Shown one piece after another: positions 1 through 64,000 of a stretch of DNA of 64,000 bases (position 1 is its first letter; the number at the start of each line of letters is the position of its first letter). Below the pieces are notes generated by a model. The model searched no databases. It was not told the DNA's origin and saw only the letters and a program-made list of their open reading frames with translations. The stretch is taken from the NCBI RefSeq assembly GCF_040215725.1, contig NZ_CP157968.1, positions 620,001-684,000 on the forward strand, read 5' to 3'. Source of the DNA: Rhizobium sp. ZPR4 (lineage in GTDB: Bacteria > Pseudomonadota > Alphaproteobacteria > Rhizobiales > Rhizobiaceae). Made by a program: the position numbers and the translations under genes.

Positions 1-230
1 GCGATGCGGATATCGGCGAGCGGAATGACCTTGCCGCGGAAGTTGATCACGCTGCCGACGAAGGGCAGACTGCCGGGAACGCTGGTCTCCGGCAGAAGAT
101 CGAGGATCTCCTGAACGACGACTGCTTCGATGGCAAAGGTCTCGCCATTGAGGCTGAAGGTGAGCACCGAAAGCTCGTCGGCGCCTTTCCAGATGGCGCG
201 ATGGTCCGATTTTACGTCTGCTTCGATCAT
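1..230 (-). CDS. cheW: CheW chemotaxis coupling protein (C-terminus cut off by window edge)
   Basis: Only the first 76 or so codons are present. The protein reads as a CheW-like domain: a beta-rich start (VLTFSLNGETFAIEA), then VVVQEILDLLPETSVPG and the motif SVINFRGKVIPLADIR, which is typical of CheW docking domains. CheW couples CheA kinase to chemoreceptors in the cytoplasm. The ATG overlaps the cheA stop codon by ATGA, so it is the last visible gene of a translationally coupled operon running leftward out of the window. Confidence 0.93.
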   Translation of the reverse strand, partial: MIEADVKSDHRAIWKGADELSVLTFSLNGETFAIEAVVVQEILDLLPETSVPGSLPFVGSVINFRGKVIPLADIRI

Positions 231-2251
231 CCTGCTGCCCGCAATTGCGCCTCCTGGTGTTGTCCGGCGGCGATGAGATGGACGACGTCGAGGATCAGGG
301 CCACATTGCCGTCACCGAGAATGGTCGCGCCGGAGAAGGTCGAGACGTGGTCGTGAAGCTTCGACATCGATTTGATGACGGTCTGGTGGTCGCCGATGAT
401 CTGATCGACGACAAGGCCGACGCGCTCGCTGCCGGTCGAGATCACCACGACCTTCTGGTAGGGATCGGGCTCCGTGCCGGTCCGGAAGAGTTCGCGCAGG
501 CGCAGGAACGGCACGAGATCGTCGCGCAGCGAGATGAAGCTGCGGCCGCGCGAGCGCAGATCCTGTTCGACCGAAAGTTCGAGGCATTCCTCGACGGCGG
601 CGAGCGGGATCACATAGCGTCCATTGCCGACGCGGACGAGAAGGCCGTCGATGATGGCGAGCGTCAGCGGAATGCGCAGTGCGATCTCGGAACCCTTGCC
701 GAATTCGCTGGTAATGTCGATCGCTCCGCGCAGCGTCTCGATCGTCTTCTTGACCACGTCCATGCCGACGCCGCGGCCGGAGAGGTTCGTAACCTTTTCC
801 GCCGTCGAAAAGCCCGGCTGGAAAATCAGCTGCAGCAGTTCCTTGTCGGTCAGCTGGGCGCCGGGCTGGATCAGGCCGTTGGCTTCCGCCTTGGCGCGCA
901 CCCTCTGGCGATCGATACCGCGCCCGTCATCCTTGATGGAGATGACGACTTCGCTGCCGGTCTGATGTGCCGAGAGGAAGACGCGCCCCGTCACGGGCTT
1001 GCCGGCCGCAACGCGGTCATCCGGGCTTTCAAGTCCATGGTCGATCGAGTTGCGGACGAGGTGGACGAGCGGATCGGCCAGGCGGTCGATGACCGTCTTG
1101 TCGACCTCGGTGCCTTCACCCTCGGTGACGAGTTCGATATCCTTGCCCGTCTCGCGGGCGAGATCGTGAACCAGACGGCGGAAGCGGCTGAAGAGGCTTG
1201 CGACCGGCATCATGCGCAGGACCATCATCGTGTCCCGCAATTCGCCGGCCAGACGCTCGATTTCTTCCGAGACCGAACGCAGGCCGAGATCGGCGGCCGA
1301 ATTTGCCATCTGGCTCAGGCGTGACTGGGCGATAACAAGTTCGCCGACCCGGTCCATCATCTCGTCGAGGCGCAAGGCGGGTACACGGACATTGTCTGCC
1401 TGCTTCTGCGATTTTGCATCGGCAGGCTGAGCCTTGCCAGCATCGATCGGCGGGGCGACGGCCTTTGACGGTTCGTCCTCGATCGGCTGTTCCGGCTTTG
1501 CGGCGACCGATGCAGGGACCGGTTCGGTCTGCGTTTGAAGTTCCTGCAGCTCCATCACCATGTCATCCATGACGAAGATGAAGACGTCTTCAATATCCGA
1601 GCGCGGCTTTTCCGTCGTCAGATGAACCGTCCAGCCGACGTGCAGATCGCGCGGTTCGAGGTACGCAAGCAGCGGGATCGCGCCGGTATCGGCTTCGATC
1701 CGGCATTCGCCGAGCTCGCGTAGCTCGTCCAGCAGCCCGAGCGGATTGGTGCCATTGACCATCGAGTTGGCCGGCAGGCTGAATTTCAGGTGCCAGGTCT
1801 TTGCTTTGCCGGCGCTTGCAGCAGGGGCCGCAACCGGCTGCACGCTGGCAGATGCCGTCGTTAGAGCATGCGATCCGGCTGCACCGACGGCCTGACGCAA
1901 TTTTTCGAGGAGCACGGAACTCATGGTCTCGTGATCGCCGTTCGGGTTTTCCAGAAGCGCCTGCATATGGCCCTGCGCGTCGAGAACGGCGCCCACCAGT
2001 TCCTTCGTGGCGGGAGCCTCACCCTTGCGGACTCGGTCGAAGGCGGTTTCGCAATGATGGGTGAAGGCGGCCAGCTGATCGAAGCCGAACATCGAGCCCG
2101 ATCCCTTAAGCGTATGGAGGCCCCGGAAGACCGCATCGATCTGAGCGCGGTCGCTCAGATCGCGCATCAGATCGAGGAGGCCTGCCTCGATCAGCTCCAG
2201 CTGTTCGGCGGCCTCCGTCCTGAAAACGGCGATCGGATCGAGTTCGTTCAT
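227..2251 (-). CDS. cheA: Chemotaxis histidine kinase CheA
   Basis: A 674-residue cytoplasmic histidine kinase. An Hpt/P1 domain carries the phospho-acceptor in GLHTLKGSGSMFGF (about His46). A long Pro/Ala-rich linker follows, then a P3 dimerisation helix (RLDEMMDRVGELVIAQSRL), the P4 ATPase domain with N box HLVRNSIDHGLE and G boxes DDGRGID and GRGVGMDVV, and a C-terminal CheW-like P5 domain. An upstream in-frame ATG would add 21 residues, but position 2251 is preferred because it overlaps the cheY stop by ATGA, as at every other junction of the operon. It should phosphorylate the CheY and the HD-GYP regulator encoded just upstream. Confidence 0.95.
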   Translation of the reverse strand: MNELDPIAVFRTEAAEQLELIEAGLLDLMRDLSDRAQIDAVFRGLHTLKGSGSMFGFDQLAAFTHHCETAFDRVRKGEAPATKELVGAVLDAQGHMQALLENPNGDHETMSSVLLEKLRQAVGAAGSHALTTASASVQPVAAPAASAGKAKTWHLKFSLPANSMVNGTNPLGLLDELRELGECRIEADTGAIPLLAYLEPRDLHVGWTVHLTTEKPRSDIEDVFIFVMDDMVMELQELQTQTEPVPASVAAKPEQPIEDEPSKAVAPPIDAGKAQPADAKSQKQADNVRVPALRLDEMMDRVGELVIAQSRLSQMANSAADLGLRSVSEEIERLAGELRDTMMVLRMMPVASLFSRFRRLVHDLARETGKDIELVTEGEGTEVDKTVIDRLADPLVHLVRNSIDHGLESPDDRVAAGKPVTGRVFLSAHQTGSEVVISIKDDGRGIDRQRVRAKAEANGLIQPGAQLTDKELLQLIFQPGFSTAEKVTNLSGRGVGMDVVKKTIETLRGAIDITSEFGKGSEIALRIPLTLAIIDGLLVRVGNGRYVIPLAAVEECLELSVEQDLRSRGRSFISLRDDLVPFLRLRELFRTGTEPDPYQKVVVISTGSERVGLVVDQIIGDHQTVIKSMSKLHDHVSTFSGATILGDGNVALILDVVHLIAAGQHQEAQLRAAG

Positions 2252-2616
2252 TTGCCGAGAACCTTGCGCGCGATCTTGATGAGGGTTTCGGGATCGAAGG
2301 GTTTCGTCAGCCATCCCGTAGCGCCCGCGGCCTTCGCCTGTTGCTTGAGATCGCCGTCCGACTCCGTGGTCAGGAAGATGACCGGCGTTCCCATGTATGC
2401 CGGCAGCTGCCGCAGGCTACGGATCATCGTCAGGCCATCCATGTTCGGCATGTTGAGGTCGGTGACGATGAGATCGAAATTGCCCGATTTCAGCTTGGTG
2501 AGGCCGTCTGCGCCGTCGACCGCCTCGGTGACGGAATATCCGGCGTTGGTCAGCGCAATGCGCGTGGTCAGTCGAATGCTGGCGGAGTCATCGACGGTGA
2601 GAATATTGGCGCTCAT
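2248..2616 (-). CDS. cheY: CheY-like single-domain response regulator
   Basis: A 122-residue receiver domain with no output domain. Acidic pair VDD near residues 8-10, phospho-acceptor Asp53 in IVTDLNMPNMDG, the conserved Thr in IFLTTESD and the Lys in LTKPFDP are all present, so it should be a functional CheA target. The start was chosen at MSANILTVDD because it overlaps the preceding STAS gene by ATGA; a longer frame exists upstream. It sits between the STAS gene and cheA. The target could be a flagellar motor or the neighbouring signalling proteins; the sequence does not decide. Confidence 0.93.
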   Translation of the reverse strand: MSANILTVDDSASIRLTTRIALTNAGYSVTEAVDGADGLTKLKSGNFDLIVTDLNMPNMDGLTMIRSLRQLPAYMGTPVIFLTTESDGDLKQQAKAAGATGWLTKPFDPETLIKIARKVLGK

Positions 2617-2939
2617 GCTGCTTTTCCTTCTAGCCAGAAACTGTTTTTTTGCCGGTCTCCGCAAAGGAGACCTGCACGTTGCAGGACGGTCAGAAAATTG
2701 CCGTCTGCTGGTTTGCTCAATGTGACTGCCACGCCGGCACGAGCGGCTGTTTGCCGTGCGGAGAGAAGCAGTTGCGGTAGGGTGAGGTCGATTTCCTCGC
2801 CGCCATCGACATCGATGACGAGGGTGTGGTTGCGTAACGCCGCTTCCTGGAGATAGACCTGAACGATGTCTCTGACATTGGTGATCGTCTTGATCGTCAG
2901 CGGTCCATGCAGGTGTAAAATCTCAGATTGCTCGCTCAT
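2613..2939 (-). CDS. Small STAS-domain protein (anti-anti-sigma-like) of the chemosensory operon
   Basis: A 108-residue protein with the alternating strand/helix pattern of STAS domains: LHLHGPLTIKTITNVRDIVQ, then HTLVIDVDGGEEIDLTLPQLLLSARQTA, then GVAVTLSKPADGNFLTVLQRAGL. At the position where SpoIIAA-like proteins carry a phosphorylatable Ser/Thr (D.S.vdS), this one reads GGEEIDLT, so a classical serine-phosphorylation switch is doubtful. STAS proteins recur in alternative chemosensory operons of alphaproteobacteria; their role there is poorly known. ATGA overlaps on both sides show coupling to the HD-GYP gene and cheY. Confidence 0.8.
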   Translation of the reverse strand: MSEQSEILHLHGPLTIKTITNVRDIVQVYLQEAALRNHTLVIDVDGGEEIDLTLPQLLLSARQTAARAGVAVTLSKPADGNFLTVLQRAGLLCGDRQKNSFWLEGKAA

Positions 2940-4018
2940 GCCGAACCTCGGGATAACTGAAGTGTGGAAACCGTTGTTGCGGTGTCGTCGCTGTGCTGGG
3001 ACTCGAAGAGCGCCTTGATATCCGTCCAGCGGCGGCAGAAGGCGGCAACGCAGGCCGGATCGAAATGGGTGCCGCTGCTGTTGACGATCTCGCGGAAAGC
3101 GTCGGCGATCGGCCAAGCGGCCTTGTATGCCCGCTTTGAGCACAGCGCGTCGAAGACATCGGCTATGGCGACGATGCGGGCCTCGACTGGGATCGAGTCC
3201 CCCGAAAGACCCCTCGGATAGCCCGCGCCATCCCATCTTTCGTGATGGCTCTCGGCAATCTTGCCTGCGATCTGGATCAGTTCGCTGGAGCTGTCGCTCA
3301 GGATTTCGGCGCCGAAGTCGGCATGCTGCTGCATTTGCCGGCGCTCATCCGGGCTCAAGGGGCCGGGCTTGGAGAGAATGGCATCCGGCAGGCCGATCTT
3401 GCCGACATCGTGCAGGGCGCTCGCCAGAAAGATCATGCGGCACTGGCCGGTATCCAGGCCCATCTCTTCAGCGATCATGCGCGCAACGATCGCGACGCGG
3501 TCCAGATGGTCGGCCGTCTCGCCATGGCGGCAAGCGATGGCCTTGGAAAGGCGCCAGATGATCTCTTCTTCGTGCCGTTCGATCCTTTGCATCGCAGCGT
3601 CGAAATCGCGCTGCAATGTTGCCGCCTTGGCGGCCAGCGCCAGTCGCTCTTCTCCGATGTCGAGAATGTTGCGGACACGCAGCGTCAGCTCCGTCTCGTC
3701 GATCGGCTTGTTCAGGAATTCGGTCGCGCCTGCCTTTATGGCAGCCAAACGGATATCGGCTTCCCTGCGGGATGTGATCATGATGGTTGGTACGTGGGCC
3801 GTCAGCGCGTTCCTGCGCACATGGCTGATCACGTCGATCCCGTTCATGTCGGGCATCATATAGTCCACGAGAATGAGGTCCGGTGTCCGGTCGTCGAGCC
3901 GCTTGAGGGCATCGTTCGGATGAAGGAACGACAACACCTCGCTGCCCTTGATGGCTTCGACTACGCGGCGAAGCGTGGCCACGACGGAAGGACTGTCATC
4001 GATTACGAAGACGCGCAT
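2936..4018 (-). CDS. Response regulator with HD-GYP cyclic-di-GMP phosphodiesterase domain
   Basis: 360 residues: an N-terminal receiver (VIDD, phospho-Asp52 in LILVDYMMPDMNG, Thr in IMITSRRE, Lys in NKPIDE), a coiled linker, and an HD-GYP domain with the HD pair in SALHDVGKIGLPDAIL and the GYP signature in WDGAGYPRGL followed by ADVFDAL. This family hydrolyses c-di-GMP using a metal centre. As first gene of the operon that encodes CheA, it is the obvious second phosphorylation target and would link receptor signalling to c-di-GMP removal. The start at MRVFVIDD was chosen from family alignment; 11 extra in-frame codons lie upstream. Confidence 0.93.
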   Translation of the reverse strand: MRVFVIDDSPSVVATLRRVVEAIKGSEVLSFLHPNDALKRLDDRTPDLILVDYMMPDMNGIDVISHVRRNALTAHVPTIMITSRREADIRLAAIKAGATEFLNKPIDETELTLRVRNILDIGEERLALAAKAATLQRDFDAAMQRIERHEEEIIWRLSKAIACRHGETADHLDRVAIVARMIAEEMGLDTGQCRMIFLASALHDVGKIGLPDAILSKPGPLSPDERRQMQQHADFGAEILSDSSSELIQIAGKIAESHHERWDGAGYPRGLSGDSIPVEARIVAIADVFDALCSKRAYKAAWPIADAFREIVNSSGTHFDPACVAAFCRRWTDIKALFESQHSDDTATTVSTLQLSRGSA

Positions 4019-4159
4019 AGCTACCCCGCGGAGCGCCCGCGGTACACCCACGGATCTACTCAGGATTTTCGGCTGGAGGATTGTTGGAGGCCTTTCTGAT
4101 GAAAGGGCCGCGTCACAATGATTGTGAATCTTGGCTGAGGTAACGAAATCGTTAAATGG

Positions 4160-4174
4160 CTAACGGTGCGTTAA
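4160..4174 (-). promoter_or_regulatory. Possible CtrA box upstream of the chemosensory operon
   Basis: On the minus strand the sequence reads TTAACGCACCGTTAG, i.e. TTAA-N7-TTAG, one base off the alphaproteobacterial CtrA consensus TTAA-N7-TTAA. It lies about 140 bases before the first gene of the operon in an AT-rich stretch (4140-4244). A near miss with six-base spacing lies at 4207-4220. Motility and chemotaxis genes are often CtrA targets, but a match this short arises by chance in AT-rich DNA. Confidence 0.3.
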
Positions 4175-4244
4175 ATTAATGCTCAACCTGTAGGTGATTT
4201 TATAATTAACTGCGATTAAATGATAAGATTGCGTTTTTCTGATA

Positions 4245-5246
4245 TCAAATGTTGCCAGTCGCATGGAAGTCGCGACGGCTGATGCGTGTCGATGATGGCG
4301 ATACACCATACATGGCGCGATAGCGGGCAGCGAAATACCCCATGTGACTAAAACCCCAGCGTGCGGCAATCTCGGATATATTCTCGTCCACATCGCCGTG
4401 CAGCAGGTCGTGATGGATCTGCTGTAGCCGCAGGCGCTGCACGTAGTTCAAAGGGTTCATGCCCATGTTGTGCTGGAAGGAAAGCTGCAGGCTGCGCACG
4501 CTCTGGCCGGCATTTCTTGCAATATCGAGCACCGTGAACTCGTCGCCGAGGTGGGTCTGAATCCAGTCCAGCGCCCGCTTCAGGTTGCGTGGCCGCGCGC
4601 TCTGGATCACGGTCTTTTGTACGGATTGCGGCCATGATTGCATGAAGGCCGTGATCAACGCCTCCTTGAAAAGAGAGGCACCCAATGGCGAGCCGGCGAA
4701 GGGATGCTCATCTGCCCCCAGCAACAAGGCCGCCATGCGGTAAACCGTTCTTATTCCGGTCTCGTCAATGTCGGCCACTAAAGCGAAGCGTCGAAAAAAC
4801 AACTCAGGATCGTCTTTTCCGATATCGATCAATGGCAGGCAATGAATGCGGGGTATGGCAAGCGCGAGCTTGCACGCATTCGCGGACGCCTTGATTTTCG
4901 TTGACCCGGAAGACAGCAGCACGAAAGTAGTTCCTGCGGCAGCCGTGAACTCCCGGTCCTCCGTCTCAACCTGAAACACGCCGCTTTCGACGAAGTGCAG
5001 CTCTATTCGGTCGGCAGGATCAAACAGGTAGAGGATTTCATAACCCGTTTTCGAAAAGATCTTCCAAGCTGCCATCTTTCCGATCGTGGCCAGCGTGACA
5101 TCGATTTGGAAGCCCGGATTACCCAACTTTCGTTCGAGGACGACCGATATATCCGCGCCCTTCAATCTTTCCTGTAACTCCGCGGGCTCGCAGGATGACC
5201 AGGCGTATTTCTCGGTTGCTATCTTCATCTTGTCTTCAATCAGCAT
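4245..5246 (-). CDS. AraC-family transcriptional regulator
   Basis: 333 residues. The C-terminal 100 residues form a double helix-turn-helix: first HTH around FTVLDIARNAGQSVRSLQLSFQHNMGMNPLNYVQRLRLQQIHHDLL, second around ISEIAARWGFSHMGYFAARYRAMYGVSPS. The N-terminal ~200 residues look like the cupin-like AraC_binding_2 domain (short strands, RIELHFVESGVFQVE, TTFVLLSSGSTKI) that senses an unknown small ligand. The start at 5246 (MLIEDKMKIA) or the ATG at 5228 is likely; the frame runs open further upstream without support. It is divergent from the MCP-like gene at 5475 and may control it. Confidence 0.88.
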   Translation of the reverse strand: MLIEDKMKIATEKYAWSSCEPAELQERLKGADISVVLERKLGNPGFQIDVTLATIGKMAAWKIFSKTGYEILYLFDPADRIELHFVESGVFQVETEDREFTAAAGTTFVLLSSGSTKIKASANACKLALAIPRIHCLPLIDIGKDDPELFFRRFALVADIDETGIRTVYRMAALLLGADEHPFAGSPLGASLFKEALITAFMQSWPQSVQKTVIQSARPRNLKRALDWIQTHLGDEFTVLDIARNAGQSVRSLQLSFQHNMGMNPLNYVQRLRLQQIHHDLLHGDVDENISEIAARWGFSHMGYFAARYRAMYGVSPSSTRISRRDFHATGNI

Positions 5247-5474
5247 GAGCGAGCCTACTTGCGGGCGGAATTGCAAGCAGAGCATGCCGGTGGCCCGCAC
5301 AAAGGCGAGACGTGCTGATTGCCAGCTATAAGATGTGGGTCTTGCCCAGGGCTTTCCCGGCGGTGCAAGGATGGCGGTTGTAGGTAGGCGCCCTGTTTCG
5401 TCCCCCGCGTTAACTCCATGTTTTTTTGTTCGCTTTAGTTTGTCGGGGATAATCTTGGGCGGGGTCCGAACAGT

Positions 5475-7211
5475 ATGGCGTATGCAGCGACAAGCCGGCA
5501 ATTTATCCCATCGACGGATAGTTTCGTCGATCGCTTGGAAAGCGCCCGATTGCAGATCGAGCAGCGTTTCCTGGACGGCGGCGCGGTCCTCATCATGGTC
5601 ACGGAAGCGCTCGCCAAGCTCGTCAGCCTGCTGGAACATATCGGCAATTCGCTGAAGGAGGAAAATGCCACCGAAGCCACGGCGCGGCTGCTCCAGACCG
5701 TGGACCTCCTGAACAGGCTGCCGCCTGCCGAAGCGCGGCGGCGGGAAAACGTTGCCGCCATCGGCCAGACCGGACAGCGGCTCGCCGAGCATGTGCTCTC
5801 GATGGAGGAAACGCTGCGCTATCTGAGAACGTTTGCCGCGACGGCAAAGATAGCGGGTGCGCGCATTCCCGACTTTTCGAGTTTCGCCAGCGAGATCGTC
5901 GAACGCATCGAATTCGCCACCAAGGAAGTCAAGGCGCTGTCCTTGCAGATCCGTTCGCTGGAGGGCCAGATCGAATCCGCAACGGCAAACGAAGATGGCT
6001 CTTTAGCGCAGCATCTGAACGGTATCCCGTCCATCGCCCAGCGTCTCATATCCAACGCCGAGGAAATCCAGGCCCAGCGCCGCAATCTCTCCGAACTGGC
6101 GGAGACCGTCGCCGGTCTCGCGCGCAAGATCCAGAACAAGGTGGCTCATACGCTGTCGGCCATGCAGATCGGCGATATTACCAGGCAGAGGGTCGAGCAT
6201 TGCCAGACGGCACATGCGATCATGGAGGCCTATCTTGCCTCCGAAGCTCCGGCGAACCTTTCCGCTAACGACCGCCAGCGCCTTTCGCAGCTGGCAATGA
6301 CATTGATTTTCGAATTGCTTGGCGAGACGACCAAGGGTTTCGACCGCGAGACCGTCAAGATCGTCGATAATATCCGCAGCTTCAGCGGCGACATCGGCAC
6401 ATTGCTTGATCTCTACAGGACGATGATGTCGCAGAGCGGACAGGACGGCAAAAGCCCGATCAATTCATTGCGCGGCGATCTTTCCGCCGCCCGGATCGTC
6501 GTCGATCGCATCGACGTCGCTGCAGCTGGTGCCAATCGGCTCAGCGAGAAGACATCCGAGATGGTCAAGGAGCTGACCACAAGCATCCTGACCATCCAGC
6601 TCGTGCGGCGCGACATTCAATATATGGCCCTCAATACCAATCTGCGCTGCGGCAAGCTCGGCGAGGAGGGGCGGGCGATCAATGTGGTCGCGGGCGAACT
6701 TCGCTCGTTCGCATCGCTGCTTGATGAGGATGCCGAGAAGATCCTAGTCGGGCTCGGCAAGCTCGAGACGCAGGCGACTGGCCTCAAGGACTGGCGACAG
6801 GCCGGCGAGGAGGAGAATTCCTCCGGTCTCGGCACGCATATAGACACTGCTCTTGCCCATATCGGCGAAGCCGGCGCGTCGATGGATCTCAATGTGCAGG
6901 AACTTCGCCGTTGCGGCGAGGCCATGACTTCGCAAGTGGCCGATGTGATCAAGGGTTTGGACTTTCGCGCCGGGATCGGCGAAACCTTGGCGTCCTGCAC
7001 GAAGGAGGCAGGACGTACGCGGAGCGCATTTGTCGATACGACCGGGCTGGAGGCTCCAGTAGCGGCGATTTCCGAGCGCATCTTCAAGATCTACACCATG
7101 GCTGCTGAACGCGAGATACATGCGGCCATTTTCGGTGCGGTGAGCTCCTTGGCCGAAAGCGCGCCGGCTCCGGCCAGTGACGAGGAGCTTTTTGCGGATG
7201 CTCTCTTCTAG
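5475..7211 (+). CDS. Soluble MCP-like coiled-coil signalling protein
   Basis: 578 residues, almost wholly helical with heptad patterning and no membrane segment or signal peptide. Residues ~385-410 carry a degenerate chemoreceptor hairpin tip: the canonical ALN...GE.GRGFAVVA.EVR is replaced by MALNTNLRCGKLGEEGRA followed by VVAGELR, so the residues that normally touch CheA and CheW are partly changed. A motif QIGDITRQRVEHC lies at ~231-243. No classic methylation-site helices are evident. It lies beside the che operon and is divergent from the AraC gene. Likely a cytoplasmic accessory or atypical receptor for this chemosensory system; the function is inferred from context. Confidence 0.7.
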   Translation: MAYAATSRQFIPSTDSFVDRLESARLQIEQRFLDGGAVLIMVTEALAKLVSLLEHIGNSLKEENATEATARLLQTVDLLNRLPPAEARRRENVAAIGQTGQRLAEHVLSMEETLRYLRTFAATAKIAGARIPDFSSFASEIVERIEFATKEVKALSLQIRSLEGQIESATANEDGSLAQHLNGIPSIAQRLISNAEEIQAQRRNLSELAETVAGLARKIQNKVAHTLSAMQIGDITRQRVEHCQTAHAIMEAYLASEAPANLSANDRQRLSQLAMTLIFELLGETTKGFDRETVKIVDNIRSFSGDIGTLLDLYRTMMSQSGQDGKSPINSLRGDLSAARIVVDRIDVAAAGANRLSEKTSEMVKELTTSILTIQLVRRDIQYMALNTNLRCGKLGEEGRAINVVAGELRSFASLLDEDAEKILVGLGKLETQATGLKDWRQAGEEENSSGLGTHIDTALAHIGEAGASMDLNVQELRRCGEAMTSQVADVIKGLDFRAGIGETLASCTKEAGRTRSAFVDTTGLEAPVAAISERIFKIYTMAAEREIHAAIFGAVSSLAESAPAPASDEELFADALF

Positions 7212-7228
7212 CCTCCTGGCAGCTTGGT

Positions 7229-7251
7229 GCGGCGGGCAAATATCCCGCCGC
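7229..7251 (+). terminator. Hairpin after the MCP-like gene
   Basis: Perfect 8-bp stem GCGGCGGG / CCCGCCGC with a 7-base loop, 18 bases after the stop codon. No T tract follows, so it may be a weak or Rho-assisted terminator, or an mRNA 3' stabiliser. Confidence 0.4.
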
Positions 7252-7394
7252 TGTGCAGGTGTCTATCCTATCCCCTTGCTAAGCTAACTTCAGCCTTTCA
7301 TAGCGTGCCCCACGAAAGGCTGACCTTGCCTTGACGCTGCCTTGATAATTCCAATGCAGATGGTTCGGCGAAACCATATTCGCCGGGTCTTTGC

Positions 7395-8345
7395 ATGAAT
7401 CGAAAGACATCGATCGCCGTGACGCCAGAGGGCGTCATATCCAGTATTTCCCCTTCCACGACGGCAGCGCCGACAGCCGCCGGATTGCGTACATCCCGAT
7501 ACGCCCTGCTCTGGAGAATATTGACCTTCGGCCTGCGGGTGCGCTGGAAGCGTGTTCTTCTCTTCTGGTGCCGCTTTGCCGCCAACCCACTTGTGACCAT
7601 CCGATGGTGGCGCTTTACCGCGGCGTTTGCCGCTGCGCGCGGATTACCGCCGCCGCATGATGAGCTGTTGCAGAAGCCGCTGTCGAAATTTCTTGTCCAC
7701 GGAATGCCCAATTCCCGGCGGCTCTCCCTTCTTGTCGAGCATTTTTCGATTGCGGAGGCCATTTTCTCCAGGGACAGCATGATGCGGCTCTGGCGCGGCG
7801 AATGGCTGGAAATGGGCGCCGTTCAAGGCAAGTGCGAAGCATATGCATGCTGCATTGCGCTCGCCGATCGCAGCGGCGGCCGACATGAGGGCGCTTTCGC
7901 TATCAAACTCCTGCGCGTGAGCGATCAGGCACTTCTCTGCATCGCAAGATTCACCTTCGTCAATCAAGAGGCCGAAGGGCACTACACATTCGTCGTCGGG
8001 AGCATGCAGGGTCCGCGCAACGCCAAGCAGCGTATTGTCGAGGTGACCCGCGATCTTGCAGGCCTGCGTCCGAAGGAAGCTATCCTCATCGTGCTGCAGG
8101 GCCTGGCGGCGGAAGGCGGCATGCAACACTTCCTGGCCGTCTCGCAGGCAAGACATCCGATCCAGTATCGTCGGCATGCCCGGCAGTCGATGTTGCTGTC
8201 GAACATCGATGCTTTCTGGCTCGAGCGATCCGCCGAGCCGGAAGGCGTCTATGGCTTCAGGGTTCCCTATTCGAAGATTCTCGGAGCGGACAGGCGTAGC
8301 CAGAGCAAATCATGGTTCTACAATATCGGCGAACTCTTCCACTGA
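7395..8345 (+). CDS. VirK/YbjX-family protein (DUF535)
   Basis: 316 residues. The C-terminal two thirds match the DUF535 (VirK/YbjX) pattern: LVEHFSIAEAIFS, then GHYTFVVGSMQGP, TRDLAGLRPKEAILIVLQGLA and HFLAVSQARHPIQYRR. Members such as Shigella VirK and Salmonella YbjX are linked to outer-membrane integrity, virulence-factor export and resistance to antimicrobial peptides; the chemistry is unknown. The first ~60 residues are basic and unlike the domain. It ends 26 bases from the convergently transcribed sensor kinase gene. Confidence 0.85.
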   Translation: MNRKTSIAVTPEGVISSISPSTTAAPTAAGLRTSRYALLWRILTFGLRVRWKRVLLFWCRFAANPLVTIRWWRFTAAFAAARGLPPPHDELLQKPLSKFLVHGMPNSRRLSLLVEHFSIAEAIFSRDSMMRLWRGEWLEMGAVQGKCEAYACCIALADRSGGRHEGAFAIKLLRVSDQALLCIARFTFVNQEAEGHYTFVVGSMQGPRNAKQRIVEVTRDLAGLRPKEAILIVLQGLAAEGGMQHFLAVSQARHPIQYRRHARQSMLLSNIDAFWLERSAEPEGVYGFRVPYSKILGADRRSQSKSWFYNIGELFH

Positions 8346-8371
8346 TCGCCTTCTGGCGGCGATGGCTTCGG

Positions 8372-9604
8372 TCAACAAAGCCGGCATTGCCGCGAGGCGG
8401 TATCCTGCTGTCCAAAACCGTGCGCTTCTTCCGGCATATCGCTGTCCGTCAAATGGATTGCGACCATGGCGCCGCCCCCGGGTCGATTTGCGAATTCAAG
8501 ATGTCCGCCGTGGGCAACCGCGATTGCCTGCACCACGGATAGCCCCAGTCCGGTGCCGCCGGTCGCCCGCGAACGTGAGGGGTCGCCGCGCCAGAAAGGG
8601 TTGACGGCGACGGCATCCATATCCTGCGGAAATCCGGGACCGCGATCGAGAACGCGAATGACGATGCTATCGTCCGCCAGCTGTTCGGTTTCGCATCGCA
8701 GCCAGCCGCCTTCGGCAGCATAGCGGCATGCATTTTCGAGGAGTGCCAGTATGGCCTGGCGAATGCGGGGGGCGTCGGCCGAGATCCAGACGGGTTTCAG
8801 CCCCGTTTCTACCTGCAACTTGCTGGCCTCCAGCATGGGTTTTGCCGAGGCGATGACAGTCTCGACCAATAGCGATGCATCAATGTGCTGACGTTCCATC
8901 ACCAGCTTCTGGCCGATGGCCAGAGACAGGGTGCGCAGATCCTCGACAACCCGTCCCAGCCCTTCGACCTGTAGAAGAAGATCCGAAATGATTTTCCGAT
9001 CCATCGGGAACACGCCGTCAAGCATGCTCTGCAACGATCCCTGCAGGATGGTCAATGGCGTGCGCAGCTCATGCGCAATCGCCATGTTGTTGAAGCGCAA
9101 TCTTTCCTCCATGGTCTCCAGGCCGGTCGCAAGGGCGTTGAAGGTTTCGACAAGGCTCGCGACTTCCCGCGTGCTGCGGTAGGAGGCTGCGACACGGACG
9201 GAGAAGTCACCGGACTTCAGGCCTTCGGCGGCGGAGGTAAGGTCTTCGAGCGGGCGCGTAAGTCGTCGCGCCAGGAAGACGCCGATAACAGCGCAGAGCA
9301 GAGCCGACAAGAGGCCGAAGACGAGCACGGAGAGCTGCACCTTGAGATCCGTCGGCTCCGTCAGCGAATTGAGATGTTCGACCAGAAGTTTGAGAGAATC
9401 CCCGTCGGGAACCTTGCTTTCGCTCAGCATCTTGTAGGCTGTTGCGGCTTGGGGCGGCAGGGCATCGGTGATGCCCTGCTCTAGATAAGTGGCATACCAG
9501 TTGACCCCCAGATAGGTCAGGCCGACGCTAAGCAGCAGCATGATCGTGGTGACGACGGCCGTCAGCGTTGCCAGCGGCGCACTGGGAAATCTCGGTGTCT
9601 TCAT
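8372..9604 (-). CDS. Membrane sensor histidine kinase (BaeS-like)
   Basis: 410 residues. Two membrane segments (about residues 15-37 and 90-112) bracket a short periplasmic region. A HAMP segment follows (RRLTRPLEDLTSAAEGLKSGD), then the DHp H box AIAHELRTPLTILQG and an ATPase domain with N box ALLENACRYA, G1 DRGPGFP and G2 GGTGLGLSVV. The architecture and HELRTPL box resemble BaeS-type envelope-stress kinases. Its ATG overlaps the regulator stop by ATGA, so both are made from one leftward transcript. The signal sensed is not evident. Confidence 0.92.
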   Translation of the reverse strand: MKTPRFPSAPLATLTAVVTTIMLLLSVGLTYLGVNWYATYLEQGITDALPPQAATAYKMLSESKVPDGDSLKLLVEHLNSLTEPTDLKVQLSVLVFGLLSALLCAVIGVFLARRLTRPLEDLTSAAEGLKSGDFSVRVAASYRSTREVASLVETFNALATGLETMEERLRFNNMAIAHELRTPLTILQGSLQSMLDGVFPMDRKIISDLLLQVEGLGRVVEDLRTLSLAIGQKLVMERQHIDASLLVETVIASAKPMLEASKLQVETGLKPVWISADAPRIRQAILALLENACRYAAEGGWLRCETEQLADDSIVIRVLDRGPGFPQDMDAVAVNPFWRGDPSRSRATGGTGLGLSVVQAIAVAHGGHLEFANRPGGGAMVAIHLTDSDMPEEAHGFGQQDTASRQCRLC

Positions 9605-10293
9605 CTCGGGTCCGAAAAACGATAGCCGATGCCACGCACGGCAGGAAAGAAGCCGATCTGCCCCAACTCCTCCAGCTTGCGTCTGAGGTTGGAGATGTGT
9701 GTATCGACGGTACGCACCAGAGCATCACTTTCCGGCAGGCAGGCGTCGAGGATATCGGCGCGCGCGAAAGCCTGGGTCGGATGGCGGATCATGTAGGCGA
9801 GGATGCGGAATTCGCTCAGTGTCAGGGGCAATGCAATGCGGCGCTCGTCCCTGTTGATGAAGACGGTGTAGCTGCTGAAATCGACCTCCAGCGCGCCGAA
9901 ACGCTTGATGGCTTCTGCGCGATCGCCCTGTGTACGGCGCAGAACAGCCCTCACGCGGGCGACGACTTCCTGCGGGTTGAACGGCTTGACGACATAGTCG
10001 TCGGCGCCAAGGCGTAACCCGCTCAGGCGGTCGATGTCGTCTGCGACGGCCGTGACCATGATGACCGGCGTCGAGCCCACCTGGCGCAAGCGGCCGAGCA
10101 CCCCGAAGCCGTCCAGTTTCGGCAGGCGAACATCCAGAAGCACGAGATCCGGTTTCAGAAGCGCATGATGCTGAAGCGCCATTTCGCCGTCGCTGGCGCG
10201 GACCGTGCGAAAGCCGTCCCGCGTCAGATAGCCCTCGAGTATCTGTGCGATTGCCGGTTCATCCTCCACGATGAGAACGAGACTGTTATCCAC
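9601..10293 (-). CDS. OmpR/PhoB-family response regulator (BaeR-like)
   Basis: 230 residues. Receiver domain with the acidic pair VEDE, phospho-Asp in LVLLDVRLPKLDGFG, and VTAVADDIDRL...GADDYVVKPFNPQE; winged-helix output domain ending VDTHISNLRRKLEELG and VRGIGYRF. First gene of a two-gene operon with the kinase at 8372-9604. The promoter should lie in the 200 bases shared with the divergent PAP2 gene; no clear operator repeat was seen. Confidence 0.93.
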   Translation of the reverse strand: MDNSLVLIVEDEPAIAQILEGYLTRDGFRTVRASDGEMALQHHALLKPDLVLLDVRLPKLDGFGVLGRLRQVGSTPVIMVTAVADDIDRLSGLRLGADDYVVKPFNPQEVVARVRAVLRRTQGDRAEAIKRFGALEVDFSSYTVFINRDERRIALPLTLSEFRILAYMIRHPTQAFARADILDACLPESDALVRTVDTHISNLRRKLEELGQIGFFPAVRGIGYRFSDPR

Positions 10294-10494
10294 CCTAGCG
10301 CCCTGTGTTTCTTCCGTTTTTCCGTTCGGTTTGCCGCCTGAGTTCTACTATTGCGGACAAAGTCGGCTTCCGCAATTTCCAAACAGCTTTCCGATCGCCT
10401 GATGGCCGATTCTGAACAGGGCCTTGATGCGATCTTCGCCGTTTCTTGACAATCGGGCTTCAGCTTGGTGCCATTCTGCCTCTGGAGATATGGC

Positions 10495-11262
10495 ATGTGG
10501 AAATTTGCATCGAATTCCTGGAGCTCCGATTCTGGTCAAGCGCGGCCGCGCCGGCAGCGGGAGCACGCAACGACAGATGGCGAATTGGCGGCCATCGGCA
10601 TGTTGATCGTCTGGACCAGCTTCGTCTTCGTGGTCTTTCCGAAACTCGATCTGGCCGTTGCGCGTTGGTTTGCCCACGGACATGTCTTCTGGCTGGCAGA
10701 AAATCCGTGGCTGAAGGCGGTGAGGGATGTCGCCCGCCAAAGCCAGCCTTATATTCTCGGCATCATGGCCGTCATCATCGTCCTGCATGTTTTCCTGCCG
10801 CGGCGATTGCGATTCTGCCCTCCTCACAAGCCGCTTTTCGTACTCCTGAGCTTTGCTGCAGGGCCGCTACTGGTGGTGCAGACGCTCAAGGTCGCAATTG
10901 GGCGCGTGCGTCCCCGTCAGCTGATCGAGTTCGGCGGCACAGCGGATTTTACTCCGGTTTGGCAGTTCTCGGCGGCATGTAGCCGCAATTGTTCCTTCCC
11001 TTCGGGCGAAGCTGCCGCGGCCGCCGCGGCACTATCGCTCCTGGTATTCGTGTCTGCCGGGCGCCGATGGATGGCCGCCGTGATCCTCGTGCCATGCCTG
11101 TTGCTCGTGGCATTCAATCGTGTGATCTTCGGTGCTCACTTTCTGTCGGACGTAATGCTTGGATGGCTTTTGACCATGTTTGCCATGGCCATGATCTGGC
11201 GCTGGATCGAAGCGAATTCGCGGGCGATCGATCGCTATGTCACGCGCCTGATGTTCAGATGA
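10495..11262 (+). CDS. PAP2-superfamily membrane phosphatase with altered motif (PSGE)
   Basis: 255 residues with about five or six membrane helices. The three PAP2 phosphatase motifs are recognisable: KVAIGRVRP (K-x6-RP), CSFPSGEA, and NRVIFGAHFLSD (xR-x5-H-x3-D). The middle motif is normally PSGH; here the acid-base His is Glu. The catalytic His and Asp of motif 3 and the Arg residues remain. The family dephosphorylates lipid phosphates, undecaprenyl-PP or lipid A phosphate. The ATG at 10495 has GGAG 7 bases ahead; a longer frame begins 10 codons upstream. Whether PSGE is active is not decidable by eye. Confidence 0.85.
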   Translation: MWKFASNSWSSDSGQARPRRQREHATTDGELAAIGMLIVWTSFVFVVFPKLDLAVARWFAHGHVFWLAENPWLKAVRDVARQSQPYILGIMAVIIVLHVFLPRRLRFCPPHKPLFVLLSFAAGPLLVVQTLKVAIGRVRPRQLIEFGGTADFTPVWQFSAACSRNCSFPSGEAAAAAAALSLLVFVSAGRRWMAAVILVPCLLLVAFNRVIFGAHFLSDVMLGWLLTMFAMAMIWRWIEANSRAIDRYVTRLMFR

Positions 11263-11455
11263 TCCCATCGCTATGGAATCTGGCGCCGGCATCCTCTTTC
11301 GGTCCCGTCTCCTATCCTTTCGGAGCAGGATTGGCTGGCGAGTGTCGCCGCAATGCGACAGTCTCAAGCAAACCCATGTTACAAACCTTAATACAACGTT
11401 TCTTCACCTTTCCTTCGATCAGGGGTTACCTACTTAGCGTTGGCTATGCCGTCGG

Positions 11456-11692
11456 ATGCGATTGAGGCCGGTAGGACGGATGGCGAAGGGACCTTGGCAG
11501 GGTGAGAGTGACGGGATGGGGTTGGTAGATTGGGCGTTGCGCGGAATGCTGGGCATGGATGGCCGACGCAGGATGCACTCCCGCAGAGAGCATTACGAGC
11601 CATGGGTCGTGCTTGCCGTTGAAAGTTTCGAGCGGGAAATGCTGGCCTTCTACAGGCGTTCGCAGTTCACGGTGATCAAAAAGGCTGCATGA
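11456..11692 (+). CDS. Small hypothetical protein
   Basis: Up to 78 residues, rich in Arg and Gly, ending in an amphipathic stretch (EPWVVLAVESFEREMLAFYRRSQF). No family recognised. Internal ATGs at 11480 and 11516 are alternative starts; none has a strong ribosome site. It is the only plausible frame in the 565-base interval between the PAP2 and ParB-like genes and could be spurious. Confidence 0.35.
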   Translation: MRLRPVGRMAKGPWQGESDGMGLVDWALRGMLGMDGRRRMHSRREHYEPWVVLAVESFEREMLAFYRRSQFTVIKKAA

Positions 11693-11827
11693 CGGGTGAT
11701 CTGATAGTCCAAGTGTGAGCTGTTCTCCAGTCGACGCAGCTTGCCTGACAGGTGCGTAACGTCGATCTTGCCGGATTGGCCGGTTATGCTACGCTAAGGC
11801 GGTCCTGCCTTTGCGGAGAACTTTCAA

Positions 11828-12457
11828 ATGGTTACGCTGCGCGAACCGATCTTGCATCCAGTTCCCATCGAAGAATTGAAACCCACACAGATCACCGTCG
11901 GCATGCGTGAGGTCAAGGCCAAGCGTAAGGCTTGGCGTCTCAAAGCGGAAGAAGCGGGCGACAAGGCCGGTGAGTTCCTCGGAAATCACATGGTGCCGAC
12001 CATTCGTGGGCCACGCGGAAAATACTATGTCATCGATCATCACCATCTTTCCCTCGCACTTTATGAGGAAGGGGTGAAGGATGTTCTGGTCACGACGGTC
12101 GCCGATCTTTCCCGACTTGACCGGGATTCCTTCTGGTTCGTCATGGACTGTCATGACTGGATGCACCCCTTCGATGAAGAGGGGAAGCGCCGCGGCTATG
12201 AGGACATCCCGAAGAATATCAAGGATCTGATCGACGATCCCTATCGCTCCTTGGCTGGCGAGCTGCGCCATGTCGGCGGCTACGCCAAGGACACGACGCC
12301 GTTCAGCGAATTTCTCTGGGCGGATTTCTTACGTCGCCGCATCAAGCGCAAGGATCTTGAGAAGGATTTCAATGCCGCGCTGGAAAAGGCGCACGAGTTT
12401 GCCAAGGGCAAGGATGCGGATTACCTGCCTGGCTGGTGCGGTCCAGTCCCCGAGTAA
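11828..12457 (+). CDS. ParB-like nuclease-fold protein (ParBc_2 type)
   Basis: 209 residues. N-terminal features match the ParBc_2 group of ParB/sulfiredoxin-fold proteins: VPIEELKPTQITVGMREV, then GPRGKYYVIDHHHLSLALYEEGVKDVLV with the DHHH cluster. The C-terminal part is charged and ends in GWCGPVPE. Stand-alone members are mostly uncharacterised; some related proteins are nucleases or nucleotide-binding enzymes. No parA partner or parS-like site is nearby, so a role in chromosome partition is unlikely. A terminator hairpin follows directly. Confidence 0.8.
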   Translation: MVTLREPILHPVPIEELKPTQITVGMREVKAKRKAWRLKAEEAGDKAGEFLGNHMVPTIRGPRGKYYVIDHHHLSLALYEEGVKDVLVTTVADLSRLDRDSFWFVMDCHDWMHPFDEEGKRRGYEDIPKNIKDLIDDPYRSLAGELRHVGGYAKDTTPFSEFLWADFLRRRIKRKDLEKDFNAALEKAHEFAKGKDADYLPGWCGPVPE

Positions 12458-12458
12458 T

Positions 12459-12483
12459 CCGCTCTTCTCATGGAGCGGTTTTC
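12459..12483 (+). terminator. Rho-independent terminator of the ParB-like gene
   Basis: Stem CCGCTC / GAGCGG with an 8-base loop followed by TTTTC, beginning one base after the stop codon. Confidence 0.65.
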
Positions 12484-12604
12484 GGAGGCCTGCGAACCGC
12501 GCGGGAGATCGAAGCCTATGGAAAACACCATGGCTGACATGTTCTGCGCCTATCTTGAAAGCCCGAACTTCGTCGGGTGATCTCCCTGCTTTGCCGGCAT
12601 CGTG

Positions 12605-12633
12605 TTGACAGTCATTCGGCAAGTGCCTATTGG
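12605..12633 (+). promoter_or_regulatory. Candidate sigma-70 promoter of the MFS leader transcript
   Basis: A perfect TTGACA (12605-12610) and TATTGG (12628-12633) are separated by 17 bases. Transcription would start near 12640, about 115 bases before the MFS start codon and just before three nested hairpins. Confidence 0.5.
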
Positions 12634-12639
12634 AATGGC

Positions 12640-12717
12640 AGCCGGCCATGCTGGCCGTAAGCGTTTGACGTCAAGCAACGCACTCAACGATCCTCGTCGG
12701 TCGGAGTGCGTTTTTTT
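12640..12717 (+). ncRNA. Short structured leader or small RNA ending in an intrinsic terminator
   Basis: The segment holds hairpin CGGCCA-TGC-TGGCCG (12643-12657), the palindrome TTGACGTCAA (12665-12674), then stem AACGCACTC / GAGTGCGTT (12677-12685, 12704-12712) with an 18-base loop and a run of seven T (12711-12717). The T run ends 37 bases before the MFS start codon. This is the layout of a transcription attenuator or riboswitch expression platform, or of an independent ~75-nt sRNA. I do not recognise a known riboswitch core. Confidence 0.5.
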
Positions 12718-12754
12718 ATGCCTTCGCCGATCGAGGAAAAGCCCGGAGATTATC

Positions 12755-13942
12755 ATGGCTTTTCAATCGACACCCGATCCGGCGCGCGGCCGTCTTCTGC
12801 TGCTGAGTGCCATTCTTTTCATTTCCTATCTCTGCATCGGCATGTCATTTCCGATCGTGCCGCTTTATGTGAGCGGGCAGTTGCGGTTCGGCAATGTCTG
12901 GGCCGGACTTGGCGTCGGCATCGCCTTTTTCGCGACCATTCTCACGCGCGGCTATGCCGGCAGCCTTTCCGACCATCGCGGTGCCAAGGTGGCGGTGATA
13001 CGGGGTCTTGCTCTCTATGTGGCCGGCGCCTCAATGGCATTGGTTGCCGGCCTTTTGGCTCACATGCCGCTGCCGTCCTTCCTGCTTCTCCTTGTGAGCC
13101 GCCTGCTTTTGGGATTGGGCGAAAGTCTGGTTGCGGTCGGTATTATCGCCTGGGGCATCGGTTTCGTCGGCCCGGCGCGTTCCGGCAGGGTCCTGGCGCT
13201 GGTCGGCGCCGCCATCTATGGAGCGCTTGCCGTGGGAGGCCCGATCGGCCTGGCATTGTTCGGCCGGTTCGGCTTTGCCGGGACAATGGCGATCAGCGCC
13301 GTCCTGCCTTTCCTTGGCATGATGGCGATCTGGCGGGTTCCCAGCGTAGCACCACATCCCGGTGCGGAACGCCCGTCCTTCTGGACCGTCATCGGCAGGG
13401 TCTGGCTGCATGGGGCGGTCGTGTGTTTTCAGGGCATAGGCTTTGCTGCGATCGGTACTTTCTTCACGCTCTACTTCCTCGATCGGGGCTGGGACTATGC
13501 CGGGCTGGGCCTGACGGCCTTCGGTGTCGGCTTTGTTCTGGTGCGCGTGCTCTTCGGCCATCTGCCTGATCGTATCGGCGGCACGCCGGTCGCGATCGGA
13601 TCGCTGGCCGTCGAAGCGCTGGGCCAATTGCTGATCTGGAGCGCTGCCGATCCCATGCTCGCCCTGGCGGGTGCGTTTCTGACCGGTCTCGGATGCTCGC
13701 TGATCTATCCTTCCATGGGACGGGAGGTTGTCCGGCGGGTGGAACCGCATCTGCGCGGCGCAGCACTTGGTGCTTTCTCGGCCTTTCAGGACCTCGCCTA
13801 CGGGCTGACCGGGCCATTTGCCGGCCTTCTGGCCGACCGGGCCGGCTATGGCAGTGTCTTTCTGTCAGGCACGGTCGCTGCGATCGTCGGCTTGTTAATT
13901 GCGCTTTCGCTTCGCAGCATGCGCACTGTCGCATTCAACTGA
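12755..13942 (+). CDS. MFS transporter (YfcJ/YhhS-like drug or sugar efflux type)
   Basis: 395 residues with 12 predicted membrane helices. The loop 2-3 signature reads GYAGSLSDHRGAK, and FGHLPDRIGG is the equivalent in the second half. Overall pattern (arrangement SYLCIGMSFPIVPLYV, LLLGLGESL) fits the YfcJ/YhhS/arabinose-efflux group. The ATG at 12755 has GGAG 9 bases ahead; the open frame extends 51 codons upstream but that part overlaps the terminator-bearing leader. Substrate unknown. Confidence 0.87.
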   Translation: MAFQSTPDPARGRLLLLSAILFISYLCIGMSFPIVPLYVSGQLRFGNVWAGLGVGIAFFATILTRGYAGSLSDHRGAKVAVIRGLALYVAGASMALVAGLLAHMPLPSFLLLLVSRLLLGLGESLVAVGIIAWGIGFVGPARSGRVLALVGAAIYGALAVGGPIGLALFGRFGFAGTMAISAVLPFLGMMAIWRVPSVAPHPGAERPSFWTVIGRVWLHGAVVCFQGIGFAAIGTFFTLYFLDRGWDYAGLGLTAFGVGFVLVRVLFGHLPDRIGGTPVAIGSLAVEALGQLLIWSAADPMLALAGAFLTGLGCSLIYPSMGREVVRRVEPHLRGAALGAFSAFQDLAYGLTGPFAGLLADRAGYGSVFLSGTVAAIVGLLIALSLRSMRTVAFN

Positions 13943-13949
13943 TAGATAT

Positions 13950-13978
13950 GGCGGTCCCTGCGGTTTGGCGGGACCGCC
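13950..13978. terminator. Hairpin between convergent genes
   Basis: Perfect 9-bp stem GGCGGTCCC / GGGACCGCC, 11-base loop, lying between the MFS gene and the convergent methyltransferase gene. No T tract on either side, so it may work as a bidirectional weak terminator. Confidence 0.45.
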
Positions 13979-14060
13979 TGAAATGCCGGACAGTTTGCGC
14001 CGTTCATGTCGCACTCGTCTTCGCAGGTGTTGCGTCGCGGGATGATTGGCCGATGGGGGG

Positions 14061-14699
14061 CTACAGGGCCGTGAAAACAATACCGTAGTGATAGGGCGGC
14101 AGCTCGATCACGGCCCGGGACTTGAAGCCGCCGGTCTCGACAATAGCGGCGACGTCTGACGGCGCCATGCGCATCTCGGTCTTGGGGCCGCGCGGCTGCC
14201 CGAGCACCGTGGTCTCCTCCCGCGGTCGCGCCTCCCAGTTGACGATACCAAACGATCCCTTCGGAGTGAGCACCGAATGAACGGCTTGGACGAGGCCGAG
14301 CTGATCCGGAACGCCATGAAACGTGTTCGCTATCAGGACATGATCGACATTTTCGGGAAGGTGGCTGGCAATGTCGCGGGCATCGGCACGGATCCATTTC
14401 CGCACGGATACGCCTTGTCGTTCGGTTTCCGCCCTCGCCATCTCGATCATGCTTTCATCGAGATCGAGCGCATAGACCTTTCCATCGACGAGTTTCGCCA
14501 GCGGCGCGGTAAAATATCCGTCGCCGCAGCAAAGATCGAGGACGGTCATGCCCGGCTTGATGCCGAGCGTTTTAAGGATCGCCAGCGGATTGGGCCAAAG
14601 TGCCGCCCACCAATCACGGTCCGGCATCGATGTCGCTGGAAATGCTTCGCCCATGGGGGTCTCCACAGATGGATGATTTCCGGCATCATAGGGTATCAT
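14061..14699 (-). CDS. Class I SAM-dependent methyltransferase
   Basis: 212 residues. Rossmann methyltransferase motifs: I in TVLDLCCGDGYFTAPLA, II in VYALDLDESMIEMAR, then IRADARDIASHLPENVDHVLIANTFHGV and a post-motif strand GSFGIVNWEARPRE. The substrate is not recognisable; the fold resembles ubiE/arsM-like small-molecule methyltransferases. Two starts are possible: ATG 14699 (GAGG six bases ahead) or ATG 14654 (GGAG ahead, beginning MGEAFP). Monocistronic, convergent with the MFS gene. Confidence 0.85.
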   Translation of the reverse strand: MIPYDAGNHPSVETPMGEAFPATSMPDRDWWAALWPNPLAILKTLGIKPGMTVLDLCCGDGYFTAPLAKLVDGKVYALDLDESMIEMARAETERQGVSVRKWIRADARDIASHLPENVDHVLIANTFHGVPDQLGLVQAVHSVLTPKGSFGIVNWEARPREETTVLGQPRGPKTEMRMAPSDVAAIVETGGFKSRAVIELPPYHYGIVFTAL

Positions 14700-14805
14700 T
14701 GACGCCTCGGCTTCAGCATATCACGGCGAATGCGGCGCCATCGCGACATCAGGTTGCCGCCTGCACTGGTAGCGGATTGAGAGCAATCCGGGTACGTCGG
14801 CGCGC

Positions 14806-15384
14806 TTACAGGGCTTGCGGCCCGTGCTTTGGCAGGTTCTTGAGAGCCCAGGATGTAATGGCCTTGTCCGCCAACCTCTCCGTGACCTCGAATTCGCTGA
14901 TCATCAGGCTGGACAGAAGCGAAGCGCTGCGTGCCTGTGCGGCGAAATTCCTTTCGTAATGCGCCGGCTCCAGCACATATGTGGCGAAGGCGGCAACCTT
15001 TCGCCCGCCGAAATCCGTCCGTTCGAGGAAGCTCATGACAGGCGGCGTGATGGTATTCCACCACACCGGGCCACCGACGAGGATCAGGTCGTATTTCGAA
15101 AGATTGGGGAGGCCGTCGAACAAAGGGGGAAGCTCGCCCGTTTCCAGCTCGTATTTGGACTGCTCGGCCGCGCGCTGCATGTCGAGAGGATACGGGTCGC
15201 GCATCTGGATTTCGAAAAGCTCGGCCCCCATAAGTGCGCGAAGCTTTTCGGCAACCGCCCCGGTGTGGCCGGTATAGGAATAATAGACAACGAGGATCCG
15301 TCGCTCGTCCGCGGCGAAGCTCCATCTGGGTGCGGCGGCCGCAGCCACCATTGATGTCAACACGGTGCGGCGGGAAAGGTGCAT
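14806..15384 (-). CDS. Flavodoxin-like protein with twin-arginine-like signal
   Basis: 192 residues. Begins MHLSRRTVLTSMVAAAAAPRWSFA, a short Tat-like leader (SRR followed by a hydrophobic stretch and an Ala-rich cleavage site). The rest is a flavodoxin fold: FMN phosphate loop YYSYTGHTGAVAEKL, then DPYPLDMQRA and LILVGGPVWWNTITPPV. Flavodoxins are normally cytoplasmic; an exported one would be loaded with FMN before Tat transport and act as a periplasmic redox carrier or quinone reductase. A longer frame upstream exists but would bury the signal. Confidence 0.82.
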   Translation of the reverse strand: MHLSRRTVLTSMVAAAAAPRWSFAADERRILVVYYSYTGHTGAVAEKLRALMGAELFEIQMRDPYPLDMQRAAEQSKYELETGELPPLFDGLPNLSKYDLILVGGPVWWNTITPPVMSFLERTDFGGRKVAAFATYVLEPAHYERNFAAQARSASLLSSLMISEFEVTERLADKAITSWALKNLPKHGPQAL

Positions 15385-15454
15385 GGGTTTGCCTTCCGAT
15401 TTCAATGAGGCTTTTGGATGCGGAAGATGAGGGGACAATCTTGACTGCGGGCAA

Positions 15455-15718
15455 TCATTGATGCCGGGCAGGTGAAGCGCCCATCGATGCAACGGCCCTC
15501 TGGGCCGGCAGCATAGGTTTGCCGTAAGCCTGCATTGCCTCGTCGAGGCGCTGTTCGAGAACGAGGGGATCGGTTTCGCCCTCATCAGCAAATTTCATGA
15601 GCTCGCGGGCGGCGATGATCGCCGTTCGGTCGGCAAACTCCAGTTCGTGTCGGGCACAGAAGATTTCGAGAACACGGCGAAGCGTTGCGATCTGTGATAA
15701 TTCCATGGCCAATTCCAT
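15455..15718 (-). CDS. Small helical hypothetical protein
   Basis: 87 residues, predicted all-helical and acidic in the middle (AIIAARELMKFADEGETDPLVLEQRLDEAM). A strong GGAGG lies two bases before the ATG at 15718 and 14 bases before the second ATG at 15706, so the start is uncertain. No family recognised. Its 3' end lies 70 bases ahead of the exported flavodoxin gene, in the same direction, so co-transcription is possible. Confidence 0.5.
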   Translation of the reverse strand: MELAMELSQIATLRRVLEIFCARHELEFADRTAIIAARELMKFADEGETDPLVLEQRLDEAMQAYGKPMLPAQRAVASMGASPARHQ

Positions 15719-16304
15719 ATCCTCCTGTCAGCGTCGATATTCTCGACCGGGCAAGTGATTTTCCGGCAAGTGATTTTCGAACAGGAGGTTAGGACGCTGA
15801 TGTCGTAGCTTTGTGCCGGAGATGTAAAAGCCTGTCGCCGGCGATGGCAGCGCCAGCCATCGGCTCTGGAGCAGACCGGTGCGGCAATGATTGTTGGATG
15901 GCTGCCGCAAACGGCCTATTTTGCAGAGGGTGCGGCAGGATTTGACCATGGTCGAAGCCGGGTGATTTCGCCACCGCATTCCGTCGAAACAGAGCATATC
16001 GGCGTTATGAGAGCTGCGACAGCTTGTTACAAATTTGCCGGTCCGCGGCACATCCATGTGACAACAACCTTATAGTTTGTCAGCTGCAGGGGGCTGCTTT
16101 GCGCGGAATATCGATTGGATTTCGAGGACAGTTTCGATGAAATCCGTATCCTCTCGATACGGCTTGCACTGGCTTTAGCCAGATTTCCAAGTGGGAGCGC
16201 CGTTCGACACGCAACCCTCCGGTCGATGTGAAACTTTGATACACTTTTTTCGATGCGGCTCGGAGCGGCCTTCTGTAAAGTGGCGTAAGATCGTGGAAAC
16301 TGTC
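15719..16304. other. 586-base interval without a supported gene
   Basis: Separates divergent transcription units (small protein leftward, response regulator rightward). Open frames here have rhizobium-atypical codon use and no ribosome sites. The only structure seen is a 15-bp tandem duplication at 15750-15779. The promoter of the regulator-kinase operon should lie toward the right end. Confidence 0.5.
15750..15779. repeat. 15-bp tandem duplication
   Basis: Two head-to-tail copies of GGCAAGTGATTTTC followed by C or G, with one mismatch at the last base. Lies about 35 bases upstream of the small gene at 15718. Could be a chance slippage product or a paired protein-binding site. Confidence 0.6.
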
Positions 16305-17030
16305 ATGCAAAAAGCTGCGCACATCGCCGTCGTCGATGATCATTCGGACATAAGGGACCTTGTCGGCCAATATCTCGAGCAGCAGGGTTACAAGGTCAGC
16401 GTCGCCGATAGCGGGCTCGCCCTGAGACGGATCCTTGAGCGTGGCGCCGTGGATCTGATCGTTCTCGATGTCATGATGCCCGGCGAGGACGGTCTTTCCG
16501 TCTGTCGCCATCTGAGGGCAACAACGGATACTCCCATCATCTTCCTGACAGCCATGAGCGAGGATACCGACCGCATCATCGGCCTCGAACTGGGGGCTGA
16601 TGATTATCTCGTCAAGCCGTTCAATCCGCGTGAATTGCTGGCGCGCATCCGGGCTGTGCTACGCCGGGTCAACGGCGTGCCGCAGCAGCAGCGGGAAACG
16701 CTGAAGAAGGCCAGGGTCGTTCGCGTCGGCCAATGGCGCATCAACATGGGACGGCAGGAGCTTTCCGGCGATGATGGCGTCGGCATCCCTCTCAGCACCG
16801 CCGAATTCCGGCTTCTGAAAGTCTTTCTCGAACGTCCGGGTATCGTGCTCAGCCGTGAGCAGCTTCTCGACCTGACGGTTGGCCGGACGGCCGACATCTT
16901 CGACAGAAGCATCGACAATCAGGTGAGCCGTTTGCGCAAGAAGATAGAGCCGGACCCAAAGAACCCCTCGGTCATCAAGACGCATTGGGGCGGCGGCTAC
17001 AGCCTCTCGGCGGCTGTGGGGTTCGAATGA
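16305..17030 (+). CDS. OmpR-family response regulator
   Basis: 241 residues. Receiver: VVDDH near residues 9-13, phospho-Asp in LIVLDVMMPGEDGLS, IIFLTAMSEDTDRI, GADDYLVKPFNPRE. Output winged helix ends RSIDNQVSRLRKKIE and HWGGGYSL. Start chosen at MQKAAHIAVVDDH; the frame is open 38 codons further without homology. Stop overlaps the next ATG (ATGA), coupling it to the sensor kinase. Confidence 0.93.
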   Translation: MQKAAHIAVVDDHSDIRDLVGQYLEQQGYKVSVADSGLALRRILERGAVDLIVLDVMMPGEDGLSVCRHLRATTDTPIIFLTAMSEDTDRIIGLELGADDYLVKPFNPRELLARIRAVLRRVNGVPQQQRETLKKARVVRVGQWRINMGRQELSGDDGVGIPLSTAEFRLLKVFLERPGIVLSREQLLDLTVGRTADIFDRSIDNQVSRLRKKIEPDPKNPSVIKTHWGGGYSLSAAVGFE

Positions 17031-18526
17031 TCTACTGGTGGAGGAGGAGCCTTGCCGCCCAGTTCATCGGCTTTACCCTGCTTGCCCTTGTCGTCTCGCA
17101 GTGCCTGACATTTTCGATTTCCTGGGACGAACGCACCAAGGCGCTGCACGCGGCCATGAAGAGCGAATTCTTCAGCCGCTGCGCCTCCGTTACGCGGTTG
17201 ATGGAATCCATGCCCAAGCCGTTGCGCGAACAGGCGCTGCTGGCAAGCGAGACCAGCTATTCCCGTTTCTGGCTTTCGCCGACGGAGCCGGCCGATGCCG
17301 GTGCATGGCGCTCCCGCGCGGCAAACGAACTTGCCCGACCGATCGAGAATTTCATCGATCTCGGCGCGAAGTACGGCATGCGCTCGAACTCCGATGTCGA
17401 TCATCTGATGTCGAAGGGGGTAATGACGGCGAACGCCGCCGAGGGCTGGGCAACCCCGCCGACCGTTCTATGGAGCCTGCCGCAGACTGCAAAATTCGTT
17501 TATTTCGGTGATCGCAATGGATACGGCCTGGTCGTCAGGCTCAGTGACGGCATGTGGCTGAATACGGCTTTTTACAAGAATGTCGGCGACCGGTGGTGGG
17601 ATATGAAATCGCTCACCTCTCTTGCGACCACGGCGCTCATACTGTCGCTCATCGGAGTGTTCATCGCCAGCCGTATCGCGCGCCCGCTAAGACGGCTCGC
17701 CGTTTCGGCGGAAGCGTTGGGGCGCGGCGAAAATCTCCCGCCGCTGCCCGAAGAGGGGCCTGACGACATCAGGCGCACGGCCGAGGCGTTCAACAGGATG
17801 CAGGAGCGTCTCCATCGCTTCGTCGACGATCGAACCCGGATGCTGGCCGCGATCGGCCATGATCTCAGGACACCGCTGACCTCGCTCCGGCTGCGGGCGG
17901 AATTCGTCAAGGATGCCGATATCCAGCAGAAGATGCTGTCGACCATCGATGAGCTTCAGAGCATGACGGAAGCTGCTATTTCCTTTGCGCGCGGCGAATC
18001 CACGGCCGAGGAAACGCGGGCCATCGAATTGGAGGCGCTGGTCGGCAGCATTTGCGACGATCTTGCCGATCTTGGCCTGCCGGTGGAATATATCGAAGGA
18101 CCGAAGACGACCTATCGCTGCCGGCCCGATGGCTTGCGCCGCGCTGTTCGCAATCTTGCGGAAAATGCGGCGCGCTACGGTGGCCATGCCAAGGTTCAAA
18201 TCCGCCATTCGGCCAGCACCATCGATATCGTCGTCGAAGACAATGGCCCGGGCATACCCGAGGACATGAAGGAAAAAGTCTTCGCACCCTTCTTCCGTCT
18301 GGAAGCCTCGAGAAACAGGGGCACGGGCGGCGTCGGACTAGGCCTGTCGATTGCCCGCGCCGTCGCGCGGCAACATGGCGGCGATATCCTGCTCCAGCCC
18401 AACAATCCCGGTCTGAAGGCGATCATTTCCTTGCCACAGGAAGGGCAGGTCAGGACGCCCTCGTCGCGGGTGAGCAGGAGAAGAAAGCGGGCGCAGGCTC
18501 TCAAGCTTGCCGGGCAGGAACACTAA
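17027..18526 (+). CDS. EnvZ-like membrane sensor histidine kinase
   Basis: 499 residues. Membrane helix near residues 10-30, a periplasmic domain of ~160 residues (includes RFWLSPTEPADAGAW), a second helix near 195-215, HAMP (SRIARPLRRLAVSAEALGRGE), H box AAIGHDLRTPLTSLRLRAEFV as in EnvZ-type kinases, N box RNLAENAARYG, G1 DNGPGIP and G2 GTGGVGLGLSIA. The C-terminus is strongly basic (SRVSRRRKRAQALKL), which is unusual. Partner of the regulator at 16305. Confidence 0.92.
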   Translation: MIYWWRRSLAAQFIGFTLLALVVSQCLTFSISWDERTKALHAAMKSEFFSRCASVTRLMESMPKPLREQALLASETSYSRFWLSPTEPADAGAWRSRAANELARPIENFIDLGAKYGMRSNSDVDHLMSKGVMTANAAEGWATPPTVLWSLPQTAKFVYFGDRNGYGLVVRLSDGMWLNTAFYKNVGDRWWDMKSLTSLATTALILSLIGVFIASRIARPLRRLAVSAEALGRGENLPPLPEEGPDDIRRTAEAFNRMQERLHRFVDDRTRMLAAIGHDLRTPLTSLRLRAEFVKDADIQQKMLSTIDELQSMTEAAISFARGESTAEETRAIELEALVGSICDDLADLGLPVEYIEGPKTTYRCRPDGLRRAVRNLAENAARYGGHAKVQIRHSASTIDIVVEDNGPGIPEDMKEKVFAPFFRLEASRNRGTGGVGLGLSIARAVARQHGGDILLQPNNPGLKAIISLPQEGQVRTPSSRVSRRRKRAQALKLAGQEH

Positions 18527-18577
18527 GATCCCCCATCCCCGCCCGCAGAAAGATCACGCCGCGTAAAGCCATTCAAA

Positions 18578-18603
18578 GCGGTTCGGCAATTACGCCGAAC
18601 CGC
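18578..18603. terminator. Bidirectional terminator-like hairpin
   Basis: Perfect 10-bp stem GCGGTTCGGC / GCCGAACCGC with a six-base loop AATTAC, in the 150-base gap between the convergent kinase and cytochrome genes. No T tract. Confidence 0.5.
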
Positions 18604-18676
18604 GCAATGTCCGAAATCCCGTATGCCGCGCCTCTGCCCTTCATCGTTGCCGTCAGGGATCGGGCGTAGCGGGAAA

Positions 18677-20026
18677 CTACCGCATCTGCAATATGATCGG
18701 GCTGCTGCTGGCCGGATCCGTGTGTTCGCGCAAGGCCTTCACATCGTTTGCAGCAACCGCGCCGCCGTGATTTCCCCAGGACGAGCGCACGAATGTCAGA
18801 ACATCGGCGATCTGCTGGTCCGAAAGCTGCTGACGGAACGGCGGCATGCGATAGGCATCCGGGATTCCGTTTGCCACGACGCGGCTGGAGCCGTTCAGTG
18901 TCACATTGATCTGGGACGCGTTTTCCTTCGCGAGCGAAGCGGCAGAGCCTGCGAGCGGCGGAATCCATTGCTGTTTTCCGCGTCCGTCGACGCCGTGACA
19001 GAAGCTGCATTTTGCGACGAATGTCTGGGCGCCCGGAATCTGCTCACGGGCGGGAAGGGCGACATTCTGAGCCGTGGCGTCGTCATATTGCCAGGGCGTG
19101 CCGTCACGCGCGGGATCGCCCGGCAGCGACTTCAGATAGTGGCTGATGGCCTTCAGATCGTCATCGTTCATGAACTGCGTCGAATTGTTGAACGCATCCG
19201 CCATGGAACCGAAGACGACGGCGTGGGTGTTCCTGCCGTTCTTGAGGAAGGCATAGATATCGTCCTCGCTCCACCGGCCAAGACCGGTGTTGGGATCGCC
19301 GCGCAGGCTCGGCGCATACCAGCCGTCGAGAAGAGCGCCGGAAAGATAGAGCGGGCTGCTTTCGTCGAGCGCCTTTTCCGCCATGGTGATGGCGCGCGGC
19401 GTATGGCAGCTGCCGCAGTGGCCCGGCCCTTGAACGAGATAAGCGCCCCGGTTCCACTGATCATCGCCGGCCGTTTTTGGCTGATAGGTCCCACTTTCGG
19501 TAAAGACCGCGTTCCAGAGTGCCAAAGGCCAGCGCATGTTCATCGGCCACTTGATGTCGGAGGGTTTGTCCGCCTGCTTCACAGGCTCGACCCTATTCAT
19601 GAAATAGGTATAGAGCGCACGAATGTCGTCGTCGCTCATTTTCACATAGGAAGGATAGGGCATGGCCGGGTAGAGGCGATGCCCGTCGCGGGCAATGCCC
19701 TGGCGGACGGCACGGTCGAAATCGGCAAGCGTGTAGTTGCCGATGCCAGTTTCCTTGTCCGGGGTGATGTTGGTGGTGAAGATGGAGCCGAGTGGCGTCC
19801 CCATCTCCAGCCCGCCGGCGAAGGGAGCGCTCTTCGGCGTGCTGTGACAGGCAACGCAGTCGCCGAGGCGCGCGACATATTCGCCATGCTGCAGCAGTTC
19901 CTCCGAGGGTGGCTGTGTCACGGCGATATTGTCGAAGGGAGATGCCGGCGTGCGGGTCACGAACCACGCGACGCCGCCGGCCACAAGCACGATAATCAAG
20001 AGAAGAACTAGAAGAAGTCTCTTCAA
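18677..20026 (-). CDS. Triheme cytochrome c subunit of a membrane dehydrogenase
   Basis: About 449 residues with an N-terminal membrane anchor (LLLVLLLIIVLVAGGVAWF) and three CxxCH haem sites: CVACH, CGSCH, CSFCH, in periplasmic cytochrome c domains as in subunit II of alcohol and aldehyde dehydrogenases. It should pass electrons from the molybdenum hydroxylase encoded upstream to the respiratory chain. The likely start is a TTG at 20026 (GAGGG ahead), giving the usual MKRLLLVLLL leader; an ATG at 20083 would add 19 polar residues before the signal. Confidence 0.9.
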   Translation of the reverse strand: MKRLLLVLLLIIVLVAGGVAWFVTRTPASPFDNIAVTQPPSEELLQHGEYVARLGDCVACHSTPKSAPFAGGLEMGTPLGSIFTTNITPDKETGIGNYTLADFDRAVRQGIARDGHRLYPAMPYPSYVKMSDDDIRALYTYFMNRVEPVKQADKPSDIKWPMNMRWPLALWNAVFTESGTYQPKTAGDDQWNRGAYLVQGPGHCGSCHTPRAITMAEKALDESSPLYLSGALLDGWYAPSLRGDPNTGLGRWSEDDIYAFLKNGRNTHAVVFGSMADAFNNSTQFMNDDDLKAISHYLKSLPGDPARDGTPWQYDDATAQNVALPAREQIPGAQTFVAKCSFCHGVDGRGKQQWIPPLAGSAASLAKENASQINVTLNGSSRVVANGIPDAYRMPPFRQQLSDQQIADVLTFVRSSWGNHGGAVAANDVKALREHTDPASSSPIILQMR

Positions 20027-20088
20027 GGGTGTGCCCTCATGTCTTTGCTTCGGGATTTCGTACTCGGCTGTGGGGGGAGCCAACCACG

Positions 20089-20121
20089 CCGGCTCTCGGG
20101 CCGGAATGGGCCGAGAGCCGG
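20089..20121 (-). other. Intercistronic hairpin between iorB-like and cytochrome genes
   Basis: Perfect 11-bp stem CCGGCTCTCGG / CCGAGAGCCGG with an 11-base loop, 31 bases after the iorB-like stop. No T tract follows, so it more likely stabilises or processes the mRNA, or partly terminates it, than ends the operon. Confidence 0.5.
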
Positions 20122-20151
20122 AATTGCGCCTGGCGCAGAGGAAGCTGCGCT

Positions 20152-22416
20152 TCAGCTTTCAAAGGTGTAGTTGGAGAGAGGCATGCTGCGTATCCGCTTG
20201 CCTGTTAGCGTCGAGACTGCATTGGCGACTGCCGGCGGGATGGCTGGAAGCCCCGGCTCGCCGATCCCGCCCATCTCGGCGCCGCTTTCGACGATACGGA
20301 CATGGACACGCGCCATGCGGTCCGGCGGCAGGATCGGATAGAGGTCGTAGTTGCGGGCGACGGGCTCGCCGTTCTTATAGACGGCTTCCTCCATCAGAAC
20401 CTGCGACATTCCGAGCGCCGTTGCCGAATTCACCTGTGCTTCGATGATCGCAGGATTGACGATGCTGCCGGGGTCGATCGCTTCCCAGACATCATGCACG
20501 ACGACTTGGCCGTTGTGAATGGAGACCTCGGCGATCGCCGCCGTATGACTGCCGAACGGAGAAGCCATGGCGATCCCCCGCGCACGGCGTGAGCCGTCGT
20601 CTCCGGTGAAGGGACCTCGTTTCCAGCCGCCGGATAGATCTCCGACCGCTTTCAGGAGATTGCTCAGCCGTTCGTTCTTCTGCAGCAGCTTGAGGCGCAG
20701 CTCATAAGGGTCCTGCCCACCCTTGTCCGCCAGCTCGTCCAGGAAGGTCTCGTAGAAGAAGTCGTTCATGGAATTGCCGACCGAGCGCCAATAGGCCAGT
20801 GTCGGTGGGTTTTTGACGTAGATCTGCGCGATGCGGTAGTTCGGGATTGCGTAGGATTTGCCGCTCAGACCCTCCAGGGCCGTTGGGTCCAGTGAATCCT
20901 CCTTATGACCGTAAACGCCCTCTGTTGGCCCCTCGCAAGCGCTTATGGCCTCAAGAGCGACCGGCACGCCGCTGGCGTCGAGTGCGCCGCGGAAGCGCAC
21001 GGCTGCCATCGGGCGCATCGGATCACGCAGAAATTCCTCCTCGCGGCTCCAGATGAGCTTGACCGGCCGCCCGACCTCCTTTGCGAGCTGGATGGCCTGC
21101 GGATAGGGGTTGGCGGACGGATACAGGAAGTGCCGCCCGAAGAAGCCGCCCAGGATGGGGCTGTGGAGGGTCACCTTCGATGGATCGAGCCCCGTCAGCT
21201 TGGCAATGTCGGCCTGGAATTGCTCTGGCGCCTGGTTGGGCATCCAGATTTCAAGACTGCCGTCCGGGTTGAAGCGGGCCAAAGTCGACGGCGGTTCCAG
21301 CTGCGCATGATGCAGATACTGGCTCCGGTAGGTGGCGGAAACGACGGTTTTGGCGCCGTCGAACGCTTTGGCGATATCGCCGACACTCTCCGCTTCCTTG
21401 CCATTGCCCGGCTCATTGGCGAGCCTGTCGTTGAAGGCTGCGGTCGAAAAGTCGGCGGGCATGTAGCGGACGGCGGAATTGGCATCGACGCCGGGCTCAC
21501 GCCAATCGACCTGGGCGGCCTCTGCTGCCCGCTTGGCATTCCACCAGCGTTCGGCAACGACGGCGACGGCGCCGGGCAGACTATGGACGGAATGAACGCC
21601 CGGCATTGCCTTGAGCTGGTCTTCGTTGCGAATCTTGCCGATTGTCAGGCCAAGGCGTGGCGCGTGCTGGACGGCGGCATGCAGCATGCCTTCGACCTTG
21701 CAGTCGATAGCGTAGACCGCCTTGCCCGTCGATTTGTCGTGGATATCGAGGCGTTCGACCGGTTTGCCGATCCAGCGGAATTTACTCGGATCTCTGAGTG
21801 TCACGCTCTCGGGGGCGGGAACGGGCAGATCCAGCGCCTCGGCAGCGACGTCGCCATAGGCGAGGCTCCGTCCCGACGCGGCATGGATCACGCGGCCCGG
21901 CTCGGTCGTGAGCTCAGCGATGGGTGCGTTGAGGCGCTTTGCAGCAGCCTGCAGGATCATGTTGCGTGCCAGAGCGCCGAGCCGGCGCATGGTCTCATAG
22001 CTGGTGCGCACCGACATACTGCCGCCGGTGATGCGCATCTTGCCGTGCACGACAAGATAGTCGCTGCCCGTCGGCGCATTTTCGACGATGAAGGTCTTCG
22101 GATCGGCATCAAGTTCTTCGCCAACGATCTGGGCCATCGCCGTAAAGACGCCTTGCCCGCCCTCGACGAAGGGGCTCATGAAGCGGATGGTGCTATCCGG
22201 GCGGATTTCGAGGAATGCGGGAACGCGGGTGCCTGGAGGCATCGGGCCTGCCGCCTGCTGGGCACGCGCGCGGCCGACCGGAACGCCGAAACCAAGCACG
22301 AATGCGCCTGCCGCGGCACCGGCGGACGTCAGAAGAAAATGCCGGCGCGAGATATTGACCGGAGAGCCGGTGGGGAATTCATCTTCCGGAACGAGGTTGC
22401 GGCTGGTCTCGGTCAT
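20152..22416 (-). CDS. Exported molybdopterin subunit of an aldehyde/isoquinoline oxidoreductase (IorB type)
   Basis: 754 residues. Tat signal NISRRHFLLTSAGAAAGAFVLGFG near residues 22-45. Molybdenum-cofactor domain motifs include PFVEGGQGVFTAMAQIVGEEL, LHHAQLEPPSTLARF and GGFFGRHF, and near the end GAEMGGIGEPGLPAIPPAVANAV with the catalytic Glu of xanthine-oxidase-family enzymes. With the 2Fe-2S subunit it would hydroxylate an N-heterocycle or oxidise an aldehyde in the periplasm, giving electrons to the cytochrome downstream. The start at 22416 overlaps iorA by ATGA and has GGAG ahead. Substrate unknown. Confidence 0.9.
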   Translation of the reverse strand: MTETSRNLVPEDEFPTGSPVNISRRHFLLTSAGAAAGAFVLGFGVPVGRARAQQAAGPMPPGTRVPAFLEIRPDSTIRFMSPFVEGGQGVFTAMAQIVGEELDADPKTFIVENAPTGSDYLVVHGKMRITGGSMSVRTSYETMRRLGALARNMILQAAAKRLNAPIAELTTEPGRVIHAASGRSLAYGDVAAEALDLPVPAPESVTLRDPSKFRWIGKPVERLDIHDKSTGKAVYAIDCKVEGMLHAAVQHAPRLGLTIGKIRNEDQLKAMPGVHSVHSLPGAVAVVAERWWNAKRAAEAAQVDWREPGVDANSAVRYMPADFSTAAFNDRLANEPGNGKEAESVGDIAKAFDGAKTVVSATYRSQYLHHAQLEPPSTLARFNPDGSLEIWMPNQAPEQFQADIAKLTGLDPSKVTLHSPILGGFFGRHFLYPSANPYPQAIQLAKEVGRPVKLIWSREEEFLRDPMRPMAAVRFRGALDASGVPVALEAISACEGPTEGVYGHKEDSLDPTALEGLSGKSYAIPNYRIAQIYVKNPPTLAYWRSVGNSMNDFFYETFLDELADKGGQDPYELRLKLLQKNERLSNLLKAVGDLSGGWKRGPFTGDDGSRRARGIAMASPFGSHTAAIAEVSIHNGQVVVHDVWEAIDPGSIVNPAIIEAQVNSATALGMSQVLMEEAVYKNGEPVARNYDLYPILPPDRMARVHVRIVESGAEMGGIGEPGLPAIPPAVANAVSTLTGKRIRSMPLSNYTFES

Positions 22417-22874
22417 AGCGTTTCTCCTTCCTTGGAGGAGAGATCTTTGACCGCAGCCTTGATCGCATTGTAGGTTCCGCATCGACAGAGATTGATCATT
22501 GCCGCGGCGATCTCGTCATCGGAAGGATTGGGCGTTTGTTTGAGGAGCGCGGTCGCCGCCACGACCTGCCCCGATTGACAGTAGCCGCATTGCGGAACCT
22601 GGTGCTTGATCCAGGCGGCGACGACACGCTTGCCGATCGGGTCCGCTTCGATCGCTTCGATCGTCGTGATCTGGCGGCCCGCGACGCTGTCGAGCGGCGT
22701 CACGCATGAGCGCACCACTTCCCCATCGACGAGGACCGAGCAGGCACCGCATTGTGCCAGTCCGCAACCGTATTTCGTGCCGGTCATGCCCAGCTCGTCG
22801 CGGATGATCCAGAGGAGCGGCGTGTCTCCGTCTGAATTGACCTGATAGGACTGGCTGTTGATCTGAAGATTCAT
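22413..22874 (-). CDS. 2Fe-2S subunit of the exported molybdenum hydroxylase (IorA type)
   Basis: 153 residues with two [2Fe-2S] clusters: plant-ferredoxin type CGLAQCGAC...C at ~39-62 and the helical CGYCQSGQ...CRCG at ~100-137. Lacks its own signal, as is usual; it would be co-exported with the Tat-bearing large subunit. AGGAGG six bases before ATG 22874. First gene of the IorA-IorB-cytochrome operon; no FAD subunit is present, consistent with cytochrome c as acceptor. Confidence 0.92.
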   Translation of the reverse strand: MNLQINSQSYQVNSDGDTPLLWIIRDELGMTGTKYGCGLAQCGACSVLVDGEVVRSCVTPLDSVAGRQITTIEAIEADPIGKRVVAAWIKHQVPQCGYCQSGQVVAATALLKQTPNPSDDEIAAAMINLCRCGTYNAIKAAVKDLSSKEGETL

Positions 22875-23082
22875 GAGGCGCCTCCTGAGGCTTTTTATGG
22901 CGAGCCTTCGATGCCAGGCGCTGTGCGATGATCTGAATGCTCGACAATCGGATGACGCATAGCTCAGGCTCACAACCCGGACTATAACACTGAACCCGCT
23001 GCATCAAAAAGATTAGTGTGTGAATCGCGATAGAAGTTAGAAGCCAGATTCATAAATCGGCTTTCGAGGCTCTTTCATTCAC

Positions 23083-23126
23083 AAAAGAGAAAAGCGCCGC
23101 ATCGATAGGGATGACCGATGCGGCGC
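23083..23126 (-). terminator. Rho-independent terminator of cdh
   Basis: On the minus strand an 11-bp perfect stem GCGCCGCATCG / CGATGCGGCGC (loop 11) is followed by TTTTCTCTTTT. It starts about 27 bases after the cdh stop. Confidence 0.85.
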
Positions 23127-23152
23127 TCGCATCAAGCTGTAACGTGCTGATT

Positions 23153-23872
23153 CTAATGCGTAATCGCGCAGCTATGGTCCTGTACGTCCTCGCCGCCCAT
23201 GCCGGGCGTCGCGACATCCGTCAGGACGATAAAGCCGGGACCGTCGGCGAAATTGGCGCCGGCCACCACAAGATTGTGATCGCCCATTTCCTTTGCCGGA
23301 TCCTTCAATGTCTTGGCCAGCGCCAGGAATGGATTGAAGTCGCCCAATGTCTCGCCCTTGACCCGCATCGCTGCGAACTTGTGGCCGGCGATGGTATCGG
23401 GGAGCGGTGCCCAGTCCGTGCCGATCTTGTCCGCATCGGCCTTTAGGGCTGTTCGCGCATCTGCGCTGAGGCAGTCTACATGGATGTGCAGCTGGTTTTG
23501 CGAACGCGCCTGCTGCGCGTTGACCGCGAGGCTCAAACCGTCGCGCGGGAGAGCGTGCGGCAAGCGGGCATCGACATCGCCTTGCTCAGTCCAGGCGTCG
23601 GCAAAGAAGTTATGTGTTGCAGGATCGATAAGTGCTGCGCTTTCGATGCCGGTGATCTTGTCGGTGGGAATGAGAAGAAATTGCGCAACACCCCGCAGAT
23701 CCTTCAGCATCGCATAGTGCTCGGCCGTGTTGACCGAAATGCAGGGCGCGGTTTGTACGACACACTTGTCATGCACGATCTTCCAAAGCACGTCGGAGTC
23801 GGCAAAGGCTGGAGCAAAAAGGAGGGGGAGGAAGGATGCGGCGAGAGCCGTGACGCGACGCGAGTATGTCAT
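23153..23872 (-). CDS. cdh: CDP-diacylglycerol pyrophosphatase
   Basis: 239 residues with a cleavable signal (RRVTALAASFLPLLFAPAFA). The HIT-like active site reads RSQNQLHIHVDC, matching the Cdh family (HxH), preceded by VWKIVHDKCV and CISVN typical of the family start. Cdh hydrolyses CDP-diacylglycerol to phosphatidate and CMP in the envelope. Monocistronic with its own terminator. Confidence 0.9.
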   Translation of the reverse strand: MTYSRRVTALAASFLPLLFAPAFADSDVLWKIVHDKCVVQTAPCISVNTAEHYAMLKDLRGVAQFLLIPTDKITGIESAALIDPATHNFFADAWTEQGDVDARLPHALPRDGLSLAVNAQQARSQNQLHIHVDCLSADARTALKADADKIGTDWAPLPDTIAGHKFAAMRVKGETLGDFNPFLALAKTLKDPAKEMGDHNLVVAGANFADGPGFIVLTDVATPGMGGEDVQDHSCAITH

Positions 23873-24207
23873 GGCAGGAAATTTCCCTGGTTCAAACGGT
23901 TTGGCACTTTCCGAAATTCCGGAGGCTTATCACAGGCCTATTAGGCTCATGTGACGGCTTGACGGCGGTCCTTGCCAAATCGGGGCCGATTCACGTGGTA
24001 GAGATTGCGCGATATCAGCCTCGCTTCATCTTCGGTTAAGGTCGCTTTCAGTTTGGTTGCCTAAATGGCAGGAGCCGGGGAAAACCATGCCTCGCCCTTG
24101 GGAGGAAAAAGGCTGCTCGCAGCGACCTTTTAAATATCCGTAGCGAGGTCTTTGCAACGCTCAATCGCCGCACGCCAGCGGCAAAGCAAAGAGATCAGGA
24201 GCTTGAA
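23873..24207. other. 335-base intergenic region
   Basis: Lies between the divergent cdh and a small gene and must hold both promoters; no confident -35/-10 pair or operator was recognised. A weak AAAAGG...CCTTTT hairpin occurs at 24107-24131. Confidence 0.4.
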
Positions 24208-24411
24208 ATGGGTATCGGAAAGCTGATTGAAGAAGTTGCAGGCGCCGTGGCTGCCGACGAGGCCGTTGAGGCTGTAGACCCGAATGCCGGTTTCATAACG
24301 AAGGCCGCCGCCGCCGTCGCCGGTTTCGAAGGCGTCAACAAGCTGACGGACGTGCTGAAGGACAAGGAACAGGAGCCGGCTGCCGACAATAGCGGCGATC
24401 AGAACGGCTGA
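24208..24411 (+). CDS. Small Ala-rich hypothetical protein
   Basis: 67 residues: MGIGKLIEEVAGAVAADEAVEAVDP, then an Ala-rich helix and a very acidic tail ending in EPAADNSGDQNG. Well-placed GGAG ribosome site and an own terminator 50 bases after the stop support a real gene. No family recognised; the composition suggests a soluble helical, possibly stress-related protein. Confidence 0.65.
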   Translation: MGIGKLIEEVAGAVAADEAVEAVDPNAGFITKAAAAVAGFEGVNKLTDVLKDKEQEPAADNSGDQNG

Positions 24412-24461
24412 CTGTAAAGCGGCAGCCGCGTCTGCCGAGCAGATTTTCATTGTGAAGCTGG

Positions 24462-24486
24462 AAGCCGGGCATGTCCCGGCTTTCTG
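24462..24486 (+). terminator. Rho-independent terminator of the small gene
   Basis: Stem AAGCCGGG / CCCGGCTT with a five-base loop, followed by TTTCTGATT. Confidence 0.75.
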
Positions 24487-24517
24487 ATTCTCCGGGCATG
24501 CTGCCATCCCTCAATAA

Positions 24518-24740
24518 CTAGCGATGGCACCACTTGCCGTGGATCCTGACGTAGGTCTCATCGAACCGAACCACAATGGGGTCGGCGAAGTTGGCGCAAC
24601 GGCTTCTCGATCATCGGGCATGGGCGCGGACCCAGCGGCTGATCGTGCCGTTGTCCACTTCGAAGCCACGCTCTCGGAACATTTCCTCAACGTCTCGATA
24701 GCTCGTCATATCGTCAGTCTAAGATCCGAAATTGCGCCAG
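24518..24740 (-). pseudogene. IS6-family transposase remnant
   Basis: The minus strand encodes SYRDVEEMFRERGFEVDNG then TISRWVRAHAR and a stop, matching the N-terminal HTH of IS6/IS26-type transposases (S.RDVEE...RG..V...TI.RWV). After the stop another frame gives VRFDETYVRIHGKWCHR, the segment around the first catalytic Asp (DETY..v.GkW). About a fifth of the gene remains, with in-frame stops; the catalytic triad is incomplete. Confidence 0.8.
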
Positions 24741-24763
24741 GCCCATCAATCTTATATCCGTCT

Positions 24764-25111
24764 TCAGCCATTGGCCTCGACGGAAATAAAGGGGCGAAAG
24801 AATCCGGTCGGCTGCAGGATCGAACTGGCGATATTGGCAACGATCTGGCCGGGTGCCTCGCTCTTTGCCAGAGCCTCCTTCCAGGCCGGATCAGCCACGA
24901 ATTCCGCCCATTTCCGCTCGCGCTCCTCCAGCGATTGCCATTCGAGGAAATAGATGAGGTCGTAGCTGGAAGGCCCGATCATCGTCGTCCAGAAACCGAG
25001 GGGGCGGATGCCGAGCCGGTCCCAGATCGCCAGCGTCGCCGTTTCGAAACGCTCCTTAAGTGCTGGCAGCTTGCCGGGCAGGCAAGTATAGATGCGCATT
25101 TCATGGATCAT
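24764..25111 (-). CDS. NIPSNAP-family protein
   Basis: 115 residues: MIHEMRIYTCLPGKLPALKERFE, then PLGFWTTMIGPSSYDLIYFLEWQSLEERERKW and FVADPAWKEAL, the usual NIPSNAP (dimeric ferredoxin-fold, ABM-like) pattern. The function of bacterial members is unknown; some accompany catabolic gene clusters. AGGAGG ahead of ATG 25111 sets the start. It sits between two transposase remnants. Confidence 0.88.
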   Translation of the reverse strand: MIHEMRIYTCLPGKLPALKERFETATLAIWDRLGIRPLGFWTTMIGPSSYDLIYFLEWQSLEERERKWAEFVADPAWKEALAKSEAPGQIVANIASSILQPTGFFRPFISVEANG

Positions 25112-25291
25112 GGAAAATCCTCCTTGAGTGAATTGAGAACAGGCCGAGCCTGTCCCAGAGAGCTCGATTTTAAAATAGTTGAGCGATAACAGCAGGTTGT
25201 GATTCCTCTTTTGGCGCTGAACCAAAATGGATTTCCGATGACTTGAGCGACTATTGCTCAATTTGAGCATAACAGGAATACGCTTCGCTTT

Positions 25292-25390
25292 TCAAGTGAT
25301 TTCACGGGCCGTGAATGGACGTTAGTCGATCCTCTCATCCCACTGGCACGCAGTGGCGGGCGACCGAGGGGACATAGCAGAGGCTCTTTC
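25292..25390 (+). pseudogene. IS5-family transposase N-terminal fragment
   Basis: The plus strand reads SSDFTGREWTLVDPLIPLAR then SGGRPRGHSRG in one frame, a close match to the N-terminus of IS5/IS1031-type transposases (DLTD.EW.L..PLIP....GGRPR). Only ~33 codons survive; no start or downstream catalytic region. Confidence 0.75.
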
Positions 25391-25450
25391 GGTCCTACCT
25401 CTTGCCCATCCTTCACTCGGTTCTAGTTGGATTTGCCCGTTTGTCGGGGC

Positions 25451-25499
25451 TTGACGAAAACAAGCCAGGCATTAATTTAAACGGAGGCGCCTCCGTTTA
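25451..25499 (+). promoter_or_regulatory. Promoter with 22-bp perfect palindromic operator, upstream of paoABC-like operon
   Basis: TTGACG (25451-25456), 16 bases, then TAATTT (25473-25478). Immediately downstream, overlapping the expected transcription start, is a 22-bp perfect palindrome (25478-25499) centred on ACGGAGGCGCCTCCGT. Size and symmetry resemble TetR-family operators; no tetR gene lies in the window. Confidence 0.65.
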
Positions 25500-25596
25500 T
25501 TTGTGGCGTCCTTAACTTCCTAATTCAGATGAGAGCCCACCGTGACGCCAGAATTCCATCGGCCTCGTCTTCCTGAAAGAAACCTATAGCAACGGT

Positions 25597-25633
25597 AGAC
25601 CGACGGATAGATTCTATTAGATTCCGTAGGTCT
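25597..25633. promoter_or_regulatory. Imperfect inverted repeat in the paoABC leader
   Basis: Arms AGACCGACGGA and TCCGTAGGTCT (10 of 11 pair) separated by 15 bases, ending about 30 bases before the first start codon. Could be a second operator or an mRNA hairpin. Confidence 0.45.
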
Positions 25634-25662
25634 CATCTTCGTGACGATGGCAGGAGCTTATC

Positions 25663-26136
25663 ATGACACGAACCATCCATATCGCGCTCGACATCAACGG
25701 GCAGCGCCACGAACTCGATATCGAGCCGCGTGTGACGCTGCTTGATGCGCTGCGCGAGCATCTCTCGCTCACCGGCACCAAGAAGGGCTGCGATCAGGGC
25801 CAGTGCGGTGCCTGCACCTGCCATGTCGACGGCAAGCGTGTGCTCTCCTGTCTGACGCTGGCCGCGCAGGCCGAAGGCCGCAAGATCACGACGATCGAGG
25901 GCATTTCCAGCGAATCCGGCGATCTGCATCCGGTGCAGGCCGCGTTCATCGAGCACGATGCCTTCCAGTGCGGCTATTGCACGCCGGGCCAGATCATGTC
26001 GGCCGTCGCCTGCATCCGCGAAGGACATGCCGGTTCGGATACGGAAATCCGTGAATATATGTCCGGCAATCTCTGTCGGTGCGGGGCCTATAACAGCATC
26101 GTTGCGGCGGTGCGCCAGGCAGCGGAGGTGGCGTGA
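25663..26136 (+). CDS. paoA: 2Fe-2S subunit of a cytoplasmic aldehyde/heterocycle oxidoreductase (PaoA type)
   Basis: 157 residues with two [2Fe-2S] motifs: CDQGQCGACTC...C (~46-65) and CGYCTPGQ...CRCG (~105-144). E. coli PaoA has a long Tat leader; this one has none, so the enzyme is probably cytoplasmic. Translationally coupled (ATGA) to the FAD subunit. Symbol by similarity of the trio to PaoABC/YagTSR. Confidence 0.88.
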   Translation: MTRTIHIALDINGQRHELDIEPRVTLLDALREHLSLTGTKKGCDQGQCGACTCHVDGKRVLSCLTLAAQAEGRKITTIEGISSESGDLHPVQAAFIEHDAFQCGYCTPGQIMSAVACIREGHAGSDTEIREYMSGNLCRCGAYNSIVAAVRQAAEVA

Positions 26137-27119
26137 TGCGAAACTTCTCCTATCTGCGCGCCACATCGACAGCCGAAGCCGGTCAGGCGGCGCAACAGGC
26201 CGGCGCAATGATCCTGGCCGGCGGAACGACGCTGCTCGATCTCGCAAAATGTGGCGTGGGCGAGCCCGATACTGTCATCGATATCACCCATCTCTCCGGC
26301 ATGAGCGGCATCGCCGTTAACGCTGATGGCGCAACCATCGGCGCGCTTGCCAGGATGAGCGAGGTCGCCGACCACAAGGATATCCGCTCGGCGTTTCCGG
26401 CCGTTTCCGAATCTCTGTCTCTGGCCGCCTCCGCTCAGCTTCGCAACATGGCGACGATCGGCGGCAATCTCCTGCAGCGGACTCGCTGTTCCTATTTCCG
26501 CGATCCCGGCACCTTTCTCGCCTGCAACAAGCGAAGCCCCGGTTCCGGCTGTTCGGCAATCGGCGGCGTGACGCGCAATCACGCGGTGCTCGGGACAAGC
26601 GAGGCCTGCATCGCCTCCTATCCCGGCGATCTGGCGGTTGCCCTTGTCGCATTTGACGCTGTAGTGGAGACGGATAGCCGCAAGGTTGCCATCGACGATT
26701 TCTTCCTCGTTCCCGGCGACACGCCGAACAAGGAAACCGTCCTCAACCACGGCGAGATCATTACCGCCGTCACTATTCCTGCCTCCGCCGCTGCCCGGAA
26801 CTCCACCTATATCAAGATCCGCGATCGGCAGTCCTACGAATTCGCCGCTGCGAGCGCTGCCGTAGGTCTGGAGTTTGAAGCCGATGGCAGGACGGTCCGC
26901 GATATTCGCGTGGCAATCGGCGGGGTCGCCACGAAGCCTTGGCGGGCGCGTGATGTCGAGCAGGCGCTGATCGGCAAGACACTCACTCCGGAGGCCGTCG
27001 AAGCGGCCAGCCGGCTTGCCATGAGGGGTGCCGTCTCTCACGGCGGCAACCACTACAAGATCGAACTTGCGCCGCGTGTCATCGCCCGCGCCATTCTGAA
27101 GATGGGAGGTCTTGCATGA
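26133..27119 (+). CDS. paoB: FAD subunit of aldehyde oxidoreductase (PaoB type)
   Basis: 328 residues of the CODH/xanthine dehydrogenase FAD family: ILAGGTTLLDLAK and ATIGGNLLQRTRC. It carries the extra Cys set typical of PaoB for a [4Fe-4S] cluster (RTRCSYFRD, LACNKRSPGSGCSAIGG and SEACIASYPGD). Sits between the 2Fe-2S and molybdenum subunits with ATGA overlaps at both ends. Electrons would leave through this FAD to ferredoxin, NAD or oxygen. Confidence 0.9.
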   Translation: MMRNFSYLRATSTAEAGQAAQQAGAMILAGGTTLLDLAKCGVGEPDTVIDITHLSGMSGIAVNADGATIGALARMSEVADHKDIRSAFPAVSESLSLAASAQLRNMATIGGNLLQRTRCSYFRDPGTFLACNKRSPGSGCSAIGGVTRNHAVLGTSEACIASYPGDLAVALVAFDAVVETDSRKVAIDDFFLVPGDTPNKETVLNHGEIITAVTIPASAAARNSTYIKIRDRQSYEFAAASAAVGLEFEADGRTVRDIRVAIGGVATKPWRARDVEQALIGKTLTPEAVEAASRLAMRGAVSHGGNHYKIELAPRVIARAILKMGGLA

Positions 27120-29404
27120 CCATGATGGAACCCCGCAAACATGGCGATGCTTCCGACGGTACGGTCGGCGGTCGTCAGTCGCGCTTCGAAGGCAACATGA
27201 AGGTGACGGGGACTGCGACCTATGCGCTGGAATACCCGGTTGAAAATCTCGCCTATGCCGTTCTCGTCCAGAGCACGGTCCCGGCTGGTCGCGTCGTCAA
27301 GGTCGATGCTTCTGCCGCGCTCGCAATGCCGGGTGTGCTGCTCGTGCTGACGCCGGAGGACGATCTCGGCCTTAAACTTTCGGCTGACTGGGGCGGCAAC
27401 AAGCCGGCCGACGGTCCTTATTATCCGCTGCCGCGCGAAGTGCGCTTCAATGGGCAGTCGATTGCGGCCGTCGTCGCCGAAAGCCGCGAACTGGCGACGG
27501 AAGCCGCGAGGCTGGTGCGCGTCACCTATGAAGAGAGCAGCCACGTCGCCGACCTCAACGACCCGAATGCCGGTGAAGGCAAGCTCATGGAGCCGCTCTC
27601 TTCGAGCTGGGGTGATGCGGAGGCAGCCCTTGCCGCCTCGCCGGTGCGGATCGAGGCGGAATATTCGACGCCGCGTGAATATCACGTCGCGATGGAGCCG
27701 CACGGGCTGACAGCGAAATGGGATGGCGACCAGCTGACCATCTGGGAGCCGAGCCAGTGGTCGCATGGCATGGCGCGCATGTATTCCGAATGGTTCGACA
27801 TGCCCTATGAGAATGTCCGGATCATCTCCCCCTTCATCGGCGGCGGTTTCGGATCGAAGGGCGTGCCGCTTGCCTATGGGGCGGTCGCCGTTGCGGCTGC
27901 AAGAAAGCTCGGCCGACCGGTGAAACTCGCGGTCACCCGCCCGCAGAATTTCACGAGTTATGGCGGGCGTGCTGCGACCAGGCAGAAGATCGCGCTCGGC
28001 GCGACCGAGGATGGTATCTTGCAGGCGATCGTTCATCGCGGCGCTAGCGAAACCTCCGTCGATGCGGACTGGCCGGAGCAGACCGGGGCGGCAACGTCGA
28101 TCCTCTACAAGGTCGAGAATTTCTCCTCGCAGCATCGCGTCGTGCCGGTCAACAGCGTGACACCCGGCGCCTTGCGTGGACCGGGCAAGAACCCGAGCGC
28201 CTACGGCATCGAATGCGCTATCGAGGAACTGGCCTACAAGCTCGGCATGGACCCGCTCGAACTCAGGTTGAAGAACTATGCCGATCATGACTACCAGTCC
28301 GGAAAGCCTTGGTCGACGCGCCGGCTGCGCGAGGCGTTGACCGAAGGTGCCGAAGCTTTCGGCTGGTCGCGGCGCAGCCACGCGCCGCGCTCGATGCGCG
28401 ACGGCAAGACGCTGATCGGCTGGGGCATCGGCTGCGGCACCTTCCCCGTCATCCGCGCACCGAGCGAGGCGATGATCCGCATTCTCGGCAACGGCCGGGT
28501 CGAGGTCATCAGCGGCGCCATCGACATGGGGCAGGGGACCTATACGATCCTCGCCCAAAGTGCCGCGGAAGTCTTCGGCATTCCGGTGGATCAGGTCGAG
28601 GTTTACCTCGGCGATTCGCGCCTGCCGGGCGCGGCGATCGCCGGCGGATCGATGCTGGCCGGCTCGATCATGGGAGCCGTCCATAAGGCTGCGGTCGCTG
28701 CCCGCGACGAACTCATCGGCCTCGCGCTCAGCGATGCCAATTCGCCCTTCCGCGAGACGGGCGCAAACACGCTGAATTTCGCCGAGGGGCGCATCGCAGC
28801 ACCGCGCGGCGAGACGCCATCGCTGACGCTGGCGGAACTGATGTCTGCGTTGAAACGCGAGGAGATCGAAGTCCGGCGCAACACCCTGCCTGACGGTGCG
28901 ACCGCGCAGGAACTGCAGCAGGCCTGGACCACCATGGCTAGGGTTCAAGGGCCGACCATGGGCGATTATTCCATGCACAGCTGGTGCGCCCATTTCGCCG
29001 AAGTACGGGTCGACGAGGATTTTGGCACGGTGCGCGTCTCCCGCATGGTCTCTGCCTTCGATTGCGGCCGCCTCTACAATCCGAGACTGGTCGAAAGCCA
29101 GTGGCGGGGCGGCATCATCATGGGCATCGGCCAGGCGCTTCTCGAAGAGGGGTTGGTCGATCAGCGCAACGGGCGAACCGTCAACAACAATGTGGGCGAT
29201 TACCTCGTGCCGACGAATTCTGACATTCCGGACATCCAGGTGATCTCTGTCGGCGTCCCGGACCATCAGGCCTCGGCACTCGGCGGCAAGGGTGTCGGCG
29301 AAGTCGGCATCGTCGGCGTGGCGCCGGCGATCGCCAATGCCGTGTTCCATGCCACCGGCAAGCGCGTTCGCGATCTGCCGATCACATTGGAAAAGCTGCT
29401 CTAG
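27116..29404 (+). CDS. paoC: Molybdenum-cofactor subunit of aldehyde oxidoreductase (PaoC type)
   Basis: 762 residues. Motifs of xanthine-oxidase-family large subunits: PFIGGGFGSKG, PGALRGPGKNPSAYGIE, MGQGTYTILAQSAAE, and near the C-terminus GGKGVGEVGIVGVAPAIANAV with the catalytic Glu. Family members hydroxylate aromatic aldehydes or N-heterocycles. With paoAB forms a complete three-subunit enzyme. The MoCD-cytidine cofactor chaperone often found beside such genes (PaoD/XdhC) is not present here. Confidence 0.92.
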   Translation: MTMMEPRKHGDASDGTVGGRQSRFEGNMKVTGTATYALEYPVENLAYAVLVQSTVPAGRVVKVDASAALAMPGVLLVLTPEDDLGLKLSADWGGNKPADGPYYPLPREVRFNGQSIAAVVAESRELATEAARLVRVTYEESSHVADLNDPNAGEGKLMEPLSSSWGDAEAALAASPVRIEAEYSTPREYHVAMEPHGLTAKWDGDQLTIWEPSQWSHGMARMYSEWFDMPYENVRIISPFIGGGFGSKGVPLAYGAVAVAAARKLGRPVKLAVTRPQNFTSYGGRAATRQKIALGATEDGILQAIVHRGASETSVDADWPEQTGAATSILYKVENFSSQHRVVPVNSVTPGALRGPGKNPSAYGIECAIEELAYKLGMDPLELRLKNYADHDYQSGKPWSTRRLREALTEGAEAFGWSRRSHAPRSMRDGKTLIGWGIGCGTFPVIRAPSEAMIRILGNGRVEVISGAIDMGQGTYTILAQSAAEVFGIPVDQVEVYLGDSRLPGAAIAGGSMLAGSIMGAVHKAAVAARDELIGLALSDANSPFRETGANTLNFAEGRIAAPRGETPSLTLAELMSALKREEIEVRRNTLPDGATAQELQQAWTTMARVQGPTMGDYSMHSWCAHFAEVRVDEDFGTVRVSRMVSAFDCGRLYNPRLVESQWRGGIIMGIGQALLEEGLVDQRNGRTVNNNVGDYLVPTNSDIPDIQVISVGVPDHQASALGGKGVGEVGIVGVAPAIANAVFHATGKRVRDLPITLEKLL

Positions 29405-29415
29405 CGGCAGGAAGG

Positions 29416-29449
29416 TTCGAGCCGCATGCTTCATGCAATGCGGCTCGAA
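29416..29449 (+). terminator. Hairpin after paoC
   Basis: Perfect 12-bp stem TTCGAGCCGCAT / ATGCGGCTCGAA with a 10-base loop, 11 bases after the stop. No T run, so it may be an mRNA-protecting hairpin or a weak terminator. Confidence 0.5.
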
Positions 29450-29622
29450 TGCCTCCGCGCTGTCTCAACTCTGGCCCGTGAGTGGCTGACGTCGTGTTTC
29501 CCCTCGCGCCAACGCGTTGCCATTTCGGCAATGAGAGAGCCGAAAAACGGCGCTTCTTCAGAACGCTTCCTTTTGTCATAGTTCATCGAAAGCGCCCCCG
29601 AGAGCGCTGCGAGGCGAGCGTC

Positions 29623-29964
29623 ATGGCTTACGTAATCACCGAGCCCTGCATTGATACGAAGGATGGCGCCTGCACCGTCGCCTGTCCGGTCGATTGCATC
29701 TACGAGGGCGGGCGGATGTTCTATATTCACCCGGACGAGTGCATCAATTGCGGCCTCTGCCTTTCCGTCTGCCCCGTCGATGCCATTTTGTGGGATGAGG
29801 AGATGCCGACGGAGCGGTTTTTCCTGCGCGACGTCAACCGCGATTTCTTTGCTGATGGCGTGACCGGCTGGGGCGCACCCGGCGGCTGGGACAAGAGCCG
29901 GACGACCAGTCTTGACCATCCATTCGTGGCGGCTTACGGCACTGTGCCTGAAAATCGATTGTGA
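29623..29964 (+). CDS. fdxA: 7Fe ferredoxin (FdxA-like)
   Basis: 113 residues. A [3Fe-4S]/[4Fe-4S] pair is built from CIDTKDGACTVACPVDC and CINCGLCLSVCP, followed by the long C-terminal tail of FdxA-type ferredoxins. A cytoplasmic one- to two-electron carrier. Lies in the same direction 218 bases after paoC, and could serve as its electron acceptor or be independent; a hairpin lies between them. Confidence 0.9.
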   Translation: MAYVITEPCIDTKDGACTVACPVDCIYEGGRMFYIHPDECINCGLCLSVCPVDAILWDEEMPTERFFLRDVNRDFFADGVTGWGAPGGWDKSRTTSLDHPFVAAYGTVPENRL

Positions 29965-30030
29965 TGGGAAGAATAACCTGATCGGGCATCTCTGCGGCTG
30001 TTCCCACAGCGGTCGCCGCTTTTCACGATA

Positions 30031-31425
30031 TCAGGAGATCCCGGGCCAGCTGGCATAATAAGCGCGCGTCGCCTCTGATAATGCGTTGGCGAGCGGTCGT
30101 TGCTTTTCGAGTCTCGGCAGATCGGCCTTTGCCTGTACCAGGAGTTCGGATAGAGCGGCGTCGAAGTCGATGCCGGTCAAGTCACCCTCGCGCATCACCT
30201 CCCGGCCAGCGACGACGAGCCCTCTCGCATATCGGGCGCTCATGCGGGTCAACAGGACCTCTGCCTCGTCCATGTCATCGAACAGCGAGTCGGCGGTCAG
30301 GCCCTGATAATCGACGATGGTGTAGTCCTCCGCGTTCCTCGCGTTGATGATCTGCCTTCCAACCCGGATTGCTGCATCGAAGACATCCTTGGCCGTCAAC
30401 TGCCGCGTCAGGCTTCGTCCGCCGTGCAGGAGATAGAGGAGGCGCATCTCCCGCCAGAGATCCTGATCGTCGTCCAGCCCGGTGCCGTCGAGGCCAATAG
30501 CGAAGGCGGGGCCACCGTGTTCGATCGTGGATGCGATCGGCGCGATGCCTGAGCGAAGGCGCAGATTGGCGGTGGGATTGCTGACGATCTGCACGCCGCG
30601 CTCGGCAAGCAATTCCAACTCATCAGGACGCAATTGAACGCCATGAGCGACCGCGAGCCGAGGCGATAGGAAGCCTATTCTGTCGAGATAATTGACGACG
30701 CCCTCGGGAAAACGCCGGTCGAGCCAAAGGCGTTGGCGCGGGCTTTCGAGCAGGTGCATGTGAATGCGCCGATCATGATGCGCCGAAGCCTCGGCAATGG
30801 CCTCCAATAGCGCATTGGAGCACCATTGCGGCCCGATCGGCCCATACTGCACGTCGATCAGCGGGCTGGTGTTGGCGGCGGCGACCGCCTCGACGGCGGT
30901 TAACTGTGTCGAGATCGGCGCGTAGGTTGGAATGGTCGGCTCCAACGCCTGCCAGTCACTTGCCGGAAGAAAGGGTTTGAGCCGTTGCGGCCCGCCATCA
31001 TAGGCCCAGGCATCGTGGTCGAGCAGCGGGCAGGAGAGCCCAAGCCGAATACCGATATCGCTGGCGGCCCGCATGACAGCGCTTGCCTCGTCGACGAGAC
31101 GATCGACATTGAGCGAGTTGTGGCAATGCATGGTGGCGCCGACGCCGGTTCGGGCAAGCCGGCCGAAGGCGACGAGTGCCTCGAGATAGGGATCCGTGCG
31201 CGGCCGCAGCCTCAGGCCCGGTATCCACACTTCCAGAGCGTCGTCGACCGCGCCGAAATCGAGGGTGCGGATGCCATAGCCATGGTCATGGGCATTGACG
31301 GGCGCGGGGAGAATGAGATCGCCGGGCTCAGGACGAAGGGATTGGAAGACAGACGGCAGCTCCGCCGCTTCTTTAATCCTTTGGGCAGGCGCATGACCCG
31401 GATTGAGCAGCAATCGCATAGCCAT
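30031..31425 (-). CDS. Metal-dependent amidohydrolase / deaminase-like enzyme
   Basis: 464 residues with the complete amidohydrolase metal set: HxH in PVNAHDHGYG, His in HMHLLESPRQ, His in VAHGVQLRPDE and the final Asp in IGLDGTGLDDD, plus GATMHCHNS. The pattern LLAERGVQIVSNPTANLRLRSG resembles cytosine/guanine deaminases and atrazine-type chlorohydrolases (ATZ/TRZ group). Expected to hydrolyse a ring amine, amide or imine in the cytoplasm. Last gene of an eight-gene operon; GGAGG five bases before the ATG, 12 bases after the LysR stop. Confidence 0.85.
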   Translation of the reverse strand: MAMRLLLNPGHAPAQRIKEAAELPSVFQSLRPEPGDLILPAPVNAHDHGYGIRTLDFGAVDDALEVWIPGLRLRPRTDPYLEALVAFGRLARTGVGATMHCHNSLNVDRLVDEASAVMRAASDIGIRLGLSCPLLDHDAWAYDGGPQRLKPFLPASDWQALEPTIPTYAPISTQLTAVEAVAAANTSPLIDVQYGPIGPQWCSNALLEAIAEASAHHDRRIHMHLLESPRQRLWLDRRFPEGVVNYLDRIGFLSPRLAVAHGVQLRPDELELLAERGVQIVSNPTANLRLRSGIAPIASTIEHGGPAFAIGLDGTGLDDDQDLWREMRLLYLLHGGRSLTRQLTAKDVFDAAIRVGRQIINARNAEDYTIVDYQGLTADSLFDDMDEAEVLLTRMSARYARGLVVAGREVMREGDLTGIDFDAALSELLVQAKADLPRLEKQRPLANALSEATRAYYASWPGIS

Positions 31426-31437
31426 GATCTCCTCCCT

Positions 31438-32361
31438 TTATCGCGAGACCAGCGTGTTGATCTTCTCGGCAAATTTCGACAGTTCCTCGCCCATCGATTG
31501 GGCGACAACTTCGGTCGCATGGGTTAGCTGGCGACGTCGCGAGACGACGATGCCGACTTCGAGGTCCTGGAGCTTCGATCCCGCGATTGAAAGCGCGACG
31601 GCATCGCCGGCCTCCAGCTCGCGCAGCAGCCCGAGCGGCGTGAAGAAGGCGACACCTTCGCCTGATAGTATCATCGGTTTCAGCATCATCTGATTGTTCG
31701 TCGCGACAAGCGTGCGGCCGACGCGGTTGAGCGCGCCAAGTTCGACTGCGATCATCGAACTCATGACCTCGTTGTCGAGCTGCAGCAGCATATTGAACTG
31801 GGCGCATTCCTGCAGCGTTACCGATCTTTGCCGCGCCAGCGGATGGCTCTTGGCGACGATCGCCATCAGCGGCATGCGCACGCCGTGGATCAGCTTCATG
31901 TCGTGCGGCCGGGCAAGATCGAAGGTGACGCCGATATCGACATCGCCCTCGGCGAGAAAGCGGAAAATGTTGTTGTAATTATCGGTGCGGATGCGGAAAT
32001 CCACCGCCGGATGCTTCTTGTGAAAGCCGGAGACGAATTCTGGCAGGAACTGGATCGCAAGGCTGTCCAGGGCGGCGATGTGGACGCGGCCGGTATTCTT
32101 GCCGTGGAGATCGCCGAGATTGGATTTCATGATCTCATATTCGTGCAGCGTGTCCTTGGCGTGGCGCAGCACGATCTCGCCAGCCGACGTCAGCCGCAGC
32201 CCATCGGAAAAGCGCTCGAACAGCGGCGTTCCAAGCTCGTCTTCCAGCTTCTTGATCTGTCGGCTGACGGCGGAGGTCGCCACATGCAGCTCGTCGGATG
32301 CCTTGCGGATCGATCCGGAGCGTGCAACCTCGGCGAAATACTTCAGAATGCTGGCATGCAT
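31438..32361 (-). CDS. LysR-family transcriptional regulator
   Basis: 307 residues. N-terminal winged HTH: HASILKYFAEVARSGSIRKA, ELHVATSAVSRQIKKLEDELG and PLFERFSDGLRLTSAGEIVL; then a substrate-binding-like effector domain. Unusually it is transcribed inside the catabolic operon, between the hydratase and amidohydrolase genes, rather than divergently. It is the natural candidate to bind the palindrome at 38479-38495 ahead of the operon. Confidence 0.93.
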   Translation of the reverse strand: MHASILKYFAEVARSGSIRKASDELHVATSAVSRQIKKLEDELGTPLFERFSDGLRLTSAGEIVLRHAKDTLHEYEIMKSNLGDLHGKNTGRVHIAALDSLAIQFLPEFVSGFHKKHPAVDFRIRTDNYNNIFRFLAEGDVDIGVTFDLARPHDMKLIHGVRMPLMAIVAKSHPLARQRSVTLQECAQFNMLLQLDNEVMSSMIAVELGALNRVGRTLVATNNQMMLKPMILSGEGVAFFTPLGLLRELEAGDAVALSIAGSKLQDLEVGIVVSRRRQLTHATEVVAQSMGEELSKFAEKINTLVSR

Positions 32362-32396
32362 GAAAAGCCCTCGGCAATCTCGAAGCTATAGCATGC

Positions 32397-33173
32397 CTAT
32401 CTGCCGCGCCAAACGGGCGCCCGCTTCTCGCGGAAAGCCGCGACACCCTCCATGGCATCCTCGCTTTTCAAGGCCTTGATGAGCGCGGGTGTCCGCAACG
32501 CCTGCGCCTCTGCCGGGCTTAGATGTGCCGTGCGATTGACCGTCTGCTTAATCGCCCGCAGCGAAAGCGGAGCACAGGCAACGATATCGGCGACCCAGCG
32601 CTCGACGGCAGCGTCCAGCTCGGCAGCCGAAACGACTTCGTTGACGACGCCGAAACTCGCCATTTCCTGCGCGCTGAACTGCCGCCCCGTCAGCATCACC
32701 GCCATGGCACGGTTGAACGGAATCTTGCGCTGCAAGAGCACCATGCCGCCATCGAGCGGCATCCGGCCGACGCGGGCTTCGGGCAGACCGAAGCGCGCCG
32801 TCTCCACGGCAATGACGATATCGCAGCCAAGCACCATCTCGAAGCCGCCGCCCAGCGCATAGCCGTTGACGCGCGCAATCACCGGCACGTCGAGCGAGCG
32901 GCGGAAGGCGAGACCGCCAAAGCCGTTTTCCCGCCCGACCGTCCAGTAGTCGACACCGGAACTGCCGCTACCGCCTTTGAGGTCGGCGCCTGCGCAAAAA
33001 GCCTTTTCGCCGGAGCCGGTCAGGACGACGCAGCTGATGTCGTCGCGCGTCTCGATCTCCGTCCAGATCGACTCCAGCCTCGCCTCGGTCTCGGCATCGA
33101 CCGCGTTCATCCGGTCGGGGCGGTCGAGCGTGACGCGGGCAACGCGGTCTTCTACGGTGAAGGTAACGCTCAT
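32397..33173 (-). CDS. Enoyl-CoA hydratase/isomerase family protein
   Basis: 258 residues of the crotonase fold. Oxyanion-hole segment AFCAGADLKGG, and both catalytic Glu positions of true hydratases are filled: YALGGGFEMVLGCDI and FGLPEARVGRMP. Expected to hydrate or otherwise process an enoyl-CoA formed after the CoA-transferase and FAD oxidoreductase steps. ATGA overlap with the CoA-transferase gene. Confidence 0.9.
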   Translation of the reverse strand: MSVTFTVEDRVARVTLDRPDRMNAVDAETEARLESIWTEIETRDDISCVVLTGSGEKAFCAGADLKGGSGSSGVDYWTVGRENGFGGLAFRRSLDVPVIARVNGYALGGGFEMVLGCDIVIAVETARFGLPEARVGRMPLDGGMVLLQRKIPFNRAMAVMLTGRQFSAQEMASFGVVNEVVSAAELDAAVERWVADIVACAPLSLRAIKQTVNRTAHLSPAEAQALRTPALIKALKSEDAMEGVAAFREKRAPVWRGR

Positions 33174-34327
33174 GCGGCGTCTCCCTGCACCTCGGAAAGC
33201 GAGGCCAGAATTTCCTCATTGTGCTGACCGAGCTGCGGCGGCGCGATCCGCACGGTGACGTGGGCGGCCGACATGTCGATCGGCGAGCCGATCAGCCGGA
33301 TCGGGCCGGCGGCGGTCTCACCTGCCTCGAGGATCATTTTGTTGATGATCGTCTGCTCGTCCTTCAGCGCCTCGGGCAGCGAACGGACCGGCGCGCAGAG
33401 AATGTCGACGCCTTCCAGCCGTGCGATCCAATGCGCGGTGCTGTTTTTGGCGAAATTCTCGCGGAAGATCGCCTGCAACTCCGGCCGCCGCGCCATTTGC
33501 GAGTCGAAATCCTTGTATTGCGGATATTGCGAGAGGTCTTCGATCTCAAGCGCTTCGCAGATATCGCGCAAGGGGTTCGGTTTGAAAGCGCCGACCATGA
33601 CGATCGCGCTGTCCGTCGTCTCGAAGACGCCCGTCAGTGGGAAGGCGCCCCAGTTCAGGTCCTTCTGGCGCATCAGATGCGTCGTGCCTTCCTGCATCTG
33701 CATGGCGATCATGGAGTTGTAGAGGCTGACGGCGACCTGCTGTCCCTCTCCCGTCTTGTCGCGCTGCAGAAGCGCAAGCAGGATACCCTGTACGAGGTGC
33801 ATGCCGGCAGAATAATCGGCAAGCGGCGTGGCATAGATCGAGGTCGGATGGCTATTGTCGGACTTGCGGCGCATGACGCCGGAGACGGCCTGCGCCAACA
33901 CGTCCTGGCCGCCCTTATGCTGGTAGGGGCCGGTCAGCCCGAAGCCGGTGCCGACGGCATAGATCAGACGCGGATTGATCTTTTTCAGATCTTCATAGCC
34001 AAAGCCCATGCGCTCCATCACGCCAGGCCGGAAGTTGTTGACGACGACGTCAGCCGTCTCAAGCAGCGCCTGGACGGTCTTGCGGGCGCTGGCTTCCTTC
34101 AGATCGAGCGCCAGGCTCTTCTTGTTGCGGTTCAAGGAGCAGAAGACCGGGTTATTGAGCCCATCCGGATCGGAACCGAGCGACCAGCGCGAGAGATCGC
34201 CGATCTTCACCTTTTCGATCTTGATGACTTCGGCGCCGTAGTCGGCCAGAACCTGGGTGCAGGAGGGGCCGAGCATGACCTGCGTGAAATCGATCACGCG
34301 GATTCCGTCGAGTGGCAAAGTCGTCAT
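33170..34327 (-). CDS. Class III CoA-transferase (CaiB/Frc family)
   Basis: 385 residues. N-terminal LDGIRVIDFTQVMLGPSCTQVLADYGAEVIKIE is the family signature; the catalytic Asp is expected in ATPLADYSAGMH near residue 170. These enzymes move CoA from a donor acyl-CoA to a carboxylic acid, activating it for beta-oxidation-like steps. Coupled by ATGA to the FAD oxidoreductase upstream and the hydratase downstream. Confidence 0.92.
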   Translation of the reverse strand: MTTLPLDGIRVIDFTQVMLGPSCTQVLADYGAEVIKIEKVKIGDLSRWSLGSDPDGLNNPVFCSLNRNKKSLALDLKEASARKTVQALLETADVVVNNFRPGVMERMGFGYEDLKKINPRLIYAVGTGFGLTGPYQHKGGQDVLAQAVSGVMRRKSDNSHPTSIYATPLADYSAGMHLVQGILLALLQRDKTGEGQQVAVSLYNSMIAMQMQEGTTHLMRQKDLNWGAFPLTGVFETTDSAIVMVGAFKPNPLRDICEALEIEDLSQYPQYKDFDSQMARRPELQAIFRENFAKNSTAHWIARLEGVDILCAPVRSLPEALKDEQTIINKMILEAGETAAGPIRLIGSPIDMSAAHVTVRIAPPQLGQHNEEILASLSEVQGDAA

Positions 34328-35682
34328 TCTGCAGCCTCCAAATATGTCGCGTTTTCCGAGGGGATGTCGCCGGGATCGGCGCCCTGAGCCCGCATCTGTT
34401 TCTGAATCGCCCTGACATCGGCCTTGCGAACGGTCGTCCCGGCATTGAGGGCGACGGTTGCGGCGACACCAGCCGCCTCACCCATCGCCATGCAGGGCGG
34501 GATCTCGCGGCTGGATTTCTGTGCCTGCGGCGTGGAAGAATAATGCCGTCCGGCAACGATCAGCTGGTCGACCTCTCTGGGCAGCATGGCGCGGTAGGGC
34601 GTGTAGTAGTCGCGGCCACGGCAGACCGTGTCGGCGAAATGCCGGCGGGTCATGACGTCGTCCTTCGTCACGACATAGTCTCCCTGCAGCAGCCGCGTTT
34701 GGCGCACGCCAGTCTGCGGCGCGAAATCGACGACATAGGCATTCTCGAAGCCGGGCATCTTTTCCCGTGCGAAATCGAGCAGCTTGGCAATGCGCGAGCG
34801 ACCTTCCATCTCCGCCTTGGTCAGATCCTCGACCTTCAGGCCGCTTAAGGTCGGCATATGCGGGCAGTTCAGCCAGACGACGCCGGGCAGCGGGGTCTTC
34901 AGCCACCAGAAGGACCAGCAACCGCCGATCAGCCGCTTGGCTTCGTGATCGAGCGCCTTGAAGGCTTCCGGTTCCTGCTGTTCAAAACGTTCCGCCGCTT
35001 CCGTATCGACGCCGCCCCAGCGCGACACCGTCGTCAGAATGAAGTTGGATTCGACATGGGAAGCGCCTGCACTCGCGGCGACATCGAGATCGCCCGTCGT
35101 ATCAATGACGACATCACCGAGGATTGCCTGCATCCCGTCCTTGGTCTGGCAGATGACGCCCTTGATCGTGCCGCCCTCGACGATCGCCGAGGAAAACCAG
35201 CTGTGGGTTCTGAGCTTGATCTTCGCTTCGCCGATCATGTCATAGGCGGCGCGCTTGAAGGCGTCGGGATCGAAGGCGGCCGAAAAGCAGATCGGGTGCG
35301 GCATTGCCTGTGTGTGGAAATCGAAGAGGCCCCATCGCGCCCAACGCTGCCAGGCCTCCGGCGTGTCGCGGAATTCGATCAGGCGGTCACGGTCGGTCGG
35401 TGTCACGCAGAGATCCCACCGCTTCATGCGCTCGATCATCTCCATGCAGATGCCGCGCACCGTGATTTCGAGCTCGTTGATCATATCGTCGAGCACCAGC
35501 ACCATGCCGCCGGCAGCAAGCCCGCCGACATAGGGATAGCGTTCGAGAAGGGTGACGCTTGCGCCATTGCGCGCTGCCGATACGGCTGCTGCAATTCCGG
35601 CAGGCCCCCCGCCGACGACAACCACATCGGAGCGATCGACGACACGGATATCCCGTGCAGGCTGGTGAATAACCTGTTCCAT
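34324..35682 (-). CDS. FAD-dependent oxidoreductase
   Basis: 452 residues. N-terminal dinucleotide fold VVVVGGGPAGIAAAVSAARNGASVTLLER, then GGLAAGGMVLVLDDM; second FAD contact ILGDVVIDTTGDLDVAASAGA; C-terminal PPCMAMGEAAGVAATVALNAG. This is the FAD_oxidored (PF12831-like) group, many with unknown substrates. No signal peptide. Lies between the importer genes and the CoA-transferase, so it probably oxidises the imported substrate. Confidence 0.87.
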   Translation of the reverse strand: MEQVIHQPARDIRVVDRSDVVVVGGGPAGIAAAVSAARNGASVTLLERYPYVGGLAAGGMVLVLDDMINELEITVRGICMEMIERMKRWDLCVTPTDRDRLIEFRDTPEAWQRWARWGLFDFHTQAMPHPICFSAAFDPDAFKRAAYDMIGEAKIKLRTHSWFSSAIVEGGTIKGVICQTKDGMQAILGDVVIDTTGDLDVAASAGASHVESNFILTTVSRWGGVDTEAAERFEQQEPEAFKALDHEAKRLIGGCWSFWWLKTPLPGVVWLNCPHMPTLSGLKVEDLTKAEMEGRSRIAKLLDFAREKMPGFENAYVVDFAPQTGVRQTRLLQGDYVVTKDDVMTRRHFADTVCRGRDYYTPYRAMLPREVDQLIVAGRHYSSTPQAQKSSREIPPCMAMGEAAGVAATVALNAGTTVRKADVRAIQKQMRAQGADPGDIPSENATYLEAAE

Positions 35683-35709
35683 TGGTGTTCCCTCGATGTT
35701 TTCTAAGTT

Positions 35710-36543
35710 TTAGTGCTGTCCGGCCGGCTTCCAGCGGATCATCTTGGCTTCTGCGACCGAGACGATGAAGAAGAGGATCACGGCAAGCAGGGCGGCGATG
35801 ACCACCGTCGCGTAAAGCAGCGGCGAGCGGAAATTATAGGTCGCCTCGATGATGAGAGCGCCGAGCCCGAAGCTGGAGCCGATCCACTCCGCCACTATCG
35901 CGCCCATGACGCTGCTGGTGGCAGCGATCTTCAAGGCGGCGAAGAGGAATGGCAGCGAGCTCGGCAGGCGAACCTTCCAGAGGATCTCGGAGTTGCTGGC
36001 CGAGAGCACCCGCATCAGGTCGAGCATGGCGGGGCTTGCCGAGCGAAGTCCCTGGACCATGTTGACCAGCGTCGGGAAGAAACAGATCAGGCCGGCGATG
36101 ATGATCTTCGGGGCAACGCCGTTGCCGAAGATCAGCACCAGGATCGGCGCAAGCGCGATGATCGGGATCGCCTTGACGAAGACGGCGATCGGATAGAAGG
36201 CCTTCTCCGCGGTGGCGCTGTGGACGAACCAGATTGCCAGCATGATGGCGATAAGATTGCCGAAGACAAAGCCGAGAACGGCCTCGAGTACCGTCGGCAG
36301 GAGGTTTCTAGTGAGCGTCGCGGCATTGTCGCGAAAGGCATAGAGGACGTCGAGCGGGCTTGGCGCCATGAAGGTCGGGATCTTGAAGATCCAGATGACC
36401 GCCTGCCACAGCACGATGCAGCCGAGTGCCGCAAGGATTGCCGGCATGTGCGAGGAGAGGACGCCGACGGTTGCGTCGAGGATGGCGACTTTGCGCGGCG
36501 CCTTGGCGATGCGGCCGATGTCGGAGTGGATGGCATTGCTCAT
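35710..36543 (-). CDS. ABC transporter permease (SsuC/TauC type)
   Basis: 277 residues, about six membrane helices, with the BPD_transp_1 coupling segment in FFPTLVNMVQGLRSASPAMLDLMRVLSAS and LPSSLPFLFAALKIAATSSVMGAIVAEW. This subfamily imports sulfonates, taurine, nitrate, thiamine precursors or aromatic acids. ATG 36543 overlaps the ATPase stop (ATGA) and has GGAGG seven bases ahead; an ATG two codons upstream is too close to it. Confidence 0.92.
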   Translation of the reverse strand: MSNAIHSDIGRIAKAPRKVAILDATVGVLSSHMPAILAALGCIVLWQAVIWIFKIPTFMAPSPLDVLYAFRDNAATLTRNLLPTVLEAVLGFVFGNLIAIMLAIWFVHSATAEKAFYPIAVFVKAIPIIALAPILVLIFGNGVAPKIIIAGLICFFPTLVNMVQGLRSASPAMLDLMRVLSASNSEILWKVRLPSSLPFLFAALKIAATSSVMGAIVAEWIGSSFGLGALIIEATYNFRSPLLYATVVIAALLAVILFFIVSVAEAKMIRWKPAGQH

Positions 36544-37367
36544 ATGCATTCCTCCAGCAGCGCACGGAGATGCGCGGTCACCTTGATGAAGTCGACGGTG
36601 TCGCGCATCGCAAGCGAGCGCGGATAGGGGAGGTCGACTTTCATGTACTCCTTCACCCTCCCGGGATGGGCCTGCAGCATCAGCACATGCTGGCCGAGGA
36701 AGACCGCCTCCGGGATGGAATGGGTGACGAAGACGATGGTTGTGCCGGTTTCGCGCCAGATGCGTAAGAGTTCTTCATTGAGCTTGTCGCGGGTGATTTC
36801 GTCGAGCGCGCCGAAGGGCTCATCCATCAAAAGAATGCGCGGCTTGGTCACAAGGGCGCGGGCGATGGCGACACGCTGGCGCATGCCACCCGACAGTTCG
36901 TGCGGCAGGGCCTTTTCACGCCCCTTCAGGCCAACGAGCGCCAGCAGCTCCATGGGATCGGCATAGGCGCTCTTGTCATGCTTGCCGACTTCCAGCGGCA
37001 GGCGGACATTGTCGATGACACTTCGCCAGGGCAGAAGCGTCGCTTCCTGGAAGACGAAGGCGAAGTCACGGCCCTGACGCGCTTCGCGCGGCGGCCGGCC
37101 GAATACCGAAACCGAACCATCGCTGATGTCAACGAGATCGGCGATACAGCGGAGCAGCGTCGACTTGCCGCAGCCGGACGGCCCGAGCATCGTCACGAAT
37201 GACCCCTCGGGAATGTCGACCGAGACATTGGAGAGTGCGGTGAACTCATTGCCCTTGTCGCCGAAGCGGATGTCGAGATCCCGAATGGAAACGGCAAGTC
37301 TTGCCGTTTCAGCTGCTGGTAGCGGCTGTGGCTGCTTGATGGTGGCGGCGCTCATCATGGCATTCAC
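36540..37367 (-). CDS. ABC transporter ATP-binding protein (SsuB/TauB type)
   Basis: 275 residues. Walker A LGPSGCGKSTLLR, Q loop VFQEATLLPW, signature LSGGMRQRVAIARAL, Walker B ILLMDEPFGALDE, switch His in VTHSIPEA. Energises the permease at 35710. Start is a GTG at 37367 overlapping the binding-protein stop (GTGA) or ATG 37358. Confidence 0.94.
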   Translation of the reverse strand: MNAMMSAATIKQPQPLPAAETARLAVSIRDLDIRFGDKGNEFTALSNVSVDIPEGSFVTMLGPSGCGKSTLLRCIADLVDISDGSVSVFGRPPREARQGRDFAFVFQEATLLPWRSVIDNVRLPLEVGKHDKSAYADPMELLALVGLKGREKALPHELSGGMRQRVAIARALVTKPRILLMDEPFGALDEITRDKLNEELLRIWRETGTTIVFVTHSIPEAVFLGQHVLMLQAHPGRVKEYMKVDLPYPRSLAMRDTVDFIKVTAHLRALLEECI

Positions 37368-38398
37368 CCGATCTGCTTGCGGATTTCGGTCGTTGCGTCG
37401 AGGATCGCCATGGTAGCGACGTCATCGACGGTCGGCGTGGTGCCTGTGAATTGCTTGAGGTCGGCATAGGCCTTGATCTGGGCGGCCCAATTGTCCTTGT
37501 TCATCGCACCCCAGCCGGTCTGCTTGGTGCTGTCGCCGAAGGAGAAATCGATGACGGGATGGACGGCCTCGAGTTCGCTCGCCTTGTCGAGATTGGGATA
37601 GGCGTCGACCAGCATGTCGACGGCTTCTTCCGGATGGTCGCGCACATAGCCCCAGCCCTTGGCGGCGGCTGTGGTGAAGCGCACCAGCACGTCGGAATGT
37701 TTGTCGAGCTGCTCGTCGGTCGTGTAGTAGACATTGGCATAGAGCTGCAGGCCCGCATCCCAGAGCATCATGTCGACGCGCTCGTCGCCGAGCACCTTCA
37801 GTGCATTGGTGTTCGTCACCCACCCGGTAACCGCATCAGCCTGACCGGTGATCAACTGGTTCATGTCGGAACCCATGTTGACCATCTTCACTTTGTCTTC
37901 CGGAATGCCGTTTTGCGCGAGAAGGGCGCGCAGAAGGATGAAGGCGGTCGGCTGCGTCGCGATCGTCTTGCCGATCATGTCCTTCGGCTCGCGGATCGGC
38001 GATTTCTTCAACGAGAAATATGTAAATGGATGCTTACGGTATCCGGCGAGAAACGCCTTGACCGGCATGCCGGCGGAACGCGCGAGCATGACCGACGGGC
38101 TCGAGGAAATCTGGCCGATAGCGGATTGGCCTGCTGCCACACCGGCAACGCCATCGACATTCGGGCCGCCGGGGACGATGGTGAGATTGATGCCCTGCTC
38201 GGTGAAGAAGCCCTTTTTCTGAGCTGCGACCTCGCCAAGCAGGCCGTTCGAGGCAAGCCAGCCGAGCTGCATGCGAACCTCGGCAACATCGGCCGCCTTG
38301 CCGGCGCGAATGCCGACGAAAGTCTGCGTTGCGGCAAGACCTCCGACCAAGGCAGCGTTGGAAAGAAAGCGGCGGCGATTCATCATGAATTGTGACAT
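37364..38398 (-). CDS. ABC transporter substrate-binding protein (NMT1/THI5-like)
   Basis: 344 residues with a Tat-type signal (MNRRRFLSNAALVGGLAATQTF). The body matches the SsuA/NMT1 family: VRMQLGWLASNGLLGEVAAQKKGFFTEQGINLTIVPGG, YRKHPFTYFSLKKSPI, QADAVTGWVTNTNAL. First gene of the eight-gene catabolic operon; it should capture the substrate in the periplasm. The ligand cannot be predicted by eye. Confidence 0.92.
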   Translation of the reverse strand: MSQFMMNRRRFLSNAALVGGLAATQTFVGIRAGKAADVAEVRMQLGWLASNGLLGEVAAQKKGFFTEQGINLTIVPGGPNVDGVAGVAAGQSAIGQISSSPSVMLARSAGMPVKAFLAGYRKHPFTYFSLKKSPIREPKDMIGKTIATQPTAFILLRALLAQNGIPEDKVKMVNMGSDMNQLITGQADAVTGWVTNTNALKVLGDERVDMMLWDAGLQLYANVYYTTDEQLDKHSDVLVRFTTAAAKGWGYVRDHPEEAVDMLVDAYPNLDKASELEAVHPVIDFSFGDSTKQTGWGAMNKDNWAAQIKAYADLKQFTGTTPTVDDVATMAILDATTEIRKQIG

Positions 38399-38478
38399 TC
38401 TGACAGTTCCCCTGTTGATTGGGCGATCGGACTTTGCGTCTCGTTATCCACCAATACCGGGATGATGGGGGAATTCAG

Positions 38479-38495
38479 TGTTCTAATAAAGAACA
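38479..38495. promoter_or_regulatory. LysR-type operator candidate ahead of the catabolic operon
   Basis: Palindrome TGTTCT-AATAA-AGAACA, which contains the LysR T-N11-A core, 81 bases upstream of the binding-protein start codon. It would suit the LysR protein encoded inside the same operon. Confidence 0.5.
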
Positions 38496-38605
38496 ATTAT
38501 GCGCACTATCGATTGCCAAAAAGGCAACGGTCAACGTGAGCAAAGGTGCTGCGGATCAATCCGCAGCCCGGTAACATCTGGAGAATATGCCGCCCTGCGG
38601 CGCCT

Positions 38606-39646
38606 TTAGCCGAGGGTCTTGCCGCGTCCAATCCCATAGGTCAGCGCGAGCGCACCGACAAGGACGGCACCCTTGATGAAGTCCTGCGTGTAGTAGGGCG
38701 CGTTCAGCATTGTCAGCCCGTTCAGCAGCACACCGACGAAGACCGCACCGATTGTCGTGCCGAGAACGTTGGGACGGCGCAGCCCCAGGACGGCAAAGCC
38801 GATGAGCGAGGCTGCGACGGAATCCATCAGCAGCGAGGCGCCGGAGGAGACATCGCCGCGGCCGACGCGGGCGGCGACAATGATGCCGCCAAGCGAAGCG
38901 AGAACGCCGGAAAGCACATAGGCAAAGGTCTTCACGCGGGCGATATTGGCACCGGCCAGCCGTGTTGCGGCTTCATTGCCTCCGGTCGCATAGAGAAGGC
39001 GGCCAAGGCGCGTGCGCTCCGTGAGGACATGGAGTACGAAGGCCACGACAAGCATCAGAATGACGGGAAAGGGGATCGTGCCGAACAGGCTTGAACGTCC
39101 TATCGTCAAAAAGGCAGGGTCGACCTTGCCGATCGCCTTCGTGCCATCGGGAAGGATCAGGCCTACGGAGATCGAACGTCCGGCTGTCGGGATCAGCTGT
39201 AGCCCGGTGAGCAGGAACATGGTGGAGAGGGTAGCGAGCAGATCCGGCACCTTCAGCCGAACGATCAGCAGGGCATTGGCAAGCCCGACGATCGCGCCGA
39301 AAGCAAGCACCAGCGGCACGGTCTCATAGACGTTGAGGTTCCAGACGATCATCGCATAGCTGGCGGCCATGACGCTGGAGGCGGCCACGGCGCCGACGGA
39401 AAGATCGAAGCCGCCGATGGCCAGCGTCACCGTGACGCCGGCGCCGATGATGGCGACGACCGAAACCGCCTGCAGAATGCTCATCAGATTGTTGATGTTG
39501 ATGAAGGCGGGCTGGGCGGAGCTGAAGATGATGATGAGGGCAAGGAGGAGGAGAAATACCGCTCCCCGCCGCACGAACTCTTGCGGCGATATCGTATGGT
39601 TGGCCGGCCTGATCTGTTCGGGGATTTCTGCAGTACCTTCACTCAT
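38606..39646 (-). CDS. Sugar-type ABC transporter permease (RbsC-like)
   Basis: 346 residues, about nine or ten membrane helices. Family segments: VTLAIGGFDLSVGAVAASSVMAASYA and GGNEAATRLAGANIARVKTFAYVLSG, then AARVGRGDVSSGASLLMDSVAASLIG, typical of ribose/xylose-class permeases. Starts one base into the stop of the ATPase gene (TGATG). Its substrate may be a pentose, a polyol, autoinducer-2 or a nucleoside. Confidence 0.92.
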   Translation of the reverse strand: MSEGTAEIPEQIRPANHTISPQEFVRRGAVFLLLLALIIIFSSAQPAFININNLMSILQAVSVVAIIGAGVTVTLAIGGFDLSVGAVAASSVMAASYAMIVWNLNVYETVPLVLAFGAIVGLANALLIVRLKVPDLLATLSTMFLLTGLQLIPTAGRSISVGLILPDGTKAIGKVDPAFLTIGRSSLFGTIPFPVILMLVVAFVLHVLTERTRLGRLLYATGGNEAATRLAGANIARVKTFAYVLSGVLASLGGIIVAARVGRGDVSSGASLLMDSVAASLIGFAVLGLRRPNVLGTTIGAVFVGVLLNGLTMLNAPYYTQDFIKGAVLVGALALTYGIGRGKTLG

Positions 39647-41127
39647 CAGGCATATTCCTTGTTCTGTCCGCTGCCTGAGGCCGCATCAACGACTTCTTTG
39701 AGGCCATGATGTTCCATCAGCAGTACCCGGTCGGCGACTTCGAGTGCTTCTTCCGGATCGGATGTGGCGATCAGCGTCGCGCGATCGGTATGGGCGCGTA
39801 TGGCTGCGATGATGTCCTGACGGGCGCCAACATCGACCCCCTGGAAGGGCTCGTCGAGAAGCATGAGCCGGCTTGGCTCGGCCTCCCAGCGCGCGAGCAC
39901 GACCTTTTGCTGATTGCCGCCGGAAAGAGACCAGACGGATGACTCGGGACCGGAGGCCTTTATGCCGAGGCGCCGAATGGCCCTTTCTCCTTCGCGGCTT
40001 TCTCGCCCGGAAAACAGGAAGCCCGACGGATACCAATGCTTCAGATGCGGCAGGCTGATGGTCGCCGCAATGCTCTCTCCCGGCCAGTCCGACGGCATGA
40101 GCGAAGAGCGATGCCGGTCGGCGGCAGCCATGACGACGCCTCGTGCGATTGCATCTGCAGGCGAGGCTGGTTGAAATGCGGTGCCATCCAAACATACGGT
40201 GCCCGCCGCAAAGCGGTCGAGACCGAAAAGGGTTGATAGAAGCCGGCTCTTACCGGCGCCGAGAACACCGGTAATGGCGACGACCTCGCCAGCGTGAAGC
40301 CTGAGATCGATCGGTGGGCTGTCGGCAAACAGCTGCGCGCCCTGAAGTTCCAGTATGGTTCGGTCGAACTGCCCCCGACGCTGCGGGCGGGCCGCTTTCA
40401 TCGAACGGCCGATCATGGTTTCGATGGCCGCATCGAAGTCGATCGGTTGCGAGAAGGCGCCGACATTACGACCGCCCCGCAGGACGACCACCCGGTCGGC
40501 GAGCGCATCGAGATCGGCCGTGCGATGCGATATATAGAGAATGCCCAGGCCCCGTGCTTTCAACCGGCGGACGATCTCATAGAGCCGTGCCGTCTCGCGT
40601 GCAGAGAGGCTCGCCGTCGGCTCGTCGAGGATCAGCAGCTGCGCCTTGTTGGAAAGGGCGCGGGCAATGGCGATCATCTGTCGGTCGGCTGTGCCCAGAT
40701 CACCAAAATCCCGGTCGAGCGGCAGGTCGAAACCAGCTTCCGACAGGATGGCTTCCGCCTTTCTCCGCACCGAACGCCTCGACAGAAAAAAGGGTTGGCG
40801 TCCGTCGACGAATTGATTGAGCAGCAGCGCGTCCGCGACCGAAAGGCCGGCGATGCCGACGACGCCGGTCGACTGATGTACGGTGACGACGCCCCGCACT
40901 GTTGCCTCGGCCGGGCCTTCCGGGCGATAATCCGAGCCGTTCCACAGTATCCTGCCTGAATCGGCCCGGTGAATGCCGGAGAGGATTTTTACCAGTGTCG
41001 ACTTGCCGGCTCCGTTGGCTCCCATCAGCGCGACGATCTCGCCGCGGTCGACCGTCAGGGACGCTCCCGCTAAGGCCTGTGTCGAGCCGAAGGCAAGCGA
41101 GAGATTTTGGGCATCCAGCAAGGTCAT
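39646..41127 (-). CDS. Sugar-type ABC transporter ATPase with two cassettes (RbsA-like)
   Basis: 493 residues with two ABC domains. The first has Walker A MGANGAGKSTLVKIL and Walker B LLILDEPTASLSA; the second has degenerate Walker A TGVLGAGKSRLLS, signature LSGGNQQKVVLARW and LLLDEPFQGVDVGA. Asymmetric cassettes are normal for RbsA/MglA. Start at ATG 41127 (MTLLDAQNLSLAFG); a TTG at 41178 is weaker. No periplasmic binding protein gene accompanies this pair in the window. Confidence 0.92.
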   Translation of the reverse strand: MTLLDAQNLSLAFGSTQALAGASLTVDRGEIVALMGANGAGKSTLVKILSGIHRADSGRILWNGSDYRPEGPAEATVRGVVTVHQSTGVVGIAGLSVADALLLNQFVDGRQPFFLSRRSVRRKAEAILSEAGFDLPLDRDFGDLGTADRQMIAIARALSNKAQLLILDEPTASLSARETARLYEIVRRLKARGLGILYISHRTADLDALADRVVVLRGGRNVGAFSQPIDFDAAIETMIGRSMKAARPQRRGQFDRTILELQGAQLFADSPPIDLRLHAGEVVAITGVLGAGKSRLLSTLFGLDRFAAGTVCLDGTAFQPASPADAIARGVVMAAADRHRSSLMPSDWPGESIAATISLPHLKHWYPSGFLFSGRESREGERAIRRLGIKASGPESSVWSLSGGNQQKVVLARWEAEPSRLMLLDEPFQGVDVGARQDIIAAIRAHTDRATLIATSDPEEALEVADRVLLMEHHGLKEVVDAASGSGQNKEYA

Positions 41128-41464
41128 GAGCGAGGGTTCGATGATCGTCTGCGATACTCGTAAGCCACTGACGGTCAATCACAAGGGCGCGCCTTGCTTT
41201 GTTCACTTAATCTATAGAATAAATTTTTGCGGAGCTTCGGTCCAGCTTTGTCGGGAGGCTGGATGGGTTGGTGGCCAGGTCAATCAAACGCTGTCCGGGT
41301 CAGCTAACCGGGAGTTAAATTTGTCTGGAATTCCGAGAGAGCCGAAAAACCCTTCCTTTAATCTACTAATTTTATAGACAATATAAAACGCTTGAATATC
41401 AAGAATTTCCGTGATCGCGATGGCTTGGGCCGCGCCCGTACGGAGACATTTGGCAGGAGTTTTT
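41128..41464. other. 337-base intergenic region
   Basis: AT-rich between 41200 and 41400, between the divergent sugar ABC operon and a small membrane-protein frame. It should hold the ABC operon promoter; no convincing operator seen. Confidence 0.4.
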
Positions 41465-41614
41465 ATGGATACAGTGCTCTACCTTGCTTCTCTTGCAACT
41501 CGGCCAAGCCTTGCCGCAACCAAGCGCGTCTGGTCGATCTTGCAGCATTTCCTGGCGGGCCTGATGGTTCTCTTCTCCCTTTTGGTGCTGCTGCACGCTC
41601 TTTGCGGAAGCTGA
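41465..41614 (+). CDS. Small single-span membrane protein
   Basis: 49 residues: a polar start (MDTVLYLASLATRPSLAATK) and one hydrophobic helix FLAGLMVLFSLLVLLHALC. AGGAG lies five to six bases before the ATG. No family recognised. Plausible because of the ribosome site and membrane helix; too short for certainty. Confidence 0.45.
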   Translation: MDTVLYLASLATRPSLAATKRVWSILQHFLAGLMVLFSLLVLLHALCGS

Positions 41615-41647
41615 GGCCTCGAGCCTCGATCAAGGGTCGGGTAACGA

Positions 41648-41690
41648 AGCAAGGAAAGGCCCGGCGTGCCGCATGTGAACGCCGGGCCTT
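41648..41690 (-). terminator. Rho-independent terminator of the MHS-type transporter
   Basis: 11-bp perfect stem AAGGCCCGGCG / CGCCGGGCCTT (loop 13); on the minus strand it continues TTTCCTTGCTT. Starts 7 bases after the stop codon of the transporter. Confidence 0.75.
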
Positions 41691-41696
41691 ATGCAG

Positions 41697-43580
41697 TTAC
41701 TTGATGCTGTTCAGATCGACACCCTTGGTTTCGCGAACGAAGATAAGACCGATGACGAGGGTCATCGCAGCGATCGCGATCGGGTACCAGAGGCCATAAT
41801 AGATATCGCCCTTGGCGGCGCTCATGGCGAAGACCGTTGCCGGCAGCAGACCGCCGAACCAGCCGTTGCCGATGTGATAAGGCAGCGACATGCCGGTATA
41901 GCGGATGCGGGTCGGGAACATCTCCACCAGGATTGCGGCGATCGGGCCGTAAACCATGGTCACATAGATCACGAGGATCGTCAGAATGAGGATGGTCAGC
42001 GGCCAATTGATGGCCGCGGGATCGGCAACCATCTTGAAGGCCCCGCCATTGGCGATGGTGTAGACCGGCATGTCGGTGGCGCCGCCAGCCTGATCCGCCG
42101 TCAGAAGCTTCGCCTTGACGAGGTCGGCGACCGGCGTGACCGTCTTGTCGCCCGCCCGCACGGTTGCCGCGTTGAGCGCGAGTTCGGGATTGGCGGCGAT
42201 GAAGGCATCCAGCTTGGCGTCCGGCACCTTGGCGGGGTCGCGTGCCAGCGGGAAGCCGGCCTTTTGCAGGGCGAGGTTCATGTCATGCGTGAATACCGCG
42301 CTCTTGGCCGCCGCGCCGGCACCCGCCGCCGTGGCATCATAGGAGGTTATGGTCGCGTCGCCCACCTTGACGGTTGCCGGCTGCCCGGCCGGGCCTTCGG
42401 CGATGGTATAGGGCACGGACGACTTCGACAGGAAAGACGTGGCGATGTCGCACGAATTGTTGAACTTGGCGGTGCCGACCGGATTGAACTGGAAGGTACA
42501 ATCGTTGGGCGCTGCCGTCACCGTGGCCCGGATGGTTTGCTCCGCTTGGGCGAGCGCCGGATTTGCGGCGTGGGTCAGCGCCTTGAACAGCGGGAAGTAG
42601 GTCAGGATTGCAAGCGCAAGACCCGCCATGATGATCGGCTTGCGACCGATCTTGTCGGACAGCCAGCCGAAGACTACGAAGAAGCCGCTGCCGATCAGAA
42701 GTGCGATCGCGATCATGATGTTGACCGACTGGCCATCGACCTTCAGCACGCTTTGCAGGAAGAACAGCGAATAGAACTGGCCCGCATACCAGACGACCGC
42801 CTGACCGGCGGTAAGGCCAAGCAGGGCGATCAAGGCGATCTTCGCATTCTTCCACTGACCGAAGGCTTCGGAGAGCGGAGCCTTGGAGCCCTTCCCTTCT
42901 TCCTTCATCTTCTTGAACGCTGGCGATTCACTGAGTGACAGTCGTATCCAGACGGAGATGGCAAGCAGAACGCAGGAGAGAAGGAAGGGGATGCGCCAGC
43001 CCCAGGCGGCAAATGCATCCTTGCCGACGGCGTTCTGTACGACGAGAACGACGATCAGCGACAGGAACAGGCCGAGCGTCGCAGTCGTCTGTATCCAGGA
43101 CGTATAATAACCGCGCTTGTTGTCCGGCGCGTGCTCGGCGACATAAGTCGCAGCACCACCGTATTCGCCGCCGAGCGCCAGACCCTGCAATAGGCGAAGG
43201 ATGATGAGGATGACCGGTGCGATGATGCCCCAGCTCGCCGAGCCGGGAAGGACGCCGACCAGAAAGGTCGAAAGGCCCATGATCAGGATCGTGACGAGGA
43301 AGGTATATTTGCGTCCCACGAGGTCGCCGATCCGTCCGAAGACGAGGGCGCCGAACGGCCGCACAAGGAAGCCCGCGGCGAAGGCCAGCAAAGCGAAAAT
43401 ATTGCGGGTTGCTTCCGGATAGTCGCTGAAGAAAGCTGTACCGATGAAGGCAACCAGCGCTCCATAAAGATAGAAGTCATACCATTCGAACACGGTTCCG
43501 AGGGAGGATGCGAAGATGACCTTCTTCTCCTCCCTGGTCATGCCTCGGCCGTTCGTCTCGGCCACGGACGTGGTTGCCAT
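41697..43580 (-). CDS. MFS metabolite:H+ symporter with large periplasmic insert
   Basis: 627 residues; the usual MHS (ProP/ShiA/KgtP) length is 420-450. The MHS hallmarks are present: FEWYDFYLYG at the start, FGRIGDLVGRKYTF, GGEYGGAATYVAEHAP, LSDKIGRKPI, and EMFPTRIRYTGMSLPYHIGNGWFGG. Between helices 9 and 10, after FPLFKALTHAANP and before INWPLTILILT, lies an insert of about 170 residues that should face the periplasm. It contains two Cys (NDCTF, NNSCDIA) able to form a disulfide. GGGAGG precedes the start. Probable dicarboxylate, betaine or aromatic-acid importer. Confidence 0.88.
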   Translation of the reverse strand: MATTSVAETNGRGMTREEKKVIFASSLGTVFEWYDFYLYGALVAFIGTAFFSDYPEATRNIFALLAFAAGFLVRPFGALVFGRIGDLVGRKYTFLVTILIMGLSTFLVGVLPGSASWGIIAPVILIILRLLQGLALGGEYGGAATYVAEHAPDNKRGYYTSWIQTTATLGLFLSLIVVLVVQNAVGKDAFAAWGWRIPFLLSCVLLAISVWIRLSLSESPAFKKMKEEGKGSKAPLSEAFGQWKNAKIALIALLGLTAGQAVVWYAGQFYSLFFLQSVLKVDGQSVNIMIAIALLIGSGFFVVFGWLSDKIGRKPIIMAGLALAILTYFPLFKALTHAANPALAQAEQTIRATVTAAPNDCTFQFNPVGTAKFNNSCDIATSFLSKSSVPYTIAEGPAGQPATVKVGDATITSYDATAAGAGAAAKSAVFTHDMNLALQKAGFPLARDPAKVPDAKLDAFIAANPELALNAATVRAGDKTVTPVADLVKAKLLTADQAGGATDMPVYTIANGGAFKMVADPAAINWPLTILILTILVIYVTMVYGPIAAILVEMFPTRIRYTGMSLPYHIGNGWFGGLLPATVFAMSAAKGDIYYGLWYPIAIAAMTLVIGLIFVRETKGVDLNSIK

Positions 43581-43951
43581 GAATCAATCCTCCCAATTGC
43601 ACCAGGGACATGGTCAAAAAGACCCGTGTCATGTCCCCCATAATGACGTTACGCAGGACTTTCCTGCCGATGGGCGCGGAAAGTCGCGCCAGTGGATGCT
43701 CTCCTGATTTCCTCCCCCAGGAGATCAAGCACCTGATGCATGTGCGAGTGTTGGCTAAAAATTGAAAATTGCAATGGCTGCAACCGCTGCCGCTTATGGA
43801 AATCTGTGTGTAAGTATCAAGAAATATGAATATGTCATTGCCCTGCGCGACGGGAGCGCTTTATCGCCGGGAAAGGCCATGCCGGACGCGGTGAAATATG
43901 AAGCACCCGGTATGGTTCGTAGATGTGAGTCCAGACCGTTTCTGGCCTGTT
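43581..43951. other. 371-base intergenic region
   Basis: Upstream of the MHS transporter. One operator-like inverted repeat, GGGACATG / CATGTCCC with a 17-base spacer (43605-43637), lies 25 bases before the start codon. Otherwise no structure or gene seen. Confidence 0.45.
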
Positions 43952-45151
43952 TCATGCCGCCTGCAGCTGCAGGCGCCGCATTGGTGGGAAGGCAAGCGCG
44001 ATGGCAGCCGCCCCCAATCCCACCATCGATGAGCCGATGAAGAGCCAGGAATAATTCGCGAAGGTATCGAATATCCAGCCGCCGATCAAAGGGCCGGCCG
44101 CCATGCCGATGCTCGAGAGCATCGAGGCTGCGCCGAAGACGGTGCCGATGACGCGGGGTCCGAAATATTCGCGTGCGAGCACGGCATAGAGCGGCATGAC
44201 GCCGCCATAGGCACTTCCGAAGATGACCGCCAGCGCATAGAACTCGCCAAGTTCGCTGACCAGCAGATAGGTGGCAAGTGCCGCCGCCTGCACCAGCAGG
44301 CCGGCGACCAGCACTGGCTTGACGCCGAGCCGGTCCGCCAGCGTTCCATAAAGAAGGCGGCCACCAAGACCCGCGAGGCCCTCGACGCTATAGATGCTGA
44401 CGGCGGCCATCGGCCCGACGCCGCAGATGGTGGCGTAGCTGACCATATGGAAGATCGGCCCGGAATGAGCCGCACAGCAGGCAAAGAAGGTCGCGCCGAG
44501 CACGAGGAACTGCGGCGAGCGGAAGATCCGGCCAAGCGGCAGGCTCTGCTCCTCCTTCTGTCCGCCCAAGCCGGTCGTTTCGGCAAGAACAGGTGCGCGC
44601 CGCACCAGCAATGCCGCCGGTATCAGCAGCACCCAGGCCATGACGCCGATGACAAGCATGGCGAAGCGCCAGTCGTAAGCCGAAATCAGGTAGCGGGCGA
44701 AAGGCGATATCGTCATCGGCGCGACGCCCATGCCGGCTGAGACCAGCGAGACCGCAAGACCTCTGCCTTTGTCGAACCAGGCCGTCGTTGCCGCGATCAT
44801 CGGCGCGAAGAAGGCACTGGCGGCAAGGCCGACAAGAATGCCGTAAGTCAGCTGGAATTGCAGAAGCGAACCGGCCCGGCTTGCGAGGACGAGCGCAAGC
44901 CCAAGCAACAATGCGCCGATCACCACCACGATTCGGACGCCGAAGCGATCGCTGGCAGCGCCCCAGGCAAAAGCACCGAGGCCCATGGTCAGGAAATTCA
45001 GCGTCATGGCGGCGGCGATACCGGCATGCGACCAGCCTGTATCGGCAGCGATCGGCACCTGAAAGATCGCCAAGGAAAACATCGCGCCGAGCGCAACACA
45101 GGTCATCAGCGCGCCGGCACCGACAATCACCCAACGATAGGACGAACTCAT
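43952..45151 (-). CDS. MFS transporter (OFA/monocarboxylate type)
   Basis: 399 residues, 12 helices. The first half has GAFAWGAASDRFGVR and the second GGRLLYGTLADRLGVKP; GVAPMTISPFARYLI and YAVLAREYFGPRVIGTVFGAASM match the oxalate/formate antiporter-like group. Start at MSSSYRWVIVG with GGGAG ahead; the frame is open another 97 codons without a membrane pattern. Single gene. Confidence 0.87.
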   Translation of the reverse strand: MSSSYRWVIVGAGALMTCVALGAMFSLAIFQVPIAADTGWSHAGIAAAMTLNFLTMGLGAFAWGAASDRFGVRIVVVIGALLLGLALVLASRAGSLLQFQLTYGILVGLAASAFFAPMIAATTAWFDKGRGLAVSLVSAGMGVAPMTISPFARYLISAYDWRFAMLVIGVMAWVLLIPAALLVRRAPVLAETTGLGGQKEEQSLPLGRIFRSPQFLVLGATFFACCAAHSGPIFHMVSYATICGVGPMAAVSIYSVEGLAGLGGRLLYGTLADRLGVKPVLVAGLLVQAAALATYLLVSELGEFYALAVIFGSAYGGVMPLYAVLAREYFGPRVIGTVFGAASMLSSIGMAAGPLIGGWIFDTFANYSWLFIGSSMVGLGAAAIALAFPPMRRLQLQAA

Positions 45152-45739
45152 TTTGCAGCTCCCTTCATCCGGTTCAGCCCAAGGTGCGAAAGATCGGATC
45201 GTCGTCTTCCGCGGTACGTTCGCAATAAAGACGATTGCATCGGGATGATTTCGACATTGCCGCCGGAAAAATTTTGATTGGTACTGCGGGCGATGCTTTT
45301 GAAAGTCTGGCGGCCAGATCATCCACGGGTCGGGCCTGCCATGGATGAGAGGCATCCTCGGTAGACTGAAGTGGTAGGTCAACACCTCCCCCTTAAGGGG
45401 GGAGGTCGCGGCATAGCCGCGGGCGGGGGTGACATGCCGCAAACTTGAAGATCACCCCACCCCGGCCCTATGGGCCGACCCTCCCCCTCAAGGGGAGGGT
45501 GAAGATCGCACACCGGTGCGCCCTCCGAGAAGAACGCCCCGCGCGGGTTGGTGGTCTGGACATCCAGCCGCAGCCAGCGTCCGGGATTTAATCTTGAGCT
45601 CATATAGGGCTGCTAAGACAACCGCCTCGATGCTGAAAGACCCTGCTTCGCAGCCGTAAGGCGAGCGCATGCAGCTGCAAATGACTACAGGCTCAAAGTA
45701 ATACCGAACCAGATCATCAATCATGGAGCGGACTATTCA
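45152..45739. other. 588-base intergenic region carrying a palindromic repeat element
   Basis: Divergent promoter region of the OFA-type carrier and the radical SAM gene. Apart from the repeat at 45383-45502 no gene or clear promoter pair was recognised. Confidence 0.5.
45383..45502. repeat. Rhizobial intergenic palindromic repeat element (~120 bp)
   Basis: Two mirror halves. The left half opens with hairpin ACCTCCCCCTTAAGGGGGGAG, the right half closes with CCCTCCCCCTCAAGGGGAGG. Each half also has an inner hairpin (GCGGCATAGCCGC; GGCCCTATGGGCC), and the reverse complement of one half aligns with the other, including the TCACCCC/GGGGTGA arms. GC-rich elements of this shape recur between genes in rhizobia and agrobacteria. 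Confidence 0.8.
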
Positions 45740-47299
45740 ATGGCTCATATCGTCATCATCAATCCGCGTTTCGAAACCTCTTATTGGGGCATGGAACATG
45801 CCCTGCCGCTGTTCGATGCGAAGGCCAATCTTCCCGTGGCCTGTCTGCCATTGCTTGCGGCGCTGACGCCGGCCGAGCATACCGTCACGCTGGTCGATGA
45901 GAATATCGAGCCGATAGACTACGGCCTTTGCGAGAGGGCCGATATCGTTGCCCTGACGGGCATGATCGTCCAGCGCTTTCGCATGACGGAAATTCTGACC
46001 GAGCTCAAACGGCGCAACTGTTTCATCGTCGTCGGCGGACCTTGGGTTACGGTCAAGGAGGATTATTTCGGCAATCTCGTCGATGTCTCCTTCATCGGCG
46101 AGGCGGAAGAAACCTGGCCCAAATTCTTGGCTGAATGGCAGGAGGGCCATCACGCGCGGCGCTACGAACAGTCCGACAGGACGGATATGAGCACGGTGCC
46201 CGTGCCGCGCTTCGATCTTCTGAAGATGGATGACTATGCGGTCGGCAGCATCCAGTTCTCGCGCGGCTGTCCCTTCACCTGTGATTTCTGCGATATCATC
46301 GTGGTCTTCGGCCGCAAGCCGCGCATCAAGACCAGCATCCAGATCATCGCCGAGATGGAGGCGCTGCTCGCGTCAGGAATGGATACGGCCTTCATCGTCG
46401 ACGACAATCTGATCGGCAACAAGAAAGCGATCAAGGAAGTGTTGCGCGATGTCGTCGCCTGGCAGGAGCGCCATCATTATCCGATGACGTTCCTGACGGA
46501 GGCGTCGATCGATCTGGCTGACGATGCCGAGCTGATGCAGCTGATGGTCGATGCCAATATCCGCACGGTCTTCATTGGCATCGAGACGCCGAACGAGGAG
46601 GCGCTGCGCGAAACCAAGAAGCTGCAGAACCTGCGCAAGGGCGGGACGATGCTGGAGAAGATCCACTCGATCCAGCAGACCGGTATGGAAGTCTGGTGCG
46701 GCATGATCCTGGGTTTCGACAGCGACGATGCGACCATTTTCGATGCGCAGCGGGTTTTCATCAAGGATGCGCGCATCGTCAACGCCATGATCGGCATGCT
46801 GGCAGCGATCCCGAAGACGCCGCTCTATACGCGCCTCGCCAAGGAAGGCAGGCTCGATCATGATGATCCGCCAGCCTACGGCACCAACGTCATTCCGCTC
46901 AACCTCTCACGGGAAACCCTGAGGGACGGGTATCTTTCGGTCTTAAGCGATCTGCATCAGCCGGCTGCCTATTTCGATCGGTTGGATGCGCTCTACATTG
47001 ATGCGCGTATCGAACCGGAAAGCACTCGCTTACGCCATCTGCGCCGACATCCGTTGCGTCTGATCGCGCTCAACGCAACATGGGCACTCGAGGCGGTCGG
47101 GATTTTCGTTCGGTTGATGCGCCGGGTGAAGGAGGCGGATTTGCGCGCCACCTATCGCGCGCGGCTTTTCAACCTCCTGCGGCATCGACGATCCCCCGTG
47201 GTGCTGCAAATCTACGCGATCAAGTGCGCCATGCATTATCACGCCCATATCATGGTGCAGCAGATGCGAACCGGCGGCGGCATCGTCAATTCGTTCTGA
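45740..47299 (+). CDS. B12-binding-domain radical SAM protein (DUF4070 type)
   Basis: 519 residues. An N-terminal cobalamin-binding-like Rossmann domain (IVIINPRFETSYWG, LVDENIEPID, VVGGPWVTV) is followed by the radical SAM core with the [4Fe-4S] motif CPFTCDFCD and IVDDNLIGNKKAIKEV, then a C-terminal DUF4070-like region. It lacks the DxHxxG of classical B12 binding, as is common in this class. Homologous enzymes methylate or rearrange unactivated carbons (HpnP-type hopanoid methylase is a relative). No neighbouring pathway genes indicate its substrate. Confidence 0.88.
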   Translation: MAHIVIINPRFETSYWGMEHALPLFDAKANLPVACLPLLAALTPAEHTVTLVDENIEPIDYGLCERADIVALTGMIVQRFRMTEILTELKRRNCFIVVGGPWVTVKEDYFGNLVDVSFIGEAEETWPKFLAEWQEGHHARRYEQSDRTDMSTVPVPRFDLLKMDDYAVGSIQFSRGCPFTCDFCDIIVVFGRKPRIKTSIQIIAEMEALLASGMDTAFIVDDNLIGNKKAIKEVLRDVVAWQERHHYPMTFLTEASIDLADDAELMQLMVDANIRTVFIGIETPNEEALRETKKLQNLRKGGTMLEKIHSIQQTGMEVWCGMILGFDSDDATIFDAQRVFIKDARIVNAMIGMLAAIPKTPLYTRLAKEGRLDHDDPPAYGTNVIPLNLSRETLRDGYLSVLSDLHQPAAYFDRLDALYIDARIEPESTRLRHLRRHPLRLIALNATWALEAVGIFVRLMRRVKEADLRATYRARLFNLLRHRRSPVVLQIYAIKCAMHYHAHIMVQQMRTGGGIVNSF

Positions 47300-47744
47300 C
47301 GTAATTTGGCGGCTCGGATGGGCGCCCCGTTTTGTCGATGCGTTTTCTTTGCGTCGAAAATGGCAGGTATCGACTGTTGCCACGAAGCAACATAAGTGAC
47401 TGCAAATCTGCAATTCGAAATTGTGGGCTTGCCGAATCTGAGATCTTACGTATTATACGCTCATCCGCAAATCGAACACAGGAGGCGTGATATGCAACAT
47501 ACACACATGTTTACCTACGCCTCTAGCGGAATGCTCGTTACTGGTTTGGTATGTGCCATGCCAGCTACACGACGAGCAACTATTTAAAGCCCGAAATAGC
47601 TTTGAATGCCGCCACTTAGGCGTTTTTCCCATAAACACATTGTGACTTGCTGATGGAATGAACCGACGCATGTTCCATGCGTCAACTCCTGATGCCGGTC
47701 GAGCTTCAAGAGGACCTGGCTGCGTAATTGCGCCAGGAAAAACA
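47300..47744. other. 445-base interval
   Basis: Lower GC than its surroundings. Holds one 31-codon frame with a strong ribosome site (47492-47587) and the promoter region of the DUF1127 gene; no other feature seen. Confidence 0.4.
47492..47587 (+). CDS. Possible 31-residue peptide
   Basis: AGGAGG seven bases before the ATG. Peptide MQHTHMFTYASSGMLVTGLVCAMP followed by a basic tail (ATRRATI); the middle is moderately hydrophobic. Not recognised. Strong Shine-Dalgarno is the only support. Confidence 0.3.
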   Translation: MQHTHMFTYASSGMLVTGLVCAMPATRRATI

Positions 47745-47987
47745 ATGACGAACTCACAATTTATAGTTGCTGATAACTTAGCGGCAGCGGTCGATGAACT
47801 GTGCCTGAAATTCGGTGCTTGGAGGACGGCGCGCGCCTTGCTGCTCGTCGTCTGGAAGCAGCGTCAGACCAGGAGAGTGGTGTCGGAACTGTCGAACTAT
47901 CAGCTCCGCGACATCGGTCTCCCCGAACGGGAAGACCCTCTTGGGCATCCCAGCCATATGCCCCCGCATCTGCGCACCTACAGCTGA
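47745..47987 (+). CDS. DUF1127 (YjiS-like) small protein
   Basis: 80 residues. The C-terminal half carries the DUF1127 signature VVSELSNYQLRDIGLPERED after a basic helix (VWKQRQTRRV). Small DUF1127 proteins in Agrobacterium and Rhizobium bind RNA or affect phosphate and carbon metabolism. Start at MTNSQFIVADN with AGGA ahead. The Ala/Leu-rich first half is longer than in the minimal ~47-residue members. Confidence 0.85.
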   Translation: MTNSQFIVADNLAAAVDELCLKFGAWRTARALLLVVWKQRQTRRVVSELSNYQLRDIGLPEREDPLGHPSHMPPHLRTYS

Positions 47988-48345
47988 ATGGGGGCGGTGC
48001 AGGCGAATGCCCGGCTGCATGTCATTCTCGCTCCACTTTGGCTCGGGTATGGCTTTGCGGCGGGAGAAAAGACGGGAAGGGTAAGCTGTTCACGAATCGG
48101 ACGCACCAAATTCGTGAGCCGATGCTTACCTAAGAACATCCCGGAAGCGAAAGTGGCAGGGGAGGAGGCGATGCATTCTCCCCTGTCACGCCGTTGTCAC
48201 TGACGACCGCTTGCAGCAGGTGCTCCGCGAAAATGTCCTGCGTCCCAGTTCTTTCCATAAATGATCTAACTCCGCCCGAAGAGGGTCGCAATCTTCCTGC
48301 AATCCGCCTATGCAATGTAGCTGTTCCATTTGTGGGAATGGTTCA
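47988..48345. other. 358-base intergenic region
   Basis: Between the DUF1127 gene and the third two-component operon. No gene, terminator or operator recognised with confidence. Confidence 0.4.
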
Positions 48346-49020
48346 TTGCGGATCTTGTTGCTGGAAGACGAACCGGAAATGGCTGCGGCGTTGAGTGCCG
48401 CGCTGCAGGCTCGTGACGCCATCGTCGATCATGTGTCGATCTTGGCTGATGCCGAAGAGGCTGCGATAAATCTGCCCTATGATGTCATTCTCCTCGACCG
48501 CCAGGTTCCGGACGGCGACGGCCTGTCGATTGTTCCGAAGCTGCGCGCGGCCGGTGTCGGCACGCCAGTGATCATATTGACGGCGCGCGGCGATCTCGAC
48601 GATCGTATTGGCGGTCTCGATACCGGCGCCGACGATTATCTCGTCAAGCCTTTTGCCGTGGAGGAGTTGCTGGCGCGATTGCGCGCTATCTTGCGACGCC
48701 CGGGTGACGTGCGGACCGAGGTGGTGAATTTCGGCAGGCTATCTTATGATTTCGGCTGCCACGATATTTTGATCGACGGCGAACGGCTTGAGCTACCGCG
48801 TCGCGAAGTGCTGGTCTTCGAGGCGCTTGTGCGCCGGCTTGGCCGCACGGTGCCGCGCCATGCGCTGGAGGAGGCCGTTTACGGGTTTGCCGATGATATC
48901 CAGTCCAACACGCTGGATGCGCATATCTCCCGTCTTCGCCGCAAGCTTGCCGCCGTGGAGGCGGGCCTCGAAATTCACCCCGTTCGCGGCATCGGCTATC
49001 TGATGAGACTGACATCATGA
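48346..49020 (+). CDS. OmpR-family response regulator (QseB-like), TTG start
   Basis: 224 residues if it begins at the TTG giving (M)RILLLEDEPEMAAAL, the family-typical start, with GGGAA seven bases ahead. An in-frame ATG at 48310 would add a Cys-rich MQCSCSICGNGS. Receiver phospho-Asp in VILLDRQVPDGDGLS, GADDYLVKPFAVEE; output domain ends LDAHISRLRRKLA and VRGIGYLMR. ATGA overlap with the kinase gene. Confidence 0.88.
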   Translation: MRILLLEDEPEMAAALSAALQARDAIVDHVSILADAEEAAINLPYDVILLDRQVPDGDGLSIVPKLRAAGVGTPVIILTARGDLDDRIGGLDTGADDYLVKPFAVEELLARLRAILRRPGDVRTEVVNFGRLSYDFGCHDILIDGERLELPRREVLVFEALVRRLGRTVPRHALEEAVYGFADDIQSNTLDAHISRLRRKLAAVEAGLEIHPVRGIGYLMRLTS

Positions 49021-50372
49021 GCGCAGGCCAGCCTTCGCTGCGATGGCGTCTCGTATCGCGTCTGTCGTTCCTGCAGGCGATTTTCCTGTCGCTGCTTGCG
49101 GTGCTCATCGTCGCCGCCCTCTGGGCGACCGGCAGTTTCATCTCGCTTCAGCCGGAAGACGAAACGATAGATGCCATCTCCCAGTCTCTTGTCCGTGATC
49201 AGAATGGCGCTCTTGCGCTGAAGGAGACGCCGGCGCTTGCGGCGCGGCGGAGCAATCTGCCCGGCCTTTGGTTTGTCGTACGGGATCGAAGCGGCGCCGT
49301 AGTCAGAGACGGGAGCGTGCCGCCGGCCTATGCGGCGATCGGCGGCGCACTTGACGGCATCGGACAGGCCCGCTTCGGCAGCAATCTCGGCGGCAGCACC
49401 GTGCCGGCCGCCCGGCTGCAATGGGTGGCGTCTCCGGCCGGCGAGGTACAGGTTCTGACGGGCATGGACGGCAGCGTATCGACCGTCCGCATCCTGGGTG
49501 CGATGGGCATTGTGTTCTTCAGCACCCTTCTGCCGCTGCTCCTCGTCACGGCGATTGCAACGGTGATTGCCGCGCCTCTCGTGGTTCGCCGCGCTTTTTC
49601 CTCGCTCGATTCCGTGGTTGCCCGCGCCAAGCAGATCGATATCAATCGCCAGGGTACGCGGCTTCCGATTGATGATGTCCCGCGCGAGATCCTGCCGCTT
49701 GTCGAAGCTGTCAACGATGCGCTGAGCCGACTGGACGAAGGCTATGAGCGGCAGAAGCGCCTTTTCTCCCATCTTGCCCATGAATGGCGAACCCCGGTCG
49801 CGATCCTGCAGGCACGTCTCGACGGCCTGCCGACAGGTCCTTTGAAGGAACGACTCTTCGAGGATACTGTGCGCCTTGCGACCCTTGCCGAGCAGTTCCT
49901 TGACCTACAGCGTCTCAATCATCGGTTCGAGCCGGCCCCGACCAATCTTGTCGAGATCGCGCAGCACGTCGTTTCGGAGCTGGCACCGCTCGCGATTGCC
50001 GCCAACTACGAGCCCTGCTTCATCAAGGACGAGGAGGTCGTGGAAGTTCTCGGTGATCGCGTGGCCATCGAGCGAGCCGTTGCCAATCTCGTGCAGAATG
50101 CGATCCAGTATGGCGGCCGCACCGGCAAGATAATTGTCCATGTCGGTCGTGCCACCGGCATCACTGTAACCGATGAAGGAAGCGGCATTCCGCAGGAGGA
50201 GCGGGCTCGCATCTTCGAGCCGTTTCATCGTCTCCCCGGACACGGCAAGGGGTTCGGTCTTGGGCTCAATCTCGTTCAGGAAATTGCCCGGCTTCACGGT
50301 GGAAAGGTTTGCGTCCTCGACGAACCGGCCGGTGGTGCAGCCTTCAGATTGAGCTTCCCGACGGTCGGATAA
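49017..50372 (+). CDS. Membrane sensor histidine kinase (QseC-like)
   Basis: 451 residues. Membrane helix at ~15-37, periplasmic domain of ~120 residues (LARRSNLPGLWFVVRDRSGAVVRDG), second helix ~160-185, HAMP, H box SHLAHEWRTPVAILQARLDGL (Trp replaces the usual Leu/Ile after HE), N box NLVQNAIQYGG, G1 DEGSGIP, G2 GKGFGLGLNLV. Partner of the regulator at 48346; a methyltransferase and DedA gene follow 100 bases later in the same direction. Confidence 0.91.
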   Translation: MSAGQPSLRWRLVSRLSFLQAIFLSLLAVLIVAALWATGSFISLQPEDETIDAISQSLVRDQNGALALKETPALAARRSNLPGLWFVVRDRSGAVVRDGSVPPAYAAIGGALDGIGQARFGSNLGGSTVPAARLQWVASPAGEVQVLTGMDGSVSTVRILGAMGIVFFSTLLPLLLVTAIATVIAAPLVVRRAFSSLDSVVARAKQIDINRQGTRLPIDDVPREILPLVEAVNDALSRLDEGYERQKRLFSHLAHEWRTPVAILQARLDGLPTGPLKERLFEDTVRLATLAEQFLDLQRLNHRFEPAPTNLVEIAQHVVSELAPLAIAANYEPCFIKDEEVVEVLGDRVAIERAVANLVQNAIQYGGRTGKIIVHVGRATGITVTDEGSGIPQEERARIFEPFHRLPGHGKGFGLGLNLVQEIARLHGGKVCVLDEPAGGAAFRLSFPTVG

Positions 50373-50472
50373 GTTGTCACGGGCTTCCCGGTGCAATGTT
50401 CTCGCAATCGGCTCCCCGTAGGAAAAGCCTGCTGCGCGGGCGAATCTCCTGCGGCCTTACTGGTCGGAACAT

Positions 50473-51063
50473 ATGTCAAACACTTCATTATTTCTGCGAA
50501 CTCTGTTGATCAATCCGCGCATGGTGGGAGCAATAGCTCCTTCCGGTACGATGTTGGCCAATCTGATTACAAGCGAAGTCGATCCCTCGGCCGGGCCTGT
50601 TCTGGAGCTTGGCCCCGGAACGGGAGTGTTCACACAAGCCTTGCTTGCGCGCGGCATATGCGAGCGCGACATCACACTGATTGAATCCGCTCATGGCTTT
50701 GCCAGCCTGCTCCGACGGCGGTTTCCCAATGCTCGAGTCATCTGTGCCGATGCTGCACGACTTGGGGCTCATGACTTGCCGGAAGGCGTGCTGTTCGGCT
50801 GTGCGATCAGCGGGCTACCGTTGCTGAACATGTCGCCGAAGACAGTAATTGCCATTCTGACCGGGGTCTCGTCGCGGCTGCGTGAAGACGGTGCGTTCTA
50901 TCAGTTCACCTACGGCGTTCGCTGTCCCGTACCGCATCGGCTGCTCGATCGGTTCGGCTTCAAGGCAACGCTGCATGGCCAGGTGCTGCGCAACTTCCCG
51001 CCTGCCAGGGTCTATAAGATCGTCCGGCGCAGGCCGCTTCATTATCCGGCCGTTGTCGTATGA
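50473..51063 (+). CDS. PmtA-like phospholipid N-methyltransferase
   Basis: 196 residues. The start FLRTLLINPRMVGAIAPSGTMLANLI is typical of Rhizobium/Rhodobacter PmtA (f...w..nP..vGai.PsS...A); motif I is VLELGPGTGVFTQALLARG; VISGLPLLNM-like CAISGLPLLNM and RNFPPARVYKI also fit. PmtA makes phosphatidylcholine from phosphatidylethanolamine. It lacks the ~20-residue basic N-terminal extension I expect for the main rhizobial PmtA, so it may be a paralogue with another lipid substrate. Overlaps dedA by ATGA. Confidence 0.8.
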   Translation: MSNTSLFLRTLLINPRMVGAIAPSGTMLANLITSEVDPSAGPVLELGPGTGVFTQALLARGICERDITLIESAHGFASLLRRRFPNARVICADAARLGAHDLPEGVLFGCAISGLPLLNMSPKTVIAILTGVSSRLREDGAFYQFTYGVRCPVPHRLLDRFGFKATLHGQVLRNFPPARVYKIVRRRPLHYPAVVV

Positions 51064-51680
51064 ATGGTTCCCCGCATCTGTTGGATACTCTGTCCGATCT
51101 GGCGGCGTCGGGATTGCTTGGCCTTGCATTTTGTTCTGCGATCGAGAAGCTCGTCCCTGTCATACCGTCCGCCGGCATGTTCCTGATGTTGGGTGTGCTG
51201 GGTGTCGCTCATCCAGCTGATCTGCCCGCGGTGATCGCCATTACGGCGGCAGGTTCGACGGCAGGCTCGTTGTTCTGGTATGGAATGGGCCGATGGCTGG
51301 GGCCTACACGTGGCGACGTCTTCGTACAGAGGATGACCAGGCGTCTGGATATCAAGGAAGAATGGTATCCGCGGCTCAAGCGCAATTATCGTGGTAATCT
51401 GATACGGGTCGTGTTCTTCGGCCAGCTTGTGCCTGTCGTCAGGGCCTATATGGCATTTCCAGCTGGTGTGCTTGCCATGCCGGCGCCAGGCTTCGTCATC
51501 GCAACATTCTGCGGCGCATTATTTTGGAATACACCGTTTCTGGTATCGGGCTACTTGCTGCGGAGTCAGATATTTGCGCCAGACACAGCAGCACCTGCTG
51601 CCGTCGTGGCAATCGTTTTGGTTAATCTTTTGCTGTTTGCCCTGTTCCGACTTGGCCGGCCAAGCCGCAACGCGGCTTAG
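51060..51680 (+). CDS. DedA-family membrane protein
   Basis: 206 residues with 4-5 hydrophobic segments. DedA hallmarks: SAIEKLVPVIPSAGMFLMLGV (E..ip..Pse), AAGSTAGSLFWYGMGRWLG, and FFGQLVPVVRAYMAFPAGVLAMP (fiR..P..R......aG). The family includes undecaprenyl-phosphate and phospholipid flippases and affects membrane potential. Coupled to the PmtA-like gene, suggesting membrane lipid remodelling. Confidence 0.88.
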   Translation: MNGSPHLLDTLSDLAASGLLGLAFCSAIEKLVPVIPSAGMFLMLGVLGVAHPADLPAVIAITAAGSTAGSLFWYGMGRWLGPTRGDVFVQRMTRRLDIKEEWYPRLKRNYRGNLIRVVFFGQLVPVVRAYMAFPAGVLAMPAPGFVIATFCGALFWNTPFLVSGYLLRSQIFAPDTAAPAAVVAIVLVNLLLFALFRLGRPSRNAA

Positions 51681-51703
51681 CCGGTCGTGTCGTTTGCCGC
51701 CGG

Positions 51704-52735
51704 CTATACGGTCAGAACGGCATATATGACGCCGCCATTCTCGCCACGCGTAACGGAAATGTCGGCGATCGGATGCTTGACCTTGTCGATGATCGACTGG
51801 ACATCCTCGTCCGTTCGCCAGATCAGCGGCCAGTTCATGAAGGTTTCCATATAACCTTCGACACCGATATCCTTGGCGAAGTTTGCGAGCAGGAACTTGC
51901 CGCCGGGCTTCAGCATCTGCAGGCAGCGCTCCGTCAGTCGCACGGCTACGCTTTCGGCCAGATAGTCGTAAAGGCCGGCTGCATAGATGAAGTCGAACGT
52001 ACCGAGCTTCTGTGCACGCCCCAAAATGGTGCGGACGGAGCCGTTGATCGCTTCGATACAGCTGCCATGGAAGGCCGAGCTCACCGTTCCGACGCTGACC
52101 GGATCCTGGTCAAGTGCGACCCAGCGCTTGAGCTTGCCGCTCTGCAGAGCTTGGGAGAGCTCCGCTTCGCGAAGATGGCCGGCTGCGATCGCCAGGATCT
52201 CGGCGCCATCCGTCGTCTCCGCCACCGCATCGACATGCGCGGCCAGGATCTCGCGCCTTTCGCGCACGGCAACGGCGGATGCTGCGCGCCGGGTGAAATC
52301 GTAAACCTCAGCGCCCAGCGCCGAAGCCTCCGCCACCTGTGCGGCAACGGCCGGATGTTCGTAAATGAAATCCAGCAGATAGGCATCCCCGCTATAGCCG
52401 CGCGGCTTTTCAAAGGACCATCGTGTCAGAGGGTCTTGCAGCAGGAAGGACGAAACGGGATGACCCTGCGCAACCGAGGCCAAATGGGTCCAGGTCAGGG
52501 GTGTCGTCTTGCTTTTCAGTGCCTGCAGACGTTCGGTCAAGGCCTTCATCGTGGCTGGAACGGATGCGTTTGCTTCGAATGCTTGCTGCGTCAGGGAAAG
52601 AATGAGGGCGAGTTCGGCTTCGCCCTCCTTAATTTGGTCGGTTGCAAGGTTGTTACCGGACGATCTCGTATGTTCCGAGATGGACTGGGAGGTAACGAGG
52701 CTGAAGCCATCAAGAGCGGTTTGAAATTGTTTCAA
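51704..52735 (-). CDS. SAM-dependent methyltransferase, possibly PhcB-like
   Basis: 343 residues. A helical N-terminal half is followed by RWSFEKPRGYSGDAYLLDFIYEH, then a Rossmann methyltransferase domain (EILAIAAGHLREAEL, WVALDQDPVSV, FDFIYAAGLYDYL, LKPGGKFLLANFA). The PRGY.GD segment before the methyltransferase core is a feature I associate with the family annotated as 3-hydroxypalmitate methyl ester synthase (PhcB-like); that assignment is from memory and tentative. Motif I (IAAGHLREAE) is weak. Divergent from a GGDEF-EAL gene. Confidence 0.65.
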   Translation of the reverse strand: MKQFQTALDGFSLVTSQSISEHTRSSGNNLATDQIKEGEAELALILSLTQQAFEANASVPATMKALTERLQALKSKTTPLTWTHLASVAQGHPVSSFLLQDPLTRWSFEKPRGYSGDAYLLDFIYEHPAVAAQVAEASALGAEVYDFTRRAASAVAVRERREILAAHVDAVAETTDGAEILAIAAGHLREAELSQALQSGKLKRWVALDQDPVSVGTVSSAFHGSCIEAINGSVRTILGRAQKLGTFDFIYAAGLYDYLAESVAVRLTERCLQMLKPGGKFLLANFAKDIGVEGYMETFMNWPLIWRTDEDVQSIIDKVKHPIADISVTRGENGGVIYAVLTV

Positions 52736-52988
52736 TTTTAAATCATTCCGTGAACACTGTGCAAACCATATCTCATATAAAAATTGAGCGCTATGGTTTT
52801 GTTAATGTCGCTGCGGCAACGCTGTCGTTATCAAACGGATCAAATTAGCCGCCGTGGTGAAGCGAGCGATTTGTTCATTCGAGCGACGCAAAGGTAACGC
52901 GGTGGACATGAAGTCTCGGCTAACTCGGGTGATGGTGAGCATGCGTCGATTGTCGGGAAGCAGCGATCTTGGTCAGGGCGAGGCTCGC

Positions 52989-54932
52989 ATGACTAACCGC
53001 CCCGATGAGCTGCGTGCGCTCTACAAAGCCTATAGCAACGACGCGCGGCGTGCCTTGGCTCGCAGCGGTCTGTGGCTTGCTGTGCCCGTTTATGTGCTCT
53101 TCCTGATCACGGATCTGGTCTTCATTCCCGACGTCTCGCATGTGACGATCCCTGCGCGGTTTCTGATCGGTGGCTTTTCGCTTCTGATCCTGGAAATGCA
53201 GTTTTCGCGGCAGCGTCGTGCCGGCGAGCTTGAGGCGACATGTGCTGCGGCTGTGGTTCTCGGATATGTCGTGTGGCTGCTGCCGGCATTGCAGACGGCC
53301 AATGCCGAGGCATTCTCTTATTATGCCGCCTTCGGCGCCATCTTCATGATGGGTGTTAACCTTTTCTTCAGTCTTGAATTCGGCTTGGCATTGGTCTCGT
53401 CCGGGCTGATCTTTGCGTTTTTCCTGCTGTCGCTTACGGAATTTCACTACAGTGCCGCCTATTGCCTGGCCTTCACGACCTTCTATCTCTGCTGCTTCGT
53501 GTTCACTTCCTATGTGAACTGGAAATTGAACAAGGAACGTTTCAACGTCTTTCTCAATGCACGGGAAGCAGAATTGCAGCAGCGCCAGGCGACCGAACGC
53601 GGCGAGGCGCTCCTGCGGCTTTCCATTACCGATTCCCTGACCGGAATGGAAAATAGAAGAGCTGCCGATATAAGGCTGAAACAGTTTTGGGATCGCTGGC
53701 GCGAGAAGGACGCCCCGTTCGCCATCCTTCTGGTCGATGTCGACTTCTTTAAGAAGTATAATGACTATTACGGCCATCAGGAGGGCGATCATTGTCTTGT
53801 GACGGTTGCCAATGCCCTGTCGAATATCGTCGCTCCCCTGGGGGCGACGGTGGGACGTTATGGCGGCGAGGAATTCATCGTCATTCTCGATCTGGAGAGC
53901 AGCTCGGATGCGCTGGCGCTGGCAGAGGCGATTTGTCAGGGGATCGAAGCTCTTGATATCGTCCATGCGCAGCGTCTGGATGGTTTCCGGCATGTCACGG
54001 TGAGCGTCGGAGCGACCATTACGAGAGACGTCGCTGGTACGAAGCTCGAGAATGTGATCAACGAAGCCGACCGTGCTCTCTATTCCGCAAAGGCGAGCGG
54101 CCGCAATTGCGCAAGGATATTCGACCCGAACGAACTGCCCGGCGGCGATGCAAGCGAGAATATCGCAGCCATTCTGAAGATCGCTATTCAGCAGAACCTC
54201 GTCTCGCTGGTCTATCAGCCGATCCAATATCTTCAGACCGGAGAGATCGGCGCCTATGAAGCGCTGATGCGCCTGCAGTTGCTCGACGGGTCGAATGCTT
54301 CTCCGGCAGTCTTTATCCCGATAGCGGAGCGCACCGGCGCCATCATGGAGCTCGGCTACTGGGCGATCAGAAGGGCCTGCTGTGACTTGCTGACCCGCGA
54401 CATTGTCGACACGGTCAGCATCAATGTCTCCCCGATCCAGCTGCGGGCTCCAGGTTTTGCCGCGCAGGTGGCGGCCATTCTGGCGGAGACGGGCGTTTCG
54501 GGTCACCGGGTGGCGTTCGAGATCACCGAAGGCGTTGATATGGAGATACGCCCCGATGTCCTCGACAGCATTCAGGATCTGAAGAAGCTCGGCATCAAAT
54601 TCTGGCTGGATGATTTCGGCACGGGTTTTGCCGGACTATCATGGCTTCGCCTGATGGAGTTCGAAACCGTCAAGATCGACAAATCCTTCCTGCATGATGC
54701 GGCAAGCAACGACGGCGCGAAGATCCTTCTCGAGGACATCATCGGTCTGGTGCGCAATCGCGGTCATCGCATCCTGGTCGAGGGAGTGGAGGATGAAGAG
54801 CAGCTCAATCTTGTCAAATCCTTTGGCATCGATGCGGTTCAGGGATACCATATCGGTCGTCCGGCACCAGCGCTCAAGCATCCGATTACAATGATGCATA
54901 CAGGACGCCGCCGTCTGCAGGCATCGGCCTGA
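52989..54932 (+). CDS. Membrane GGDEF-EAL cyclic-di-GMP enzyme
   Basis: 647 residues. Five or six membrane helices in residues ~25-190, short coiled coil, GGDEF domain with intact active site RYGGEEFIVIL and substrate region DVDFFKKYNDYYGHQEGD, then EAL domain with all the usual catalytic residues: EALMRL, NVSP, FEITEG, LDDFGTG, KIDKSF, VEGVED, QGYHIGRP. Both synthesis and hydrolysis of c-di-GMP are possible. Start chosen at MTNRPDELRALY with GAGG ahead; the frame is open 45 codons further. Confidence 0.92.
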   Translation: MTNRPDELRALYKAYSNDARRALARSGLWLAVPVYVLFLITDLVFIPDVSHVTIPARFLIGGFSLLILEMQFSRQRRAGELEATCAAAVVLGYVVWLLPALQTANAEAFSYYAAFGAIFMMGVNLFFSLEFGLALVSSGLIFAFFLLSLTEFHYSAAYCLAFTTFYLCCFVFTSYVNWKLNKERFNVFLNAREAELQQRQATERGEALLRLSITDSLTGMENRRAADIRLKQFWDRWREKDAPFAILLVDVDFFKKYNDYYGHQEGDHCLVTVANALSNIVAPLGATVGRYGGEEFIVILDLESSSDALALAEAICQGIEALDIVHAQRLDGFRHVTVSVGATITRDVAGTKLENVINEADRALYSAKASGRNCARIFDPNELPGGDASENIAAILKIAIQQNLVSLVYQPIQYLQTGEIGAYEALMRLQLLDGSNASPAVFIPIAERTGAIMELGYWAIRRACCDLLTRDIVDTVSINVSPIQLRAPGFAAQVAAILAETGVSGHRVAFEITEGVDMEIRPDVLDSIQDLKKLGIKFWLDDFGTGFAGLSWLRLMEFETVKIDKSFLHDAASNDGAKILLEDIIGLVRNRGHRILVEGVEDEEQLNLVKSFGIDAVQGYHIGRPAPALKHPITMMHTGRRRLQASA

Positions 54933-54960
54933 GGCGCAGACCGTCTCCAGGTCGAGGGTA

Positions 54961-55353
54961 ATGAGAATGGCAAGCGTCGACCTGTCCGAGACTTACCGAG
55001 GCTATGTTGCCTGTCTGAACAAGCAGGATTGGTCGAGCCTGGGCAAATTCGTCCATGAAGACGTGCATTATAATGGCGATTATGTCGGCCTATCAGGCTA
55101 TCGGCAAATGCTCGAAGGCGATTTTCGCGCCATTCCCGATCTTCATTTCGAGATCACTCTGCTGATCTGCGAGCCGCCACGTGTCGCAAGCCGCCTGCAA
55201 TTTGATTGTACACCGACGGGAATGCTGTTTGGTATGGCGGTGAACGGCAGAAGGGTGCAGTTTGCCGAGAATGTCTTTTATGAGTTTCTGGATGGGCGAA
55301 TCCGGAACGTCTGGTCTGTCATCGACAAAGCTGCGATCGCGGCCCAGCTATAG
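54961..55353 (+). CDS. SnoaL-like / ester cyclase family protein
   Basis: 130 residues of the NTF2-like fold: ETYRGYVACLNKQDWSSLGKFVHEDVHYNG, then GYRQMLEGDFRAIPDLHFEI and a closing GRIRNVWSVIDKAAI. Predicted ester cyclase-like (polyketide cyclase SnoaL relatives), function unknown in rhizobia. Starts 28 bases after the GGDEF-EAL stop, so the two are probably co-transcribed. ATG 54961 or 54967 (the latter better spaced from GAGGG). Confidence 0.82.
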   Translation: MRMASVDLSETYRGYVACLNKQDWSSLGKFVHEDVHYNGDYVGLSGYRQMLEGDFRAIPDLHFEITLLICEPPRVASRLQFDCTPTGMLFGMAVNGRRVQFAENVFYEFLDGRIRNVWSVIDKAAIAAQL

Positions 55354-55392
55354 GTCAATTTAGGATTCCGAAATCCGCCACATGCCAAAGGG

Positions 55393-56595
55393 CTAATTGC
55401 GCTCGAGACGAAGAGCGATGAAGCCCGCGATGAAGGCGGTAATGCCGCTTGCGACGACGGGGCCGAAGTAGCTCCCGGTATGATCGAAGATGAAACCTGC
55501 GGCCGTTGGGCCGATCAAGGCCGCGATCCCGACGGCGGTATAGAGATATCCGATGACGGCGCCGATATGACGCGTGCCGAACAGATCGGCTGCAACAGCG
55601 GGATAAAGGCCTACACAGCCGCCATAACTCATGCCGAACGTCAATGCGAACAATGCCAGCTGGATCATGTCGGTTGCCGATGCCCATAATGCAAAGGATC
55701 CGGCAACAGCAAATGTCAGCACGGCCAGCAGCTGGCGACGCCCGAAGCGATCGCCCAGGCTGGCGAGGAAAAAGCGACCGATGATGTTGCCGACACCGAT
55801 AAGGCCGACAAGGGTCGTTCCATCCTGAATGGAAAGGCCCATGTCCTGAGCGGCCGCAACAATATGGACGTACGGGATGAAGGTGCAGAACGACGACAGG
55901 ATAAGCACGACATAGAAAAGGTAGAACCGGCTGTCTCGCCATACAGCGAGCGAATTTGCAGGGTTGCTCGCTCGGTTCGAGGACGGGTTCGTATTGTCAC
56001 GCCTTTTGCGGACGACCATTGCAGCCGGCAGTCCGAACCCGGCAAAGAGGCATGCCAGCGCGACGAAGCAGCCCCGCCAGCCGATTGATGGAAGAGCATG
56101 GCCGATGGCAAAAGGCAGGATCAGGGTGCCGAGGCCAATTCCGGCCGTCGCAATGCCCGATGCCCGGCTTCGTTTGCGGATAAACCAGGATTGCACGGCG
56201 CCAAGGGCTGGAACGTAAGAGAGGCCGATCCCAAGGCCAACGCCGAAGCCATACCAGATGTAGAGCGACACAAGGGATCCGGCGCGACTGGCGCCGATAT
56301 AGCCGAGGATCATGGCGGCAAGCCCCAGAAGAACCAGACCGCGCGGCGACCATCTGTCGGCGAGTGGCCCGGTAATCGCGCCCAGGGAGTAGAAGAGGAA
56401 TGCGGAAATGGAGAAGACGAGGGCGATCTCGCCGCGAGAGGCGCTAAACTCCGCGGCAAGCCCCGGCAAGGTGGCGGAGAAGGAGTAGGCGGCTCCGAAT
56501 GTCACGGCCGTCAGCACATGGGTGGCGGCAACGACCTTCCATCCCTCCCGCGTATCGGCTTCTTCATGGTCACGCGAAAGGGCAAGATCGGACAT
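55393..56595 (-). CDS. MFS transporter (OFA/monocarboxylate-like)
   Basis: 400 residues, 12 helices. GPLADRWSPRG and FLASLGDRFGRRQ are the loop 2-3 and 8-9 signatures; FGMSYGGCVGLYPAVAADLFGTRHIGAVIGYLYTA fits oxalate/formate antiporter-type carriers. Similar in layout to the carrier at 43952 but clearly diverged. The N-terminus is acidic (DHEEADTREG). Monocistronic; substrate unknown. Confidence 0.87.
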   Translation of the reverse strand: MSDLALSRDHEEADTREGWKVVAATHVLTAVTFGAAYSFSATLPGLAAEFSASRGEIALVFSISAFLFYSLGAITGPLADRWSPRGLVLLGLAAMILGYIGASRAGSLVSLYIWYGFGVGLGIGLSYVPALGAVQSWFIRKRSRASGIATAGIGLGTLILPFAIGHALPSIGWRGCFVALACLFAGFGLPAAMVVRKRRDNTNPSSNRASNPANSLAVWRDSRFYLFYVVLILSSFCTFIPYVHIVAAAQDMGLSIQDGTTLVGLIGVGNIIGRFFLASLGDRFGRRQLLAVLTFAVAGSFALWASATDMIQLALFALTFGMSYGGCVGLYPAVAADLFGTRHIGAVIGYLYTAVGIAALIGPTAAGFIFDHTGSYFGPVVASGITAFIAGFIALRLERN

Positions 56596-56716
56596 CGGCG
56601 CGCTCGGTCAAGTTATGTTGCCGGCCAATATGGCCTAGGGGGCAGCATTGGAAAAATGAATAGCGTTGATGTCTTTTATTGATTCTCTTGATCCGTCCCG
56701 AGGGTGACGGGCCAAT

Positions 56717-59047
56717 CTATTCACGAATTGCCTGCGAAGAGGAGGCGAGGTCGGTTTCGATGAAAATGCAGGATCTGTCAGCCGTCTGCAGCAGCGTGTC
56801 GGCCACGCTGCCGTAAGACAGGCTGCCACTGGCTCTCTTGCTCACGCCAAGCACGATCAGATTATATCCGCCGCCGCGCGCATGCCGCAGGATCGAGAGT
56901 TCAGGGGACGGTCCCTGCTGCACGACTTTTTCGACTTGCACGCCATAATAATCTGCAATGGCGCCGACCTTGTTCAGAATATCCCGATGGTCGTTGCCGC
57001 GATCGCTGATGCGCGGGATGGCGCTGGCCTGACGCGGCTCTATGATCAACAAAAGCGCGCAGTGGGCATTTGCCGCCTTGGCGATTGCAATCCCGAATTC
57101 GGCGGCGCGGATGGAACGCTCCGTGCCACTGACGGGAAGTAGGATCCGCAGATCCCTGGGATGCTCCGGAAGCGAACCGCGTGCCGTTATGATCGTGGGA
57201 GTTCCCTGGAATGCCGATGTCATGACCTGCAGCGACGGGCTGAAGCGGCCATCTTCTCCCATGGAGGGTTCTATGCCTGCCAGGAGAAGATCGTGGCCGG
57301 TGCCGGAGACGTCTTCGAGCACAGTTTCGAGCTTGTCGCTCTTTTCTCGGACTGTGACATGGATATCGCCTTCGCTGGCCATGTCCTGTTCAGGCGGGGC
57401 CGACGCAAGCAGGTCGGTTGCGCATTGGCGCAGGTCTTCGGCAATAGTTTTGGCTTGCGAAGCTGGTAGCGCGGTTCTCGTAGCATCGGGCGCGTCTGCG
57501 GTCTCATCGGCCTCCCGTGTATCCAGCACTGTGACCGGCATCTTGCGCGTCACGGTAAAGAAGGCGGCGATCCAGGTTGCAAGACGGCTGCTTTGCGAGC
57601 CGTCGATGGCCAGCAGGATGCGTTCGAAATTTCCGAGAAAGCTCTCGCTTTCGAATTGTTCGCGCTCCAGACGATCGCGCTCCTCTTCGCGCAGCGGCAG
57701 GCGTGCGAGTGCCCAGCGAAGCGTCGGCGGCATCGCCATCGTGGTGATGACGGCCATGGCGACGATGACGGAGAAGAGTTTTTCGTCCAGCACGCCGACG
57801 GATAGGCCTATGGTCGCGACGATCACTTCCGTCGATCCCCTGGCGTTCATGCCGCAACCGAGCGCCAGGGCCTCGGATGCCGAATAGCCGCCAAACCTGG
57901 CGGCGGCAAAAGCGCCTCCGAACTTGCCGATGCTGGCTATGACGACGACGGCAGCCGTCAGCAGCAGGATGGAGGGATCGGCAAGCACGGTAAGGTCGGT
58001 CTGCAGGCCGGTCAGCCCGAAGAAGACCGGCATGAACAGCGCCGTCGTCAAGCCGCGGAGCTGCACGTCGATTTGTCGGGTGAGGATCGGAGACTCTCCA
58101 ACGAGAATGCCGGCGACGAAGGCGCCGAGCACGGTATGGACGCCGATCACGTTGGTGATGATGGCCATGCCGCCCATGATCGCAATGATGGCGCTGAGCA
58201 CTGGCAGGTCGCTGCGGAAATTGTCGTTGGTCCAGCGAATGATCTCAAAGACGATCCGCCGCCCCACCGTGAAGCTAACCGCCATGAAGGCCAGCGTGCC
58301 GATCACGCTGGTTGCCAGCGTCGTGAGATCGACGGTCCCTTTTTCCGCAAGTCCGAAGGTTATGGCGATGATGACCCATCCGACCGTATCGTCGATGATG
58401 GCGGAAGCGACGATCAGCTGGCCGATGTTCCGGCGCATGAAGTCCATCTCGCGGACGACGGAGGCGACGATCTTCACCGAAGAGATGGAAAGCGCGGTAC
58501 CAAGAAAGAGAGATGTGACCAGCCGCTTTTCGGGATCGGGAAGCAGCGCGTCCGGAATAAGCTCGCCGAGCGCGAAGCCGGCGGCAAAGGGAATGACGAT
58601 GCCGGTCAGCGAGACGCCGGCCGCCGATTTGCGCAGGCGTTTTGCAAGGCCGAGATCGGTTTCCATACCCGCGAGCAGCAGGAGAAAGAGGATACCGAGC
58701 TGACCGATCGCATCAGCCATGCTCTTCTGCGCTTCATTCGACGGGAAAATGCTTGCCTGCACGCCGGGGAAGATCAGGCCCAGAAGCGAAGGACCGAGAA
58801 TGATGCCGGCGATGATCTGGCCCATGATCGATGGCTGGCCGATGCGTACCATCAATTCGCCAAGCAACCGGCCCGAAACCACCAGAAGGATGATCTGGAC
58901 CAGAAATAGCCCTTCCGAAGGGTGACCGGCCTTCTGTCCCTCTGCCGCGAAGGCAGTTTGTGCGATCGACAGCGACAGGGTTGCGGCAATGAGAATGATG
59001 AAGGCGCTTGACGGAAATGATTTCAGAAAATTCGGACGTGACGGCAT
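56717..59047 (-). CDS. CPA2 cation:proton antiporter with Usp-like C-terminal domains
   Basis: 776 residues. After a signal-like helix comes a 12-13 helix Na+/H+ exchanger domain (GQPSIMGQIIAGIILGPSLLG, FLLLLAGMETDL, SAIIDDTVGW containing the conserved acidic pair, GCGMNARGSTEVIVATIGLSVG). Residues ~460-776 form two universal-stress-protein-like domains (RILLAIDGSQSSRLATW; LRILLPVSGTERSIRAAEFGIAIA, ending in LIVLGVSKRASGSLSYGSVADTLLQTA), which may bind nucleotide and gate the exchanger. Related to KefB/GerN and plant CHX proteins. Confidence 0.9.
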   Translation of the reverse strand: MPSRPNFLKSFPSSAFIILIAATLSLSIAQTAFAAEGQKAGHPSEGLFLVQIILLVVSGRLLGELMVRIGQPSIMGQIIAGIILGPSLLGLIFPGVQASIFPSNEAQKSMADAIGQLGILFLLLLAGMETDLGLAKRLRKSAAGVSLTGIVIPFAAGFALGELIPDALLPDPEKRLVTSLFLGTALSISSVKIVASVVREMDFMRRNIGQLIVASAIIDDTVGWVIIAITFGLAEKGTVDLTTLATSVIGTLAFMAVSFTVGRRIVFEIIRWTNDNFRSDLPVLSAIIAIMGGMAIITNVIGVHTVLGAFVAGILVGESPILTRQIDVQLRGLTTALFMPVFFGLTGLQTDLTVLADPSILLLTAAVVVIASIGKFGGAFAAARFGGYSASEALALGCGMNARGSTEVIVATIGLSVGVLDEKLFSVIVAMAVITTMAMPPTLRWALARLPLREEERDRLEREQFESESFLGNFERILLAIDGSQSSRLATWIAAFFTVTRKMPVTVLDTREADETADAPDATRTALPASQAKTIAEDLRQCATDLLASAPPEQDMASEGDIHVTVREKSDKLETVLEDVSGTGHDLLLAGIEPSMGEDGRFSPSLQVMTSAFQGTPTIITARGSLPEHPRDLRILLPVSGTERSIRAAEFGIAIAKAANAHCALLLIIEPRQASAIPRISDRGNDHRDILNKVGAIADYYGVQVEKVVQQGPSPELSILRHARGGGYNLIVLGVSKRASGSLSYGSVADTLLQTADRSCIFIETDLASSSQAIRE

Positions 59048-59202
59048 GGACTGTTCCCACTGAGCAGCAGGAAAAACGCGCCAGCGGCTTTGCCGTTCCA
59101 GATTTTATCGCTGGTTGCAGCCTCGGATAACCCGGCGTCGGGTTTCGGCCGTGAGCATGGTCCGCCGCTCGCATGGCGACGGACCCTGGCTGGTCGGAAC
59201 GA

Positions 59203-60408
59203 TCAGACCCGTTCCAGCGCGATGGCAATGCCCTGGCCGACGCCGATGCACATGGTCGACAGCGAGTAGCGTCCGCCGGTCTCCTTCAGCTCCAGAGCAG
59301 CGGTACCGGTGATGCGGGCACCCGACATGCCGAGCGGATGGCCGAGCGCGATGGCGCCGCCGTTGCGGTTGACGCGGGCATCGTCATCGGCAATGCCAAG
59401 TTCGCGCAGCACGGCAAGCCCTTGCGACGCGAAGGCTTCGTTGAGTTCGATGACGTCGAACTGGTCCTGGCGCATGCCGAGCCGGGCCATCAGCTTGCGC
59501 GAGGCAGGAACCGGGCCGATGCCCATGATGCGCGGAGGGACGCCTGCGGCAGCGCCGCCAAGGATACGGGCTATCGGCGTCAGACCGTATTTTTTGGCTG
59601 CCGCTTCGGATGCGATGATGAGTGCCGCTGCGCCGTCATTGACACCGGAGGCGTTGCCGGCCGTTACCGTGCCGCCTTCCTTCTTGAAGGGCGTGCCGAG
59701 TTTGGCAAGCGCCTCCATCGAGGTCGCACGCGGATGCTCGTCCTTGCCGACGATCACGGGCTCGCCCTTGCGCTGCGGGATCGTGACCGAGGTAATTTCC
59801 TTGGCAAGCCGGCCGTTTTCCTGCGCCGCGGCTGCCTTCGCCTGTGAGCGGACGGCAAAGGCGTCCTGATCTTCGCGGCTGACCTTATAATCTTCGGCGA
59901 CGTTCTCGCCGGTCTCCGGCATGGAGTCGACGCCATATTGCTTCTTCATGACAGGATTGATGAAGCGCCAGCCGATGGTGGTGTCATAGATCTCGGCGTT
60001 GCGCGAAAAGGCGTTTTCGGCCTTGGGAATGACGAAGGGTGCCCGCGACATGCTTTCGACGCCGCCTGCGATCATCAATTCAGCTTCGCCGGCACGGATG
60101 GCACGGGCGGCTGTAATAACGGCATCCATGCCCGAGCCGCAGAGCCGGTTGATCGTCGTGCCCGGCGCCGAGATAGGCAGGCCGGCAAGCAGGCTTGCCA
60201 TGCGCGCGACATTGCGATTGTCCTCACCGGCCTGGTTGGCGCAGCCGTAGATCACGTCGTCGATAGCTTCCCAATCGACAGAGCCGTTGCGCTCGATCAG
60301 CGCCTTCAACGGTACGGCGCCGAGGTCGTCAGCACGAACGGAGGCCAGCGATCCGCCGAAACGGCCGATCGGGGTGCGGATATAGTCACAGATGAAAGCG
60401 TCGGTCAT
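59203..60408 (-). CDS. pcaF: 3-oxoadipyl-CoA thiolase
   Basis: 401 residues, full thiolase. Catalytic Cys in INRLCGSGMDAV, His in GHPLGMSGAR, second Cys in CIGVGQG. Third gene of the pcaIJF set, so it cleaves beta-ketoadipyl-CoA to succinyl-CoA and acetyl-CoA, the final step of the protocatechuate/catechol pathway. Separated from pcaJ by 111 bases. Confidence 0.93.
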   Translation of the reverse strand: MTDAFICDYIRTPIGRFGGSLASVRADDLGAVPLKALIERNGSVDWEAIDDVIYGCANQAGEDNRNVARMASLLAGLPISAPGTTINRLCGSGMDAVITAARAIRAGEAELMIAGGVESMSRAPFVIPKAENAFSRNAEIYDTTIGWRFINPVMKKQYGVDSMPETGENVAEDYKVSREDQDAFAVRSQAKAAAAQENGRLAKEITSVTIPQRKGEPVIVGKDEHPRATSMEALAKLGTPFKKEGGTVTAGNASGVNDGAAALIIASEAAAKKYGLTPIARILGGAAAGVPPRIMGIGPVPASRKLMARLGMRQDQFDVIELNEAFASQGLAVLRELGIADDDARVNRNGGAIALGHPLGMSGARITGTAALELKETGGRYSLSTMCIGVGQGIAIALERV

Positions 60409-60519
60409 GATCTTCTCCCTACTGCAAGTCGCGCAAAATCTACGGCGATTACGATAACGACCTGCGAATTATTATAAGCTTAAAGCATATCGGGCGAATC
60501 TGAAAGATCGCAACGTGTC

Positions 60520-61209
60520 TTAGAGCGTCGGCACGACGAGGTCGGCAACGGGGCGGTCTGTATGGAGCGGCGCACCGGTCATCGCCTGCAGCTCGTCCAT
60601 CGTCATCGCAGCGAGTTTCTCACGCACGACGAAACCTTGCCTGCCAATGTCGATGACTGCATGGCTCGTATAGACCCGGGTGATGCAGCCGACGCCGGTC
60701 AGCGGGAAAGTGCAGGCTTCCACCAGTTTCGGCTTACCGTCCTTGGTCACATGTTCGGTGATGACGAAAACCTGCTTGGCGCCGTGCACCAGGTCCATGG
60801 CGCCGCCGACGGCAGGTACACCCTTCGAGCCGACGCGCCAGTTGGCGAGGTCGCCATTCTCAGCCACCTGATAGGCGCCGAGGATCGCGACATCCAGATG
60901 GCCGCCGCGTACCATGGCGAAGCTATCGGCGTGGTGAAAGAAGGAGGCGCCGGGCTTCAGCGTCACGGCCTTCTTGCCGGCGTTGATCAGGTCCCAATCT
61001 TCCTCACCCTCCGCGGGCGGCTCGCCGAAATTCAGGATGCCGTTTTCGGTGTGGAAGATGGCCTGACGACCCGGAGGCTGGTAGCGGGCCACCATTTCCG
61101 GAAAGCCGATGCCGAGGTTAACATAGGCGCCATCCTGGATATCCTGAGCCGCGCGCCAGGCGATCTGGGCGTTAGAAAGCTTGATGTCTTCGCGTGTGTC
61201 GATGGTCAT
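60520..61209 (-). CDS. pcaJ: 3-oxoacid CoA-transferase subunit B
   Basis: 229 residues. NLGIGFPEMVARY and the catalytic Glu in FHTENGILNFGE are the beta-subunit signatures, ending with the usual LVVPTL region. With PcaI it transfers CoA from succinyl-CoA to beta-ketoadipate. ATG 61209 overlaps the pcaI stop (ATGA). The reading frame stays open upstream but in pcaI. Confidence 0.94.
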   Translation of the reverse strand: MTIDTREDIKLSNAQIAWRAAQDIQDGAYVNLGIGFPEMVARYQPPGRQAIFHTENGILNFGEPPAEGEEDWDLINAGKKAVTLKPGASFFHHADSFAMVRGGHLDVAILGAYQVAENGDLANWRVGSKGVPAVGGAMDLVHGAKQVFVITEHVTKDGKPKLVEACTFPLTGVGCITRVYTSHAVIDIGRQGFVVREKLAAMTMDELQAMTGAPLHTDRPVADLVVPTL

Positions 61210-61913
61210 ACGTATGCCACTCCGGCTCGAATGAGATTTTCTTCCTGCTGCGGATCGGCGACTTCCACGACGCCGTTGACGAAGATGCCGGGGGTAATGA
61301 TATGCTCGGGATCGAGCTCGCTGGCAGCGACGATTTTCGAGACCTGCGCGATCGTCCTGGTCGCGGCCATGCACATCAGCGGATTAAAGTTGCGACCGGC
61401 CTTGTTGTAGATGAGGTTGCCCTGCACATCGCCGACTTCAGCCTTGACGATGGCGAAATCCGCCTTGAGCCAGCGTTCCTGAACATAGTGGCGGCCGTCG
61501 AATTCCGCGATGACCTTGCCGTTGGCAAGTTCGGTGCCGTAGGCGGTCGGGGTGTAGAACGCCGGAATGCCCGCACCGCCGGCACGGATACGTTCGGCGA
61601 GCGTCCCCTGCGGCACCAGTTCCAGCTCGATTTCGCCGGCCAGGTAGCGGTCGGTGAACGCGCGCGGATCGGATGAGCGCGGGAAAGAGCAGATCATCTT
61701 CCTGACCATGCCCGCATCGATCATCGCAGCAATGCCGATACGCCCGTTGCCGGCATTGTTGTTGATGACGGTCAGGTTCTTCGGACCTTTGTCGATCAGC
61801 GCATGGATGAGCTCGATCGGCGCGCCGGAACCACCAAAACCGCCGATCATCACGGTCGCGCCATCGCCAATGTCCGCGACGGCGGCCGCCGTGCTCGCGA
61901 TTGTCTTGTCCAT
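61206..61913 (-). CDS. pcaI: 3-oxoacid CoA-transferase subunit A
   Basis: 235 residues. Alpha-subunit motifs GATVMIGGFGGSGAP, NNNAGNGRIGI, RSSDPRAFTDRYLAGEIELELVPQGTLAERIRAGGAGIPAFYTPT, and GNLIYNKAGRNFNP. First gene of pcaIJF; GGGGAG six bases before the start. The likely PcaR operator lies 86 bases upstream. Confidence 0.94.
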   Translation of the reverse strand: MDKTIASTAAAVADIGDGATVMIGGFGGSGAPIELIHALIDKGPKNLTVINNNAGNGRIGIAAMIDAGMVRKMICSFPRSSDPRAFTDRYLAGEIELELVPQGTLAERIRAGGAGIPAFYTPTAYGTELANGKVIAEFDGRHYVQERWLKADFAIVKAEVGDVQGNLIYNKAGRNFNPLMCMAATRTIAQVSKIVAASELDPEHIITPGIFVNGVVEVADPQQEENLIRAGVAYV

Positions 61914-62410
61914 GCGGATTCTCCCCTTTGCCATTGCGGGCGGATTGAGACGACCCGTCCTCTTCCTTTCGAATAGATCAGCATGGGCTAGGCGGCAATC
62001 ATTTTGTGCGTTATTTGATATTTGTTCATATATCGCACAAAATGAATGCGAATTGGGAGGCCAGGGTTCCGGTACTAACGGGAAGACGGCCAACTTGCCG
62101 CTCGATCATTTATTGTCAGTTGATATTGCTTCAACCAAATGAGGCTTGATCAATCACGGATTAACAATAGCTTGCAAGCCGACGACTGCCGGGCTCCTAG
62201 CCATGACTGATCTCGAGCGTGAAGAAGACGGGATGCCTGATTTTACAAACCGGTCACTGCGTATTTTGGCTCGCGCCGACCGCCAGCAGCGTATGAAACG
62301 GACTTAACTCACATCTCATATCCACGGTTCAAACGTCCGGCCAGTGTCGGTCCGACGCGTCCGGCGACGCAAACGCCTTTGCGAAATATTTTCCTTCGGA
62401 GCTTCAAAAG
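61914..62410. other. 497-base divergent regulatory region
   Basis: Separates pcaI (leftward) from the DsrE-like gene (rightward). Contains the inverted repeat at 61999-62045 and an AT-rich core; the stretch 62150-62400 has no recognisable gene. Confidence 0.6.
61999..62045. promoter_or_regulatory. 12-bp perfect inverted repeat upstream of pcaI (likely PcaR operator)
   Basis: Arms TCATTTTGTGCG and CGCACAAAATGA around a 23-base AT-rich spacer. The 3' half ACAAAATGA recurs 47 bases upstream of pcaR. IclR-type activators such as PcaU/PobR bind repeated ~10-bp palindromic elements in this position. Confidence 0.65.
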
Positions 62411-62896
62411 ATGCACTTTGAATTGCAATCGATCCCTCGGCTTCGCCGCTCGTTCCTGAAGGGCTTCCTCGGAGGCACCGCGATCCTCACGGCGTCGTCC
62501 GGCTACGCGAAAGAAAAGCCGGGCTCTCCTATTCATCGCGTTGTCTTCCAGGTAGACAGCAATGACGAGACCTTGATGAAGCACGCTGTCGGCGGTGCGG
62601 TCAACATTTCGCATAATTACGGCCAGCTAAACGAACCCTATGCCGTTGAGATTGTCGCCAACGCAGCCGGAATAGCCATGTTCAGAAGCGATATCTCACC
62701 CGTCGGTGAAACGCTAAGTATGCTGCGTAAAGCAATCCCGACCTTGAGACTGTCGATGTGCGGCTCTTCAAAAGTGATTGCTGAGCAGAAGGAAGGACGC
62801 GAGCTACCGCTCATCGATGGCGTCGTGGTCGTCCCGTTCGGTGTTGTTCGGCTCGTCGAGCTTCAAGAGAAAGGCTGGAGCTATATTCATGCCTAA
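62411..62896 (+). CDS. Exported DsrE-family protein
   Basis: 161 residues. A Tat-like leader (RLRRSFLKGFLGGTAILTASSGYA) precedes a DsrE/DsrF-like domain: HRVVFQVDSNDETLMKHAVGGAVNI, YAVEIVANAAGIAMFRSD and LRLSMCGSSKVIAEQKEG with the single Cys (MCGSSK) used for persulfide or sulfur transfer in the family, ending VVVVPFGVVRLVELQEKGWSYIHA. Overlaps the TlpA-like gene by 8 bases. Probably a periplasmic sulfur or redox protein working with it. Confidence 0.83.
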   Translation: MHFELQSIPRLRRSFLKGFLGGTAILTASSGYAKEKPGSPIHRVVFQVDSNDETLMKHAVGGAVNISHNYGQLNEPYAVEIVANAAGIAMFRSDISPVGETLSMLRKAIPTLRLSMCGSSKVIAEQKEGRELPLIDGVVVVPFGVVRLVELQEKGWSYIHA

Positions 62897-63494
62897 CAGC
62901 AAGAAAACTGCAGTCCTCGGCAAAATAGACAGGCGGACGGCACTCGCGTCTTTGCTTTTCCTTTTGACGGCCAGATCGTCCAGCGCCGTTTCCAGGTCAT
63001 TCGATGACCCTCCGGTGCTAGAGACTGTTCGCAGTCAATTCACCATGATGGCACCCCCGCAAAAGATGCCCGATGTGCGTCTGCCATTGCTGAACGGCAA
63101 GCTCGGATTGCTCACTGCCCGCCCTGGTGAAGTCCTCTTGCTGAATATATGGGCGAGCTGGTGCGTCAACTGCAGGGATGACCTGCGACAACTCGCAGAG
63201 CTTGCCCGACAACGACGGCGCGGGATTTCGGTCCAGACGGTCAGTGTCGATACGATCGAGGCCGATAGGGTGCGCGATTTCGTCGAGGAGCTTCGCGTTG
63301 GCGACCTGCCTATATTCCTGGATCGTTCGGGGATCCTCAGCGGCCACGCGGAAGGAACACAGGCGCTCTTGCCGGCCTTTGGGATGCCGATAACGTTTCT
63401 GATCCGGCCCGACGCGATTATCGCGGGATACATCACCGGAAGCCCGGACTGGTCGAGCAAAGCAGCCTCCGATCTGATTTCCTACTATATGTAG
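62889..63494 (+). CDS. TlpA-like periplasmic thioredoxin
   Basis: 201 residues. Signal peptide-like start (KIDRRTALASLLFLLTARSSSA), then a TlpA/ResA fold with active site NIWASWCVNCRDDL (CVNC), GISVQTVSVDT, and the cis-Pro segment AFGMPITFLI. Acts as a thiol-disulfide reductant in the periplasm, e.g. for cytochrome c maturation or for its DsrE partner. Translationally coupled to it. Confidence 0.88.
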   Translation: MPNSKKTAVLGKIDRRTALASLLFLLTARSSSAVSRSFDDPPVLETVRSQFTMMAPPQKMPDVRLPLLNGKLGLLTARPGEVLLLNIWASWCVNCRDDLRQLAELARQRRRGISVQTVSVDTIEADRVRDFVEELRVGDLPIFLDRSGILSGHAEGTQALLPAFGMPITFLIRPDAIIAGYITGSPDWSSKAASDLISYYM

Positions 63495-63676
63495 CGAACA
63501 CGCTGTCGCCAGACGTCGAGGTCAGCTTTCCTGAAGAGGAGGAGGGTGTCGGCTGCCGCGGCGCCGGAAGAACGCTTGGCAATAGCGGCAACTCACACAG
63601 TTTTTGGTCAGCTGGCGTCGATAGATCCGCGGCGCCGGATTTATGCTGGCAGATCAATTGGATCAAAGTGACCAAA

Positions 63677-63685
63677 ACAAAATGA
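63677..63685 (+). promoter_or_regulatory. Half-site of the pcaI inverted repeat upstream of pcaR
   Basis: ACAAAATGA, identical to nine bases of the right arm of the repeat at 61999-62045, 47 bases before the pcaR start. Suggests autoregulation. Confidence 0.35.
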
Positions 63686-63731
63686 TGCACACTGTGGATT
63701 TCGCAGGAAAAACAGTGTTGGAATCTGCGCT

Positions 63732-64000
63732 ATGGACACAACAAAAGTGTGGGATCAGATGCGCGAAACGGATTTCGTCAGCGGCTTTGCCAAGGGACTG
63801 AGAGTCATCGAAGCCTTTGGCGAGACACGGCAGCGCCTGACGATTGCCGAAGCATCGAAGCTGACCGGGCTCGATCGTGCCACCGTTCGCCGTTCCCTTC
63901 TGACGCTCTCCGAACTCGGCTACGCCGTCTATGATGGGAAATTCTTCACGCTGACGCCGAAGATCCTCCGGCTCGGCCATGCCTATCTTGCCGCGACGCC
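63732..64000 (+). CDS. pcaR: IclR-family regulator PcaR (3' end beyond window)
   Basis: The first 89 codons are present, open to the window end. They read MDTTKVWDQMRETDFVSGFAK, GLRVIEAFGETRQRLTIAEA and TGLDRATVRRSLLTLSELGYAVYDGKFFTLTPKILRLGHAYLA, the HTH region of PcaR/PcaU/PobR-type IclR proteins. In Sinorhizobium meliloti the corresponding PcaR activates pcaIJF with beta-ketoadipate as inducer. Here it points away from pcaIJF, with the DsrE/TlpA pair between them. Confidence 0.88.
   Translation, partial: MDTTKVWDQMRETDFVSGFAKGLRVIEAFGETRQRLTIAEASKLTGLDRATVRRSLLTLSELGYAVYDGKFFTLTPKILRLGHAYLAAT

Follow-up and report, generated by a model that had tools for sequence, protein, structure and literature searches.

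A conserved operon of Rhizobium sp. ZPR4 very probably encodes an apparently uncharacterised, CoA-dependent catabolic module

The window analysed here is a 64,000-nucleotide stretch of the Rhizobium sp. ZPR4 genome in which eight minus-strand ORFs occupy positions 30031..38398. The first gene encodes an NMT1-type solute-binding protein (SBP; 37364..38398) and is followed by genes for an ABC transporter ATPase (36540..37367) and permease (35710..36549), an FAD_oxidored (PF12831) flavoenzyme (34324..35682), a class III (CaiB/Frc-like) CoA-transferase (33170..34327), a crotonase-family hydratase (32397..33173), a LysR-type regulator lying within the operon (31438..32361), and a TRZ/ATZ-type amidohydrolase, probably a deaminase (30031..31425). 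The flavoenzyme, CoA-transferase and hydratase form the core of the module, with the amidohydrolase at its periphery. Calculated from the ORF coordinates, neighbouring genes overlap by 4, 10, 4 and 4 bases or are separated by 27, 35 and 12 bases, confirming the earlier note, which had described eight leftward genes with overlaps or gaps of at most 35 bases. The family assignments made there agree with Pfam.

Conservation was assessed in 106 loci containing a flavoenzyme relative of at least 58% identity, namely 80 best genome loci and 26 more divergent ones; these loci share kinship, and counts over them are not independent. L100 and L103, which coincide in position with L036 and L140, respectively, were excluded from the set, and distant flavoenzyme homologues of 32-37% identity (L091-L093, L099, L137-L139) were excluded from the counts. 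Within 6.5 kb of the flavoenzyme gene, a CoA-transferase gene was present in 106/106 loci and a crotonase-type hydratase gene in 103/106, and of the three exceptions, two are contigs that stop at this point and the third has a MaoC-family gene in its stead. A permease counterpart lay within the same distance in all 80 best loci and 20 of the 26 divergent ones (at L098, a permease match within 8.5 kb is part of a different transporter), and the LysR gene was opposite in strand to the flavoenzyme gene in 11/26 divergent loci. Among 11 related loci, the six import and core enzyme genes had dN/dS values of 0.00-0.12 where they could be aligned without gaps. Given this synteny in 80 + 26 loci and the low dN/dS, the eight-gene operon is real and far from a chance arrangement. 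The proposal that it is one operon for import and CoA-dependent catabolism is likewise supported, with core genes linked far beyond the Rhizobiales. Laboratory rhizobia such as R. johnstonii 3841 and R. tropici are among the carriers. We claim this linkage for the closer flavoenzyme subfamily only, because the neighbourhoods of distant homologues differ: at L099 no crotonase is annotated nearby and the sole CoA-transferase gene is ~4 kb away on the other strand, and L137 and L138 have, by eye, an IlvD-like dehydratase gene close by.

The catalytic motifs, described previously as intact, are indeed present and conserved in the CoA-transferase, crotonase and amidohydrolase alignments. The CoA-transferase scored 357.9 bits against PF02515 (cut-off 23.3), and its Asp142, which we take to be the catalytic Asp of class III enzymes, is invariant (106/106). 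The crotonase scored 196.5 bits against its Pfam family profile (cut-off 27), and Glu112 and Glu132, presumably the two catalytic Glu residues of crotonase-fold enoyl-CoA hydratases, are invariant in 103/103 sequences. Of 7999 sequences scored, 4079 are flavoenzyme relatives at E<=1e-30, many falling beyond the subfamily considered here, and 73 plasmid records match the flavoenzyme. The 120 relatives listed bear names such as FAD-dependent oxidoreductase or hypothetical, with one 'putative thiazole biosynthetic enzyme' and one 'invasion protein', and no tested function is visible in those names. Its AF2 model is poor (pLDDT 60), so its fold matches say little.

A ninth gene, absent from the earlier note, is also part of the module. 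It lies at 29623..29964 on the plus strand, convergent with the operon, and encodes a ferredoxin that reached the NCBIfam FdxA_Actino cut-off (NF045480; 130.3 bits, cut-off 125, for the stretch 29614-29964) and fell under that of NF045490 (80.5 bits, cut-off 135). Its eight-Cys pattern, which we assume to be that of the 7Fe FdxA type, is well kept, with seven of the Cys residues found in 97/97 aligned sequences and one in 95/97. A counterpart occurs within 8.5 kb of the flavoenzyme gene in 97/106 loci (75/80 best, 22/26 divergent). It is on the operon strand in 5/75 of the best loci and in 22/22 of the divergent ones (for example, L084, L087, L088, L094, L095 and L097), and in distant lineages it sits inside the operon. 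The ferredoxin is a candidate redox partner of the flavoenzyme.

Just upstream of the ferredoxin gene and outside the core, three plus-strand genes (25663..29404) encode a PaoABC-like molybdenum oxidoreductase, the nearer of two molybdenum hydroxylases from whose proximity an N-heterocyclic substrate had been guessed. For its large and small subunits the nearest families are PaoC and PaoA aldehyde oxidoreductase, and for the middle subunit 4-hydroxybenzoyl-CoA reductase beta, none of them reaching cut-off. Within the locus flanks, this enzyme was close to the operon in 7/80 loci, all close relatives. The farther enzyme reached no cut-off either; 4-hydroxybenzoyl-CoA reductase alpha was also among the nearest families, again below cut-off. 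The guess is therefore unsupported.

The SBP has an N-terminal RRRF motif that by eye is twin-arginine-like, and its best sequence match among solved structures is 3ix1, an N-formyl-4-amino-5-aminomethyl-2-methylpyrimidine-binding protein. This match and the resemblance of the amidohydrolase to aminopyrimidine deaminases led us to consider hydroxymethylpyrimidine as a possible substrate, on which we did not settle because 3ix1 scores no more than 61 bits. Five other candidates, dipicolinate, hydroxyproline, creatinine, pterin and pyrrole-2-carboxylate, were judged by reasoning alone.

The amidohydrolase model has the fold of TRZ/ATZ-type hydrolases, with nucleoside, nucleobase and triazine hydrolases as its nearest structures. 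His46, His48, His224, His261 and Asp313 are present in 73/73 aligned sequences and Glu227 in 72/73, presumably the metal and catalytic set (HxH, H, E, H, D) of such enzymes. It reaches no NCBIfam equivalog cut-off, so we give it no substrate name. The gene lies within 6.5 kb of the flavoenzyme gene in 73/106 loci and never farther off. The flavoenzyme/CoA-transferase/amidohydrolase triplet, put forward as the neighbourhood to look for, holds for its first two members, found together in every locus, but not for the third, found in only 63/80 and 10/26. Three of the 17/80 loci that lack it are short contigs (L017, L066, L071); it is also missing in 16/26. One of the 63, at L061, is a distant amidohydrolase encoded at the opposite side of the operon. 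Four loci without the amidohydrolase have a cytidine-deaminase-fold gene, and others have neither. The two never co-occur in the 106 loci, an exclusivity that is weak given the few deaminases (hypergeometric probability about 0.12, calculated by hand for the 26-locus set). Together, the TRZ/ATZ-type model and the stand-in gene suggest that the amidohydrolase is probably a deaminase. It is replaced or missing in some loci and evolves faster than the import and core genes (dN/dS 0.11-0.34, 10 related loci), and we therefore take it for a peripheral step. Of the original suggestion that it opens or deaminates the substrate, we favour deamination over a role as final ring opener.

Two further genes recur in relatives and, like the ferredoxin, were not in the earlier note. 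Within 8.5 kb of the flavoenzyme gene, a DapA-family gene was found in 54/106 loci (46/80, 8/26) and an aldehyde dehydrogenase gene in 23/106 (15/80, 8/26); neither adjoins the operon within the window. DapA-family matches are denser near the flavoenzyme gene (37 per Mb) than at greater distances within those loci (12 per Mb), an enrichment of only ~3-fold. The DapA-family Lys and Tyr are kept in 45/54 aligned matches, and the other nine may represent a second subfamily, misalignment or stray matches. When the 66 bases between the ferredoxin and amidohydrolase genes were compared with the DapA-family region of L010, only matches to those two genes and short chance matches appeared, and DapA-family matches in the ZPR4 genome are at most 36% identical. 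The aldehyde dehydrogenases score under their NCBIfam cut-off (496-549 versus 770), and a strict cut-off of 1e-180 left 7 of the 23 genomes tested without a dehydrogenase match. The relatives' enzyme is, however, 79% identical to a copy encoded elsewhere in the ZPR4 genome next to L-arabinonate dehydratase, an identity that suggests a possible exit through 2-oxoglutarate semialdehyde. The L-arabinose and hydroxyproline routes end in this compound, using a DapA-family dehydratase or deaminase and KGSADH. Some operon relatives have the same pair, a DapA-family gene and a KGSADH-kind aldehyde dehydrogenase, but here a CoA-transferase, hydratase, flavoenzyme and ferredoxin precede it, and no pentonate dehydratase appears among the annotation names of the neighbours inspected.

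Packed uptake and breakdown genes, kept together with a ferredoxin gene in many distant bacteria, very probably reflect a real catabolic route: a genuine, widely shared and apparently uncharacterised CoA-dependent module whose substrate is probably a small, nitrogen-bearing organic acid. From what was observed, that is, the gene set, its conservation, the intact motifs and, in relatives, the linked ferredoxin, DapA-family and dehydrogenase genes, we infer each reaction, the reaction order, the CoA cycle, the redox direction, the exit and the substrate class. The reading that we favour, tentatively and at a little under even confidence, is a module dedicated to one such acid, which is deaminated, activated with CoA, hydrated and converted to 2-oxoglutarate. 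The ABC importer would take up the acid, and the amidohydrolase would strip ammonia from a C=N carbon (an amidine or amino-heterocycle). The CoA-transferase would then load CoA onto the carboxylate, most likely from the product CoA ester in a CoA cycle. Together with the convergent 7Fe ferredoxin, the flavoenzyme would catalyse a two-electron conversion of the CoA ester, for which we only slightly favour reduction, and the crotonase would hydrate a C=C bond. A DapA-family enzyme, encoded beside the operon in relatives and not here, may convert the resulting C5-type 2-oxo acid to 2-oxoglutarate semialdehyde, which would be oxidised to 2-oxoglutarate.

The redox direction is where the closest competitor differs. 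In an oxidative, beta-oxidation-like order with no reductive step, the flavoenzyme would dehydrogenate the CoA ester (or a hydroxy acid), the ferredoxin would pass the electrons to a reductase, and the crotonase would hydrate the double bond so formed. Acyl-CoA breakdown usually runs in this order, from CoA-transferase through dehydrogenase to hydratase, and an SDR dehydrogenase gene adjoins the DapA-family gene in actinobacterial relatives; across all loci, however, SDR genes show no enrichment around the flavoenzyme gene (10 within 6.5 kb, 8 beyond). Moreover, acyl-CoA dehydrogenases mostly use ETF, and 7Fe ferredoxins have a low potential, so that a role as electron donor suits better. We regard the oxidative order as having a real but minor chance of being correct. 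Alternatively, the locus could comprise two adjoining units: a core made up of the importer, CoA-transferase, flavoenzyme, hydratase and ferredoxin, which would act on a carboxylic acid free of nitrogen, and, as a passenger, an aminohydrolase for scavenging a nucleobase-like compound. The faster evolution of the amidohydrolase, its absence from many loci and its nearest structures would all fit a passenger, but its confinement to the vicinity of the flavoenzyme gene, the second deaminase fold standing in at four loci, and the 0.90 correlation between amidohydrolase and flavoenzyme distances (73 loci; confounded by relatedness) make this rather unlikely.

Known systems offer partial parallels. 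The enterobacterial carnitine system, with the CaiB CoA-transferase, CaiD crotonobetainyl-CoA hydratase, FixC flavoprotein and FixX ferredoxin, likewise combines a class III CoA-transferase, crotonase, flavoprotein and ferredoxin-like protein, and substrate/product CoA cycling would run identically. Unlike it, the ZPR4 operon has a PF12831 flavoenzyme, ABC import and a deaminase, and its enzymes miss the cut-offs for L-carnitine CoA-transferase (CaiB-type; NF002914, 88 versus 413 bits) and CaiD (NF002936, 184.6 versus 500 bits). The 2-furoate (Hmf) pathway leads from a heterocyclic acid through CoA esters to 2-oxoglutarate, and the overall logic would be shared if a heteroaromatic acid were activated here with CoA and ended as 2-oxoglutarate. 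By its known enzyme content, Hmf relies on a CoA ligase together with a molybdenum hydroxylase, where the present operon has a CoA-transferase and a flavin/ferredoxin pair. The earlier note knew of no described pathway with this gene set, and in the parts of the open-access literature available to us, covering homarine, thiamine-pyrimidine catabolism and pyrrole and furan acids, we also found none that matches. The pathway could still have been described under another name, since open-access literature leaves out most subscription-journal papers; a homarine catabolic pathway, for example, is reported to be conserved in environmental bacteria, according to a title cited in PMC13390433. As homarine breakdown is said to involve Mgd (PMC13390433), a name absent from the annotations of the neighbours inspected, we rank homarine low and consider prior description very unlikely.

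The three coupled enzymes and the ferredoxin are strongly conserved in two phyla and on large plasmids, which indicates a common environmental compound with a seemingly unassigned breakdown route. A bolder possibility, which we think improbable, is that the module represents a widespread aerobic, ferredoxin-driven route, common to Alpha- and Betaproteobacteria and Actinomycetota, in which the CoA ester of an aminated N-heteroaromatic carboxylic acid would be dearomatised, through reduction by the flavoenzyme and hydration by the crotonase, and converted to 2-oxoglutarate, unlike the known oxygenase or molybdenum-hydroxylase routes. Naming the substrate would assign a function to a large family mostly filed as FAD-dependent oxidoreductase, and would make visible the benefit of a CoA ester and a low-potential ferredoxin to an aerobe.

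The eight open reading frames of the operon are present on the minus strand at 30031-38398, where the earlier note had placed them, and are separated by gaps of 12-35 bases or overlap by 4-10 bases. Their products belong to the Pfam families NMT1, ABC_tran, BPD_transp_1, FAD_oxidored, CoA_transf_3, ECH_1, LysR and Amidohydro_1; among the matches listed, none of the eight meets an NCBIfam cut-off, and therefore no operon protein receives a curated specific name. Just past the operon end, and convergent with it, a plus-strand gene (29623-29964) encodes a ferredoxin of the FdxA kind (130.3 bits against an NCBIfam cut-off of 125); the start at 29623 is our choice of start codon, and the longest frame begins at 29482. 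Elsewhere in the window, 41697-43580 encodes an MFS-like transporter (627 aa) in which, by eye, a long additional stretch separates the transmembrane halves.

A single scan of genome contigs with the flavoenzyme (the FAD_oxidored protein, 34324-35682) as query produced 414 relatives, and the best 80 were retained. The permease, flavoenzyme and CoA-transferase genes occur together at all 80 loci, the binding protein gene at 79 and the crotonase gene at 78; at the two loci lacking the latter (L017 and L071), the sequence ends there. Another 26, more divergent loci comprise ten plasmid loci, all 14 non-own matches from a class-wide search of 385 genomes, and those of genomes G437 and G035, with named hosts Chelatococcus, Paracoccus, Roseibium, Caballeronia, Paraburkholderia, Rhodococcus, Arthrobacter and Streptomyces. 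At all 26 a CoA-transferase gene lies 6.5 kb or less from the flavoenzyme gene; inside that distance 25 also have a crotonase gene, 22 a ferredoxin gene and 21 a binding protein gene. The lowest flavoenzyme identity to the window's copy among the counted loci is 58%. The window's genome encodes another strong NMT1-family binding protein (G000:C5:102929-103561, 166 bits), and a nearby ATPase (L002) resembles that of the Paracoccus locus at about 44%.

As a spatial control, matches within 6.5 kb of the flavoenzyme gene were compared with those in the remainder of the same loci (740 kb). The counts, which are non-independent events because the loci share kinship, were 106 near versus 2 beyond for CoA-transferase, 103 versus 0 for crotonase, 90 versus 7 for ferredoxin, 74 versus 0 for amidohydrolase, 49 versus 9 for DapA-family genes, 23 versus 0 for aldehyde dehydrogenase, 4 versus 0 for deaminase and 10 versus 8 for SDR. 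The operon is accessory; a flavoenzyme match at 1e-100 occurs in 9 of 36 same-genus genomes (one divergent and one partial), and one at 1e-60 in 4 of 398 genomes drawn evenly over the phylum, including the window's own and two distant matches.

The earlier note had guessed at an N-heterocyclic substrate from nearby molybdenum hydroxylases, an argument that we have removed. The nearer enzyme, a three-subunit PaoABC-like molybdenum oxidoreductase (25663-29404), falls below cut-off for its closest families, PaoC (551 bits, 1180 needed) and PaoA (216, 322 needed), its middle subunit is nearest to 4-hydroxybenzoyl-CoA reductase beta (151 bits of 405), and its genes lie near the operon in only seven close relatives. 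Among 22 R. tropici-type loci (L009-L027, L033, L056 and L086), seven have PaoABC-like genes, all without a DapA-family gene, 13 have a DapA-family gene and no PaoABC-like genes (flanks examined, at least 50% identity), and of the remaining two, one lacks both and the other is truncated; this swap, noted for 29964-30031 of the window, could be explained by recent haplotypes. The stretch 18677-22482 looks like a periplasmic oxidoreductase: it encodes a cytochrome c protein next to a molybdenum-binding large subunit, which matches a Tat signal weakly and meets no NCBIfam cut-off.

We propose that the substrate would be imported, deaminated and converted to a CoA ester by transfer of CoA handed back from the product ester, and would then undergo a two-electron step mediated by flavin and ferredoxin, hydration, and conversion to 2-oxoglutarate. 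Of the working systems known to us, the closest analogue is the carnitine system, composed of CaiB, CaiD, FixC and FixX; membership of the operon in that system was tested for and rejected. Because 7Fe ferredoxins have low potentials, we lean toward reduction as the direction of the redox step. The aminohydrolase type, together with a weak match of the binding protein to an aminopyrimidine-binding protein (61 bits versus 33 for a taurine-binding protein), hints that the substrate may be an amino-heterocycle.

Neither of the crotonase's two glutamates varies across 103 loci. No crotonase was found in the divergent G035 locus (L103, L140), where a MaoC-family gene (PF01575) directly precedes the flavoenzyme gene and encodes a protein with weaker matches to RipB/Ich and a mesaconyl-CoA hydratase domain. 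Since this replacement has another fold and the same reaction type, it argues for hydration rather than isomerization. This version, from the same genus as the window, also contains two CoA-transferases, a PF04199 cyclase, a CocE/NonD hydrolase, an SDR and a DapA-family gene.

Within 8.5 kb, a DapA-family gene is found at 46 of the best 80 and 8 of the 26 divergent loci, and an aldehyde dehydrogenase gene at 15 and 8, respectively; a few stray genes may be among those counted. The top families of the linked aldehyde dehydrogenases, alpha-ketoglutaric semialdehyde and 2,5-dioxovalerate dehydrogenase, are below cut-off; in the window's own genome a 79% relative adjoins L-arabinonate dehydratase (itself above cut-off), an arrangement that fits 2-oxoglutarate-semialdehyde dehydrogenase (KGSADH). 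The Rhodococcus DapA-family protein matches L-2-keto-3-deoxyarabonate dehydratase (82 bits), ranked behind 3dz1, a structure without assigned function, and the best structure for the R. johnstonii protein, 3b4u (149 bits), likewise has none. 2-Oxoglutarate semialdehyde is a reasonable but not secure end point for the pathway. For 23 genomes chosen from the best 80, none of which has the aldehyde dehydrogenase gene near the operon, a dehydrogenase match at 1e-180 is present in 16 and absent from seven, and a search of the window's genome found no close DapA-family gene. Genomes G801 and G804 each contain an extra KGSADH-like stretch with one TGA within the match.

In comparison with 11 related loci, dN/dS was 0.00-0.12 for the flavoenzyme, CoA-transferase, crotonase, binding protein, ATPase and permease wherever they aligned gap-free, 0.11-0.34 for the amidohydrolase (10 related loci), and up to 0.21 for LysR where a second allele is present, values that indicate strong constraint on the core and looser constraint on the amidohydrolase. 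Pairwise distances correlated with those of the flavoenzyme at 0.94 for CoA-transferase, 0.92 for crotonase, 0.90 for amidohydrolase, 0.84 for ferredoxin and 0.69 for the DapA-family set, which mixes subfamilies, all of them inflated by shared descent. In L009-L027 the LysR gene (31438-32361) has two main alleles, one about 93-100% and the other 68-69% identical to that of the window. Their scattered distribution among strains that share about 90-100% identity in the core genes suggests that alleles of the regulator are exchanged locally.

The outline of the earlier interpretation, import followed by CoA-dependent breakdown, is retained, with the ferredoxin added and the amidohydrolase now placed as a probable, peripheral deaminase. 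In the open-access literature searched, we found no description of this catabolic module, which is widely shared and is a variant of known CoA-dependent routes.
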